This document shows positions 1-64,000 of a stretch of DNA of 64,000 nt, piece after piece. Source of the DNA: Persicaria tinctoria (Eukaryota; Streptophyta; Magnoliopsida; Caryophyllales; Polygonaceae); contig JBANSL010000009.1 of the NCBI GenBank assembly GCA_037127255.1, positions 17,683,975-17,747,974 of the forward strand. Direction: 5' to 3'. Position numbers and translations under genes: made by a program. Each line of letters begins with the position of its first letter. Positions within the stretch are counted from its first letter, which is position 1. Under the pieces are notes generated by a model that did not search any database, was not told the origin of the DNA, and was given only the letters and a program-made list of their open reading frames with translations.

Positions 1-244
1 ATTTTCGTAGGCCATTGTTCAGCCCAATTTGAAGTGCCCCGATCGACGACCAAACGACTTCCGATTGGGACGATTTTCTGGTATGTTGTTCACCTCATCA
101 TAGACTTCATTTTGTACGGTTGGATCGTCGTTTTGAGCCTCCAATCTCATATCCCCTGTGCTAGTGTCCTCCCTTGGGTTTTGTTGATTTCCACCATTTG
201 GGTGATGAAATTTGGAGATTTGGCCAAGCTTGTTGATGCTTAAT

Positions 245-480
245 GATGTTGTATGCCTCTAGGTTTGTCTAGGGAAGATTGTACCCACTTGTTATTGTTG
301 ATAGTGAAAGTTTCTAGCTCCCGTGGTTTTTCCCCGTTTTGGGGTTTTCCACGTAAATCTGGTGTTCTTTGTGTTTGGTTATTTATCTTCTGTTTGTGTC
401 TGATTGTTGGTTTGGATTGCTTGAGTTTGGCTCTCTGGTTTACAGTTCTTGTCCATCCCGATTCGTATGTGTTAAAAGGG
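245..480 (+). mobile_element. Possible copia LTR (R-U5) remnant
   Basis: This stretch is T/G-rich and non-coding. Its phrasing (pyrimidine runs, a CCCGTTTTGGGG near-palindrome, then TTTTCCACGTAAATC) resembles the R-U5 part of LTRs of Tork-type copia elements as I remember them. No LTR ends, primer site or partner LTR are visible. The small open frames at 34-243 and 253-534 have no recognisable domain and look like chance. Low confidence. Confidence 0.3.
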
Positions 481-518
481 GTGTGTCTGATGTCCCCTTG
501 CTTCTCGGCACAACACTT

Positions 519-1085
519 TCATACATCACAATAGTTCAATAGTTTTAACATCTGCAAGATCACAGAGAGTACATTGTTCAAAGTGAGACGGTTCAATTGC
601 TGATGCAACTCTGAAGAGAGCGAACAAAGATTATGCATTCCAGTAGTTGGGTTGCAGTTTGAATAATGACCACAAATAGTAGGGTCTTGCATTGGCTTAT
701 CTGTATTTGCTATGGTCAATCTGCTCTAATCAAAACAACGAGACGGAAATGAATCAAGATAGTTTGCTAGTTAACTTTGCGTATCATATCAACAATTTAG
801 ATCACAATTCACAAGTTATAACAAGATTAAGGAATGCTTTCAATTTCAACCCACAAGTTTATCTTAATTACATAACAAAATTTAACTAGTTAGTAAAGAA
901 AGGATTACCATTAAGCCTTACTTATAAAGGACTGTTGTTGTCTAGGAATTGACAGTGGAAATAGATCACCTCTGATCGATAGTCCTTCTGTTCGGCCAAG
1001 TACCATAACCCTTAGAGTGGAATCTGCAGTTTTGGGCATGATGGGCCAATGATGTCAAACACATTCACCAATCACCTACAGTGCG
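519..1085. repeat. Duplicated 3'-flank segment of the NLR-like gene (copy 1)
   Basis: The start of this segment, roughly 519-640, reappears with modest divergence at 10158-10280, just below the NLR-like gene's stop codon, and again near 8880-9030. The part around 1000-1085 (GATGGGCCAATGATGTC and following) reappears at 7075-7135. The sequence is therefore a remnant of a local duplication of the NLR-like locus. No open frame persists. A poly(A) run at about 1210-1232 lies between it and the Helitron nest. Confidence 0.6.
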
Positions 1086-1282
1086 TAAAAGAAGTCAGAG
1101 TAGATCAATACTTTTGTACGTTTCGACACTAGTGGATATAGTTGGCCATTCCTTCGCTTTCTGTCATTCTACATAGACATATAGCAATTTCAAAGTGAGA
1201 ATTACAATTAAAAAAAAAAAAAAAAAAAAAAATAGAACCAAGCAATTAAGTCAACATCTATATCTATATTTCTATATTATAA

Positions 1283-1330
1283 TACTAAAGGAGAAGTCGC
1301 CTAAGATATGTGACGTCTTCTCCTTTAGTA
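1283..1330. repeat. 5'-terminal hairpin of Helitron copy 1
   Basis: A 14-bp perfect inverted repeat, TACTAAAGGAGAAG at 1283-1296 and its complement at 1317-1330, sits immediately inside the left end. Equivalent palindromes lie inside the left ends at 5041-5082 (14 bp) and 5743-5773 (10 bp). Confidence 0.75.
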
Positions 1331-3140
1331 TAGGTTTCTTAACCAATTAAGAATTAATTAATTGTGATTTTATAATTTTTTATTTGATAATCATATTTTC
1401 TTTTCAAGTAATTGTTTTTTTTCGTGAAAATCTTAACTAAATGATTTGTTATATCAAATCTAAAAATTCAGAAATTCAATGCTTATCTGACTCGATAAAA
1501 TCTCAACTAAATGATTTTTTTATGAGACTTCATCCAATCTGACTCTAAAGTTTTGTGAAAAACAATCAGAAATTCAATGCTTATCCCTTTTTTATTTGAA
1601 ATATTGCATATTTATCATAAAATCAATATATTTTAACATTATCTTACAACATGTGCAACCCACTCGGATTTTAAATAACCCTCTATAAATTAAAAATTAA
1701 AGTTACAATTCACTCACATTTTTTTCATCCCACTTCCCGTTTTAATCCATCTTATATATATGCTCGATCTTTATTCATTCATACTTGACATATCTGATTT
1801 ATATTCTCATTTCAGCCTTTCTTGACTAACGTTTAACATTCATACTTTCAGGCTTCGTGAACAATCTCTCAGTTCTCCACCTTCAAGTTCCCCTCTCCCT
1901 CGCCTTCCTCTTTCGTTCACTAATTATGTGGTATAAATGCAGCGACCCACCATAATACTATCTTTTCTGCAAAATACTATCTTTATTATGGTTGTGTACT
2001 TATGAATATATAATTGTTATTGCTTCTGAATATACAATTGCTCTGCCATAATACTATCTTTTCTGCAAAAAAAGGAAAAAGGATGAAAATCTTCATTCGA
2101 TCACTTGATATATGTAACGCAACAATATTATCTTGCAAAAGAATTAAAATCTTCATCCACTTCATGATTATATTGTGTGTAATAGAATATTGCTAATGAA
2201 CGTCTCTTCTCATTAACATCAATATCTAATATAATACTAAAACAGCTGCGAAAGATACATGTAGCGGCCTCACGTTAAAAGTCGCCACGTGGCAGTCATT
2301 CACTTCACATACCCCATATATATTTAAAATAAATATCCTTAAAATCATTTTTTATTAACTAAAATATTGAATTTGTTGATCAAATCATAACTACTTCTCC
2401 AAATTTACAAATTATTTTTTTATCTAACATTTTTTTAAGCCAGAAAATAATAAATCTATTAGTAATAAATTTGGATTAATTTATCCAAGACTTTTTAACC
2501 AATTATTTGAAACACATTACAACAAGATTTGGTTGAATTAATAAATTAATAATGCTTAAACAATTTGTTTATTGATTTTTTTGGTCAAGATATTTGAGGA
2601 TTCCATGATACTCGGATATTTAAAAATTGAAACTAACTAACATAAGCTGGAATGATATTGTATTTAATAAAATAACAATACGTGAAGATTTTATTATTGT
2701 ATTTAATTTATCTGTTTATTTTGTTTTTTTAGTTAAAGTTGTCGAATGATATTTAATTTATACTTTTATAATCAATAATCAATAGACGTACTATTAAACA
2801 ATCCTCTGGATTATTGGATATGCAAAACACATACATGATCCTAACCTCCTTATCTTAATCAATATATTTGTTTAACCAATAAATTGATGATAAGATCAAA
2901 TCGATCTTATTGAGATGATCCGTGATCTCGGTATATATGTGATCCATTAGTGCATGAAACTTTAAAGGTTTAATTCGAGTTGATTTTTTTATTTTTGAAA
3001 AATTGAAGTGGTATACGTATAGTTTGAGGCAAAATATTATTTTTTCATTTTAAATGAAAAATTATTTTTTCTACTTATCCGAATTTCTCTTTGTTTGTAT
3101 AGTTATGAAATTGACCACCGACTATATATATGCTTGGTAA

Positions 3141-3550
3141 ATTCAAAGGTTATTGCCCTACGATTTGATTTGATTTTTTATATGTAAAATATATTTTTCA
3201 TTTTTATAATAAAAAAATCTTAGAAATAATAAGCAATTTAGTAAAAAAAATATCTAATCAACATTTGTGGCTTTACCTTATATTATGTAAATTCCGAATA
3301 AACATGGGTTCAACTTCACTAAACATATGTACTATGAGATTATTTTATTCAAAGGCTATTGCCCTACGATTTGATTTGATTTTTTATATGTAAAATATAT
3401 TTTTCATTTTTATAATAAAAAATCTTAGAAATACTAAGCAATTTAGTAAAAAAAAAATATAATCAACATTTGTGGCTTTACCTTATATGATGTAAATTCC
3501 GAATAAACATGGGTTCAACTTCACTAAACATATGTACTATGAGATTATTT
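3141..3550. repeat. Two tandem copies of a ~206-bp AT-rich unit
   Basis: ATTCAAAGGTTATTGCCCTA begins a unit at 3141 that is repeated from 3347 with only a handful of substitutions and small indels in A/T runs. The high identity against very AT-rich decayed surroundings indicates a fairly recent local duplication inside the Helitron nest. Confidence 0.85.
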
Positions 3551-5001
3551 CTAATTAACATTTTTTAGTTAAACAAATAGGACATACAATACATGATCCA
3601 TATGTCGAGTCAACGTGAAGCTCGATTGAACTAGACTAAGATCCAAAAAAACTAATGCTTGAATTGATTTCATTGAGTTCAATTAATCCGATTTGATTTA
3701 AATAAATAATGAAAATATTAGAAATGTTACAATGTCCAACTATTCATTAAAATTAATCATGTACAATTATTTAAAAATAAATAAATTTAATAAAAGGAGA
3801 AATTCAAGAGATTTCATAAACTTTTTTATTTGGTTAGTTGATAATCCGATATATTTGGGTTATTAATTTTATTCATTATATTTCAAAGATAATTATTTAG
3901 TTATAAATTTAATGATTCCTTCTTAAAACTGTTTTAAGTTATAATATAAAATTTGATTTTACCACCTCAATTTATGTTTAATCTGAACACACGCACACGG
4001 CACACACACATCCATATTAGTTTTGAAACATGTTCATTAAATCTTGGTGGGTATTTTTACAAATTTATTTGCACATATGCATGTTTATTTCATTTGTCAA
4101 ATTTGATCCTAACAAATACGTACTCAAAATAAAATTAATTAAAAATCCTAATTATGACGTGTTAATTAATATGTAAATTAATTTCTTTCAACTATCTCAT
4201 TTGATAGTGATTGAATTCTATAGATTGATCCATTTTATTTTTTAAAAAAAACAATAACTCAAATATTTACATGTGTATATATATACAATAAACATGTTAT
4301 TTCTATCATGTTTGTACTTCCAATTTCACAATTTTTTTTTATTTTCCAGCTCATTTTCTCTACATGTATCAATATATCTATATTTTGTTCTTTCATTTTA
4401 CTTATGTTTTTTATCTACAATAATCTTTTTTACATATAATCAATAATGAATGACCTTTATTATGGTGAAGAACTAACAAACTCTAAAATATTAGAAGAGT
4501 ATTAAAAAAAATAGAAACAATCTTTACATATAAAAATAAAACAATAATGTGTATTTTTTTGGAATAAAAAATCTAGAACTTATGAATTAATTTAAAGTAT
4601 ATAATCAAATTTACTATACTAATACATCCACGTAGACGGGAAACATGCAATATTTGGTGTGTGGTGAAGCTAATGAAGATTATTTAGCTGAAGAATTTAA
4701 GGAATATGGGGATAAAGAGGATTATAAGGGAAATATAATCTATGTACGTATATTAAATAAAATGTGAAAGTGATGAAGATGATGATGAAAATCAAGATGG
4801 TGATGAGGAATGACGATATGTCGATATCAATCGAAACAATTATGGTTAATAAGCTAGGTATGAAAATATATTGCCTAAAATATTAAATTACTTCTTAATA
4901 ATATTTTCTGAATTCAAATTTTATAAAAGTATGTCACAAGATCGCAAGTTAGAAAAACGGATTATATCATATACGTATTGATTACAATTTGTTTATATAA
5001 T

Positions 5002-5031
5002 CCCGTGCCTCGGGCACGGGTACTATACTAG
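5002..5031 (+). other. Helitron 3' terminus: hairpin plus CTAG
   Basis: CCCGTGCC (5002-5009), a 3-base loop, GGCACGGG (5013-5020), an 8-base spacer and then CTAG (5028-5031) followed by T. This is the canonical Helitron right end, a short GC hairpin near a CTRR terminus. Confidence 0.85.
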
Positions 5032-6374
5032 TTATAATACTAAAGGAGAAGTCGCCTACGACATGTGCCGACTTCTCCTTTAATGTAGCTTTTTTTTTAA
5101 GTAGATTAATTGATTTATCTTAATTGATTGTTAAAATCTAAACTAACTTATTTTTTGAATAATAAAATCTAAATAAAATAGGATTTGTTTTAAACAAAAT
5201 CTAAAAAAAAAATGATTTATTTTTATTTTTTTTTAAAATGATTTATCTTAATTGATTGTTTATTGATTTATTTTCAACCAGGATTTGTTTTAAACAAACT
5301 TATCTCCAATTCACTCAAATGATCGAAACTAGGATTTCCAAATCTATATAAAATCTAAATTAAATTGATTTATCTTAATTTATTGTTAATTGATTTATCA
5401 TTACTAAGTGGATTTGTTTTAAACAAACTTATCTTCAGTTCACTCATAGGATCGAGACTAGGATTTGCAGTATATTTTTTTATATTTTGAGTAAAGATAA
5501 TACGGTCCCTAGAGATTATTTTCATCCACAACCGAAGTGATAAGGATTAAGGAGGGTTATATTTAAAAAATTACGGTATCCCGTCATCCAGAGAATCAAT
5601 GGTTTTCTCCTGATTGAAAACAACCGTGTCAAAGTTTAGATCACATTCAACGCAATGTAAAAAAACAAAGGCAATACGCCCATAGAGAAAAACTGTAATG
5701 TGAGAAGGAGTGGTACGTTAGGTATCAATAGTATAATAATACTAAAGGAGAAATCGCGGCAACTTCTCCTTTAAAGTACCTTTTTTTAGGATTTGTTACT
5801 TAATTAGATTAATTACATTAGTAATAAAAAAATAGATTTAAAAATTAAAATACTAATTGATTGTTATCTCACTTATCCCACTTATCTGGTGGTTATGATT
5901 GTTATCCCACTTATCCGATTAGTTTTAAGATATACCGATTAATAGATTGTTAAAGTAGTTTTTTTTAATTTGTTAATTAATTACTATAATTAATTTAATT
6001 AAGTACTCTAATTAATATATGCAGATAATCTATGGGGTCTAAGGCGATAATTAAAATATGCCGATAGGATTTGCCGATCAAGTGATTAATAATTAATAAA
6101 TAGAAATAATTATATATACCGATAGGATAAGTACAACTAATCATATATACCGATAGGATTTGCCGATCAGGTGGTTATTATTTGATTTTCATATATGTCG
6201 ACAGTAATTAATTGCAAAATAAAAGATACAAAAGGTAAGGCTCGACTCCCATAGATTTCATTTTTACCGTTAACTATATAATAATTAACAATGTTTAGAT
6301 GTGAGGGATATTTAGAGTTTAAAGTTTAGTTACATAAATTTTTTAATATTAAATGTATTAATTTAAAAAAAAAA

Positions 6375-6402
6375 CCGCACAATAGTGCGGGTACTAAACT
6401 AG
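6375..6402 (+). other. Helitron 3' terminus: hairpin plus CTAG
   Basis: CCGCAC (6375-6380), loop AATA, GTGCGG (6385-6390), then a short spacer and CTAG (6399-6402) followed by T. It ends directly beside an LRR pseudogene fragment, which places the insertion inside the old NLR copy. Confidence 0.85.
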
Positions 6403-6405
6403 TTT

Positions 6406-6708
6406 ACCACGAAAGGAGAATCTATGAGCCCTGAGGTTTATCTTCTCCCAATCTAACATTAGAGCATCATAGGAGGCTGGCCACTCCCATGCGGTTTCTA
6501 AAGGGAAACAATCCAACTCCAATTTCCTTACATTGCTTCTTAATAGCTCCACTGTGTCAGTGTCGGTTTGGTGAGTATGTTGCTCCCAACATTTTAGTGT
6601 CTGTCTTATTCCTTTTGGCAAGAAAGAAAGGATGCGGCAGTCAGTGAGGTCTAGATGGGTAAGATTCTTGAGAGACCCGATGCCAACGGGGAGTTTCTCC
6701 AGCCTCAA
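6406..6708 (-). pseudogene. LRR fragment of an NLR-like gene
   Basis: The minus-strand translation reads LPVGIGSLKNLTHLDLTDC and PKGIR, then jumps to LKCWEQHTHQ and LRSNVRKLELDCFPLETA. These are two separate blocks of the C-terminal LRR region of the protein encoded at 10454-13847. About 80 residues between PKGIR and LKCWEQ are deleted. There is no start, no N-terminal region and a diverged end, so this is a pseudogene of a tandem duplicate. It abuts the right end of the Helitron nest. Confidence 0.85.
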
Positions 6709-6729
6709 GTTAGGATGTATTCTTTAAGT

Positions 6730-7140
6730 TGTCATACATATATATAACTCACTCTAAGCAATTTGGAAAGAAGCTAGAAGCTTAACTAATTAATATAGGA
6801 AGAAATCAAGAAAATGTACTATGAGGAACTGAAAGGAGAGAGACTAGTTCATTCTCTTACCAACAATGAGCATAAATTGCAGGGTCTTGCATTGTGGTCA
6901 ATCGGCTCTAGTTAATGAAGATAGAGACGAAAGTGAATCAATATATTCTGCTTGTTAATTTAGGTTATCATATATGCATTTTGATGACTCGTTAAAATAA
7001 GAAAATCAACACACTAGTTATCTCAATTGGCGCCAAGAATAGATCTCCTAAGAGTGCAGAAACTGTTGTTTTGGAAATGATGGGCCAATATTGCCAAACA
7101 CATTCACCAGTCGCCTACAGTGTGCTTTTGATCGTACTTG
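6730..7140. repeat. Duplicated 3'-flank segment of the NLR-like gene (copy 2)
   Basis: ACTCACTCTAAGCAATTTGG near 6746 recurs near 8526. The block with CAGGGTCTTGCATTG and the later GATGGGCCAATATTGCC recurs in diverged form near 680 and 1045. Together with the LRR fragment just upstream this is the remnant 3' flank of a duplicated gene copy. No coding potential is seen. Confidence 0.6.
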
Positions 7141-7249
7141 TAAGCTCCCTCTATAAAGCAAAGAGATGAACTGTAAGGGTAAAACCAGCAGCATAAGAAC
7201 TTGTTAAAGAAATCATAGCAGATCAATATATCTATAATCTATATCTATA

Positions 7250-7730
7250 TCTATACTATTATAAAAGAGCCAACTTGTGAATGAACAGTAATTAACACTG
7301 TCAACTAACTCCGTTTGTGTTTCCAGTTGTATTCCACTTTCCTTGCAAGAATGACAGAACGTATGGTTGAAGACGATAACATGAATGATCACAATGTTGA
7401 GGATTGCAAGAATGACGGACCTCAGACAAGGTAACTAAATGATCAAGGCTTCGACCTTTTAAGAAGTTCACATAAGCTCTTAGGTTCTCCCTATACTATT
7501 ATAAAAGAGCCAACTTGTGAATGAACAGTAATTAACACTGTCAACTAACTCCGTTTGTGTTTCCAGTTGTATTCCACTTTCCTTGCAAGAATGATAGAAC
7601 GTATGGTTGAAGACGATAACATGAATGATCACAATGTTGAGGATTGCAAGAATGACGGACCTCAGATAAGGTAACTAAATGATCAAGGCTTCGACCTTTT
7701 AAGAAGTTCACATAAGCTCTTAGGTTCTCC
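7250..7730 (+). mobile_element. Helitron-type 5' end followed by exact 240-bp tandem duplication
   Basis: A|TCTATACTATTATAAAAGAGCC at 7249-7272 is a canonical Helitron left end. The 240 bp starting at 7251 is repeated at 7491-7730 with about two substitutions (ACAGAAC/ATAGAAC and CAGACAAGG/CAGATAAGG). Inside each unit a short open stretch (ERMVEDDNMNDHNVEDCKND) lies between a TTTCCAG and an AAGGTAACT, which look like splice acceptor and donor. This suggests a captured exon of an unrecognised gene. No right end was found. Confidence 0.65.
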
Positions 7731-10453
7731 CTTTGTTGTAAATCCTGGATTTTTTTTTTTGGTTCACGTTAGCTGCAAAAATGTGAGATAGTTAAAGAAA
7801 ATGTTATATAATGTCAAGGAGTTTCAACTATTTCTTCGGTATTCTAACTTTAAAATGCTTATATGCATATGTAGAGTTAACCGTGACCAGAAGCCATAGG
7901 ATTTACTTGGTTCATGTTGCTTTAGCCTGCCTTTAGTTTCCTTATCACATACAGTACAAAGCAACACATATATTCTGTACACTCTGCAGACATGATAGCC
8001 TTCACAAATTACATATACTATCTGCTAGTTAACTTGTGCAGTGTTTGGAATAGCTTTTTGATGAGGCAATGGATCATCAGACTTTGGTTGCTGTGCAGTG
8101 TTGTTTGGAACCGTCTATCTAGGCAAGTCTTTCAACTTCCCAAGAGGCTTGAACATATAACCTTCCATTGCTTTGTAGTGTTGTTTGGAACCGTCTGCTT
8201 AGTTGCCGTCTGGCGTCTGCCCAGACAACATTTTGTACATTACTTGGTGCATGATTTTGGAACAGTCTTCAGCTTGCAATCTGCCCAGACAACATTTCCA
8301 AGTTCACCGTTCCATCTTATCGACAAATCCAAGATTTTCAGGGATATATGCAGAATCTTTGATGGCAGCTTTGAGTTCCAAATTCAGCTGGTAGCTTTCT
8401 GCTGATCCATTAAATCTTTAGCGGTGGTTTCTAGCTCCACAGACAGTCTGGTAGCTTTGCACATCATATCTGCCATATAGAGTAACAAATACTTCCAATT
8501 CAACCCCTTAATAGTTCTCTTACATAACTCACTCTAAGCAATTTGGCAAGGGGAAGCTTAACTAACATACGAAGAATTAAAGAAAATAAAACTAGGAGAG
8601 GGACTAGGTCGCACTCTTACCGGGAAATGTTTCTCCTTTATTGTTCAGGAAACCACTTTTGATGTGTCATACTTGGACACAGTCTTCAGCACGTTTGGGC
8701 AACTACCCATAATCCCCTGCTATAGTGCAGAATCAGAAAGTAACAAATGACCTCTACCATTCAATACATTCAGAAGAAATATCCCCAACACATCCTTTGT
8801 CAAAAAACAAGAAAACTCACCTAATGAGAAAGAGAAGAATACATAGGTAAAAAGGATTTAATAGACATGTCACCTACTTTCATATATCACATTAGCTCAA
8901 CATACACTTTTAACACCTGCAAGATCACATTGAGTACATTGTTGAAAGTGAAAAAAGATTATGCATTCCAATAGCGCGCTGTTTATCAGTTTGAATAATG
9001 ATCATAAACGACAGGGTCTTGCATCGTCTAATTTGTCTTAGTTGTATGTGTTATGTATTTAAGGAATGCTTTCAACCCACAAGTAAATAAAATCAGGAGA
9101 GAGACTAGTTCATTTTTTTACCAATCACCTAGTGTGCTTTTGATCTACAACACTCAGATTCATGTAAGGAAAAATAAACACAAAAAGTTTCATCTTAGTT
9201 GTGCTTATACTTTTAAGCCCCCTAATTCTACAAAGAGTATGAACTAAAAAACTGATTTAACAGTTAGAAGAACTCACAAGTACTGAATCAGTTATCACCA
9301 TTGCCATTGTTTTCCCTCATTTCAATCAATCTCAATATTGTTTTTTCCGTCTCATACTCCGTTTTTTGCTGCAGCATCTACATCCGTTCCACGTCTCCCT
9401 TGTTTAATTCCTTTCCCTTCATAGAGCCCATCTTCAAATTTCCTTCTGTTTTGGTCAGTACCTTTCCTTCTGTTTTGGTCAGTACCGGCTGTAAGACAAA
9501 GAGTGTGGAATCTGCAACCTGGGGGATGGAGAATTAATGTTATCTAACACATTCACTGATCACCTATACAAGTTTTAATCTTCAATGCTAAAAAATTCAT
9601 GCAAGGGAAAAAAAACTCAAAATATTGTTATCTTAGTTGCATTGCTGGCATTTCAGAACTAGCTTTTTTTCCATAAATCATATGGTAGTTCAATACTTAA
9701 GTTTTGACATTTACAAGATAAAGGTTACCTTGTTCTGTTGTTCACTAGTATGAATGAGACAATTCAATGGCTGTCGCTGCACCTCTAAAGAGGGTATATA
9801 ATAAACTTTCTGCATTTCAATAAATGTGTCATGGTGAGTTTTAACAGTAATCATATAAAATCAAGATATATAATTTTCCCATATTGAGAAAGTGAACAAT
9901 GTTATCGAAAAAAGAATTTAAGCGACATATCACCAGGTAATCGGATCCACGTGGGGAAACAAGCGCGAAATGTCTTATATATCTTGGCAGTTGATGTAAG
10001 CCCTCTGATGGCATACAGAAGAGGATGAACAAAAATTCTGCATTGCAAACAGTAATTAGTATGTCACATAGCACATTTGAAAATTATCAGACAACAATCA
10101 TGTAATCAATCAGAAAAGAATATAGAGGTCAAAGGGGTTAAACAGACATGTCACCTTCTTACATATATCATATTAGTTCAATAGTTTTAACAGTTGCAAG
10201 AACACAGGGAGTACATTGTTCAATGTGAGATAATTCAATTGCTGATGCAGCTCTGAAGAGGTTGAACAAAGATTATCCACAAGCTAGTTGTCTAAATTAC
10301 ATAAAAATTAAAATTCCAACCATAAAACATAAAAATTCAAATTTGACTTGTAAAGAAAGGAGTCAACAAAATCATATTATTAACTAGAGTGATCAAGACA
10401 ACTCATTTGCTTGAAAATAAATTTATGTTCCAAGGAAGCCATGAGTTTACCTT
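7731..10453. other. Non-coding flank of the NLR-like gene with degraded duplicates
   Basis: No convincing gene is visible. Near 8100-8300 a GTTTGGAACCGTCT-type phrase and a CTGCCCAGACAACATTT phrase recur within 200 bp, a small internal duplication; the open frame at 7992-8405 that covers it has no domain I recognise. Segments near 8519-8640, 8876-9030 and 10130-10300 are diverged copies of each other and of 519-700 and 6740-6860. They are probably 3'UTR or intron remnants of the NLR-like family. A splice-donor-like AAAAGGTAAAC follows the NLR-like stop codon at 10454, so the 3'UTR may be spliced through here. Confidence 0.5.
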
Positions 10454-13400
10454 TTAATCGGAATCAGACTCGATTAGTCCCTCACTTGTAAGTTTTATTT
10501 CACCCTTCCTAGTAGAGATATGGTCACATTCATATGCTTCAAAATATGTCATATGTGGGAAATTGCAGCTTAATTCTTTCGGATCCATGTACATGTTGGG
10601 CAAATACTCCAACACCAAAGTCTTTACACTCCATGTATTTTGACTGGTGTCTGTAGCTAATGTTTTGAGCTTCCCTCCCCGGACGTAGAGCTTCTCAAGC
10701 TTCTGCAATCCACTCGGATGTAGCCAATTCGATGCAGTTTCCAAAGGGAAACAACGCAACTCCAATTTCTTGATGTTGCTTCTTAATAGCTCCTCTGTGT
10801 TATTTTGGTGCGTCCGTTGCTCCCAACATTTCAGTTGATGCCATCTAGAAGATGATGCTTTCTGCCCACCAATATACTGGTGTTGTTGAGCCAAATCATT
10901 GTAATTATGTTGCCATATAATTCGTAGGCTGCAAAGATTCTTCATTCCATTGAATACATGGAGATCACTACTGTGCGGGAATGGGAACCCCTCTGTGTGA
11001 ACAACAAGCTTCAATATTCTCAGTTTCTTTAACATCAACAATTCCCTAAGAGTGCATGCATTTCGATGTTGTTGGCCACCAATCTGATAATAGATCACGA
11101 ACCCTTTGAGCACCTCAAGTTTGGATAATAACCTTATTCCCTTTGGCAACATAGAAAGGACGGGGCAGTCTGTGAGGTCAAGATGGGTAAGATTCTTGAG
11201 AGTTCCGATGCCAGCAGGGAGTTCCTCCAAGTAACTACAATCTCTAAGATTGATTATTCTAAGATTAGTCGCCTTACAAACAGAATCTGGAAGCTTTTTA
11301 ATTGTTGAAAATCCCTCCAAGTTCAAAAGCCTCAATTGCTTCATGTTTTTCAACTCCTCCAGAAACTTCAAATCCATGACATCAATTGATTCATGGAAGT
11401 CTTCGTATTTCTGACATCTCCCAAGATGAAACACAGACAAATTCCTCATCCTGGAGAACCATTCTACTTTGATATCAACGATGAGCACATTCACATTGAG
11501 CATTGTACATATAGTTTTGAAGCATTTGATCTTTTCAGAAGAATCGATATAGTCAGCCCAAAGCTTGCAAGATGACGGCATGTTGTTCTCAGATATCAAC
11601 AAACAAGCCCTTTGGGAGCCAGCGAGGTATGGGGTGAGCATTCTAGTCTCATGGTCGATATCAAAAAAGCCCTCTTCCATTGCTCGTGTCCTCACGAAAG
11701 AGTGTGCATACTCTTGCATTATCCACATTCTTGATTCCTTTGGATCCAATGGATCACTTCTCCCAATGAAACCCTTCTCTTCTAAGACCATCAAATTTTT
11801 TCGCCCGATTTCCTCAACTGTATGAGCAGTTGAAAGACCAACATTTTCCTCATTTTGAGGATCAATCAATCCCTCACCATACCACAACTGGATTAACATC
11901 CTCTCCTTGATAGCTTCGTAACACATAAAAACCGTAAAGTGAAGCAAGCAATGTTTTAGTATGTTCGTAAGGGATTCATAGGAGCTACTGAGTTCTTGCA
12001 TTTCTGGCGTGTTTATATCAATGTCTCTTACACAGTGTTGCGCGAGGCCGCCCCTCCCTTTGAACCTCTCCGTCTTCTTATACTTTATCTCCTTCAAGGC
12101 ATCCACTTGTTTAGGAGGGACTAGTTGCTTCAGCTTGACAACCCTCATAAGGACTTCATAAAAGCTGGTGGAATGAAGTTGGATGTGAAATTGGGAGAGA
12201 TCCTTTGGAAAACTTTTCGAGAAAAAACTCGTGGAACCATATCTATCAGTGAGTTCATCCAGAAGCACCTCCGCACTGGTGCAATCGGTGCAGCTCTCCA
12301 GGAGACAAATGTTCTCTCTTATGTATTTTAAATCAGAAACCATTCTTCCACACTGCTTCTTAACAGTTTGACTATGGATGGGGCAGGACGCGGCATCAGC
12401 ACCAATGAATCCATAATCCATCGCAATAGGGATAGTATCAAGTGAGGAGACAGGTTCGAAACTCTCCTGGATTCTTAAAATGAGGTCAACTATCTGATCG
12501 AAATGTTGTTTGAATCGGTCAAATCCTGAATTGGTAAAAAAAGTGGAAACAATATGAAATTCATTGGGCTTAGAGAGTCTTGGATGTAGATTTTCTATCC
12601 TACTTTCAGAAGGAGCAGGAAGATCAAGTGTATCAAGGACTTCACAACCTGAGATGTCGAACACCTCAAGCTGTTTCAGCTTTTCCATTGCCGGGAGTTT
12701 CTGTAACCCGGTGCAGTCCTTGAGTATCAGGTAACGGAGGTTCATCAGACCCGAAATGAAATCTATGGATTCAATTCCAGTTCTTGAAAGATCAAGCGCC
12801 TCAAGCGCTTCATTGTGCTTTAACAGATCAAGATCTTTCACGCACTGGGCTCCAGAAACATCAAGCACCTTAAGACTGACCAGATCAGGAAATCCTTGGA
12901 AGTCAATCACCTTTGCATCTCTTAAAAACAGATGAGTGATCCATGTAATTTCGACTAGAGAAGATGTGAAATGCAAGGCAGTATAAGAAAGATCAAGCTG
13001 CCTAAAACCAGGTAGATGAAGAACCGGTAGTTCTTGCAAAGCGATGCAGTGAGATAGATCTAGCTCCCTGAGATAGCACAATGGTTGGATGGATGGAAGG
13101 GAACTTAGTTTAGAACACCCTCTAAGAATGACCCTTTTAAGCTTTTCAAGGTTCGAAAAGAATTCCTCGGGCAATCTTGCAATAAGAAGATGAGATAACT
13201 CGAGGTATTTAAGTTCAGTCAATGGAGGGAGTTCGGGAAGGGAATGTATATTAGGACAATCTTTTAGAGTGAGGGAACGGAGATGGACAAGATCGGAAAA
13301 GAAGTCAGTTGGTAGTTGTTTGATGGGAAGATGAGATAAATTGAGGATTTGAAGGTGAGTCATTTCAGAGATTGTATTTTCAGGAAAGGTGATGAGATTG

Positions 13401-13847
13401 CTTAAGCCAGAGATTTCTAGACAAGTCAGGGTTTTGAATTTTTCGAAAGGGAAAGGGGAAGCATCCGGCGAAAACAACTGATCGCAGCCTCGCAGCTGCA
13501 GCACTGAGGGCTCCTTCAACCTCTCGAGTAGAGGTTTTACAGACTTGGGGGTGGGATTCAACCTTGCTTATGCATTTGGGCCCCTTTTCAGGGGGAAGGA
13601 AATGCATCATATCTAATTGATTGCCACTGATCAGATCGAAATTGAAAGTGCGGCCCTTAGCTGAACGTACACCCAACAAATCGAAAGGTCGAACATCTTC
13701 TTCAATGGCGCCTAATGGTCTGCGAAAAACGGCATCTGAATCTGTTAAATGTTGGACTATGGCAGCTTTCCCAGTATTATCGTCATGATGCTCACCAGCT
13801 GAAGAAGTATCGCTTCCATTCACAAAGGGAACAATTTCACTGCTCAT
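10454..13847 (-). CDS. NLR-related LRR / winged-helix / LRR protein, one frame break near the N-terminus
   Basis: The main frame (13561-10454, about 1035 codons) contains N-terminal leucine-rich repeats (residues about 10-325, motif LxxLxLxxCxxLxxLP). A linker of about 200 residues follows. Around residues 525-610 is a block with YESLTNILKHCLL, ERMLIQLWYGEGLI and VEEIGRKNLMVLEEKGFI, which matches the winged-helix part of plant NB-ARC proteins. A second LRR array runs from about 715 to the end. No P-loop GxGKT is visible; only a GRGGLAQ remains before the winged helix. The upstream ATG (13847) opens an overlapping frame (MSSEIVPFVNGSD to about 13570). The main frame itself has a TAA just upstream and no ATG, so the two must be joined by a frameshift within about 13480-13572, beside a C-run. 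The gene is either a recent pseudogene, a sequencing indel, or it starts internally. I recall similar Arabidopsis proteins (At4g19050/At5g45510 type), but this is unverified. Confidence 0.8.
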
Positions 13848-13857
13848 TTAATTTTTT

Positions 13858-14014
13858 CTGCATTAAACATTAATTCAAACACGAATTTGAAACTGGTTTA
13901 ATCCAAATGTAATTATGCAAACACTAATCGGAGTAGCTAGATTCCCATATAAATTAAAGCTAGAACAACACACAGTAAACAGTCAAGATGGAAGATATAT
14001 GTTTATATATATAC
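13858..14014 (-). other. Predicted 5'UTR intron of the NLR-like gene
   Basis: On the minus strand the donor CCAAG|GTATATATA (G at 14014) and acceptor TTTAATGCAG (ending 13858) bracket 157 bp rich in T. The ATG at 13847 follows 11 bases after the acceptor. A 5'UTR intron is common in plant genes. Predicted from consensus only. Confidence 0.5.
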
Positions 14015-14168
14015 CTTGGATCGAATCGGAGTAGAAGATGAAGAGATGATTAATAATTCAATTAGTATACGAACGAATTGAAGCTCGGAAAAGGGGTAAA
14101 TTATTGTGGGAGTAGAGAGATTTGAGTTTGGGTTGAACCTTGAGCACTGGAAAGCATCATCCTTCTTC

Positions 14169-14177
14169 ATTATATAG
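14169..14177 (-). promoter_or_regulatory. TATA box of the NLR-like gene
   Basis: CTATATAAT on the minus strand lies about 155 bp upstream of the predicted 5'UTR donor and about 320 bp upstream of the ATG. It is well placed for transcription starting near 14140. The region from here to 14844 shows no gene. Confidence 0.5.
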
Positions 14178-14844
14178 GGTTCATAAAGTTAAAAAAATAT
14201 ATAGAAAATAGTACTACTCATTTTCAATTCTTTTTAGGATTTTTTCACTTTGACCGCGCCGAAAACTTATTAACTAAAGAGTCGAATTACAATTTACGAT
14301 CCTTTCAACCAAAAGCAGATTAAAAAAAAAAGACAATTTTTTTAAGAGAAAAAGGATTCGAAATATCAAACATTGTCTATATCATACAAATAGAAATGTC
14401 GAAATAATCGATAGACGGACAAACCGCCACGATTCAAAAAAATAAGCAAGATAAATTACAAAACATGCAAGAATCGAAATCATAATTGAGCAAAGCAACG
14501 AAAAGCTCTACACACAATGGAGTTAAGAAAGACTATGTATTGGAAAGTCGTGAGGGTCATCAGAAACTTCAGTGTTTTGGTGCTTGCAAAACTCTTAATG
14601 CTAATCTTGGTGTTATATGTTTATTTTAGAAGTTGGTAGGTTAGGAAGGTTGGTGTGAATCATGAGGATCCTTGCTGGGAAATAGGATCTTATTTGGTTC
14701 ATAAAAGAGCAAGGATCTTGGTGTTGATGGAAAGTATTTGCGTGTGTGTGGGAAATAATATTATGAAAAATATATTATTTTCATTCTTTTTTTAGAGGAT
14801 CGTGTATGGTGATTGTTTTGGTAATTGTACATATTAAAAGGCGT
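14178..14844. other. Intergenic, nothing recognised
   Basis: AT-rich sequence upstream of the NLR-like promoter. No ORF, tRNA, repeat or transposon end could be supported on either strand. Confidence 0.6.
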
Positions 14845-15063
14845 GAAAACCATAGAGACCCAAATTGGTCAATCAGCTACATCCGTCCTGAAACAATTCT
14901 AGACTCGGGGAGATAGAAATCTGGCGGAAAACCATAGAGACCCAAATTGGTCAATCAGCTACATCCGTCCTGAAACAATTCTAGACTCGGGGAGATAGAC
15001 ATCTGGCGGAAAACCATAGAGACCCAAATTGGTCAACTGACTACATCCGTCCCGAAACAATCA
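14845..15063. repeat. 82-bp tandem repeat, 2.7 copies
   Basis: GAAAACCATAGAGACCCAAA starts units at 14845, 14927 and 15009. The first two are nearly identical and the third stops after about 55 bp where the Athila-like coding remnant begins. It is not related to anything else seen in the window. Confidence 0.9.
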
Positions 15064-15197
15064 GGTACGCTCTATGGATCTTCTGAACCTAATCATAAAG
15101 GTAAATTTGCAGGACAGGTAGCGGCTATGAACGTAAGGAGTGGGCGTCAGATGCAAACGCTCGAGCAAATGACGGAGGAGGAGGGAGCTGGAGACGA

Positions 15198-15362
15198 GTC
15201 GATATCGACCACACCAGTCGATATCGACCAGTCCCCACTCGATATCGACCAGTCCCCACTCGATATCGACCCCCCAGGGTCGAAATCGACTCAACTCCTC
15301 CACAACAGAACCCGATGCCAGCAACTCCAGTCGATATCGACCATACACCAGTCGATATCGAC
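15198..15362. repeat. Cluster of TCGANNTCGA words (gag/protease linker)
   Basis: Seven copies of TCGATATCGA or TCGAAATCGA, usually within GTCGATATCGACC or CTCGATATCGACC, lie in about 165 bp. The words encode SIST or VDID/LDID depending on frame. Confidence 0.95.
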
Positions 15363-16177
15363 CCCCTCCACTCGACATCAGCACCAAAAAAGAAGAAAAC
15401 ACTGCCATTCCCGACGAAATCTTTGAAGAACCCAGCGGAGAAAAAGTTTCAGCGTTTTGTGAAGATGTTTCAAGGGCTCAACGTCACCATTCCCTTCACC
15501 GAAGCTCTTCATGAGATGTCATCCTACGTCAAGTTCCTCAAAGAAATCCTGAGCAAGAAGCGGTCAATAACTGAGATCGCAGAGGAATGCAGCAAGATGG
15601 AGCTTCCAGAGAAAAGGCCAGATCCAGGTAAGTTTGCTATCACTATTGGATTTGGTCAACATAAATCCAATGCACTGTGTAACTTAGGAGCCAACGTCAG
15701 CATCATACCTTTATCAATCTGGTCCAAAGTCAAGATAGGAGCCCTAGAGCCTGTGGATGCAAGACTATACATGGCAAACAATACAGTTGTCATCCCAACA
15801 GGCATGGTGGACGATGTACCGGTGCAAGTAGGTAAGTTCTTTGTCCCTGCTGATTTCTTAGTAATTGATATGGCAGAGGACCCTGCTTGTCTCATAATTT
15901 TAGGAAGACCCTTCTTAGCAATCGTCGATGCCAACATAAGCGTAAGGAAGGGAGTGCTCACATTCACCATCAGGAACGAGGTAATTGAGTATTCCTTTAA
16001 CAAAACTGAAAGGCATACAGATCCCATTGAGGTCAAATCCATTACAGAACGGTACATCACTTGCGGGGAGCCTAAGGTAAGAACAATGACTCCCAAAGAG
16101 CCGGAGAGGAGGGCTATGGAAGCCCAAATGGAGGAGATCATGGAAATCTGGGACGAGCATACAACAAATCCGATCGA

Positions 16178-16545
16178 AATCGAGTCAGGTAAGTCGATGT
16201 CGACTGATCTTTTTCCAGATTTTGCAGGGTCTAAGTATGGGGTCGAAATCGACCTGAACCACTCGATATCGAGTGGGTCACTCGAAATCGACCAACATTA
16301 TGCAGCAAAGTGGACTGGGCCACAACAACACTTGATATCGACCACCCTTGGTCGATATCGACCACCTCATTTCGACTCGACGTCTTCTCCATTGACCATG
16401 TCACCAGAAATCGAGCAGCAGAGGTCGATATCGACCACACCTAGTCGACATCGACCACCCCCTATTGAGCCGTGTTTGTCCACATCGACCGAAACTTCAC
16501 CAGAAATCGAGCAGCATAGGTCGATATCGACTGACAGTGGTCGAT
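16178..16545. repeat. Cluster of TCGANNTCGA words (protease/integrase-tail linker)
   Basis: About ten full words (centre AA, TG, TA, CA or TT) plus several one-base variants lie in about 370 bp. They are translated here in all three frames within one ORF: VEID/LEID, SISTT and GRYRP/GRFRP. Confidence 0.95.
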
Positions 16546-16824
16546 TTCGACCAGAACCTCAGAACCCGAATAGAGAAGAATCCGCAAAGGTAAGCCGAGG
16601 TATGGACCTTTCTTCCCCTATTTCGATTAAAGATCTATCTATACATGGAAGAGGTTTGCCTTGGTATGTAAGATCATGCAGGGTTTCCAATGATTATCCG
16701 AAAGACTACGAGGTAGGAGACAGGGTCTATGTCTCCAAATCCAAAAAACCATTGGTTTCCCAACAAATTCAACAACAAGAAGATGGGACCCTTCACGGTG
16801 CATAAGATCCATTCCGGAGGATTA

Positions 16825-17547
16825 TGACTAAACCAATATTAAAAACATCTGTCAGAACATAAAGAGCGTCAAACAATTAAATAAAAAACAAACAAGAAAC
16901 TCATATTATTATATTCCGCGGACAAAGGTCCAAAAATCCACTCAAATGCGATCATCCGCGGATGAAAAAGAACAGATACGTGGCAACCATGCCCACACCC
17001 CACGAGTATAACACGTGTTGAAAGTTGAGCACCACGTGGCGCAACATGCAGGGGTATCAAAGATCTATAAATAGGAAAAAAAATTCATAGGTCGAGGAGG
17101 ACTTTTTGGAAAGAGGGGGAGAGGGGAAGAGAGCGGAACAGGACACAGTGAACCCAGAAGAAAGAAGAACGAGAAGCTGTCATACGCGTGGAAAGAAACC
17201 TGATAAATTGAAAAGAGTCTACATCGTTCACAATGTCAAACTCCGCGGACGAAAACCCTGTCCGTCTTTAGTGTAAAATTCTATTAAGGACTGTTGTTAA
17301 TAAATCTCAAGACATTCTACAACGACAGGTAAACGAGTCAAGTTTCCAAATTGTCTAGGAAAAACTCGATAAGGGAACCGTCCTTCATAATCAGCTTTAA
17401 TTAACGTAACTTCCCGCGGCACAGGTTGGGCCGCGTCGATTTTTTCAACGCGGGTCAGGTAAGTCCGTCGTGAAGATTAGTCATTTCATTAGGTAGGTTC
17501 CCGGGCCCCACTAAAAATGGTGGTCTCTATTGATCGGGGCTTTTTCA
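16825..17547 (+). repeat. 5' LTR of the Tat element
   Basis: It starts TGACTAAACC and ends GGGGCTTTTTCA. It contains a TATA box TATAAATA at 17066-17073 and several CCGCGG words (for example near 16917, 16958 and 17242). The partner LTR is 30259-30980. Confidence 0.95.
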
Positions 17548-17548
17548 C

Positions 17549-17566
17549 TGGCGCCGTGTGTGGGAA
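17549..17566 (+). other. Primer binding site of the Tat element
   Basis: TGGCGCCGTGTGTGGGAA begins one base after the LTR. It resembles the TGGCGCCGTTGCCGGGGA primer site (tRNA-Asp 3' end) used by Athila/Tat elements, diverged in its 3' half. Confidence 0.65.
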
Positions 17567-17719
17567 CCCCCTCACACTAAGGGGTTTCCTTTTTAAGAAT
17601 TGACAAAAATCCTCAAACTTTAGAGAAAATTGAGATCCACGAATAAGGTTATAAATACAAGTTTTTAGATATCTAACATCGAATTTTCTAACGACAGGCA
17701 GATTCACAACAACAAGAAG

Positions 17720-19306
17720 ATGAATGATAGCCAGAACAATCAGACTCAGAACATGAGTCAAGTGGTTCACCAAGATCAAGAAGCCTCTAGCATGTATGTC
17801 CCGCTGACACCACTAACTAATCCTAATGCTGAAATGGGAGAACAGAACCTTGAAACTCCTCCTCAACACTATGGTAATCAGTACGGACTGGACGGAGGAT
17901 TCATCCCACAGAACTTCTGGTATTATGAAGCGCGACACGAACAGCCAAACCCTTTTCAACAGGAGCAATCTCAGTACTTTTATTATGATCAATGGGGGCA
18001 GAATCCGCGTCAGCAAGGAAACTATAGACCAGAAGGGCAGTATGAGAATTTTGATAGACGTAACACTGCATATGATAATCCCAGTAACTGGAACTACGGT
18101 TTTCAGAACCAGGAAATACCACATCAGACATGGCAAAATGATCACTATTACAGAGAAAATAAACATCGACGCGGGGATATGTCGACAGATGTTTCCACCT
18201 CTACCAAATCTGACTCTGTAGAGAAAAGAAATGAAAATGCACCAGCCGGTTTCCCATCAGTGTTTACTCAAGAGATTTGCTCCGCGACAGTACCAAAGCG
18301 GTGGAGAGATGTGAACCTCATGAAGTATGATGGAACAACTGATCCTGAAGATCATCTCTGTCATTTTGCTACTGCAATGGGGATAAATGAGTATAATGAT
18401 GCCATGTTGTGCAGAACATTCCCTTCAACCTTAACGAAGATCGCGCTAACTTGGTTCACAAACCTTCCAAAGGGGTCTGTAACCAATTTCGCCCAGATGT
18501 CCCACATCTTCACATCTCACTTCGGGAGTGCGCGATCAAGAAAGAAGACGATGCTCGACTTGAATTCCATTAGGCAAGGAGCTGGGGAATCCTTGGGGCA
18601 CTTTTTCACTCGATTTACCAGCATGGTAGTCCAAATCCCTAACTTCAATCACGAATCGGCTATCATCATACTTATGGGCAATCTAGCTGAGGGAGATTTC
18701 AAGACATATTTGTTTCAAAAGAAGCCCACAAGTTATGATGACCTAAGAGAGCGGGTTTCTAGGCAGATTGAAGCGGAAGAAGCAGCCGCGTCCAGCTCCA
18801 AGGCGAATACTGGAAATTCAGGACCTTTTGGGAAATTGATAGGAAAATTTAGAAAGGAGAAAGCCAAGCCTCCTAGACATCATTCAGAGGCAATAGACTT
18901 CCATCCCCGCCATGATGAAGTGCATATGAACTTGGAAAGGGGTCAAGGATCTCGTCATAGGGAGAATCATCCGCGTTCTTATCATCCACGAGAGAGTCGA
19001 AACGGAAATCGCGATATGAGATCTCCACCTAGAAGGGAGAACCGACCCGATCATAGACCTCGGTGGGAGGACCGAGATCCTAGGTTTGACGAATCTCGTA
19101 ATCCACAAGAACGATTTGATAAGCCAAAAGATCTGCGTAGAGATCTCCCATTCCACAACCGGGGAAGGGGGAGAGGAAGAAGAGGACGCGGAGGGAGGTA
19201 CAACTACACGCCCGCAGCCCAGAGATCTGTCAATCAAAGAGAAGCTCAAAAGACAGAAGCAGGTCAAATACCAGAACCAAAAGGCTTCATCAACACCCTC
19301 GCATGA
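17720..19306 (+). CDS. Gag polyprotein of the Tat element
   Basis: A frame of 528 codons is open from ATG 17720. A Gln/Asn/Tyr-rich N-terminus is followed by a typical plant retrotransposon gag domain (PF03732-like): YDGTTDPEDHLCHFATAM, LTWFTNLPKGSVTNFAQM and SIRQGAGESLGHFFTRF, at residues about 200-350. The C-terminus is Arg/Gly/Asp-rich (RGRGRRGRGG) and probably binds RNA. No CCHC knuckle is seen. It forms the virus-like particle in related elements. The frame closes at 19306 and the protease resumes in another frame, so pol needs frameshifting or the join is decayed. Confidence 0.9.
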   Translation: MNDSQNNQTQNMSQVVHQDQEASSMYVPLTPLTNPNAEMGEQNLETPPQHYGNQYGLDGGFIPQNFWYYEARHEQPNPFQQEQSQYFYYDQWGQNPRQQGNYRPEGQYENFDRRNTAYDNPSNWNYGFQNQEIPHQTWQNDHYYRENKHRRGDMSTDVSTSTKSDSVEKRNENAPAGFPSVFTQEICSATVPKRWRDVNLMKYDGTTDPEDHLCHFATAMGINEYNDAMLCRTFPSTLTKIALTWFTNLPKGSVTNFAQMSHIFTSHFGSARSRKKTMLDLNSIRQGAGESLGHFFTRFTSMVVQIPNFNHESAIIILMGNLAEGDFKTYLFQKKPTSYDDLRERVSRQIEAEEAAASSSKANTGNSGPFGKLIGKFRKEKAKPPRHHSEAIDFHPRHDEVHMNLERGQGSRHRENHPRSYHPRESRNGNRDMRSPPRRENRPDHRPRWEDRDPRFDESRNPQERFDKPKDLRRDLPFHNRGRGRGRRGRGGRYNYTPAAQRSVNQREAQKTEAGQIPEPKGFINTLA

Positions 19307-19309
19307 GGT

Positions 19310-21204
19310 TTGTCTATGGTCGGGTCTAGTAGGCAGGAGAAAAGAAATTATGAAAGGGAAGGAAGACAGCCACCATCCGCGTCAAGTAGAAGAATTTCTC
19401 TCATGCAACATGAGAATATTTCCTTCACCCCAAAAGACGCAGAGGAAGTAAGAATGCCGCACTCAGACCCGTTGGTCATTCACGCGCAGATAGCTGCCAA
19501 GAGAGTAAAAATGGTATTTATTGATACTGGGTCTTCTGTGGACATCCTGTCGTGGGAAGCTTTTTCTCAAATGGGAATCTCTGCGGCTTCGTTAAAACCG
19601 TATTCAGGAACGCTGATCACATTTAAGTACAGGTGGCTGGCATAATTGAGCTTACAGTTGTTCTGGGGATGTCTCCAAACAGACGTATGGAAAATATTGT
19701 GTTCACAGTAGTAAAGATTCCCACTGTGTATAATGCTTTGTTGTGTTGCGTCTCGCTCTATAAATTCCAAATGGTAGTTTCAATCTACCACTTTTTAGGA
19801 AAATTCCCTTTACCAGAAGGAGGAATTGGCGAGGTCCGCGGACAACAACCAGAAAGTAGAAGCTGTTATTTAACCTCCATCAAGAAAAATAAAGAAGTGA
19901 TGTGTATAGGTGAGAATTGTGAATCCGAGGTCGGAGAGAATGACTCAGTCGAACTTTCAAAAGCTGAACTAGAGGTCCGGCCGACAGAAGTCAAGGTACC
20001 TACCACGGACGAAAAAATTGCATTTACACCCTTTCCAAATCCAGAGGAGAAAGTTTATTTGGGACAAGCACTGGAAACAAGGGAAAGAGTTAGAGTCTTA
20101 GAAATTATAGCAAGATCAAGAGACATTTTTGCGTGGAGTCCTCGAGACCTGCTAGGTGTCCCATCCGCGATAGCCTTACATACCTTAAGGATTCGTCCAG
20201 GAACGAAACCCATAGTACAAAAGAGGAGAAAAATGGCTCCGGAAAAAGCTGTCGCGGCGAGAGAAGAAACTAATAAACTTTTAGAAGCAGGCTTCATAGA
20301 GGAAGTGGAAGATTCTGAATGGCTCTCAAACGTGGTTCTGGTGAAGAAATCTAATGGGAGGTGGAGGATGTGTATCGATTTTACTGATCTTAACAAATCC
20401 TGCCCAAAAGATAGTTATCCACTACCATCCATAGATGAGCTTGTCGATGGGACCGCGGGGAACAAAGTCCTTAGTTTTCTTGATGCTTACTCAGGATACA
20501 ATCAGATAAACCTGAACCCTTCAGACAAAAAAGCTACAACTTTCATCACTAGTCAGGGAATTTTTTGCTACCGCGTCATGCCTTTCGGACTCTGAAATCC
20601 TGGGGTAACTTTTCAGAGAACAGTTGATCGGATCTTCCGTAGTCAAATTGGCAGGAATGTATCAATTTATGTTGATGATATCGTCGTCAAAAGTGAAAGA
20701 GCAGAGGATCACGCCGCGGATCTACAGGAAACTTTTGATTCTCTTAGGAGAGGCGGTTTGAATTTAAACGCAGAAAAATGTGTCTTTGGGGTTGATTCTG
20801 GGAAATTCCTCGGTTTTATGGTTAGCCATAAAGGAATTGATGTAAATCCTGAAAAAGTCATAGCAATTCAAAACCTTCAACCGTCGTGAACGATTAAAGA
20901 GTTACAATCTTTAAATGGAGCAGTAAACTATTTGAGCCATTTTTGCTCCTGCTTGGCGGATAAGTCATTGCCTTTCTTCGCTCTGCTCAAGAAAAAGGGA
21001 CCGATACGGTGGACTCCTGAATTACAGGAAGCTTTTGGAAATTTAAAACTTTTTCTGTCATTGCTTCCTACCCTTCATCAACCTGAGAGACAAGAGGTCC
21101 TCCATCTGTATTTATCAGTAAAAAATATCACCATCAGTGCAGTGTTGACGCGAGAAGAAAAATTCCCGGTCTACTACATTAGTCGTGTTCTTCAGGACGC
21201 TTAG
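19310..21204 (+). pseudogene. Pol part 1 of the Tat element: protease and reverse transcriptase
   Basis: The protease active site DTGSSVDILSW lies near 19530; the frame changes near 19633. RT follows: WRMCIDFTDLNKSCPKDSYP, FLDAYSGYNQINLNPSDKK, YRVMPFGL, then the catalytic IYVDDIVV near 20670 and FLGFMVSHKGIDVNPEK. In-frame stops interrupt RT at 20593-20595 (TGA after MPFGL) and near 20887 (TGA), and another (TAG) closes the connection region near 21202. Each sits where a single C-to-T or G-to-T change could explain it. RT is therefore dead in this copy though its motifs are well kept. Confidence 0.88.
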
Positions 21205-21710
21205 ACAAGATATGAACCAGTGGAGAGAATGATCATGTGCTTGATATTCGCGGCAAGAAGGCTAAGACCTTATTTTCAAGATCATCCTATCCGAGTAATG
21301 ACATATTTGCCGATGCGACAAATCCTTCAGTCACCATGTTTATCAGGAAGAATGATGAAGTGGCAGTCAAACTCACAAAATTTGAAATAGAGTATACTCC
21401 GCGGAAAGAAACCCTTGCTCAATCTCTAGCCGACTTCATCAGCAAGACAAGTTTTGAATTGGGTTCTCAAACAGAAAGAAGTGAGTGGACACTCAGGGTA
21501 GATGGTGTAACTAACAAGGATGGATGCGGAGCAGGAGTTACATTAACAGCACCTGATGAACGGCAGTACAATTATGCTTATAAGTTGGATTTCCAAGCTA
21601 CCAACAATGAAGCCGAATATGAAGCCTTACTAGCTGGACTAGAGATAGCTTTGATTAAAGGTGCTAGACAGGTATCAGTTTACACCGATTCAGAAGTAGT
21701 GACGCGGTAA
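21205..21710 (+). pseudogene. Pol part 2 of the Tat element: RNase H domains
   Basis: The end of the connection/first RNase H region reads in one frame (ARRLRPYFQDHPIRV) and shifts near 21285. A second, archaeal-type RNase H follows: WTLRVDGVTNKDGCGAGVTL, NNEAEYEALLAGLEIAL and VSVYTDSEVV, which keep the D-E-D residues of the fold. It ends at a TAA at 21708 where CAA would be expected. Dual RNase H is characteristic of the Tat clade. Confidence 0.85.
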
Positions 21711-21743
21711 ATAACAGAGAAATATGAAGCAAGAACTAGATTA

Positions 21744-23182
21744 ATGCCCGATTACCAGAGAAAGGCGCGAGCACTATCCAAAGCTTTCTTAAGTTTTTGT
21801 TTGACGGCTGCTCCCAGGAATGATAACCAGCAGGCGGACGCGTTGGCACGGTTGGGAGCTACAATGCCAGAGGAAGTAGGAAGAGAAGTGATTCTTGAAA
21901 GGATGAGTAACCGAAGACTTATTCAAGAAGTCTATCAGGTACAAGAAATAGAGATTGAAGACTGGAGAGCACCGATCGCGGACTATTTAGGCAAGGGTAC
22001 CCTACCTGAAGATAGAGCCGCTGCTAAGAAGATACTCATTAAATCCTCTCGGTTCACTATCAGGGAAGGAAAACTATACAAGAGAGGGTATTCCTTACCA
22101 GATCTATTGTGCATATCGTCAGAAGAAGGAAGTCAAGTAGTGGAAGAGCTGCATGATGGAGTTTGCTCGCATCACCAGGGGTGGAGAGCTGTTGTGGCCA
22201 AAGCAATCATGCTAGGATATTATTGGCCTACTATGAGACATGATGTCCAAAGTTATATACAGAAATGCGACGCGTGCCAAAGGTTCGAAAATCTGAATCA
22301 CCGTCCTTTTGAGACAATGAAGAGCATAACCGGAGCTTGCCCTTTTTCCGTCTGGGGAATGGACATTCTCGGTCCATTTCCCACTGCTCCCGGACAGTTG
22401 AGATATGTTTTGGTCCTGGTTGATTATTTCACTAAATGGGTGGAAGCCGAAGCGATGGGATTAATAACCGCGGAGAAGGTGAGGAAGTTTTTGTGGAAGA
22501 ATGTTGTTTGCCGCTTCGGAGTACCCGAGACAATAATTACAGACCATGGACCTCAATTTGATTGTGAAACAATCAGAGATTTCTGTGTCGGACTGGGCAT
22601 CAATCTTAAAATCTCATCCGTGGCTCACCCACAGACGAATGGGCAGGCGGAAACAACTAACCGACAGTTGTTACATGGGATACAAAAGAAACTCGGCAAC
22701 ACAGCAAAAGGGCGTTGGGCAGAACTTTTACCATTAGTACTCTGGTCCTATCGCACTTCAGCAAAGACCCCCACTGGAGAAACTCCATTTTCTTTAGTCT
22801 TTGGTATGGACGCGGTTATCCTAGTTGAGAGATTGATACCGTCAGCACGGATAATGGCATACGACCCGGACATCAATGATGAAGCACTGGAATTTGAGCT
22901 CCATCTCATAGAAGAACGCAGAATGACAACCGCTTTGAAGGAGCTAGAATACAAGAGGAGGTTGTCCAAGTATCAAGATAGACGAATTTCCCCGCGGCAT
23001 CTCAAGGAAGGGGATCTAGTGCTACGACAAGCTACCTCAGGGGGGAAGCTAGACCCCAACTGAGAAGGACCATATATAATCATCAAAGAAGTTCAAAAAG
23101 GCGCATATAAACTCAGCACTCCCAAAGGAATCATCCTGAAAAAGACTTGGGACGCGGACAATCTAAAAAAGTACTATGTGTA
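21744..23182 (+). pseudogene. Pol part 3 of the Tat element: integrase
   Basis: The end of RNase H (NDNQQADALARLGA) is followed by the integrase zinc-binding region (HDGVCSHHQGWRAV, then CDACQRF). The catalytic core comes next: WGMDILGPFP, VDYFTKWVEAEA, IITDHGPQFD, and NGQAETTNRQ with the DDE glutamate. A C-terminal GDLVLR region closes it. A TGA at 23061 (expected Trp, DPN-W-EGPY) interrupts the last 40 residues, which continue to KKTWDADNLKKYYV at 23182. Otherwise the frame is open for about 440 codons. Confidence 0.9.
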
Positions 23183-23289
23183 ATCACTAAATAGCTAAAA
23201 TGAATATAAAACTTAGTCGCCCCCGCAAGAATCAAATAAGGCGGTTAGAGGGCGCTTTCTATGATGATTCACACCTAAAGATGCTTCAT

Positions 23290-24112
23290 GTAAAGACATG
23301 AGATGCTGGAGCTTAGCTCCGCGTCAGGCCTCTGATCGAATCCGCATTCTCAGAGCAGATACTTCGTGTAAAGACCTGAGACGCTGGAGCTTAGCTCCGC
23401 GTCAGGCCTCTGATCGAATCCGCATTCTCAGAGCAGATACTTCGTGTAAAGACCTGAGACGCTGGAGCTTGGCTCCGCGTCAGGCCTCTGATCGAATCCG
23501 CATTCTCAGAGCAGATACTTCGTGTAAAGACCTGAGACGATGGAGCTTGGCTCCGCGTCAGGCCTCTGATCGAATCCGCATTCTCAGAGCAGATACTTCG
23601 TAGTAAAGACATGAGATGCTGGAGCTTAGCTCCGCGTCAGGCCTCTGATCGAATCCGCATTCTCAGAGCAGATACTTCGCAGTAAAGACCTGAGACGCTG
23701 GAGCTTAGCTCCGCGTCAGGCCTCTGATCGAATCCGCATTCTCAGAGCAGATACTTCGCAGTAAAGACCTGAGACGCTGGAGCTTAGCTCCGCGTCAGGC
23801 CTCTGATCGAATCCGCATTCTCAGAGCAGATACTTCGTGTAAAGACCTGAGACGTTGGAGCTTGGCTCTGCGTCAGGCCTCTGATCGAATCCGTATTCTC
23901 AGATCAGATACTTCATTAAAAGACCTGAGACGCTGGAGCTTGGCTCCACGTCAGGCCTCTGATCGAATCAGCATTCTCAGAGTAGATACTTCGTAGCAAA
24001 GTCCTGAGACGCTTGAAGCTTGTCTCCGCGTCAGATCTTTAATTTAATTTACGCTCTCAGAGATATTACTTTTTAAAGCATGGAACACTAGAGCTTGTTT
24101 CTGCGACAAATC
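23290..24112. repeat. 78-79-bp tandem array, 11 monomers, in the Tat element
   Basis: Monomers (GCTGGAGCTTAGCTCCGCGT, CAGGCCTCTGATCGAATCCG, ...) begin at about 23305, 23383, 23461, 23539, 23618, 23697, 23776, 23854, 23932, 24011 and 24088. The first seven are almost identical and the last three decay. Units of exactly 78 bp are 26 codons, so an incidental open frame exists at 23298-23603. Each unit contains a GAGCTNNGCTC palindrome and a TCCGCGT word. Tandem arrays in this position are known in Tat/Ogre elements and can seed satellites. Confidence 0.95.
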
Positions 24113-24319
24113 TCAAAATGTATCTAAACATTCTAAGATCTGAATTTCATGACGGATCACTATTGAGAGCAAAACAAAAAACGTTCTTCCAACTTTCCTG
24201 GAGCTCCCAAAAATTTCATAATTCTTGAAAGAAATCATAGCCATTAATCCATCATAAAAAGCAAAAAACAAACAAGGATGAAACACGACGCCGAATAAAA
24301 GAACCAAGCAGCTATTAGC

Positions 24320-24831
24320 TCACGCCCGCGGAGCGCGAGCAGGGATAATGCGAGTTCTTCCCTGACTTAAACGAAACCCATTTGAAGGAGGACCCTCTGA
24401 CTCCGAGACAACCCACTCCGCGTCTACTTCATCCCCTACAGCATCCAAGATCTGGACATCGAAGTGATTTCCTCCTTTATAGATAAAGGTTAAAGAAGAA
24501 CCAATGTGAACGCTGTGTGACTCAGCAAAGTCATTCCAACCACCCCCTAAAAAGGGAACTCCATAGTCTCTGCGCATAACCTCCACTGGGAAGTCACGAA
24601 GAATCCTAGTGGACAGAAGAACATTCCTAGGAAGATCTGGCCCAAGTCTATCTTCGAAGCATAGGGGCAAAGACTAACAAAAACAACATATTTTAAGGGA
24701 TGCTAACAGATAAACTGACTTGATAAAAAGAAAAAGTCAACAATAAACAAACTAACCAGACGGAGAAGTTGCTCAGGAAAACTAATCCTCTCAAAGAAGG
24801 ACCAAGGTAAACCAGCCATAGAAGGCATCAT
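24320..24831 (-). CDS. Two-exon B3-domain protein 1 (antisense in the Tat element)
   Basis: Exon 1, 24831-24757, encodes MMPSMAGLPWSFFERISFPE and QLLRL. The intron is 83 bp (24756-24674, GTTAGT...TTGTTAG). Exon 2, 24673-24320, encodes the rest of a B3 DNA-binding domain: LPRNVLLSTRILRDFPVEV, LGGGWNDFAESHSVHIGSSL and FIYKGGNHFDVQIL. Total is about 142 residues with no stop or shift. The pattern PWSFFxxI...PxxV...W.DF...H.(L/V).(I/V)G..L.F.Y.G...F matches single-B3 REM-type plant proteins. A TATA box, CTATATAAAAA, lies at 24875-24885, about 45 bp upstream of the ATG. It probably encodes a nuclear sequence-specific DNA-binding protein, carried as cargo. Confidence 0.85.
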
Positions 24832-24874
24832 GAAAGCACAACAACGAGTTTAATGGTTTCTTTCTCACACTCTC

Positions 24875-24885
24875 TTTTTATATAG
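24875..24885 (-). promoter_or_regulatory. TATA box upstream of B3 gene 1
   Basis: CTATATAAAAA on the minus strand, about 45 bp before the ATG at 24831. The sense B3 gene at 25968 has a TATAAAA at an almost identical distance, which supports both as real core promoters. Confidence 0.6.
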
Positions 24886-25178
24886 CAAAGATCTGGACAT
24901 GTGTCGAAAGGCAGAAATATTGGACAAATAAGTTTCAAATATCACATCATTGAGACAAGAACCACATGCACCATGCATGAGATAAACAGTAAACACTATT
25001 ACTGAATTTATCAGAAATCCTGTGAGGTGAACATCATGACAAATAGACCTCGAAAGACTAAAAAACAACATGCATAAATAGGAGGATCCCCAGAAGTAAT
25101 TGCCATAAGTTGGATAAACATCTACATTACAAAACAGATGGAGGAATCTAAAACCTTATTCCTCTAGGGCTAGATATT

Positions 25179-25651
25179 TTAAAAACCATTCGAAATTGTT
25201 TCGTGAGAAGCATGATCATCGTTATTTCCCCCACGCGGATCCACCACCTGAACTTCGAAGTGAGCCTCACCCATATGAGTGAAAATCATAGAGGCCCCCT
25301 GTTCAAAGCCATGAGAATCTACAAAGTCTTTCCATCCGCGGCCAAGGTAAAGAAGACCACCGTTACGCCGCTCTATGCAAACCAGGAAGTTGTGCAGTAG
25401 ATAAGATGAAAGAAAAACCTGACCAGGAATAGCGTCGGCATACTCCTCCTCAAACCGAAGTGGAAGTAGCTAAAAAATGAAGAAGTATTAGTTAAAAGTA
25501 AGCTCTCTAAAGATTTCCAATTTAGTTAACTCACCAATTGCAAGAACTGTTCTGGATAATCGATCGCTTGAAAGAAAGCCCAACGGGTTTCTGGCCCGAT
25601 AACCCCGTCTGCCCTAAATGACAGGGGAGGAACTATAATAGATCCTCGCAT
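25179..25651 (-). CDS. Two-exon B3-domain protein 2 (antisense in the Tat element)
   Basis: Exon 1, 25651-25535, ends TRWAFFQAIDYPEQFLQL. The intron is 65 bp (25534-25470, GTGAGT...TTTTTTAG). Exon 2, 25469-25179, encodes LLPLRFEEEYADAIPGQVFL, RRNGGLLYLGRGWKDFVDSH and GASMIFTHMGEAHFEVQVVD. Total is about 135 residues, uninterrupted. Exon structure, intron position (just after PEQ.L.L) and domain match genes 1 and 3, so the three are tandem paralogues. Downstream of the stop is about 350 bp without a gene. Confidence 0.85.
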
Positions 25652-25916
25652 CTCGATGAGATTGGAAAAAATAGTAAAAATCCCTTTACTTATCAGCCGC
25701 AGGGGGACGGTCAAAAAGAAAAAAGAAATACATGCATGACATGCAACGAGTGACACAACCATCAAGAGCACGCGTCCCACTTTTTCCGAGAAAAGTTAAC
25801 CAGATGTTGAACCTTTTCCCAAGATCGGTAAAAGTAAAGATACAGTAAAGGAAATTAAAAATTACTTGTTGGTAAAAAGCGAAGAAACCAAGGACAGGAA
25901 AACCTCATAAGACGAG

Positions 25917-25923
25917 TATAAAA
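25917..25923 (+). promoter_or_regulatory. TATA box upstream of the sense B3 gene
   Basis: TATAAAA on the plus strand, 45 bp before the ATG at 25968. Confidence 0.5.
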
Positions 25924-25967
25924 CACGCCCAAAACATCCATGAGTAATAAGCAATCCTAAAAACAAG

Positions 25968-26303
25968 ATGGATCCAAATCCAAAGCCCAGGGCTTTCTAC
26001 AGAGTCATTATGAGGGAAGAACAACTTCAAACCCTTCGCCTCCCTCTCATGTATGTTCTAATCGACGAAGACGCTCATACTCAGGCTAGGCTCTAGTCCC
26101 GCTCCAACCAGGAACACGAGGTGAAGGTAGACAAAGATGAAGATGACTTTTTCTGGTTAACCCAAGGGTGGCGCGACTTCACACAAGCAAATCGAGTCAA
26201 TGTCGGATCCGTGTTGATTTTCACCTACATGGGTGATTCTATCTTTGAAGTCGACGTTGTCAGCCCGGATAGCGAAGAAAATGGAGAGATAGGCCATCCT
26301 TGA
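25968..26303 (+). pseudogene. B3-domain gene 4, sense orientation, one nonsense codon
   Basis: From ATG 25968 the frame encodes RAFYRVIMREEQLQTLRLPL (B3 start), then a TAG at 26094-26096. It continues with FFWLTQGWRDFTQANRVNVG, VLIFTYMGDSIFEVDVV and SEENGEIGHP to a TGA at 26301. The B3 pattern is complete. The single TAG fits CAG-to-TAG deamination. Unlike genes 1-3 it has no intron after the first strand of the domain and runs in the retrotransposon's own direction. It would otherwise be a protein of about 111 residues. Confidence 0.75.
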
Positions 26304-26546
26304 TCTCCCAATAATTTCTCCGCGTCAACAATATAACAAGCTTAAAGGGATCCAGCCCCTGTGAAAGGTTTCTGTACGCAGTTTCTATTATTAATAATAA
26401 AGATCCCTCCTTTTATTTCAGCTTGAGAAAACACACGAGAATAGTAAGGAAATCATGAATTCCCTTCTTGCTTTATTTTATTCCACAAAAAAGCTTATAT
26501 CAAGAAACAAGCTTGAAAAACTCCAAAGGGATAACGCGGAAATAAC

Positions 26547-26987
26547 TCAATTAGAACTACACAATGAAGAAACTGAGTCCGAAGTAGCCTTGGGTTCATC
26601 CTCGACTTCACGACGCGGACAAACTTGAAAGGAAACATTGCCCCTATGAAAGAACATCATGGCACTTCCTATTCCCAGGTGATGAAGCATAAGGAATTCA
26701 TCCCAACCGTTGTCAATTTGAAAAAGACCGTTTTCACTCCAAGATACGGCCACAGGAAAGTCGCAGACGAGATAAGATGAAAGAAAAGCCCATCGAGGCG
26801 GGAGAGGACCATAATCAGCCTCAAACTGGGGAGGCATAACCTACATATTAGCAAAACCAAGGCCTAAGTTGAGAAAGCTCAAACTTCATTTAAAACAAAG
26901 TTAAAAGAAACTCACTAGCCGAGAAAGTTGTTCCACATTCTCAATCTTTTGAAAAAAGGCCCAAGGATTAAAGTTTCCTGGAGGCAT
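26547..26987 (-). CDS. Two-exon B3-domain protein 3 (antisense in the Tat element)
   Basis: Exon 1, 26987-26916, encodes MPPGNFNPWAFFQKIENVEQ and LSRL. The intron is 75 bp (26915-26841, GTGAGT...ATATGTAG). Exon 2, 26840-26547, encodes VMPPQFEADYGPLPPRWAFL, QIDNGWDEFLMLHHLGIGSA and MMFFHRGNVSFQVCP plus an acidic/Ser tail. Total is about 121 residues, open throughout. The domain is more diverged than in genes 1 and 2 but keeps W.(D/E)F, GIGSA and FFHRGN.SF. No clear TATA box is seen upstream. Confidence 0.8.
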
Positions 26988-27337
26988 AATACTTGCAGAA
27001 GCACGACCGGTTAACACAACTCAGGAGATAACAAAAAGATGGAGACCTGGGCCTTAAAAAGAAAAATTCATCCGAAAGAATAAAGACAAGTGGTGAGGAA
27101 ATTTTGAACACCAGGACTAACCCTTTCAACACTTGGAGAATTCGGAATATAAATATATAGATATTTACTACAGATAAAGCATGCAAGCAGCGCCAATGTT
27201 TTAGCCGGAGAGATCTTCAACATATTTTCAAAACAAAAGAAGTATCTCAATAATGCACCAAAAACCAGGAAACCATGTATAGATTCCCAATATCCTTAAA
27301 AAGTTTCATCCCACACAAAACCTAAAGCCAAAGTCTT

Positions 27338-29739
27338 TTAAGGAGTGGCTGCCTTCTCAACTTCTTCCTCCGCGTTCTCATCATCGTCATCTTCGGAATA
27401 AGAATCTTCCGCATCCATCTCCTCCTTCGAAAGCCCCCAGTCAGCACTATCCAAGCTAGGCTCAAATTTTTCCAAAGGAACACCGGGGTTGTTTGATGAA
27501 CGCGTAACACTCTGGTTGATCCCTGCAACCATTCCCTTCCGAAAATAACTAAAGCATTTGTCTTTCGAGATACTAGAGCCTTTTGAAGTCTGAAGACAAA
27601 CTTTCGCCACGGAGGACAAGAAGGAGAGACCGGCCTCAGTTTTGATCCACTCAGGGGATAGGTAGTTCAAACCCTCAGGACTCTGAAGCCATTGCAGGGC
27701 CACGTCTTGATCTGAGCGCGCCTTAACGGTGTCAAGCTCATGTTTAGTGATGGATAGCTCCTCACGAAGGATGGAGAAGTCTTCCTCCATTTTCTCAATG
27801 GTAGCCTGTTTAGTTTGAAGAAGCTTCCGTGAGACATCATCAGAAGCCTCTAGCTCTTTGACGCAGGAGACAGCAAAATTTGAAGAAATTTTTAAATCAT
27901 CATATTTCTTCTTTGAAGCTGCCATAGCCTCTTTTAGAGTTTGCACGTCCTCGTGAAGGTCAACCGATCTTTTCCTAAACTTTTCCACCGAGGCCGGACC
28001 CCCCACTGTATTCCCTAATATTCGAAGCTGGTGGTTCAGTTTTTTGATTTCCTCATCCTTCTTCTTAAGATCTTCCTCTCCGCATACCATACGTCTCTCA
28101 ACATCTGGTTGAATCACCCTCAACTACAAACATCAAGGTTAGAATAAGAAAATTTGAAGATAGGACGCGTCAAGACAAATAAGGAGAAACAATAAAAAGG
28201 TTTTTGACTTACCCACTGAATGATACGATCGAAGTTGGTGGAAAGAGTAACGGGGTCCAAACGCTTAACATATCCTTGCTCCGGGAAACAACGCTTCTTG
28301 GTTGGGAAAGCAAGGCCTTGAAGGTCAACTGGATCAAAACCTGGGATCGGAAATTCACGAAGGGTCGCCACACCCTCCAAAAAGAGCCCCTTTTTATCCG
28401 AAACTGATGGTCCAACAGCAATGGCAATCCTCCTCTTTTTAGATTTCGAAGACTCGGGCGCGGATGGACAAATGCGTTTCTCTCGAGATGCAGGAACCAA
28501 TGATGAAGACTCAACTAAAGCTCCAGTCTCGTCCGCGGCATTTGCATCAACATTTGACGCCACTTCTAAGGCCTGAGGAGGAACGGGAGGATCATTGAAA
28601 ATTTTCGGTTTTAACGCGGAGCAAAAAGGCCCTGGGACCGTTCGACAGTTAAAGCCTTGCCCAGATCTGTCGCGGACCAAAAACCATTTATATTTCCAAT
28701 TTGGCTTACTAGACAATCTCTCCATATACCTACAACTTGAGTTGCATTGATAAAATCTTGTGTCTTGAGTCCCCTTTTTTAAGGAAAAAATACTGAGCAT
28801 CAACTGCAATGAGGGAGCAACACCGATCTCCTTACATCTCATAATGAAACTGGTAAAAAACATCCAACCATTCGGAACAATCTGAGCAGGACTCAAGTTA
28901 TATTCCTCCAAAAACTTCGAGAAAAAAGGATGAAGAGGAAGTCGGAAACCCTGAGATAAACTAGCTGCATACACGACTAAACAATCTTCATAAGCGTCCA
29001 AACAACCACCTCCTTCCTCGGGAAGACAGAATTCAACATCCGCTGGCCATGGGAAGACTCGCGAGAGAGCATCAAGGTCTTCAAAGTTCAGAAGAATAGT
29101 GCAACCCCTCAATTTACTCACAGGGGATCTCCACGGATGAACCCTTTCAAGCACAATCGGGGGACGACTGGCAGGAGGTGGAAGAGGTTTGAAATCCCCC
29201 GAGAAAAGACAAGAATCTAGATCCCCTAAGTCATATACTGGGGTGTCCAGGTCGCTCAAATTCTCCTTAGAACGGATTACCTTTGGGCTTTCTGCTAAAC
29301 CGATTGGAGGAAGCTCATAGGGAATCCAAACCTCCTCCGACCCTTGGTCCGCCGACTGAGATATGGATGAAGCCTCCTCGTCCACAGATGAACTAGCACC
29401 TGAATCATCCACAACATTTGGATTTTCATCTTCCACGCATCCCTTCGAAGAAGAAGAAACCGAGTAAGGTGAAGAATAGTAATCAGGGTCAGAACGCTTC
29501 CGGCACCTTCTCACCTTAATAGGACTACCAGTAGGACCCATTCGACCTGGGGTAGACGCAGATGTAGAAGAAGATGACTCCGACGAGGAATCATTAGAGT
29601 TGGAAGAGGAACTCCCAGAAGAAGAAGAAAGTGTCTCAGGGGTCGGACGCGCTTGAGAAGATGAAGCAACGCCACTCCTCCACCCTTCATCCCTCTCAAA
29701 ATCTTCTAGCGAATCACGCTCCTTGCTGAGATCAGCCAT
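27338..29739 (-). CDS. Antisense two-exon ORF of the Tat element (PF04195-type 'putative gypsy type transposon' plus coiled coil)
   Basis: Exon 1, 29739-28213 (509 codons), starts MADLSKERDSLEDFERDEGW. It has a Ser-rich acidic N-terminus, then a block at about residues 225-365 containing LPLHPFFSKFLEEYNLSPAQ, IVPNGWMFFTSFIMRCKEIG and KPNWKYKWFLV. This is the signature of the PF04195 family found as an extra antisense ORF in plant gypsy elements. A KSKKRRIAIAV cluster may be a nuclear signal. The intron is 89 bp (28212-28124, TGG|GTAAGTC...TTTGTAG). Exon 2, 28123-27338 (261 codons), is in phase and encodes a Lys/Glu coiled coil, then LQSPEGLNYLSPEWIKTEAG and an acidic tail. About 770 residues, no stops. 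Function is unknown. The upstream ATG at 29811 is possible, but MADLS is the more usual start. Confidence 0.82.
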
Positions 29740-30258
29740 TTCTAAAGAAACTAGAAGAAAATTGTGCGAAGTTTTACTCATACAAAGTAAAATTTCATCC
29801 AAAAAACACATTTGGAGACAATTTCATACCCAAATCTACGATCTAAACGTCAAGAAATCAAGAAAATCAATATAGAAAACTCAAGAATAGCCTAAAACAA
29901 GAAAAAATACCTTGAAAAAATTGAAGAAAACCACCAAAAGCGTCGAGCAAACAGCCGGAACCCTAGAAAACCGCCGCCGGAAAACTAAGATAAAGATAAG
30001 GATTAAATTTCTTGAAAAGTGAAAGAAGACAAATGTTGGGTGAAAAAGAGAATGGAACGGGGTAACTTATAGGAAAATTACTGACGTTTAGAATTCCAAA
30101 CATAAATGGGCCTAATGGGCCCAAATTGGGCCATAACTCGATAAAGGAAAGGCCCATCAACCCCATCGGAATCAATAACGGCAACAAAGCTACAGATGTT
30201 TACATTTTTGTCGATCCGCGTCAATTACTAGACGGAATCAACACGGCCCGAGGAGCTG
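29740..30258. other. Leader of the antisense gene and 3' end of the Tat internal region
   Basis: No ORF worth calling is present. On the minus strand it is the probable promoter/5'UTR of the antisense gene (a CTATAAG lies near 30068). The purine-rich stretch just before the LTR (GGCCCGAGGAGC) is a weak polypurine tract. Confidence 0.4.
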
Positions 30259-30980
30259 TGACTAAACCAATATTAAAAACATCTGTCAGAACATGAAGAG
30301 CGCCAAAAAATTAAATAAAAAACAAACAAGAAACTCATATTATTATATTCCGCGGACAAAGGTCCAAAAATCCACTCAAATGCGATCATCCGCGGATGAA
30401 AAAGAACAGATACGTGGCAACCATGCCCACACCCCACGAGTATAAAACGTGTTGAAAGTTGAGCACCACGTGGCGCAACATGCAGGGGTATCAAAGATCT
30501 ATAAATAGGAAAAAACTTCATAGGTCGAGGAGGACTTTTTGGAAAGAGGGGGAGAGGGGAAGAGAGCGGAACAGGACACAGTGAACCCAGAAGAAAGAAG
30601 AACGAGAAGCTGTCATACGCGTGGAAAGAAACCTGATAAATTGAAAAGAGTCTACATCGTTCACAATGTCAAACTCCGCGGACGAAAACCCTGTCCGTCT
30701 TTAGTGTAAAATTCTATTAAGGACTGTTGTTAATAAATCTCAAGACATTCTACAACGACAGGTAAACGAGTCAAGTTTCCAAATTGTCTAGGAAAAACTC
30801 GATAAGGGAACCGTCCTTCATAATCAGCTTTAATTAACGTAACTTCCCGCGACACAGGTTGGGCCGCGTCGATTTTTTCAACGCGGGTCAGGTAAGTCCG
30901 TCGTGAAGATTAGTCATTTCATTAGGTAGGTTCCCGGGCCCCACTAAAAATGGTGGTCTCTATTGATCGGGGCTTTTTCA
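30259..30980 (+). repeat. 3' LTR of the Tat element
   Basis: TGACTAAACC...GGGGCTTTTTCA, TATA box at 30500-30507. It is nearly identical to 16825-17547 and is followed by the GATTA duplication. Confidence 0.95.
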
Positions 30981-31053
30981 GATTACAATTGATGGACAAG
31001 AATGGAGTCTTATTTGAGGCCCAAGCCACGTGGGCGCTGCAGATGCCACCCTG
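30981..31053 (+). pseudogene. Athila-like ORF copy 1, 3' part after the Tat insertion
   Basis: After GATTA the sequence continues LMDKNGVLFEAQATWALQMP and a TGA, identical at protein level to the C-terminus of the intact copy at 63195. Confidence 0.9.
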
Positions 31054-32150
31054 AGCTTATGGAGAAGAAGTTGGCCTAGCGACTATAAAGTCTAGAGCTT
31101 GTAACAAAACAATCAGATTTTAGGATTTTTAGATATTTTTGTTTTTGTTTTTTTTTGTTTTGAAACATTACTTCTGGATATTATCTGTATAACAAACTCT
31201 TGCCGGTATGAAAAAATTGCAGAAGTACTCGATGTCGACCACCCATGACGAGCAAATGAGCCTGTGGTCGAGGAAAGATCATCCTGAGACTTCAACTGTA
31301 CTCGAGATCGAGTAGATCTAGTCGACATCGACTACTCTCCTCGAGATCAACCACTTTTGCAGCAACTTCAACATTCAATTCCGACGTTCTGCACACATGT
31401 CTAGTGAGTCTCTTACCCTTGTTTTTATACAGCGAGGACACTGTAATGTTTAAGTATGGGGTGGGGGAAGGGCTTACTTTGTACATAGTTGATTTTATTT
31501 GACCATATGTGTGCATATTTAAAGTTTATTCTCGAATTGCTTATACATGACTATTTTGGATTCCATATTTTATCTATGTGCTTACACGTTTGTTGTCCAA
31601 AGGGCTTATAAAAATCACCCCCATTAAAAATTTTGATTAGTATCATGGAAGTTATATTGAACTCGACGATGCAAAATTGGATTCATTAGAGATATAGCAT
31701 GAAATTGCCTAGTAAAGAGAAGTCACAATGAAGTGCATTATTTTCTTGAAAACCATGAAAGGAGGTAAAATTTGAAGTTGCTTTTGACATGTTGCATGAT
31801 AAAAGGATGGAGGACTTTATATTTTCCATACAATGCTCATATTGTTTATATCCCCAACCATACCTGTGCTTATGCATCACAAAAGCCATATTTATGCCTC
31901 ATTTCATATATCGCTCCACATGATCTAAATATTGCCCATTCTTTATCTTATTCCCTCCGGGGATTATGTTGAGAATGGAAGTTACATTATGAAGATTATT
32001 ATATGACGTTTGTGTTGTTGTTATCATTATTTTGGAGTTTGGCAGGAGAATGATCATATTATGGAAAATTTAATGACTGACAGAAAATCCGGTCATCTCA
32101 GGAGATAAAGGTAGATCGACCCTGCCTGCGTTGAGATAATAGTTCCGCAG
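31054..32150 (+). other. 3' untranslated region of the Athila-like copy 1
   Basis: It closely matches 63196-64000 and, in reverse, 61384-61822. It includes the TTTAAGTATGGGGTGGGGGA phrase near 31449. TCGANNTCGA words occur near 31228, 31300 and 31322. No gene is seen; the small frames are not conserved between copies. Confidence 0.75.
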
Positions 32151-33624
32151 GATGCAGAATGCTGGAATCTGTCAAAGAGGTCGATATCGACCTAACTTGG
32201 CCGATATCGAGTGGATCACAACGAGCAGAAATGTCAGAAATCGACTAGACCACTGAGAGCAACACTGAAGAGGTCGATATCGACCAAGTCAAGACAGGTC
32301 GAAATCCATTCTAGAACCCGAGGTCGAGTGAAGCTGAGAAGACATGTCGATATCGACCTAACTTGGTCGATATCGAGTAACCACCAGAAGCCGATTTCGA
32401 GCAATCCGAGTCCAGATTCCGAGTGGGCTTTCTTCCACATGAAGCAAATGATATTCTATCAAGATGGAAGATATTTATCTACTTTAGTTACTTCCCATAT
32501 TTACCCAAGGGAATTTATTTGTTTTATTTAAGATATTTATCAATGTTTTATTTTAGGAATTAAAGAGATAGATAGATTTAGATATAGATAGGATTGAACA
32601 CTATAAATAAGGACCTAGAGGCTGAGTTTTAGGATCATTCAAGCCACAAGCAATTGTGTTTACCAATAGATAGCAAGTTTAGAAAGTTTACAGAGCTTGG
32701 AGCCGATTGGAGTAGAGTTTTACAAGAGCGGTTTTTGCTTCGATTGGTTGTAAGTTTTTATTCAGTTTAATGCAAGTAGTTTCCTTTATGTTATTGATTT
32801 GTGTTTTAATGATGAGAAGCGAGTAGTCGCCCTACTTCTGGGGTTGGGGTGAGCCCGATAGTGGCCATGTAGGGATGATTTTTATATGCAATTTCATCTT
32901 CTATCTCAGTTTGTGATTCTTCTACGACAGTAGTGGGTGATCCTTATTTGTATTATTGAAGCGAAAGGGATCTTAATATGAATTCGGATTAATCATTAAA
33001 AAGGGTTAATAACAATTAGGGTTTATGCGAAAGTCTCTATATTCTTAATTGTTAATAAAGAAAGTTATTCGATGAAAAGGCATTATCTTTTATACTTTGG
33101 CATGATTTCTACATGGTTATTGTTGTGGCATTGAAACCCCGGTCTTGGAAGTCTTTTAGTTTATTGATATCAAAACCCCAAATCTGCGTTATTTATGTCC
33201 TTTTATTCTTCGGACTTTCTTTTCCGGCATTATTTATTATTTTCTGCAATTTTACAGTTTCTGCACAAGTAGTCGATTTCGACCTCTGACAGGTCGATTT
33301 CGAGTCACTAAGGCCAATATCGAGTGGACTTCACTCGATTTCGACTCTGTTGCTTTTGTTTTGCAGGAACTCGACAGATTTCAACTGACTTCAGTTGATA
33401 TCGACCAACCACAGGTCGATATCGAGTGGTCCCTGAGTCGATTTCGAGAGCAATTTGGAACGAGAAAGGCGAGCGCTGACACGCTTCCTCGTGGATACGA
33501 TCCTGAATAATGAATACCCTACCACTACAGCGTGAGGGTTTCTTGTATTTTATTTCCTTGAACATGGAGTTGGTTTGCTTTTACATTTCGTGTTATATTT
33601 TGCATACTAGTTTCCCTCCTAACA
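32150..33624 (+). mobile_element. Degenerate 3' LTR of the Athila-like copy 1
   Basis: The right part aligns with the reverse complement of the LTR-like blocks 56221-58213 and 58715-60841. It shows a TATAAATA box at 32602-32609, the ACACGCTTCCTCGTGGAT phrase near 33480, and a terminus CCCTCCTAACA at 33624 matching CCTCCTACTACA. The left boundary is not clear. It carries many TCGANNTCGA words (32178-32420 and 33270-33450), mostly with TA or TT centres. Confidence 0.7.
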
Positions 33625-33744
33625 TAGCCTACTCCAAGGTTATTCACCTACTCCGACCTTACACTGACCTTCATCACTACTAGAAATTTGTTATTTAACA
33701 TCGGGTAATAGCCGATGTCTTTCAAAAAAAAATTTGATGTTTAT

Positions 33745-33955
33745 TTGGGGGATGTAAAAAGTCAAAAGTTTTTCACATCGGCCAGAACCCGATGTCTTTG
33801 TATGTTATAACATCGTTTATATTTTTAAATCCGATGTCTTGGTTATCCTATAACATCTATTATAAAATATAACCGATGTTATAACATACAAAGACATCGG
33901 CTATTACCCGATGTTAAAAAGTTTTGACTTTTTACATCCCCACATAGACATCGAT
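33745..33955. repeat. Large inverted repeat at the left end of the CACTA element
   Basis: GGGGATGTAAAAAGTCAAAA near 33748 is mirrored by TTTTGACTTTTTACATCCCC near 33920. The inner arms (GATGTCTTTGTATGTTATAA and complement) also pair. The RNA or single strand could fold into a hairpin of about 200 nt, a possible siRNA source. Confidence 0.75.
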
Positions 33956-34025
33956 TTGTTTTTTATATAGACATCGGCTATTACCCGATGTTAATGACAT
34001 ATTTGCGTTTTTTTTTAATTATCAT

Positions 34026-34095
34026 AGCCTATGCGGGATTTGAACCCGCATCTTTGCGTTTGAACGCAATGCTCTACCATTTGAGCTAATAGGCT
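34026..34095 (-). tRNA. tRNA-like sequence (probable pseudo-tRNA)
   Basis: The minus strand folds into acceptor AGCCTAT/ATAGGCT (7 bp), D arm GCTC/GAGC, anticodon stem TTGCG/CGCAA and T arm GCGGG-TTCAAAT-CCCGC. The A box (TAGCTCAAATGG) and B box (GGTTCAAATCC) are good. The anticodon loop is only 6 nt (TTCAAA) and the variable loop 4 nt, 70 nt in total. The anticodon therefore cannot be assigned and function is doubtful. It lies inside the CACTA element. Confidence 0.5.
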
Positions 34096-34547
34096 TTAAA
34101 TTAGATAGAATTTAAAGTAAATCGAAAGCATCACACAAGTATTCCTTAATAATAATATATTCAAAGAAGACCAACTTATCTCAATCCTTGCTAAGCCTAA
34201 AAAATCACTGAAACCTAAAACAAAGGCCAGATCACGAACACATTACATTCATGATACATATGGCATGCATTATGAAAACTTGCTATCACTGAAATAGAAG
34301 CAACTGCTTCACCACTACGAAGCAATATATACAATCACAATAGAGTATCGAGTTTTTTTCTATAAAAGAAGGCAAATAAACTCCAATTAAGTTTCAGGAT
34401 GCATTTGGTATTGCACTTAAATGCATACCTTCTCCTCAAGTTTTAATGCTTGTTTCCTACCCAATTCACCACTCGTAACAGAGCCATCAGCACTGGAAGA
34501 AAAATTCCTCTAGATCGTCTAAGAAAATCTTATATGCAAGTCATGTG

Positions 34548-34990
34548 GAGATAAGTTCTCACCTTCTCTATGCCTTCAATCGACGAGTTCTTTTGTTTCA
34601 TGCCTTCAATCGACGAGCTCTTTTGTTTCAAGGTAGCTGATACTGTCGTTTCTGTAGCACCACCAGCAGAAACCAACTTATGATTCTTGATTATGTTTCT
34701 TGCCACACACATATTGCATCTTGTAATAAAATGCTTCAGTTTACATCTATATTAAATATAACCACAATCTCAGACCAAATGCATTCGCAAATTACAAACA
34801 TGTAAATTCCTTTCCACTTCATTCAAGGGATCCTTGCTTGCACCTCTCAGCAGTACAGTACAAGCCTTTGGATCTTTGCAGTCAACAATAAAGGCAAAGA
34901 ACTCATATCCAATTTCCTTGACTTCAAATAATCTAGCGTGTACCAGTATACCAGACTGAATTGCGCACGTCCATATTGATTCACAATTCT
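34548..34990 (-). pseudogene. CCT3: Captured fragment of chaperonin CCT subunit gamma (TCP-1)
   Basis: The minus strand encodes LFEVKEIGYEFFAFIVDCKD, PKACTVLLRGASKDPLNEVE and, after an intron, VARNIIKNHKLVSAGGATET then TVSATLKQKSSSIEG. These match the apical/intermediate region of CCT3 as I know it (TVLLRGxSKDxLNEVERN, GGGATE). Two exon-like blocks, about 34990-34817 and 34705-34548, are separated by intron sequence; a GTGAGAAC donor-like site follows. The phrase KQKSSSIEG is locally duplicated (34560-34625). With intron retained and only a fragment present, this is a DNA-level capture by the CACTA element. Confidence 0.8.
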
Positions 34991-35034
34991 TGTGAGAAGG
35001 AGCAAATTAGGTAACCATAGTATAGGAAACATAC

Positions 35035-35290
35035 CTTTGATATGGGGGAAGCTTCAGAAGATTAATGCAAGTGGCAGCTGTTGGTAAGATGTCAAGAGCT
35101 TCATCTGACGCAGCCCCTACTGCTCTATGTAAGATGTAGGAAAAAACAACCTCACGTTTAACAAAAGAATAAGATATTACTTCTATATCTAACCCACATC
35201 CAGGACAGATCAATAGTATTACCTCTGTATGCAGAATGAAAGCTCCCAGTATTTAAATCCAGGCAATGGACCACGAGAACACCCAGTTAC
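35035..35290 (-). pseudogene. Captured fragment of a HECT ubiquitin ligase (UPL6/UPL7-like)
   Basis: Exon-like block 35290-35223 encodes RFVTGCSRGPLPGFKYWELS and FCIQR, ending at a GTAATA donor. Block 35124-35035 encodes AVGAASDEALDILPTAATCI and NLLKLPPYQ, then a GTATGT donor. This is the C-lobe of a HECT domain with its catalytic cysteine (AATCINLLKLP) and best fits UPL6/UPL7. It lies just upstream of, and in the same orientation as, the CCT3 fragment, so a chimeric transcript is possible. Confidence 0.8.
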
Positions 35291-38200
35291 AAACCTGGAT
35301 GATAAAATTAAAAATTAATGACACTTGTGAAGAAACAAGCACGAAAGTGAGTACATTTTTTTTAAATCCAATTAGATCAACCTTACACAATCCCCTCACA
35401 AGAATTTTGAGTCGTATGAACTCAAGAATTTTGAGTCGTATGAATTCAAGTTACTCCTACCAAATCCAGATAACGAACCTGTAACATGTAAACTACCTAA
35501 CCTTGTTTATTTCTTTTAATTCTCTCTTTCACTTTAACCAAATAACAATCTGTAACAGGTAAACTACCTAACCTTGTTCGTTTCAGATGGCTCACCTTTT
35601 TCTTCATATGACTTTGTATGGTCGGGCACTTGTTCTCCCAGATCAGGTTTGTGAAGGAATGGAAGAAGAGATTCCTGCACCAAAAAGCCACTAAGCCAGT
35701 GAAACAACATTCTCTTAATCAGGTTTGTGATGTAACAATGGACTAACAGATTGCTAAACCAACAGCTGTCATACACGATGCTCTAAGGAGAGAGAAATAC
35801 CAGTGCTTATTTCTATTTGTTATTTTGACAATATCCAAGCCTGCAGGGTACCTTCGACGCTTCAGTGCCTGTATATGTCAACCCATCTACAACCTGTTGC
35901 AGTGTACCGCCAAGTTTCTCATCTCCACAAACAGTGATTTTACTCACCAAACCCATCTACAGTCAACCACAAAAAGTAAGTGAAAGACGAAGAGTATACT
36001 CATAAAACACTCGTACTGAACTGAACTATCAGAAAAGGCAAGTGCAAATAAAGAGACTTGGTAGACGTCTAATTATTTCTTAAGAGACAGCACATCATTG
36101 GTCTCCTGATGGTACTGAACTGAACTGAACTATCTGTATGGATCCGAAGTTTTCCATCTTGGTCGTATTTATCCAAACCACTCTTATCCTGGCAAGAAGA
36201 AATGATAACGAACAATGTAGTAAGGAAAGAGCATATGTTTATGGCGTGTTAAAAGGAGTTTTTGTAAGATTAGGATAAGTACAGACACACAATCCGTTCA
36301 AATTTCATGCTAAACTTATTTGTGTTTCTTTTGATTCCAAACCATTACTTTGCCTAAGAAAATTAGCCAACAAATTGCAAAGAAGAATGTTAAAATGTTG
36401 AGGGAAAGGAATCCATAAAATGCTTTACCTTGGCAAATGAGATGGATAGCCAAGATCATGATCACATTCATGTTTTCGGAGGTACCGTTCACAATCACCC
36501 TTATATTCACCCAAAAAAAAAAAAAATGATTCTGCAAAAAAAAAAAAAAAAACACAACTGAGTATAAACTGACCAGTTTCATATTTCACTCCAAGCAACT
36601 GGTGACTTTCTAAGATAGGAAAAAATAACCAAGCTAAGAAATGAAAGATGCCGTGTCGAATCAGGAAAATGAAAAAGAAAATAACAGATTTAAATGGATA
36701 AAATGAGACACCTGCACAAATCTAAAAAAGAAACTTTGCAAACATTGAAGTTTTCTAACTATTGTGGATTGTTTTTCCTCTTTGTTTGGCTGTTCATTTA
36801 TAAGAACTAGCTGACTGAAAAAGTAAAGGTCAAGAAATTAGGCGAGTTAGCAACAACCACATGCAGAGCCATAAAAAAGTCAGCCTTTGGAAATTTTCCT
36901 CCAAGAAACAAGCATGTGAATACTTAATTTGAACAAATTAACAGCCTCGGTGAACTTCAGTCTTGGGCAAGTTAACACAGAATCTCAAACCTTGCTGTAG
37001 TATATTATAACAAAATGGATTACACTAAATCTATTTGAGTAGAAGTACCACAAACCTTTTTTCTGCTTCTACCATCGTCCGGAAATTCTTAGTAGCACAC
37101 TAGCACACCGCAAATAACAGGAATATCAGTCAAGGCAAAGGACTGAGCACCCTTACAATGGCCCTAAGCAACACTTGGATTATAAGATGAGGCAGGGAAA
37201 TAAAATTAAAAAACACATAAGAATCTATATTAACAAACACTCTTAAACAACCAGTAGTCTTGGTAATTTAATATTTTGAATCCATTGATAGCCATTCAGA
37301 TCAAACTTAGAAAATAATGGTGTATGTAGCTTTCAAATTTTAAACCATAGTAAAAGAAACTATCCAAACCTTTCTACCAGCAGGTTGCTCTAATGAATGT
37401 ATTATATCGACAACCTGCAGAAAAATTAAACAAAATCTCAAATGCATCAGAAAATATATTTAGTAAAACCCATAAACAATAAGAAAGATCTATGAATTTA
37501 ATTGTACAGCATTCAGACTAGTCCACTTTTCTAGTTCAAGCATGTTAATATTATCTGATGGGGGCCATGGGGCAAAGGTCAGGCTCATGGAAAAAGATGG
37601 CCAAGTTTTATAGATTATAATCATCAACCAGTGACCATTCATGTAAAGGAGTTCTATCTGATATAGGCATGCAGAAAAAAAAAATCACATGAAATTTACA
37701 TTCACCCGGCAAGACACTACTCTTGTTGTCATCAAGGTCATTACTTTAAGAGATTGACGTCTCCCCAAGTTTATCAGAAGGCGCTCAATATATAAGATTT
37801 TCTACTAATATCTGCAAAAAGTACATCCATCAACAAGGCTTCCACTAAAGAAACTTAATGAAGTTACGATCAACATCATTTAAGCTCCTAGAGATTCAAG
37901 TTTTTTCCCCATAAAAAAAAAGCTAAATCCCCAGAACTATGATCTCTCCGAAACAAAATAATGCATATCAAAATGACATCCTCACAAACTACTATCAAAG
38001 TGTTAAAAAGATATCATATAAGACAGAAGTGACTAAAGGTATGCCTCTCTTTCTTACTAGGTGCTACATATTGATCAATTAAAACCACATCAGATAGGGA
38101 TATGAAGTGAGAGCATCAGAATCAGTAAACTATATATGGACCCATAGAAATTCAAAATTAAAACCACATTTGATGACAACAAAACATTACATCCAAACAT

Positions 38201-38994
38201 CCAATGCACCAAGCATCATATATAAGGTCTATGACGGAAAAGAAGAACATATAAGGTCTGTTTGAATAGCTAGCAAACAAATGACAGACAGAGGGCACAC
38301 TAGAGTATAATCATCGCCCAATACCCAATTTGAAGAAATCGAAACTATACCTTTCAACTGTTGACAAAGGGGCAGTGACGGAGTTCGACAGCCCGACTCA
38401 GTTTCAACGGAGAGGCAATGACGATTTCGACAGCCCGGCACCAAAAGAATTGTACTCAAACCAAATTCGTGTTTCATCCTTTCCTCACAAAGAGACAAAT
38501 ACACAATTAAATCCAAGTCAACTCAGGAAACAAAAACCCTAACCAAAATCAGTTTCATTACCCGAAAGCCCTAAAATCAATTTCATTACCTGAATTCTTG
38601 GGAATACTTCAACGGAGAGGCAGTGTCCGGCTCGGCTTCGACGGAGAGAGAGACGACCAGAGGCCACCCGCCGGACACACGACGCGGCACCGGAGACACG
38701 ACGACAATGAAGGGCCAGAAGGGATTTCGCTGCTGAGAGATGGGGACGAGAGACGAGAAGCGGGATTTCGCCGGAGAGCCTACATCCCCACCGGAGCCAC
38801 CCTCAGTTCCCAAGCCGACGAGATTGGAGGAGGAAGGGGTTGGGGGTGAACCGGTGAACAGGGAGGAGTTGGAGGAGGAAAAGGGTTGTCGTTGTCGCGA
38901 GGAGGCAAAGTCGCGGGCTTGGGTTTGGAAGAGGGAATGGCGAGGGGAATGGAAGAGGAATGAGGGAGTACTAAAAGTGACCCTTTTTTCTTAA
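35291..38994. other. CACTA interior without a recognised gene
   Basis: Mostly AT-rich intron-like DNA. A minus-strand stretch near 35760-35590 encodes QESLLPFLHKPDLGEQVPDH, and 35960-35840 encodes KITVCGDEKLGGTLQQVVDG. Both look exon-like but I cannot assign them; they may extend the captured ligase. From about 38580 to 38990 the sequence turns GC-rich with GA runs, like a gene promoter or 5'UTR. The ORFs there have no domain. Confidence 0.45.
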
Positions 38995-39349
38995 AATTTT
39001 TGTAAGTGTTAGATTATTTCATAGGGGCGGGACAAATCCCGCGCTTATTTTTTTTCCAAAAATTTATTTTTAACATCGGTTAAAAAATAGTGTGATGTCT
39101 GTTTTATTTTCAACATCATAAAATTTTAAACTGATGTCAAAAAACTATTTTACATGGCAGGTTTTTCTGACCGATGTTAATGTACCGATGTTAAATAACA
39201 AAATTCTAGTAGTGTCACCTACTCCAAGGCCACTCATGTACACTCTAGCCTACTCCAAGGTTACTCACCTACTCTGACCTTACAGGATCAAACGTCTCCC
39301 CTTAAACACCTTGCACCAATTCTTATTGTCAACATACTAGTATCCCTCT

Positions 39350-39835
39350 GATGCCATCCTACCTAGTGACAATAAATTAACCTTACCCTAAGGTAGATAC
39401 TCACATTATAAAGAGTATAACATGTACCATGTCGAAGCCTCATCCTCACACTCCCAATGCCTTCGACTTTCAACTTCTCTCCGCTTGCTAAATTGCAATG
39501 CCCAAATTCTCCACCAGTCTTCAAGTTGTCAAATAACGGTTGATCCCGACAAATATGCATCGATGCTGCATTGCCATTCACTTACTCCGACTTAGCAACC
39601 TTTTCACTCGTTGCTAAGTACACCTCATCATAGCCACCAACTTCACCATCAGCTTCGCCGATCACATTCGTTTGAGAGCCATTGTCATTATTTCACAAGG
39701 ACATCTTTCTCAACATCTTCACGTCCTCCCTAAATTGCGGACACCTCACTTGTATGTGACCCTTATCCCTACAATAATAACACTCCACATCACTCCATAA
39801 CACAATCGCAAATTCGCAACAACACAAGAGAGCAG
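39350..39835 (-). pseudogene. Copia gag zinc knuckle and protease fragment
   Basis: The minus strand shows the CCHC knuckle CYYCRDKGHIQVRCPQFRED, then after stops NAASMHICRDQPLFDNLKTG and VEGIGSVRMRLRHGTCYTLY, the gag end and post-catalytic protease region of a Ty1/copia element. It has several stops and lacks the protease active site. The CACTA insertion lies just to its left. Confidence 0.75.
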
Positions 39836-40029
39836 CAGAACAACACCAACAACAACACAACCAGCAACTCACAAACAGAACAAGCTTTAGCATCACTCGT
39901 CCTCCAAAGATTCAAATTATGTATAGTACAATATGTGTAAATAAACATCTAAATTTTACAAATACAATCTACATATAAATTTAAATTTTATAACAATATA
40001 TAAACTAAATTATATACTTAACATTTAAC

Positions 40030-40940
40030 CACTATATCCGCTCAATCGATTTTGAGTGGTCAATAGTGCTTCAATATTATTTGGTTAAAGAGAACTCCTC
40101 CATTTGTTTAAAACTCTTCCTCCCATGCTAAAAGATGACTCTGAAGGAACGAAAGTTATTGGAATAGTCCATACAACTCTAGCCATAGCGAAAAGTATGG
40201 GAAAGCGAATTATTCCCGCTTTCCAATAATTTAGCATATCTAGCGTCATTGCAAGGGTAAGATGCTTTTATTCGAATAAATATCAACTTCTGAAGTACTA
40301 ACTTGATCAAGAGTAGCAAATTCCTATGTTATGAGAACACAAAATTTTATTTTAAGTAAGCCTATACAAAAAGAGTAGTAAATTTTAAATATAAGTAAAC
40401 TTATACATACCTCAAGTCCATCAAGATACTCATTCTGAGATGAATTGTCATTTCGCATACTAGTTGAAGCACCTACGTGAGCATTATAAAGTTTTTCAAA
40501 TTGAAGCTCCGCTTCCTTGGTCATTCCTTTTCCCTCAATGCTTCTATGTTGTTTAGTTAAAGCAAATAGAACAAACCTCAACTTGAATCGTGGGTCCAAA
40601 ATAATTGCAAACTTTAGAATAGGCATATAATCGGATCAATACTTGTCGAACTTTTCTAACATATCAAGAACATACTGCTTCACTAATATCACCTTTACCA
40701 AAAGCTACTATATATACTCTGCAAACGGTTATGAATCTTTCATACTTGAGAAAAAAATAGATTTGGAGTTGGATACTCACTTCTTGAAAACATTTCATTA
40801 ACTGCATTAAACGGCTCCAACAAACTGCATATATTCTCAACTCTAGCCCATTCACTGAAGCTCAAATTGTAATCAGAAGAAGTTTTGCTCGTAGGCAATT
40901 TTGTGGTGGGCCTAAGCCAAGCCATGTTCGGGTTGCTCAA
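40030..40940 (-). pseudogene. hAT transposase remnant (RICESLEEPER type)
   Basis: Broken minus-strand frames show, in order, LSFSEWARVENICSLLEPFN with FSRSEYPTPNLFF, then LKFAIILDPRFKLRFVLFAL, and finally the C-terminal dimerisation block WKAGIIRFPILFAMARVVWT, then IPITFVPSESSFSMGGRVLN. Frameshifts and stops separate them and the N-terminal BED finger is missing. No TIRs were seen. Confidence 0.8.
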
Positions 40941-40983
40941 AGTCAGAGCCTTTTTGTGGAGGATCGAAGTTGCTAGTTAAAAA

Positions 40984-41160
40984 GCTTTGATACCATATTG
41001 AGATTGGTGTTGGTAAAAACTCACACTTTGATCTTTATTATTACTCCATAATATCTATTTATAGGAGTTACAATGGATTGTTGTAAGAATAAAATTTAAC
41101 AATATCTTGTAATTATCGTAATTAATCCTAAAAATATTTATTTATATTATTTTCCTAATA
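40984..41160 (-). mobile_element. Short copia LTR with primer site
   Basis: On the minus strand a block from about 41160 carries CTATAAATAG (near 41060) and ends CAATCTCA, followed by TGGTATCAAAGC (40995-40984), the initiator-Met tRNA primer site of copia elements. The LTR would be only about 160 bp, so it may be truncated or TRIM-like. Confidence 0.5.
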
Positions 41161-41179
41161 GTTTTACTACTTTTGAAAA

Positions 41180-42035
41180 TTGATGACGCCCAAAAGATAA
41201 CGAAATTAAGAAAACAATTAAAGAGGGCTCAAGAGGGTGTCGGAAATAAAATCCAAGAAACAGCACAACAACCAGTGGTCCGCGGACGAGAGTTGCATGC
41301 ACAAAAGGGACAGATGGCACACAAAAAGGACAGGTGGCGCACATGCCCCCCATCCAGGTGCATCTCCTCTCTCAGGCACGTGGCGACCCCGCATCAACAA
41401 GTGGCCAAAAGCAGGGAACTTCCCCCTCACCTGATAGACAGAACGGCGTACTATAAAAGGGAGAGAGGATACTAAAGAAAAGGACTTTTTTGGGAAACAA
41501 AAGAGAGGAGACGCTAGCTCCAAGGGAGAAAGAGAGGGAAACAATCACGCCAAGGCTTTCTTCTTGACTTACCCATCCTTCACCCGTCCGCGGACACCTT
41601 AAGATTCAGGAACGACAGCTAATCCAGGACAGGTAGTCGGACATCAGTCCAAAGAGCCAGGGAGCGCATAGTTTTATGTTACCCTCGATCTCTACTACAA
41701 TGGGCAGACGTATCTCCTTTACCATTGGGTCACTTGATGAACCCGAATTAGTAAGGATGCGAGTCTTTTTGAAAGACTCGTCGGCACCGGTCGTGAGATC
41801 CTCATAGATTGTGAGGATCTCAGGTAACGGGTAAGACCGTCAATATTTCCTCTAAGGTAAAACGGCTCAGGTAAAGGTCCTTTTCCCCCTTTTTATTGCT
41901 CTTATCAGGCGATAATTATGGGGGAAGGGGGCTTTAGGTAAGTTCGTATTACCAACCTTTCATAGGAGGAAATATATGGCATATCCCCCCATGGGGACGT
42001 GGGGGGCGGTACACTTTTTCTCTTACGGTTTCGTC
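41180..42035 (+). mobile_element. Tat-like LTR fragment
   Basis: It has a TATA box (CTATAAAAGGGAGAG near 41452), CCGCGG words near 41280 and 41588, and a leader style like the 16.8-kb LTR, but it is not homologous along its length. No clear TG/CA ends or partner LTR. Tentative. Confidence 0.4.
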
Positions 42036-42046
42036 AAAAATACTAG

Positions 42047-42391
42047 GGGTTCGTTTGGTTCAATGTGGGAACTGAAATTCCCAAGAAGTTACTTCATGAG
42101 AATTGAATTCCCGGAAAGTCCAATTGATGGGAATTGTGAAAATGTGTTTGGTTGATTTTTTTTATTTTATTTTAGAGGATTAAAAGAGGAATTGGAAATT
42201 TCCAAATACAAAATGATGGAAGTTGAACTTACCCAGGGGGGACTAGGTAAGTGAACTTCCTCCATTTTGAGGGAATTCAACTTTCCGAGAAGTTGAATTC
42301 CTGCGTTTTTTAATTTCAAAAATATCAACCAAACACATGAATTTTTTGTATTTCTACTTCCTGGGTTTTTGAGTTGCCAATCAAACGAGCT
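42047..42391. mobile_element. MITE
   Basis: Imperfect terminal inverted repeats GGGTTCGTTTGGTT and AATCAAACGAGCT enclose about 345 bp with further inner symmetry (GAAGTTGAACTTACC near 42221 and GTGAACTTCCTCC near 42252). CTAG flanks both sides. The family is not certain (hAT- or PIF-like). Confidence 0.6.
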
Positions 42392-42870
42392 CTAGATTAA
42401 ATTTCAATTTATAAATGTTTTTTATTACCCTAAAATCCGATTTAATAAGTAATTCACGGGTTGATCTAATCTTGTCCAAAAATTTACCGATGAAGTTATC
42501 CCTAACCTCCCTATCCATTCCCTATCCCCTCTCTCAATCTACCCTATCTGTCGCTAACCTCCCTATCTGTTTCTTATCCCCTCTCTCAATCTACCCACCC
42601 TTTACCCTTTTTTTTTTTTTAATGTTTTTTCAAACTATTTTTACTTTTTTTTTTAAAAAAAATTTCGATGGTGAGGAGAGACATTAAGGAACTAAGGTTT
42701 TAGGGATAGGGAATCCCAATAAAAAATTTACGGATTGAACTAGATCAGGTTGTTTTGAATTGAAATAATTGCACCAAAACCAATATTTTACGTGTCGGAT
42801 TGAATCAGATCATCAGATTGCTTTATGGCAATCTATATCTAATCTTGATTTATATGTGTAATTTAGTTAA

Positions 42871-43704
42871 GGGAAAACTAATTAAAATACCCCCCCTTTG
42901 GGGGTAAGGTAAAAATATATCCTCAACTTTCAAATGTAACAAAAATATCCCAACCTTTGATGGTAGTGGTAATATATTACCACGTGTTTTCTCACGGGTC
43001 AAAAATGCTGACAATATTGCAATCTACTTGGATTTTTTTACAAGGATTTTCTTGAACGGTTTCCTTAGAAAAAAAAAGAGTTGGATCGGGTTCATATTCA
43101 ACGTCTTTTCGTCCCTCCTATCTTCTTCCGTGGACCGTGGTCGCCTCTTGAATTGTCTTCCAGGTCTTCCGGGTAACTCATGGTTCCTCTTTAATCCTAG
43201 TCTTCCTCCCTCGTGGTCGCCTATCTTGAGCTGTATTTGTCACATCTTCAATTCTTCCTCTTTAATTCGTTCACGGACTTGGTTGAGTAAGTTTTGTTTC
43301 CCCCCTCTTCGTTGTTGTTGTTGATGATTTAGTTTTGTTGTCGGTTTGGTGTTAGAAATACTCATGTTGTGTTAATTTGAGGCAATTTTGACCGGAGTAG
43401 TTGCTTGGTTGAATCAATTTTGTTTTTCGGGTTTAATTTTGTTGTCTGTTTAATTTTTTTTTCCTAAGAAAACCGTTAAGAAAACCCAATTTTAGTGCTA
43501 ATTTGTAAAAAGACTTCCAAGCAGGGTGTCTTGTAAAAAAAAAATCCATGTAGGCTACATTGTCATCATTTTTTATGCATGAGAAAATCCGTGGTAATAT
43601 ATTACTACTACTCTCAAATGTTGGGATATTTTTATTACATTTAAAAGTTGAGGGATATATTTTTACCATACCCCAAATGTGAGGGTATTTTAATTAGTTT
43701 TCCC
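42871..43704. mobile_element. Non-autonomous Mutator-like element
   Basis: GGGAAAACTAATTAAAATAC at the left mirrors GTATTTTAATTAGTTTTCCC at the right. The inverted repeats extend about 200 bp inward with scattered differences. A perfect 9-bp target duplication TTTAGTTAA flanks it (42862-42870 and 43705-43713), diagnostic of MULEs. The roughly 400-bp interior has no transposase; the ORF at 43028-43324 is unrecognised. Confidence 0.9.
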
Positions 43705-43713
43705 TTTAGTTAA

Positions 43714-44305
43714 CGGAGGACAAGTAGCCATCTACTGATCGACAGACGTTCCTTATTTTGATTTGCTGTCCATTTATTTTTATTTTTATATACATGAATT
43801 AATTATGACGGTGATAACTTATAATATACGGAGTAGTTGTATTTGTAGACGAATTAATTTTATTTAGTCAACAGATCATACAAGCTAGCAACCACGACCA
43901 TTATCATAAAATACATTTATGCTAAATATATACTCATTTCTCAATTATTACTTATCCTCATAAAAACTTTGTGGTTTTTTTCAATTATTAAAAATATTAT
44001 TATATTTTCCATTTATCACTCTGTTTTTTAAATTTATAATCAACCGTAAGAATTTGACAATTGTAAGAGAAAATATATAAAGTATATATTTATAATCTCA
44101 GAAAAGACAAATATGATACAAAGTTTAAAAAATACATATTACAATATGGAGGAGATATGGAGGAAGTATTATAATAGTAATCACATGTATAATGCTCAAA
44201 TGCAGTACAAGGAACTCAATTAAGTTAACCGATCCTTCTTCTAGAATATGGACACGTTGTATAAGCCAAGAACATAAATAAAGGCCCTTCAAATCCTTTG
44301 ATAGC
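43714..44305. other. AT-rich intergenic, nothing recognised
   Basis: No ORF, repeat or transposon end could be supported. Confidence 0.5.
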
Positions 44306-44365
44306 TGTCATCTAGAAGAGTACTGCCTCAATCCTTTCTGCCCAACAATATCCCGTGATTGATGC

Positions 44366-44602
44366 TCAAAAAATTACTACCTCCATTCGAAAAAACTTGA
44401 CATTTTACTATTTATGCACGCTTTTTAAGGAGATAAAAATTATATAAAATATCTAGTTTTTTTAATAATTTTTTTAACAATTTCGTAATTATTATTAATA
44501 AGTACAAACTCGTTAAAAAAAATTTATAAAAAAATAAATATTTTTTTAACAATTTCGTAATTTTACTATTCATGCACGCTTTTTAAGGAGTATATTCTTT
44601 TA
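44366..44602. mobile_element. MITE-like insertion in the NLR pseudogene
   Basis: CTACCTCCATTCGAAAAAAC at the left resembles a Stowaway/Mariner end (CTCCCTCCGT type). Internally TTACTATTYATGCACGCTTTTTAAGGAG is repeated at both sides. It interrupts NLR homology exactly. Confidence 0.55.
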
Positions 44603-44838
44603 CCATGTAATCTGCAAAGATTCTTCATTCAGTTGAAAACGTGGGGAACACTACTGTCCGGGAACGAGAACCCTTCTGTGTGAACAACAAGCTTCAATAT
44701 TCTCAGTTTCTCTAACTTCAACAAATCCCTGAGGGTGCATGCGTTTCGATGTTGTCGCCCGCCGCCAATCTGGTAATAGATCAAGAACCCTTTGAGCACT
44801 TCAAGCTTGGGCAATAGCCTTATTCCCTTAGAGAGAAG

Positions 44839-46265
44839 TGAGAGCACTTCTCTCTAAAAACCCAAAACTCTTACCCAAAATCCCACATCCAAATCTCAAT
44901 CTTCCACCTCCAATAATAAACACCAACACCAACACCATCCAAGCAACAACAGCAGCAACAAAGTTTCAAACATCATCTTCCACCATCGTACCACTACGAT
45001 CGCCGCTAGCACTACTACCACCACATCTCGGAGGGCAACAACGCCACCACAACAACAAAGGTCTTATCAACTACAACAAAACAAGGGGAACAACCGAGAT
45101 CTTATGATCTCAACCCCAAATCAACAACAAACAAGGGGACCAACCGAGATCCTAATCTCAACCCCAAATCAACAACAAACAAGGGGACCAACCGAGATCC
45201 TAATCTCAACCCCAAATCTACAACAAACAAGAGGACCAACCGAGATCTAATCTCAACCTCAAATCTAAAATAAAGGAGAAAAATCCAAGGGTCCAAGCTT
45301 CTATGCAACCCCACAAATAGTTTTCTTGACCCCAATCCAGAACAATAAAGGGTTAAAATGAAGATTTAGATCTCAACCCCAAAGCGATTTACAACTTGAA
45401 TCTCCCATCCCGTTCACACTATCTACAACAAAACAAAAACAAGTATCACCGGCCACTGCAGCAATTCTTTTTCACGTCCATGGCTCACCGCCACTTTTGG
45501 ACTGCTCATCACCCCTTTCATTCCACTTTGACCCATTTTTGTGCTTCAATTGGATGAAAATCTCAAATAGAAAGTGATAACTTCAAAAATACAAAATTTT
45601 CGTTTTGGAAACCCTAATATACAATAAAATTGATCTCATCAAACCTGCACTATTAGGCAAACCTATGAACGAGAACAAGTCGATGTCGGATTCCACCAGA
45701 TCCGACCTAATTGGTCCTCGATTTGGTCTAATCTTCGAAATGGACCACCGCCAACCGACCTTGAACGAAAAAATTCCGGGTTATGCGGCCTCCGTCCGCA
45801 CTCCTTCGCGGCGATCGCTGGAAGACTGTTTTTGTCGATCTTCCTTGTCGGGGTGTGTGGTGTCTTCCCGGTGATTGACTCCTGCCACCGTTCCCCGGTG
45901 TCACCTTCCGTCTCGATTCGACATGCTTCTCACTTGCCTTGTGAATCCTGAACCCTCTAGACCTAGATTTGTCTTTGTTGTCATCTCCAAATTTGTGGCG
46001 TCTGTTTGATTTCTGTGTGCTTGTTGGCATCCTCTATCGCCGACTCTCTCCTAACACTAACCCTAGAACGTACCTCTCTCCCTCTCCAGTCTCCAACTCC
46101 AAGGGTCCAAGCTTCTGATTGAAGCTTCCAGCAAATAATAATAATAATAAACCCCCCCCCCCCCAAAAAAACGAATTAATCTACATTTACAATGTTGTAG
46201 TTCCGTTTTTGAATACTCAAGGATTCTAAACAAATATAGTATAATTATTTATATATATAAATATT

Positions 46266-46304
<39 letters not shown>

Positions 46305-46850
46305 ATATATATATATATTGTTATATATATATGTGGATATTTATATATTTAATCCATATAAATTTTGGGATTACCTCCCTCTTTCATTTCTTGGGATAAT
46401 CTCTCTTTTTATCCCGGGATAACCTTCCTATATCTATCTTTGAATTAATCTCCTACACGTTCTTATCTAGTGACAGAGTTGTTTGCCCCGACTTGTTCTA
46501 GAGTGTATGTTTGCTTGATTCCAGTGGTGATATCTTATTGAGCTTTGTGGTCTTTCTTTTGCGCCGTGCGAGAGGTCGTGGACGTGATCGAGATCTGACG
46601 GCTCGCTGCCGACCGAGTCCATATCTGAGGTCTCCACTTTTGTTCCATAGGGATTCCCTCCGCTACCTCTACCAACTGTCAGAAGTCATGACACACATTG
46701 TCCCGGTTCCAACACCGTTCGCCCTACTAGTTTCGATCTTCGTTCTCTAGTTTTGTTCGTGGTGGACTTGTCTTTGTTGTATTTCGGTTCTTTCATAACG
46801 GTTTGTCCGTTGCCGTTTTTTCGGCCTCTCGTCTCACCGGGCATGTCCGG
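44839..46850. mobile_element. Unclassified 2-kb insertion in the NLR pseudogene
   Basis: It starts beside a palindrome (AGAGAAGTGAGAGCACTTCTCT, about 44832-44855) and ends near 46850, where NLR homology resumes. It contains a 54-bp tandem repeat (45104-45260), a duplicated CCAAGGGTCCAAGCTTCT phrase (45287 and 46101), a poly-C run near 46150 and a (TA)n tract at about 46240-46345. Small ORFs have no domain. The class is unknown; no target duplication was found. Confidence 0.5.
45104..45260. repeat. 54-bp tandem repeat, about 3 copies
   Basis: Units of GATCTCAACCCCAAATCAAC and AACAAACAAGGGGACCAACC. The repeat encodes an 18-residue unit on the minus strand by chance. Confidence 0.85.
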
Positions 46851-47114
46851 TGAGTCGAAGGACGGGACAGGACAGTCTGTGAGGTCGATCGAGATGGGTA
46901 AGATTCTTTAATCGTGAGACACCCGATGACAGTAAGGAGTTCCTCCATGTAACTACATTCTCTAAGATAGAGTGTTTTGAGATTAGTCACCTTACAAACG
47001 TACAGAATATGGAAGCTTTTTCTTTGTTAAAATTCCCTCAAAGTTCAAAAGCCTCAATTGCTTCATATGCCTTTCAACCCCTCCAAAACCTTCAAATCCA
47101 TGACATCAGTTGAT

Positions 47115-47499
47115 CGATAGGATGACGTGGGATATGGGACATTGCTTGGTGGTGATCAAAACGGCCTCGTTGATGGCGCGTTCGATGATCGATAGGATTG
47201 TATAGCAGTATCACCCACTGTTTTAGCCTGGTTAATCAATGCCAAAGCTTGATCATGCAAACGGAACTGGGAGGTTCGGATCCGTCATGTATTTAGGGAA
47301 GCGAATTGTGTAGCCGACTCCCTCGCTAGGCTTGGTCTTTCCTTATCGAGAGGTCTTCATGTGCTTATAGAACCCCCGACGGGGTGAGAGCATTGTTGAA
47401 CGATGATTGTAGGAGGAGGGCTACTCCCGTCTTGTTTGAGAGTAGCCCAGTGCTGTTTTCTGCTCGGAGAGCTTGTATCTCCTTGTTTACCAAAAAAAA
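47115..47499 (+). mobile_element. 5'-truncated LINE (L1-type) with target duplication
   Basis: The plus strand encodes the C-terminal RNase H end of plant LINEs, WEVRIRHVFREANCVADSLA then RLGLSLSRGLHVLIEPPTG and a stop (about 47263-47390). A 3'UTR ending CCTTGTTTACC plus an A8 tail follows. It is flanked by TGACATCARTTGAT at 47101-47114 and 47500-47513 (14 bp, one mismatch). It interrupts the NLR pseudogene. Confidence 0.9.
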
Positions 47500-47600
47500 T
47501 GACATCAATTGATTCATGCTCGAGTATGAGTTCCTGACATCTCCTAAGATGAAACACAAACCAATTCCACATCTTGGGGAACCAATGTGTTATATATAAA

Positions 47601-48046
47601 CGAGAATGATAATAGTGAAGAAAGACATTGAGATTTATGTGGTTCAGCAACAATGCGTTACCTACGTTGTCCACGGGAAGAGAACCGGATTTATATTAGA
47701 GAAAGCAAAACATATTAGGGTTACAAGGTGTCGATGTTTCATGAGTATATGTAGAGACTCATGAAACCCTAAATAGACAATGGAATGAAAATCCAAAATA
47801 CACAGACGATAGGCCCGTTTACAATAAACATTGCATACTGTAAAAGCGAGGTACGTGATGCTGCCCTCTAGCCCCCCGCCAGGGGCGCGTCGCCCCCTGG
47901 ATCCCCGACTCGCTGACCGGTTAGGGAAACCACCGCCGGGGGCACCGACCCTTGGACCCCCGATGTGTCGCCGGTCAACGATGATTCAAGGCACATTAAC
48001 ACAATGTATATATATAGTCATTCGATATTTTCAGAAGAACTAATAT
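47601..48046. other. Mixed LTR-like debris
   Basis: The stretch 47610-47820 (ATTTATGTGGTTCAGCAACA, CTACGTTGTCCACGGG) resembles a copia LTR R-U5 region. A GC-rich block at 47860-47970 has repeated GCCCCCTGGATCCCC / CCCTTGGACCCCCGA phrases. No gene. Confidence 0.4.
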
Positions 48047-48305
48047 TATGAGTGTGCATGCGAGCTTATGTGAGCTCGGTTAGCTAACCACCAAAGGGGC
48101 ATTTATGTAATTTCCTATGAGGTCCTGGTGGAGCATTCTGTAAGCCTATAAGAGGCGGGAAATCGGTTGTAATCCGTTGTAACAAACTGAACCAATTGGA
48201 GCTTGTGGTTCTTCACTTCCAATGGAGTTTTTCGTTTTCTCTTCAAATTCAATTTACCGATGCAATTAGTTCCTTAATTGCATAGTTTCAAATGGTATTA
48301 GAGCA
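48047..48305 (+). mobile_element. 3' part of copia 5' LTR and primer site
   Basis: TATAAGAGG near 48147, LTR end GCATAGTTTCA at 48290, then TGGTATTAGAGCAC (48293), a copia primer site for initiator-Met tRNA. The left LTR end was not resolved, and the 3' LTR of this element is not in the window. Confidence 0.65.
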
Positions 48306-48587
48306 CTAAGTTGCGATCTGTTTTTTGTCGGTGAGATCGGGTTTTTTTGAAGGTTCTGGTTAATCGTCGGAGCTCGGTGGTGACTGCGATTTGTGAGATT
48401 TTGTGAGATCTGGTTTTTTGTGTCTGAAATGTTTGGAAGAGGAGCAGCAAACTCGCAAGGATAGACGTCTTGTGTCGGAGGTGACAACAATGGACAAGGA
48501 AGATGAACTTTTGTGACTCCACCTACACCAGGTTCAGGTGCCGGCAGAGGATGAAATTTTGCGAATCAAGGAATTCAGTTTGAAGAC

Positions 48588-49726
48588 ATGATGCAAGGTA
48601 TGTCCAGTGCTCATGTCAATCCATTGTTTTTGTCAAATTCTGACCATCCTGGAATGGTTTTGGTTTTCAATCCATTCAATGGATCCAACTTTACGAGTTG
48701 GAGTAGAGGAATAAAAATGGCGCTAGGTGCTAAGGCAAAGTTATGTTTTATTACTGGAAGTTGCGTAAAACCTCTAGAAGATAGTGAAGACTTTGAAAAA
48801 TGGATGCGTGCAGATCAAATGGTAATGTGCTGGCTTTTTAATTCGATGACTAGGGAAGTAGCAGAGAGTCTCATGTATGTTGAAACATCAAAGGAAAGGT
48901 TTTTTGAGATAAAGGAAATGGTGATGTGCTGGCTTTTTAACTCTGGGATGAGATAAAGGAAAGGTTATTTGAGTCAAACGATCCCTTAGTTTACCAGTTG
49001 CGTAGGGATTTGGCTAATCTCAAACAAGAAAACCTATCTGTAGGTGCGTATTTTGGTAAATTGAGTAAGATTTGGGATGAACTAAAGTCTCTAGATGTTG
49101 TCCTTGTGTGTGGATGTGGAGGAATTAATGGATCTACTTGTGCTTTATTGAAAAGGATTATTGAACAAGAAGAAAAAGCAAATGTTATGCAGTTTTTGAT
49201 GGGCTTAAATGATGTATATGAGAATCTGAGGAGCAATGTACTGTCCAAGGATCCAATGCCTGGGATCAATAAAGCCTTTCAAATGGCCACGCAGATAGAG
49301 AGGTCTAAGGGTGTAACTAGTGCAATTCAGGGTGAGCAAAATGCATTAGTTGTGTCAAGACAATTTGATAGATTTGGGCAGTTTGGGCAATTTGATAGGA
49401 ATTACCAATTAGATTGTGAAGCTAATGCTGCTAAGAATTATAGAACTGGTGAACAGTCCAAGTATTTTGATAAGAATATTGAGCAGGGATATAGAGATTA
49501 TAAGAAAGCTAAGCTTGAAAGGAAATGTGATCACCGTGGAGAGAGAGAACATACTAAGGAGTTTTGTTTCAAAATCATAGGGTACCCTGAGTGGTTTAGG
49601 GGACCCAAAGAAGAAGGCAAGACTAGGCCTACTGGCAAGTTTGCAGCTCAGTTTGAGTCTGTACAGCAAGAGAGTCCGTTTGAGGAGGATCTATGCACTA
49701 CTGGAAGCCAGATCAAGCAGTGGTGA
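48588..49726 (+). pseudogene. Copia gag
   Basis: NPLFLSNSDHPGMVLVFNPF, then FNGSNFTSWSRGIKMAL, is the N-terminal copia gag signature. LKQENLSVGAYFGKLSKIWD and QFLMGLNDVYENLRSNVL follow in a second frame. The zinc knuckle is degraded (KCDHRGEREHTKEFCFKIIG lacks one Cys). An internal duplication (VMCWLFNS at 48825 and 48923) and a frame change near 48956 break the gene. Confidence 0.85.
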
Positions 49727-50432
49727 ATGCTGTGTTTAAGGAGGTTATGAAATTACTGAAAGGAAAGTCACAAGTGGAGAGCATTGATAGCACTACCAAT
49801 CAGGCCATGGTGCATTTTGCAGGTACTCTAAGTTCTTCATTTCTCATTGGTGTTAATAAATCAAAATATGATCAGTGGATTGTTGATTATGGGGTCACAG
49901 ATCATATTGCTTTTGATTGTCAAATTTTCTCAGAGGTTTTTGATTTCAAGACTGCAATCAAACTTGGTTTGCCTGATGGCAAATGCATCACAGTGACACA
50001 GTTTGGCACATTTAGATTGAGTTCTAATTTAGTGTTGAAACATGTCATCTTGGTACCTCAATTTAAACATAATTTGTTATCTGTCTCTAAGTGCCTTTGT
50101 GAGCAACGAATGAGATTCAGTTTTGATGCAATGGCATGTTGGTTACATGACCTTACAACTAGAGTGGTTATTACCAAAAGTTTTGAAGACAAAGGATTAT
50201 ATGTCTTGAAGACTAGTGGAAATGAGCAGTCTCAATTGAAGTTTTATGGTTCATTAAATAATGTCAGTTGTAATAACATGCTTCTAATGCATGCCAGACA
50301 CACGTCTTTTTCTAAGTTGCAACATATTCCTGGTTGTAATGCTCTTGATGTTCAGAATTTCCATTGTGATGTGTGCTCTATGAATAAGTCACACAAGTTA
50401 CATTTTGATAGAAGTTTGTCTATTGCTGATGG
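49693..50432 (+). pseudogene. Copia protease and pre-integrase region
   Basis: QWIVDYGVTDHIAFDCQIF is the protease active site, with the usual DSGAT changed to DYGVT. VPQFKHNLLSVSKCL and the GAG-pre-integrase finger (HARHTSFSKL ... CDVCSMNKSHKLHF) follow. The frame is cut at 50432 by insertion of the small LTR element and resumes at 54688. Confidence 0.85.
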
Positions 50433-50888
50433 TGATGCGAATCTCACGCAGGATGGTTGGCCCGATCTTTCGATAGGTAGTCGAATCCGATCCCGCAAGC
50501 GCTCGAATCTCACGAACGCCTTTGGAACCAAGAGTATCGATCATTTTCGAATCTCATGACAAGAACAAATCCTCAGCGCCGCTTCTCACGGTCCTTAGTG
50601 TTCGAATCTCTCAAACGGTTGAAAGCTTCTCGTTCTCTAGGGTTTCTAATGAAATGCTTTTTTTCTCAAATTTAGGATCTCCTTTTTTCATTAATCATAA
50701 ACGTACTTAAATAGCAACACATAAAACCTAATGACTTAAACCCTAATGGGCTTTTCTAACAAATTCCTAAAGCCAATCAACAATATAATAAAACAGAAAT
50801 AATATAAAAACTAATACTTATTAAATATTCAGACTTATTAAATAATAGAATATGCTAAAATTAACCAAATAATAAAAATATAATACAC

Positions 50889-51371
50889 TCATGGATCATT
50901 AATCTTCATCACTTCAAATCCTTGAATAAATCTTAGTTGTGTCGTTGGTGGCCAATTTGATGTTTCCCGGATTGTATCATTCTCCCTTTCTTGAATTCGA
51001 GTCGTCCTCGACTCATGTAAAAATGAAAACACCAACGGAGAACAACGAGGACTATCATGAGAAAAGCTTGTAGTCATCACCTCAAAGTGTTCCATAATAG
51101 GAGTGGAACTCATATGAAGCACAACCAAGGGAACATCCTCAACAAACTCATCAAAAGACTCATCATCAATGCCTCGATCCTCCGGAACGACATCAAAAGC
51201 AACATCATACTCAAGATCATCATCATAGACATCGTATATTGGAGTAAGTGTCTCATAATCTACCACTGGTGCCTCGATGACGGAATCATTGAAACAAGAG
51301 TTGAGTTGGGCAATGAGTTGTTGCACTTGCCACTCAAGTTTGTAAGTAAGACGACACAAATCATCAATCAA
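50889..51371 (-). CDS. Conserved short ORF of the small LTR element
   Basis: It encodes about 160 residues, including LCRLTYKLEWQVQQLIAQLN and an acidic stretch with DVVPEDRGIDDESFDEFVED. It reads through the polypurine tract into the LTR. The second internal copy (53333-52890) keeps the same frame with substitutions (147 residues). I recognise no domain. Conservation in both units may reflect only recent duplication. The element's product, if any, is unknown. Confidence 0.4.
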   Translation of the reverse strand: MIDDLCRLTYKLEWQVQQLIAQLNSCFNDSVIEAPVVDYETLTPIYDVYDDDLEYDVAFDVVPEDRGIDDESFDEFVEDVPLVVLHMSSTPIMEHFEVMTTSFSHDSPRCSPLVFSFLHESRTTRIQERENDTIRETSNWPPTTQLRFIQGFEVMKINDP

Positions 51372-53233
51372 AAGCTTTCGGATAGCCTACGACATGGTTA
51401 GTATACCAGAAGCAATACCCGAAGGGAGGCAAAGGTAAGCCAAAAGAAGGGGTCGAGCGCACGAGGGCCGAAGCGATGAGTGCTGCAAGGAGCAAGTGAG
51501 TGGCCGTGCACTGGAGGCACTCGAACGTGCACAGGGGCGCACGGACGTGCACTAGAGGTGCGCAGGAGTGCAGCGCGCGGCTGCGTTTTTTGTTGTCGTT
51601 GCGCCGTTCGTTGTGCTGTTCGTTGCCAGTAGTTCGCAGCTGGCTGGGTGGTTCGGTGGTGCTTGGGCTGAGGCTGTCCGAGGCTGGTGGTGGTCGAAGG
51701 GTGCTGGTGGTTGTCGGAAGTGGTGGTGGAGAGGCGGTAGTGTGGTGGGGGATGGTTAATTAGGGTTTAAGAAAAACATGTGTAGGGATGGTGGCTGGTG
51801 GCTACGGGTGCTTGTGGCTGGAGGGCTGATGGTGGTCGAGTGGTGGTGGACGGTGGTCGTTAGAGGTGGTGGTGGAGCGGCGGCAGTGGTGGTGGAAGAA
51901 TTAGGGTTTTGATTTTATTTTATTTTTTGCGATTTTTCATTTTTGGATGATTGAATTGCTGAAATTGAAACAAAATCAATGATTAAATCGGATATAGACG
52001 ACTACTTGTCGATGTACTGACAACTGATACCACTCGATGCGAATCTCACGCAGGATGGTTGGCCCGATCTTTCGATAGGTAGTCGAATTCGATCCCGTAA
52101 GCGCTCGAATCTCACGAACGCCTTTGGAACCATGAGTATCAATCCTTGTCGAATCTCACGACAAGAACAAATCCTCAGCACCGCTTCTCACGATTCTTAG
52201 GATTTCTAATGAAACGCTCTTTTTTCTCAAATTCAGGATCTCCCTTTTTCATTAATCATAAACGTACTTAAATAGCAACGCATAAAACCTAATGACTTAA
52301 ACCCTAATGGGCTTTTCTAACAAATTCCTAAACCCCATCAACAATATAATAAAACTGAAATAATATAAAAACTAATACTTATTTATTTATTCAGACTTAT
52401 TAAATAATAGAATATGCTAAAATTAACCAAACAATAAAAATATAATTCACTCATGGATCATTAATCTTCATCACTTCAAATCCTTGAATAAATCTTAGTT
52501 GTGTCGTTATTGGCCAATTTGATGTTTCCCGGATTGTGAACAAATCCTCAGCGCTGCTTCTCACGGTCCTTAGTGTTTGAATCTCTCGAACGGTTGAAAG
52601 CTTCTCGCGCTCTAGGGTTTCTAATGAAACGCTTTTTTTTCTCAAATTCAGGATCTCCCTTTTTCATTAATCATAAACGTACCTAAATAGCAACACATAA
52701 AGCCTAATGACTTAAACCCTAATGGGCTTTTCTAACAAATTCCTAAAGCCAATCAACAATATAATAAAACTGAAATAATATAAAAACTAATACTTATTAA
52801 ATATTCAGACTTATTAAATAATAGAATATGCTAAAATTAACCAAACAATAAAAATATAATACACTCATGGATCATTAATCTTCATCACTTCAAATCCTTC
52901 TAAATCTTAGCTGTGTCGTTGTTGGCCAATTTGATGTTTCCCGGATTGTATCATTCTCCCTTTCTTGAATTCGAGTCATCCTCGACCCGTGTAAAAATGA
53001 AAACACCGACGGAGAACAATGAGGACTATCATGAGAAAAGCTTGTAGTCAACACCTCAAAGTGTTCCACAATAGGAATGGAACTCATATGAAGCGCAACC
53101 AAGGTAACATCGTCAACAAACTCATCAAAAGGCTCGTCGTCAATGCCTCGATCCTCCGGAACGACATCAAAAGCAACATCATAGTCAAGATCATCAGCAT
53201 AGACATCATATATGGGAGTAAGTGTGTCATAAT

Positions 53234-53547
53234 CTACCAATGGTGTCTCGATGACAGAATCATTGAAACAAGAGTTGTGTTGGGCAATGAGTTGTTGCAC
53301 TTGCCACTCAAGTTTGTAAGTAAGACGACACAAATCATCAATCAGAAGCTTTCGGATAGCCTGCGAGATGGTTAGTATACCAAAAGCAATCTACCAATGG
53401 TGTCTCGATGACAGAATCATTGAAACAAGAGTTGTGTTGGGCAATGAGTTGTTGCACTTGCCACTCAAGTTTGTAAGTAAGACGACACAAATCATCAATC
53501 AGAAGCTTTCGGATAGCCTGTGACATGGTTAGTATACCAAAAGCAAT
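53234..53547. repeat. 157-bp tandem duplication in the second internal unit
   Basis: CTACCAATGGTGTCTCGATG starts at 53234 and again at 53391. The two units are almost identical and the first internal unit lacks the duplication. Confidence 0.9.
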
Positions 53548-54687
53548 ACCCGAAGGGAAGCAAAGTCAGGCCAAAAGAAGTGGTCGAGTGCACGAGGGCC
53601 GAAGCGATGGGTGTTGCAGGGAAAAAGCGCACTAGAGGTGCGCGGGCATGCAGCGCGCGACTGCGTTTTTCGTCGTCGTTGCGCCGTTCATTGTGTTGTT
53701 CGTTGCCAGTAGTTCGCTGTTGGATGGGTTGTTCGGTTGTGCTCGGACTGAGGCTATCCGAGGCTGGTGGTGGTCGGAGGGTGCTGGTGGTTGTCGGAAG
53801 TGGTGATGGAGAGGCGGTAGTGTGTTGGCGGTTGATTAATTAGGGTTTGCGAAAAACCTGTGTAGGGATGGGGGCTAGTGGCTGAGGGTGCTAGTGGCTG
53901 GAGGGCTGATGGTGGTCGGGTGGTGGTGGACGGTGGTCGTCAGAGGTGGTGGTGGAGCGGCGGCAGTGGTGGTGGCCGAAGGTGGTGGTGGAAGAATTAG
54001 GGTTTTGATTTGTTTTGTTTTTTTTTTTTGCGATTTTTTGGTTTTTGGATGATTGAATTGCTGAAATTGAAACAAAATCAACGATTAAATCAGATATAGA
54101 CGACTACCTCTCGATGTACAGACAGCTGATACCACTTGATGCGAATCTCATGTAGGATGGTTGGTCCGATCTTTCGATAGGTAGCCGAATTCGATCCCGC
54201 AAGCGCTCGAATCTCATGAACGCCTTTGGAACCATGAATATCGATCCTTGTCGAATATCACGACAAGAACAAATCCTTAGCGTCGCTTCTCACGGTCCTT
54301 AGTGTTCGAATCTCTCGAACGGTTGAAAGCTTCTTGCTCTCTAGGGTTTCTAATGAAACGCTCTTTTTCTCAAATTCAGGATCTCCCTTTTTCATTAAAC
54401 ATAAACGTACTTAAATAGCAACACATAAAATCTAATGACTTAAACCCTAATGGGTTTTCTAACAAATTCCTAAAGCACATCAATAATATAATAAAACTGA
54501 AACAATATAAAAACTAATACTTATTAAATATTCAGACTTATTAAATAATAGAATATGCTAAAATTAACCAAACAATAAAAATATAATACACTTATGGATC
54601 ATTAATCTTCATTACTTCAAATCCTTAAATAAATCTTAGCTGTGTCGTTGTTGGCCAATTTGATGTTTCCCGGATTGTATCAGATGG

Positions 54688-55472
54688 TGTTTTTCATCTT
54701 TTGCATTAGGATTTATGGGGTCCCTACAGAGTTCCAGCTATGTGTGGAGCTAAATATTTTCTCACTATTCTAGATGATTTTTCTAGATGCACCATGGGTT
54801 TATTTGATGCAAGATAAAATACAACTTTTGAGATTAATCACAACCTTTCTTAACATGGTTGAAACTCAGTTCCAACTGACTGTGAATGTGGTGAGAACTG
54901 ACAATGGGACCGAATTTACTCAGAAAGGTTGCAAAGATTTGTTTAATGCTAGAGGGATTATTCATCAGAAAGCTGCTCCATGAGTTTATGAACAGAATGG
55001 GAGGGTTGAAAGAAAACATAGGCACCTCTTAGAAACAACTAGAGCTATCAGGGTGCATGCTGGTTTGCCTTTGAAATTTTGGGGAGATTGTATTCTTGGC
55101 GCCACTCATCTTGTCAACAAAATTCCTACCCCTATTTTGAAATGGAAATCACCTTTTGAAGTCCTATATAACACATCTCCTAGCTTTGATCAGTTGAGGG
55201 TCATTGGTTGTTTATGTTATGCAGTCCAACCAAATGATTATAGAGATAAGTTGAGGACTGTGGCTAGGAGATGTGTGTTTCTTGGCTATCCTCCAAATCA
55301 GAAAGCCTACAAACTGTATGGTCTTGAGAGGAAAACCATTATCATCAGCAGACATGTTAAGTTTGAAGAAACCTTATTTCCTTTCAAACAAAATAAAGTG
55401 CATCAACCTCTTGCACAATCAGTTGATTTTCAGTCAAGTGATTCTCTTGATCCTATGTTTGAGTGGCTATAG
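54688..55472 (+). pseudogene. Copia integrase
   Basis: It resumes after the small LTR element: CGAKYFLTILDDFSRCTMGL, VVRTDNGTEFTQKGCKDLFN, EQNGRVERKHRHLLETTRAI and FLGYPPNQKAYKLYGLERKT. The catalytic D-D-E residues are recognisable, but frame changes and stops (near 54720, 54812 and 54981) break it. Confidence 0.85.
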
Positions 55473-55857
55473 AATCCTCCACTTTCTTCTAGTGATCATG
55501 AGCCTGACTCCCTCCCTCTTAGCTCACCATCTGTTACTCAGTCACCTACCCATAATCATGTCTCTGATTCTCCCTCTCCTATGCATTCCTCTCCTCTTTT
55601 TTTGCCCGTGTCTTCCTCTTCTACTGATCTGTCTACTACCCCTCATATGCCTTTAAGAAGACACATTACCAGGCCTACTAGATTACATGATTTTGTTTAC
55701 TCCCACCTTCCTCTCAAAGGCAATCCTGATTCATCTCAATCGGAATCATTTGTTGTATTTGCTATATATCAACAATTTATCCCACTTATCACCAGCATAT
55801 GTTCAATCATTGGTCAATGTGTGTACCATTTTTTAGTCTAGTTCTTATTCTCAAGCC

Positions 55858-56220
55858 ATGGGAGTTCCTGAATGGGAGTCTGCTATGGATAAAGAACTCA
55901 TGGCCTTGACAAATAACCACACTTGGAAAGTTACACCTCTCCCTCAAAGTAAGAAAGAAATAGGTTGTAAATGGATCTTTAAGGTTAAATACAGACCAGA
56001 TGGAGCGGTTGAGAGGTACAAAGCAAGGTTACTTGCAAAGGGATATAATCAAATCAAGGATAAGGATTACAAGCAAACTTTTTCACCTGTTGCAAAGCTG
56101 TCTACAGTGAGAATCTTCCTTACAATTGTTGCTTGTAAGGGTTGGTTGTTGCATCAATTAGGTGTTAACAATGCCTTTCTACATGGATACTTGGAGGAAG
56201 AGGTGTACATGAATCCGCCT
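55858..56220 (+). pseudogene. Copia reverse transcriptase, 5' part
   Basis: [51 protein letters not shown] and [20 protein letters not shown]. The first catalytic Asp of motif A (usually [12 protein letters not shown]) is Gly, so the enzyme is dead. The ORF is cut at 56220 by an Athila-like LTR. Confidence 0.88.
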
Positions 56221-58213
56221 TGTAGTAGGAGGAAATCGAGTATGCAAACAAAATATAAATAAATCACAGCAAACCAGATTCCGTCCCTTGCAAATAATTA
56301 CAAGACCTCCTCCTGGTGCAGTGGTGGGAAGTCAGGATCGATCCACGAGGAAGCGTGTTAGCGGAGAAATCTCACCGAAGAGGTCGACAACAGGGGTCCT
56401 AGATCTCGAGTACAACAATTCGACAGAAGATCGGACAGTCGAATAGCACAGCAGCTCTCGGCAATTCTGGTCGATCTCGACTTAGGTCTACTCGAGATCG
56501 AGTATGGTCTTCGTTGACGTCGGCTTGGGTCTTGTCGAGCACCTGCACACAGAAGCTACAACGACCTGGGTCGAAGATCAGTAACTCGAGATCGAGTAGT
56601 GCTAGTCGATCTCGAGGAAGACAGAAACTAAAACGAAAGAAAGTAAATGCAAAGACTTTGGGGTTCGACTTAAACTGTATGAAAAGACTTCCAAGATTGG
56701 GGTTTGCAACAACGATAACCAAGCATGCATAAGGCAGAAATAAAACAAATAATCATGTAACTCGCATCAAAGGACAAGCTTTCGCCTTTTCCAACAATTA
56801 GACAACTCTTTCAAGAAACCCTAATTGTCTCTACTGATTTTATGTTTACAATCCAAGTTGTTAGCATGGACCTCCATTAGATGGGTAATAAACACATAAC
56901 AAGTAGCAGATGCTCAAAACATGATAAAAGTCGGATCTTTACCTCAAACACGCATGACTATCGTCGGGCTTGCCCCAACCCTAGAAGTGGGTGGACTACT
57001 CGCGCTTCATCGCAACCTCAGACATTGATTGATGAAAAGAAACTAATTGCATTAAACCGAACTGAAGAAAGTACAACCGAACAAAGCCAACTTGCTCTCG
57101 CTCCTTTGCCCCACTCGGCCTTTCTTTCTCTCTCTACTACTACTTCTCCTACTGAAATTGAATGATGAAAAACCAGCCCCTAAGGCTTTATTTATAGTGC
57201 TCAAACCCCACTAATCAAGGAAAGAACATCTTATCTCTATCTATATCTAATTATCTACTTGCTAAAAGATAAATAAATAAAATAAAGGAATTAAATCTAA
57301 AATAGGTAAGTCTTCTATGTGTTGAAAGGTCTTCTCTCCATAGATAGAACTTGATAGATGTAGGATAGATCTCGGCCAACTCTCGGATTCCTTCGGCTCC
57401 AAGGATTCCCAGCTCGACACGGACAGCTCACCGCGTAACGCGGCTTCGGACACGGCTCCTCGATCTCGACCAAACTTACTCGAGATCGAGCAACATGGTC
57501 GTCGAGTACGGCTGGCTCGGCATGTCGGGTAGCTGATGCTCAATCAAGCTCGGACAGGTGCTGCTGGGGTCCTCGAGATCGGGTACTTTCCTCGAGATCG
57601 AGTAGATTGGTGCTCGGCGTCTTCAGTCCTCGACTTCTCGACTTGGCACAACTCCTTGACTCCGGACATGGCATCAGGGTGTTGGTCGATCTCGACTAGT
57701 TTACTCGAGATCGAGTAGGGCTCTGTAGTCGGGTTGCTCTGCCTTCAGTTCCTCGATCTGGCCCGTCCTCGACCAAGCACTGCTCGGACACTTTTGGTCG
57801 AGATCGAGTAGATTAACTCGAGATCGAGTAAATCTCTCAGCTTTCTGTTCTGTTCTTAAAACTCACTTTCCCGAGTCCTCGTTCGTCGGATTGACGCATA
57901 TGACCATGCGTTGGAAAGCTCTTTCCGAGGTCTACAACTCTCATGAAGACATCAAAGCTTGATTCAGAATGATGGATGCCGAAAAATGGCCTTTTCTCCA
58001 GCTGCAACATTCTTAGCTTCTCCATGAGTTTCCTTTAAGCTCAAAAGTGCGTCTGATTTCTGCGAAATATAACAAAAACTTATGTAGACCTCCATAATTG
58101 CAAAATAAGTATAAAATACACAGATTCTGTACTATTCTAACCCAAATGTATGAAATGCATGCAGAAATCGTTATAAAAGTAAGTGTAAAATATGGCAATT
58201 TAGGCTCACAACA
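56221..58213 (-). mobile_element. Athila-like solo LTR (copy A)
   Basis: A block of about 1993 bp with TG...CA ends (plus strand TGTAGTAGGAGG...CTCACAACA) splits the copia RT between YMNPP and HPGYKVH. It aligns with 58715-60841 and, reversed, with 32150-33624. A TATAAATA box lies at 57196-57189 on the minus strand. No internal region adjoins it, so it is a solo LTR; a 5-bp target duplication is not clear. It holds many TCGAGATCGA/TCGATCTCGA words. Confidence 0.75.
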
Positions 58214-58527
58214 CTCATCCTGGTTATAAGGTGCATTCTGGTAATGTTTGCAAATTAACTAGATCTCTCTATGGTTTGAAGCAAACAAGTCGTCAATGGA
58301 ATCATGAACTTACAAAGTTCATGCTCAAGTTGGGATACTCTCAGTCTCCTCATGATTTTTCTTTATTTGTCAAAACCTCAGGTGATCACATGATAGTTGC
58401 TCTTGTCTATGTGGACGACATGCTACTCATGGGGAATTCAAGCACTGAAATTGAAGCTACCAAGTCTGCTTTGCACAGGGAATTTACTATCAAAGATCTT
58501 GGTGTTGCAAGGTATTTTCTTGGCATG
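58214..58527 (+). pseudogene. Copia reverse transcriptase, 3' part
   Basis: HPGYKVHSGNVCKLTRSLYG, LKQTSRQWNHELTKFMLKLG and VALVYVDDMLLMGNSSTEIE (motif C YVDD intact), then IKDLGVARYFLG. It ends abruptly at another insertion; copia RNase H and the 3' LTR are absent. Confidence 0.88.
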
Positions 58528-58714
58528 GGATCTCTAGATCCTTTGCATGCATTCTATTTATTGGATTCCACACAATTGAATAATCCCCCTTAGGGTTTGC
58601 CTTTCTCATTGATCTCCTTATATAACAATTACATCGCCTATATATGGTAAGATAAGGATAGATAAATATATACATGCTATTACACCCCCGCAGTCGAAAC
58701 GGGAGGACGATGTT
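58528..58714 (-). mobile_element. LTR-like fragment of another copia element
   Basis: On the minus strand CGTCCTCCCGTTTCGACTGC with GGGGGTGTAAT, a TATATAAGG box near 58620 and a leader give the look of a copia LTR start. It is truncated by LTR copy B. Assignment is tentative. Confidence 0.4.
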
Positions 58715-60841
58715 GTTAAGAGGAAATCGAGTATGCAAATAAAATATAAAGAAATCACAGCAAACCAGATTCTGTCCCTTGCAAATAATTACAAGACCTC
58801 CTCTTGATGCAGCAGCGGGAAGTCAGGATCGATCCACGAGGAAGCGTGTCAGCGGATCCTAGGCAGCGGAAGAATCTCACAAAAGTCGACCACAGAAGTC
58901 CTAGATCTCGAGTACAGCAACTCGACAGAAGATCGGACAGTCGAGTAGAGTAGCAGTCACAGACACTGGTGGTCGATATCGACAAAGGTCTACTCGATAT
59001 CGAGTAAGGCCTGGTCGACTTAGAGTTGTCTTGTCGATCTCATGCACAAATAAGCTACGACGACTCTGGGTCGAGGATTAGTAGTCGAGATCGACCAGGG
59101 CTTGGTCGAGGTCGACAAGGGCAGAAAGTAAAACGAAATTAAATAAATGCAAAGGCTTTGGGATTTCGAACTTTAAATTTAATGTAAAAGGACTTCCAAG
59201 ATTGGGGTTTGCAACAACGATAACCAAACATGCATAAGATAGAATCAAACATAAAATCATGTGAATCGCATCAAAGGACTAAGCTTTCGCCTTTTCCAAC
59301 AATTAGACAACTCTTTCAAGAAACCCTAATTGTCTCTACCGATTTTATGTTTATAATCCAAGTTGTTAGCATGGATCTCCATTAGATGGGCAATAAACAC
59401 ATAAACAAGTAGGAAAATGCTCAGAACATGATAAAGGTCGATTCTTTACATCAATTATGCATGGCTATCGTCGGGCTCGCCCCAACCCTAGAAGTGGGTG
59501 GACTACTCGCGCTTCATCGCAAACTCAGACATTATTGATTTAAAAGAAACAACTTGCATTAAACTAAATTCCAAGACTTTACAATCCCGGCAATCCAACT
59601 CTCGTTGAACGCCAAAACCCTAAAACCTTCGAACTCATAAAACTTCTCTTTGGAACTACTTGTCTTGCTCTGAAATTGAATTAATAAAACTCAGCCCCAT
59701 GGGCTTTATTTATAGTGATCAAACCTTGCTAATCAAGGAAATAATCATCTATCTATATCTACTTAAAGCTTTAAAGATAAATAAATTGCATAAGGACATA
59801 AATTTTTAAAGGAAAAGATAAATCTAAACTAGATAAGTCTTCATGTGTTGATAGATCTCCCTCCATGGATAGAACTTGATCAAATTTGGATAGAATTCTC
59901 GGCCATTCTCGGATTTCTTCGTGCCCAAGGATTCCCAATTCTACTCGGACTGCTCACGTTGACTTGTCTGCGGAAACTGGGCTACTCGATATCGACAAAG
60001 GCTAGTCGATATCGACTAGGACTCATTGTCGACTGGACTTCTCGGGTGGCTCTGCTCGACGTGGCTCGGACATGGTTTCCTAGCGCTTGTCGACCTCGAG
60101 TACACCTAGTCGATCTCGAGTAGACTGGCCTTCCCGACTAGGTTTCCTCGGCGGCTCTACTCGACATGCATGGATCTGGTCTCTGGGCCTAGTCGATCTC
60201 GACTAACCCTAGTCGACATCGAGTAGAAGTGTGGACTCCTGATCGAGCAGCTGTCCCTCGGCATGGACTTGGACCGGCACTAGGTGGCTCGTCAATCTCG
60301 ACTAGGGCTTTGTCGAGATCGAGTAGGATTGTGCTCGGCGTCTTCGTCCTCGGCTTCTCGATCAGCTCTTCTCCTCGTCGACTCCGGGTCTGGCACTAGG
60401 TTTCATCGATCTCGACCAGGTCTTATCGAGATCGAGTTGGGTTCCGGAGCTTGGTTGGTCTGGCTCTCGACGTTGCTCCTGGTCAACAATGCTGTGCTCG
60501 GACATATTCGTCAAGATCGAGTAAGGGCTACTCGAGATCGAGTAGCTTGGGTTCTTAGCTCGATTCGACTGGTTCCCCCGCTGCTTTGACCTTGGACTTC
60601 TGTAGTGGATTTCCCAGCTTTTCCGACCATCCTTAGAATTGCTATAAAATGCCTCGAATTCTGCGATTTAAACAGAAACTGGTGTAGATTCCATAATTTG
60701 GCAAATAACCATAAACCACATAGATTCAGGGGAAGAATTCAAAACACCCCATACTTAAGCTTTCTTGTCCTCAAGCATGAAATGTATGCAGAAATCGATA
60801 TAAAAGTAAATGTAGAACATGGCAAATTAGGCTTACAACAA
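58715..60841 (-). mobile_element. Athila-like 3' LTR (copy B)
   Basis: Plus-strand ends are TGTTAAGAGG and GGCTTACAACA. The TATAAATA box is at 59714-59707 (minus). On its right the reversed polypurine-type sequence (CCCCATACTTAAG, 60845-60857) shows that this is the 3' LTR of a minus-strand element. A short local duplication repeats CACCCCATACTTAAGCTT at about 60745. Contains both TCGATATCGA and TCGAGATCGA words. Confidence 0.8.
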
Positions 60842-61822
60842 ACACCCCATACTTAAGCTTGCTTGTCCTCAAGCAATACTTTCAATTGTCATTCAGGGGA
60901 AGAATTCAAAACTCTCAACATATCAGATTCATTCTCATATAACCCTGCAATCAATTACCATCCTCGAAAAGGTACTAGTGTCACAGATCCATGCATGTGC
61001 AATTATACAAAAGCAACATCTACTCACAAAAGGAGGGTTATGCACAAATAATTCATGTGACAAAGCATTAATAATCAAGAGGACTTTAATTTAAGCTCAA
61101 ATAAGGAGTAGATTTGTAAAAGGCTAAATGTGGGTAATTTTTTGGCAATGTGGTGCTAATGATCCGGGGAAATGGAGTATTTCCAAACTGAATTTCGTAC
61201 CACATTCTTTCTTCATAACATTCATCACCTTGCATAATGCTTTTTCTCAATAATAATGCTTTTACCTCTCTAACCTCAGCACTGCCTTCTCGCGAGTCGC
61301 AAACATGGGTGTCATGAATGGCCCCGGATACTTAGTGCTTTGGACTCCTCACAATGTGTCCCATCTCTCCAAACTATTATCTCAGAGAGCAGGGTCAATC
61401 TACCTTTATCTCCTGAGGTGATTGGATTTTCTTTCACTCATTAAATTTTCCATATAATTCAAACAATTTCCTTCCAAACTTCGATAATGATAATAACAAA
61501 ACAACAACCATATAACATCTCCATAATGTAACATCATTCTCAACATAATCCCCGGATAAGGTAAAGAATGGCAAATATTTGGATCATGTGGAGCAATATA
61601 TGAAATAAGGCATAATATGGCTTTTGTGATGCAATAAGCATAGGTAAGGCTAGGAATATAAACAATGAGCATTATATGGAAATATAAAGTCCTCCATCCT
61701 CTTATCATGCAACATGTCAAAAGCAACTTCAAATTTTACCTCCTTTCATGGTTTTCAACAAAATGTGCACTTCATTGTGACTTCCCTTTACTAGGCAATT
61801 TCATGCTATATCTCTAATGAAT
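60842..61822 (-). other. 3' untranslated region of the minus-strand Athila-like element
   Basis: Positions 61384-61822 are the reverse complement of 31680-32115 and of 63711 onward. The segment stops abruptly at GGATTCATTAGAG (61822), where the plus-strand protease ORF begins. No gene. Confidence 0.8.
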
Positions 61823-61839
61823 CCCTTTACTAGGGTTTC

Positions 61840-63195
61840 TTGAAAGAGTTGTCTAATTGTTTATGTGACATTGGAGCTAGTGTGAGTATAATGCCTTTAA
61901 CAATTTGGTCCAAGATTAAGATAGGTGCCCTAGAGCCTGTGGATGCTAGACTTTACATGGGCAACAACACTGTGGTCATCCCAACAGGCATGGTGGACAA
62001 TGTACCAGTACAAGTAGGTAAATTCTTTGTCCCTGCTGATTTTCTAGTTGTTGATATGCAAGAAGATCCTGCTTGTCCAATTATTCTAGGGAGACCCTTC
62101 TTGGCGACGGTGGATGCCAACATAAGCGTAAGGAAAGGAGTGCTCACCTTCAACATCAGCGATGAGGTAATTGAGTATTCCTTTAATAAAACTGAAAGGC
62201 ATACAGGTCCAATGGAAGAGGTCAAATCTATCTCAGCCGGCTACATCACCTGCGGGGAACCCAAGGTCAGAAATATGACCCCTAAGGAGCTGGAAAAGAG
62301 GGACATGGAGGCCCAGGTGGAGGAGATCATGGCAATCCTAAAAGAGGACGCAGAAAATCCAATCTACACAAACCAAGGTACGTCGTTATGGACTAATTAT
62401 TTTTCGGATGCCTTGGCAGGAACCAAGTATGGGGTCAAGATCGACCAAGGCTCCTCGACATCGAGGACCCTAGTCGATCTCGACCAAACCAAGGAGCCTC
62501 CACCAGCACCAGCCTCGTCGAGCGACCAGACGGAAGAAGAGCCCTACTCGATCTCGAGTACCCTAGTCGAGATCGACAACCACTCGGCTAACTCGATTTC
62601 GTCTTCCTCGACGCTGACTCCACCAGACAAACCAGGCTCCTCGATCTCGACTAGGCTTGTCGAGATCGACCACCACCCGGCTCCACCAGATCCTGTTTCC
62701 TTGACGCTGCAGCCACCAGGAGCAGAAGCCTACTCGAGATCGAGTAGCCTTGTCGAGATCGACAAGCCTTGCCCTTCGTCGACTTCTGCATCCTCGAGCA
62801 GACCACCACCAGAGTCTGCAGCCTTGTCGAGATCGACTAGCCCTAGTCGAGATCGACCAAACACTATGGTTCCCGATTCCGTCTCTGCGAAGGTAAGCCA
62901 AGGTATGGATCTCTCTTCTCCTATTTCCATTAAAGATTTATCTATACATGGGAGAGGTTTGCCTTGGTATGTGCGATTATGCAGGATTTCCAATGATGAG
63001 CCTAAGGAGTATGAAGTTGGAGACAAGCTCTATGTCTCTAAATCAAAGAATCATTGGCTCCCTAACAAATTCAACAAGAAGCGGATGGGACCGTTCGTGG
63101 TGAATAAGATCCATTCTGGAGGATTACAGCTGATGGACAAGAATGGAGTCTTATTTGAGGCCCAGGCTACATGGGCTCTGCAGATGCCACCTTGA
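61840..63195 (+). CDS. Athila-like protease/integrase-tail ORF, copy 2 (open)
   Basis: 451 codons without a stop. A retropepsin-like domain occupies residues about 1-130 (CDIGASVSIMPLTIWSKIKI, IPTGMVDNVPVQVGKFFVP, IILGRPFLATVDANISV), with the active-site Asp present (codon 61867-61869). A linker of about 200 residues (SISSTLVEID, SRSSSLVEID repeats) is encoded by TCGAGATCGA-type words. The tail is GRGLPWYVRLCRISNDEPKE, VGDKLYVSKSKNHWLPNKFN and RMGPFVVNKIHSGGLQLMDK, an integrase C-terminal region. RT, RNase H and the integrase core are missing exactly as in copy 1. The true 5' end (gag) is cut off by the inversion junction, so the ATG at 61840 is only the first one available. Confidence 0.85.
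   Translation: MKELSNCLCDIGASVSIMPLTIWSKIKIGALEPVDARLYMGNNTVVIPTGMVDNVPVQVGKFFVPADFLVVDMQEDPACPIILGRPFLATVDANISVRKGVLTFNISDEVIEYSFNKTERHTGPMEEVKSISAGYITCGEPKVRNMTPKELEKRDMEAQVEEIMAILKEDAENPIYTNQGTSLWTNYFSDALAGTKYGVKIDQGSSTSRTLVDLDQTKEPPPAPASSSDQTEEEPYSISSTLVEIDNHSANSISSSSTLTPPDKPGSSISTRLVEIDHHPAPPDPVSLTLQPPGAEAYSRSSSLVEIDKPCPSSTSASSSRPPPESAALSRSTSPSRDRPNTMVPDSVSAKVSQGMDLSSPISIKDLSIHGRGLPWYVRLCRISNDEPKEYEVGDKLYVSKSKNHWLPNKFNKKRMGPFVVNKIHSGGLQLMDKNGVLFEAQATWALQMPP
62445..62875. repeat. Cluster of TCGAGATCGA/TCGATCTCGA words in copy 2
   Basis: About a dozen TCGANNTCGA words lie between protease and integrase tail, nearly all with AG/CT centres. In copy 1 the centres at this position are mostly TA, AA or TT. 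Confidence 0.95.
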
Positions 63196-64000
63196 GCATA
63201 AATGGAAAGTCGGCCTAGCGACTATAAAATCTAGAGCATGTAAATAGACATTTACTTTTTGGGACTTTTTGGACATTGTTTTGTTTGTTTTTTGTTTTGA
63301 ACACTTTTAGTTTTTCTATTGTGGGTATATGTCTTCTATACTTTTCAGGTCCATGGATAGATGCAAGCTAAAAACGGACTCGGCTCAAGCATTTTAACTC
63401 GATATTATGAGGCCCTACACACCTGTCTAGTGAGTTTCTTTCTTTACCCTTGTTTATATACAGTGAGGACACTATAATGTTTAAGTATGGAGTGGGGGAA
63501 GGGCTTACTTTATGCATGTTTGCCATATTTTGACATTATGTGTGCATATTTAGAATCTATTTCTTTGAATTGCTACATGGCTATTTTGGAATGCATTATT
63601 GATTTATGTGCTTACATGCATGTTTTCCAAAGTTTGAAAAAATGACCCCCATTGAAAATTTTGAAATAATGTCATGGAAGCTTATATTGAACTCGACGAT
63701 GCAAAATTGGATTCATTAGAGATATAGCATGAAATTGCCTAGTAAAGGGAAGTCACAATGAAGTGCATTATTTTCTTAAAAACCCTGAAAGGAGGTAAAA
63801 TTTGAAATTGCTTTTGACATGTTGCATGATAAGATGATGGAGGACTTTATATTTCCATATAATGCTCATATTGTTATAATCCTAGCCTTACCTGTGCTTA
63901 TACATTACACAAAGCCATATTATGCCTTATTTCATATATTGCTCCACATGTTCTAAATGTTTGCCATACTTTACCTTATCCGGGGATTATGTTGAGAATG
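63196..64000 (+). other. 3' untranslated region of Athila-like copy 2, runs off the window
   Basis: It matches 31054-31990, including the TTTAAGTATGGAGTGGGGGA phrase near 63480. No TCGANNTCGA cluster and no gene. The 3' LTR, if present, is beyond the window. Confidence 0.8.

What the first reader, a model, noticed from the sequence alone, without database searches (positions are those of the whole stretch)
24320..26987. An LTR retrotransposon carrying a family of B3 DNA-binding genes
Inside the exact LTR and GATTA boundaries of the Tat element lie three tandem two-exon B3-domain genes on the antisense strand (24831-24320, 25651-25179, 26987-26547). All have the intron at the same place and all are open. 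A fourth, on the sense strand, has one stop. Two of the four have a TATA box about 45 bp before the ATG. Plant B3 proteins bind specific DNA. An element encoding several could control its own chromatin or host genes. I do not know of a described B3 cassette in this lineage, but could not search.
Basis: partly seen in the sequence, partly recalled or inferred. Interest (0 to 1): 0.92.

Follow-up and report, generated by a model that had tools for sequence, protein, structure and literature searches.

The report
Retrotransposon family carrying four transcription-factor genes
A family of jumping genes in a plant genome carries its own set of four small genes for plant-type DNA-binding (B3) proteins, and natural selection has kept these genes intact for a long time, which suggests that the jumping gene brings its own transcription regulators.

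Summary
Inside a complete LTR retrotransposon (GATTA duplications) lie three antisense two-exon B3 genes and one intronless sense B3 gene. All four products match Pfam B3, two of them over the curated cut-off. The element has the antisense TRP28 gene and long pol-3'LTR region of the Retand lineage. The cassette is no one-off: 40 of 40 scored places in this 1.68-Gb genome match it, 32 across all four genes. Ten cassette elements chosen for listed LTR pairs all have 5-bp target duplications. Nine of ten fetched TRP28 loci carry it. Over 30-31 copies dN/dS is 0.13, 0.28, 0.15, 0.07; even copies at dS 1.0-1.5 keep all four. The antisense genes keep their introns; the sense gene has none. RY motifs (CATGCA, the site of seed-type B3 factors) and TATA boxes are conserved before the genes, and the LTR has RY plus G-boxes. 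Best reading: a self-encoded B3 regulatory module acting on the element's own promoters. Expression, DNA binding and occurrence in other plants are untested. A B3 domain in Gypsy elements was listed once before (Aegilops tauschii, PMC9289625).

The parts
16820..30985 (+). Complete Retand-type LTR retrotransposon with its GATTA target duplications (16820-16824 and 30981-30985)
16825..17547 (+). 5' LTR; promoter motifs CACGTG 17012 and 17033, RY CATGCA 17045, TATAAATA 17066
   Evidence: RY, second CACGTG and TATAAATA in 22 of 22 LTRs aligned, first CACGTG in 20 of 22
17669..19306 (+). gag (PF03732)
19307..23063 (+). pol: protease (recalled motif), reverse transcriptase, RNase H, integrase (PF00665, PF17921); broken by stops and frameshifts in this copy
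23212..24094 (.). tandem array, 78-bp period
24320..24831 (-). B3a: exon 1 24831-24757, intron 24756-24674 (83 nt, phase 0), exon 2 24673-24320; 142 aa
24875..24884 (-). TATA box of B3a
24972..24979 (.). RY palindrome CATGCATG before B3a, 15 of 15 copies
25179..25651 (-). B3b: exon 1 25651-25535, intron 25534-25470 (65 nt, phase 0), exon 2 25469-25179; 135 aa
25731..25745 (.). RY sites in the shared promoter region between B3b and B3d; TGCATG at 25740 in 15 of 15 copies
25917..25923 (+). TATA box of B3d
25968..26303 (+). B3d: sense-strand, intronless B3 gene, 111 codons; one stop in this copy
26547..26987 (-). B3c: exon 1 26987-26916, intron 26915-26841 (75 nt, phase 0), exon 2 26840-26547; 121 aa
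27180..27185. RY site before B3c, 13 of 15 copies (10 of 15 in the more divergent set)
27338..29823 (-). antisense TRP28 (PF04195) gene; probable intron 28212-28124 (GT..AG read by eye), then a coiled-coil exon 28123-27338
30259..30980 (+). 3' LTR

Best explanation
Retand-lineage LTR retrotransposons of this plant carry an old, inherited module of four short B3-domain (REM-like) protein genes between pol and the TRP28 gene. Shown: presence, wide distribution in the family, long purifying selection, introns kept in the antisense genes and absent from the sense gene, conserved RY and TATA motifs. Inferred: the genes are transcribed from promoters of their own; the proteins bind DNA of the element, most likely at the RY-bearing intergenic promoters and the LTR promoter (G-boxes, RY, TATA), and set when and where the element is transcribed, either as activators or by competing with host B3 factors (LEC2/FUS3/ABI3 activators, VAL1/2 repressors) that use the same motif. 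The antisense placing lets intron-bearing genes pass through the RNA stage unspliced.
For: B3 homology. Family-wide: 40 of 40 scored places, 32 spanning all four genes; 8 of 12 further integrase loci fetched and 9 of 10 TRP28 loci fetched. Selection: dN/dS 0.07-0.28 in 30-31 copies against 0.96-2.47 in the shifted frames of the same strand; ratio 0.08-0.16 at dS 1.03-1.53; indel events 9 coding against 145 noncoding in nearly equal lengths. Promoters: RY 8 against 0.85 expected, 0 of 500 shuffles, conserved in place; the LTR motif set is conserved; RY and G-box act together in seed genes (PMC11333834, passages).
Against: No expression or binding data. RY binding is known for LEC2/FUS3/ABI3/VAL-type B3 proteins; these four are closest to At1g16640, a B3 protein of the REM kind (class name recalled), whose site is not known to me. 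B3a and B3c are under the Pfam cut-off. I noticed RY by eye before testing it, so its significance is optimistic. RY before B3c is missing in 5 of 15 loci. B3b has no clear TATA box. B3d has an early stop in 10 of 30 copies. 4 of 12 integrase loci and 1 of 10 TRP28 loci had no B3 in the stretch fetched.
Confidence: 0.5

Rival explanations
1. The B3 proteins act mainly on host genes: they shift host development or chromatin (for example by blocking VAL/PRC2-type repression at RY sites) towards cells in which transposition pays.
For: RY is a host regulatory site read by both activators and repressors (PMC11333834, passages); four diverged paralogs under selection could have several targets.
Against: RY is enriched and conserved in the element itself, which self-regulation explains more simply.
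Confidence: 0.2
2. The RY and G-box motifs serve only host factors (LEC2/FUS3/ABI3, bZIP) that switch the element on in embryos, and the B3 proteins have another job, such as guiding integration, packaging or a structural nuclear role.
For: The LTR has RY next to two G-boxes before a TATA box, the arrangement of seed maturation promoters.
Against: It leaves the coupling of B3 genes with B3-type sites as a coincidence; it can also be true in part alongside the main reading.
Confidence: 0.2
3. Passenger genes: host B3 gene fragments captured once and carried without function.
For: Plant elements capture host genes often; a MULE-type repeat in the same genome carries a B3 exon.
Against: dN/dS 0.07-0.28 against about 1-2.5 in shifted frames, few coding indels, splice sites and order kept at dS over 1.
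Confidence: 0.02
4. Nested one-off insertion, or an assembly artefact.
For: The element itself is nested in another repeat.
Against: 40 scored places on 14 contigs; ten elements with their own, different 5-bp target duplications.
Confidence: 0.01

Closest known systems
Retand-lineage Ty3/gypsy elements with an antisense TRP28 gene (Vicient 2025, PMC11963269; parts 1-3 of 5 read)
   Same: gag-pol, long pol-3'LTR region, tandem repeats, antisense PF04195 gene with coiled coil
   Different: That survey lists TRP28 and five other antisense domains, no B3, for ORFs of at least 600 bp; the B3 exons here are at most 354 bp. The pol-3'LTR region here is about 7.2 kb against 2.9-6.6 kb.
B3 domain in Gypsy consensuses of Aegilops tauschii (PMC9289625; section 12 and passages read)
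   Same: B3 domain inside Gypsy-type elements, found in at least five consensuses
   Different: One sentence in a domain screen, one grass species; gene number, orientation, lineage and selection are not given in what I read. Not compared by sequence.
Phalaenopsis Gypsy element with an AlkB-type m6A demethylase ORF (PMC9289625)
   Same: Large Tat-clade element that kept an acquired host-type gene
   Different: One enzyme ORF in orchids; here four paralogous DNA-binding-type genes with promoters of their own
Host B3 genes of the REM kind (At1g16640, 1yel)
   Same: Best PDB profile match, E 1.3e-8; the domain begins at profile position about 15-16 at the start of exon 2, as in many genomic hits
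   Different: Single short domain, in a transposable element, in several hundred or more possible places (1091 candidates, 40 scored)

Membership tests
LTR retrotransposon (Ty3/gypsy) | two near-identical LTRs, TG..CA ends, 5-bp target duplication, gag and pol with integrase | tested here: met
Retand lineage (Tat clade) | antisense TRP28 (PF04195) gene between pol and 3' LTR | tested here: met
   E 3.8e-13, 49.9 bits against cut-off 26.2
Retand lineage (Tat clade) | long pol-3'LTR region | tested here: met
   23064-30258, about 7.2 kb; longer than the published 2.9-6.6 kb
Retand lineage (Tat clade) | reverse transcriptase groups with Retand in a tree | not tested
   no reference sequences were fetched
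B3 DNA-binding domain (PF02362) | profile match over the curated cut-off | tested here: inconclusive
   met by B3b and B3d (34.6, 40.2 bits); B3a 28.1 and B3c 19.8 are under 30.1; copies of B3c give 18.0 and 24.3
B3 DNA-binding domain (PF02362) | B3 fold | tested here: inconclusive
   best four Foldseek hits of the B3b exon-2 model are B3 domains but E 0.17-0.95; the sequence profile finds 1yel at 1.3e-8
B3 DNA-binding domain (PF02362) | binds DNA | not testable with these tools
   needs DAP-seq or EMSA
REM-type host B3 genes | intron near B3 profile position 16 | tested here: inconclusive
captured passenger gene | no selection, dN/dS near 1 | tested here: not met

The most novel reading that the evidence does not exclude
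Retand-type retrotransposons carry an ancient four-gene B3 regulatory circuit of their own: the encoded proteins read RY-type sites in the element's LTR and cassette promoters, forming a self-encoded switch that ties transposition to the embryo or seed program and may evade VAL-PRC2 silencing. It may be widespread in plants but hidden from surveys that ask for ORFs of 600 bp or more.
Probability: 0.33. Interest if true: 0.93.

Novelty: new variant of a known kind. Interest (0 to 1): 0.83.

Why it matters
What the long region between pol and the 3' LTR of Retand-type elements does, and why it holds antisense genes, is an open question (PMC11963269). Here part of it is shown to be a conserved set of transcription-factor-type genes with recognisable promoters, so the question becomes testable by DAP-seq, reporter assays and embryo RNA-seq. 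It would be a plant case of a retroelement that brings its own sequence-specific regulators, like the accessory regulators of retroviruses. It also illustrates a rule: genes with introns can survive RNA-mediated transposition in antisense, while the sense gene has no intron.

Tried and rejected
One-off nested insertion: rejected. Open frames as evidence: ORF length is not significant and was dropped. The scattered 85-aa B3 hits as copies of this cassette: rejected; 13 fetched loci show a separate MULE-type repeat. Relatives elsewhere: the search for homologous proteins with B3b scored none of 2 candidates at E <= 1; with a B3d copy, 2 of 2 ENA proteins from contigs of 624 and 614 nt, organism not shown; with TRP28, 15 weak hits, 14 of them named as Escallonia proteins. 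Viral contigs and genome contigs gave no relative. No collection of other plant genomes was available to me. Literature: searches brought up no description of B3 genes in Retand or Tat elements in the held library; PMC13175896 (passages) is a chance co-mention; most other listed papers were not opened. PMC7264820: part 1 of 3 read. A first dN/dS row for B3d used a frame off by one and was dropped; the frame was corrected and the ratios were made. Reverse-strand frame rc1 also gives low ratios (0.14-0.33) because it shares third positions with the gene; the gene frame is lower in all four. In one search the extraction anchors on the best tblastn piece, so a frameshifted copy can count as stop-free; one search is the stricter reading. 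The MULE-type repeat's ORF that I took for an OTU protease by eye had no Pfam hit.

Full report
What is there. The window lies in a 1.68-Gb plant genome, G000:C9:17683975-17747974. An LTR retrotransposon spans 16825-30980. The LTRs are 723 and 722 bp and differ at 6 sites and one indel; GATTA stands on both outer sides. K2P 0.0084 gives about 0.32 My at 1.3e-8 per site per year (the rate is recalled). It carries gag (PF03732), pol with integrase (PF00665, PF17921), broken by stops and frameshifts in this copy, a 78-bp tandem array at 23212-24094, the B3 cassette, and an antisense TRP28 gene (PF04195, E 3.8e-13) followed by a coiled-coil exon. [quoted passage not shown] I made no reverse-transcriptase tree, so the lineage name rests on these structural marks.

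The four genes. B3a, B3b and B3c are antisense, with two exons each and one phase-0 intron (83, 65, 75 nt) just before the core of the B3 domain; B3d is on the sense strand between B3b and B3c and has no intron. Pfam B3 E-values are 1.9e-6, 1.8e-8, 7.7e-4 and 3.3e-10. Exact proteins of other copies give 5.7e-6 (B3a), 7.6e-9 (B3b) and 6.9e-9 (B3d), and 2.8e-3 and 3.0e-5 (two B3c). B3a and B3c stay below the curated cut-off throughout. A profile of the four window proteins finds At1g16640 (1yel, E 1.3e-8) and then only weak hits, RAV1 (0.1) and auxin response factor 1 (0.25). An AlphaFold model of B3b exon 2 (pLDDT 71, pTM 0.48) has B3 domains as its best four Foldseek hits, but with E 0.17-0.95. 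The other three window proteins are 30-41% identical to B3b.

Family-wide. A search of the own genome with window 24200-27200 scored 40 of 1091 candidates; all 40 places match at 86-100% identity, the window included; 32 of 40 span all four genes in one piece, and 36 of 40 lie on contigs C1-C10. An integrase search scored 40 of 1197: 23 of 40 have a listed cassette within 16 kb. Of the other 17 I fetched 4.2 kb downstream of 12: 8 of 12 have B3 genes (5 all four, 3 part of them) and 4 of 12 none; in one of those four only the start of the TRP28 coding lies after pol. A PF04195 search scored 150 of 1309; I fetched 10 loci without a listed cassette, picked for long frames and a spread of scores and contigs: 9 of 10 have the cassette in the same order and orientation, 1 of 10 has none; in one of the nine B3a was not seen in the 3.6 kb fetched, and in another it is damaged. 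I fetched LTR pairs of 10 elements chosen because both LTRs and a cassette hit between them (partial in one) were listed: 10 of 10 have matching 5-bp target duplications, all different from GATTA, with K2P 0.007-0.039, about 0.27-1.5 My. So the cassette travels with the element.

Selection. In 15 copies read gene by gene, full-frame reading without a stop holds for B3a in 10, B3b in 12 (one without its final stop), B3c in 11 (one without its splice donor) and B3d in 10 of 15; 4 of 15 copies have all four open. Intron GT and AG are kept in 15, 15 and 14 of 15. dN/dS over all pairs of the 15 is 0.16, 0.30, 0.16, 0.14, and indel events against the window copy are 9 in 1527 coding and 145 in 1474 noncoding bases. 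With 30-31 copies and exon 2 (whole B3d), dN/dS is 0.13, 0.28, 0.15, 0.07, against 0.96-2.47 in the two shifted frames of the same strand. Between the window copy and L075, the lowest-identity locus, dS is 1.15, 1.53, 1.03, 1.10 and the ratio 0.10, 0.16, 0.10, 0.08. In a midpoint-rooted tree of 122 exon-2 sequences the four paralogs form four clean clades (support 0.82-1.0), so the duplications are older than the family sampled. Against this, an early stop is seen in 3 of 31 (B3a), 1 of 31 (B3b), 5 of 31 (B3c) and 10 of 30 copies (B3d). Decay after insertion would do this, but I did not test why B3d has more.

The intron rule. The three antisense genes keep the intron: AG stands before exon 2 in 28, 29 and 28 of 31 copies. 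B3d is contiguous across that place in 15 of 15 copies and in the 14 loci whose match covers 110-111 residues without a gap. A sense intron would be spliced from the genomic RNA and lost on reverse transcription (established with marked Ty1 elements; recalled), while an antisense intron is not seen by the splicing machinery there. This fits B3d having been turned round inside the element and having lost its intron. It is an inference: an intronless origin of B3d is not excluded.

Promoters. CATGCA/TGCATG (RY) occurs 8 times in the 3001-bp cassette against 0.85 in dinucleotide shuffles, 0 of 500 reaching 8; overlapping palindromes count twice, and I had seen the motif before testing it. The other 14 copies have 4-7. 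CATGCATG before B3a and TGCATG at 25740 are present in 15 of 15 copies. In 15 loci that include divergent ones, RY stands before B3a in 14 of 14, between B3b and B3d in 15 of 15, before B3c in 10 of 15. TATA boxes stand before B3a and B3d and, further off, B3c; none is clear for B3b. The LTR has two CACGTG, one RY and TATAAATA within 62 bp; RY, the second CACGTG and TATAAATA are in 22 of 22 LTRs aligned, the first CACGTG in 20 of 22; these LTRs average 91% identity, so this is weak evidence. RY is bound by LEC2, FUS3 and ABI3 as activators and by VAL1/2 with PRC2 as repressors, and G-boxes act with it in seed maturation genes (PMC11333834, passages).

How it most likely works. The genes look like a self-encoded regulatory module: short B3 proteins made from promoters that carry a B3-type site, with the same site in the LTR promoter. 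The simplest model is self-regulation, or competition with host B3 factors, tying transcription of the element to embryo or seed cells. Presence, age and selection are shown; expression, DNA binding and effect are not.

What is known. Vicient 2025 lists TRP28 and five other antisense domains, no B3, among ORFs of at least 600 bp; the B3 exons are at most 354 bp, so that survey could not have seen them. A screen of 121 angiosperms names a B3 domain in Gypsy consensuses of Aegilops tauschii alone, under a filter of five consensuses per species (PMC9289625, section 12). The searches named under Tried and rejected brought up no description of a B3 cassette in this lineage in the held library, which lacks most subscription journals. 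I file it as a new variant of a known kind: a Retand-type element with accessory genes, in which the accessory genes are a four-member B3 family under old selection.

Noticed in passing
L009-L021 (for example L009:4946-5200 + and 6693-7262 -): A separate dispersed repeat with a MULE transposase domain (PF10551, E 5.3e-16) carries a B3 exon (E 1.6e-15); 13 loci fetched, about 92-98% alike in most long stretches compared with L009. A second kind of mobile element with a B3 piece in the same genome.
   Followed up: partly
P0001, P0002: Two ENA proteins from contigs of 624 and 614 nt match B3d (96% over all 111 residues; 95% over 55%). If those contigs are transcripts, B3d is expressed somewhere; record type and organism were not shown.
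   Followed up: no
G000 contigs C1-C20: B3 hits come in pairs on contigs n and n+10 (two subgenomes or haplotypes), yet 36 of the 40 scored close cassette copies lie on C1-C10; TRP28 hits in general are on both sets.
   Followed up: no
window 14845-16819 and 30986-33510: The element sits in another repeat whose ORFs are rich in short repeated SRYRP/VDID-like motifs on both sides (Athila-like is only my guess); the 15105-16805 ORF had no Pfam hit.
   Followed up: partly
window 10454-13567 (-) and 44607-44829: A 1037-aa frame with leucine-rich repeats and a weak resistance-protein winged-helix match; parts recur at 87-88% identity near 44607-44829.
   Followed up: partly
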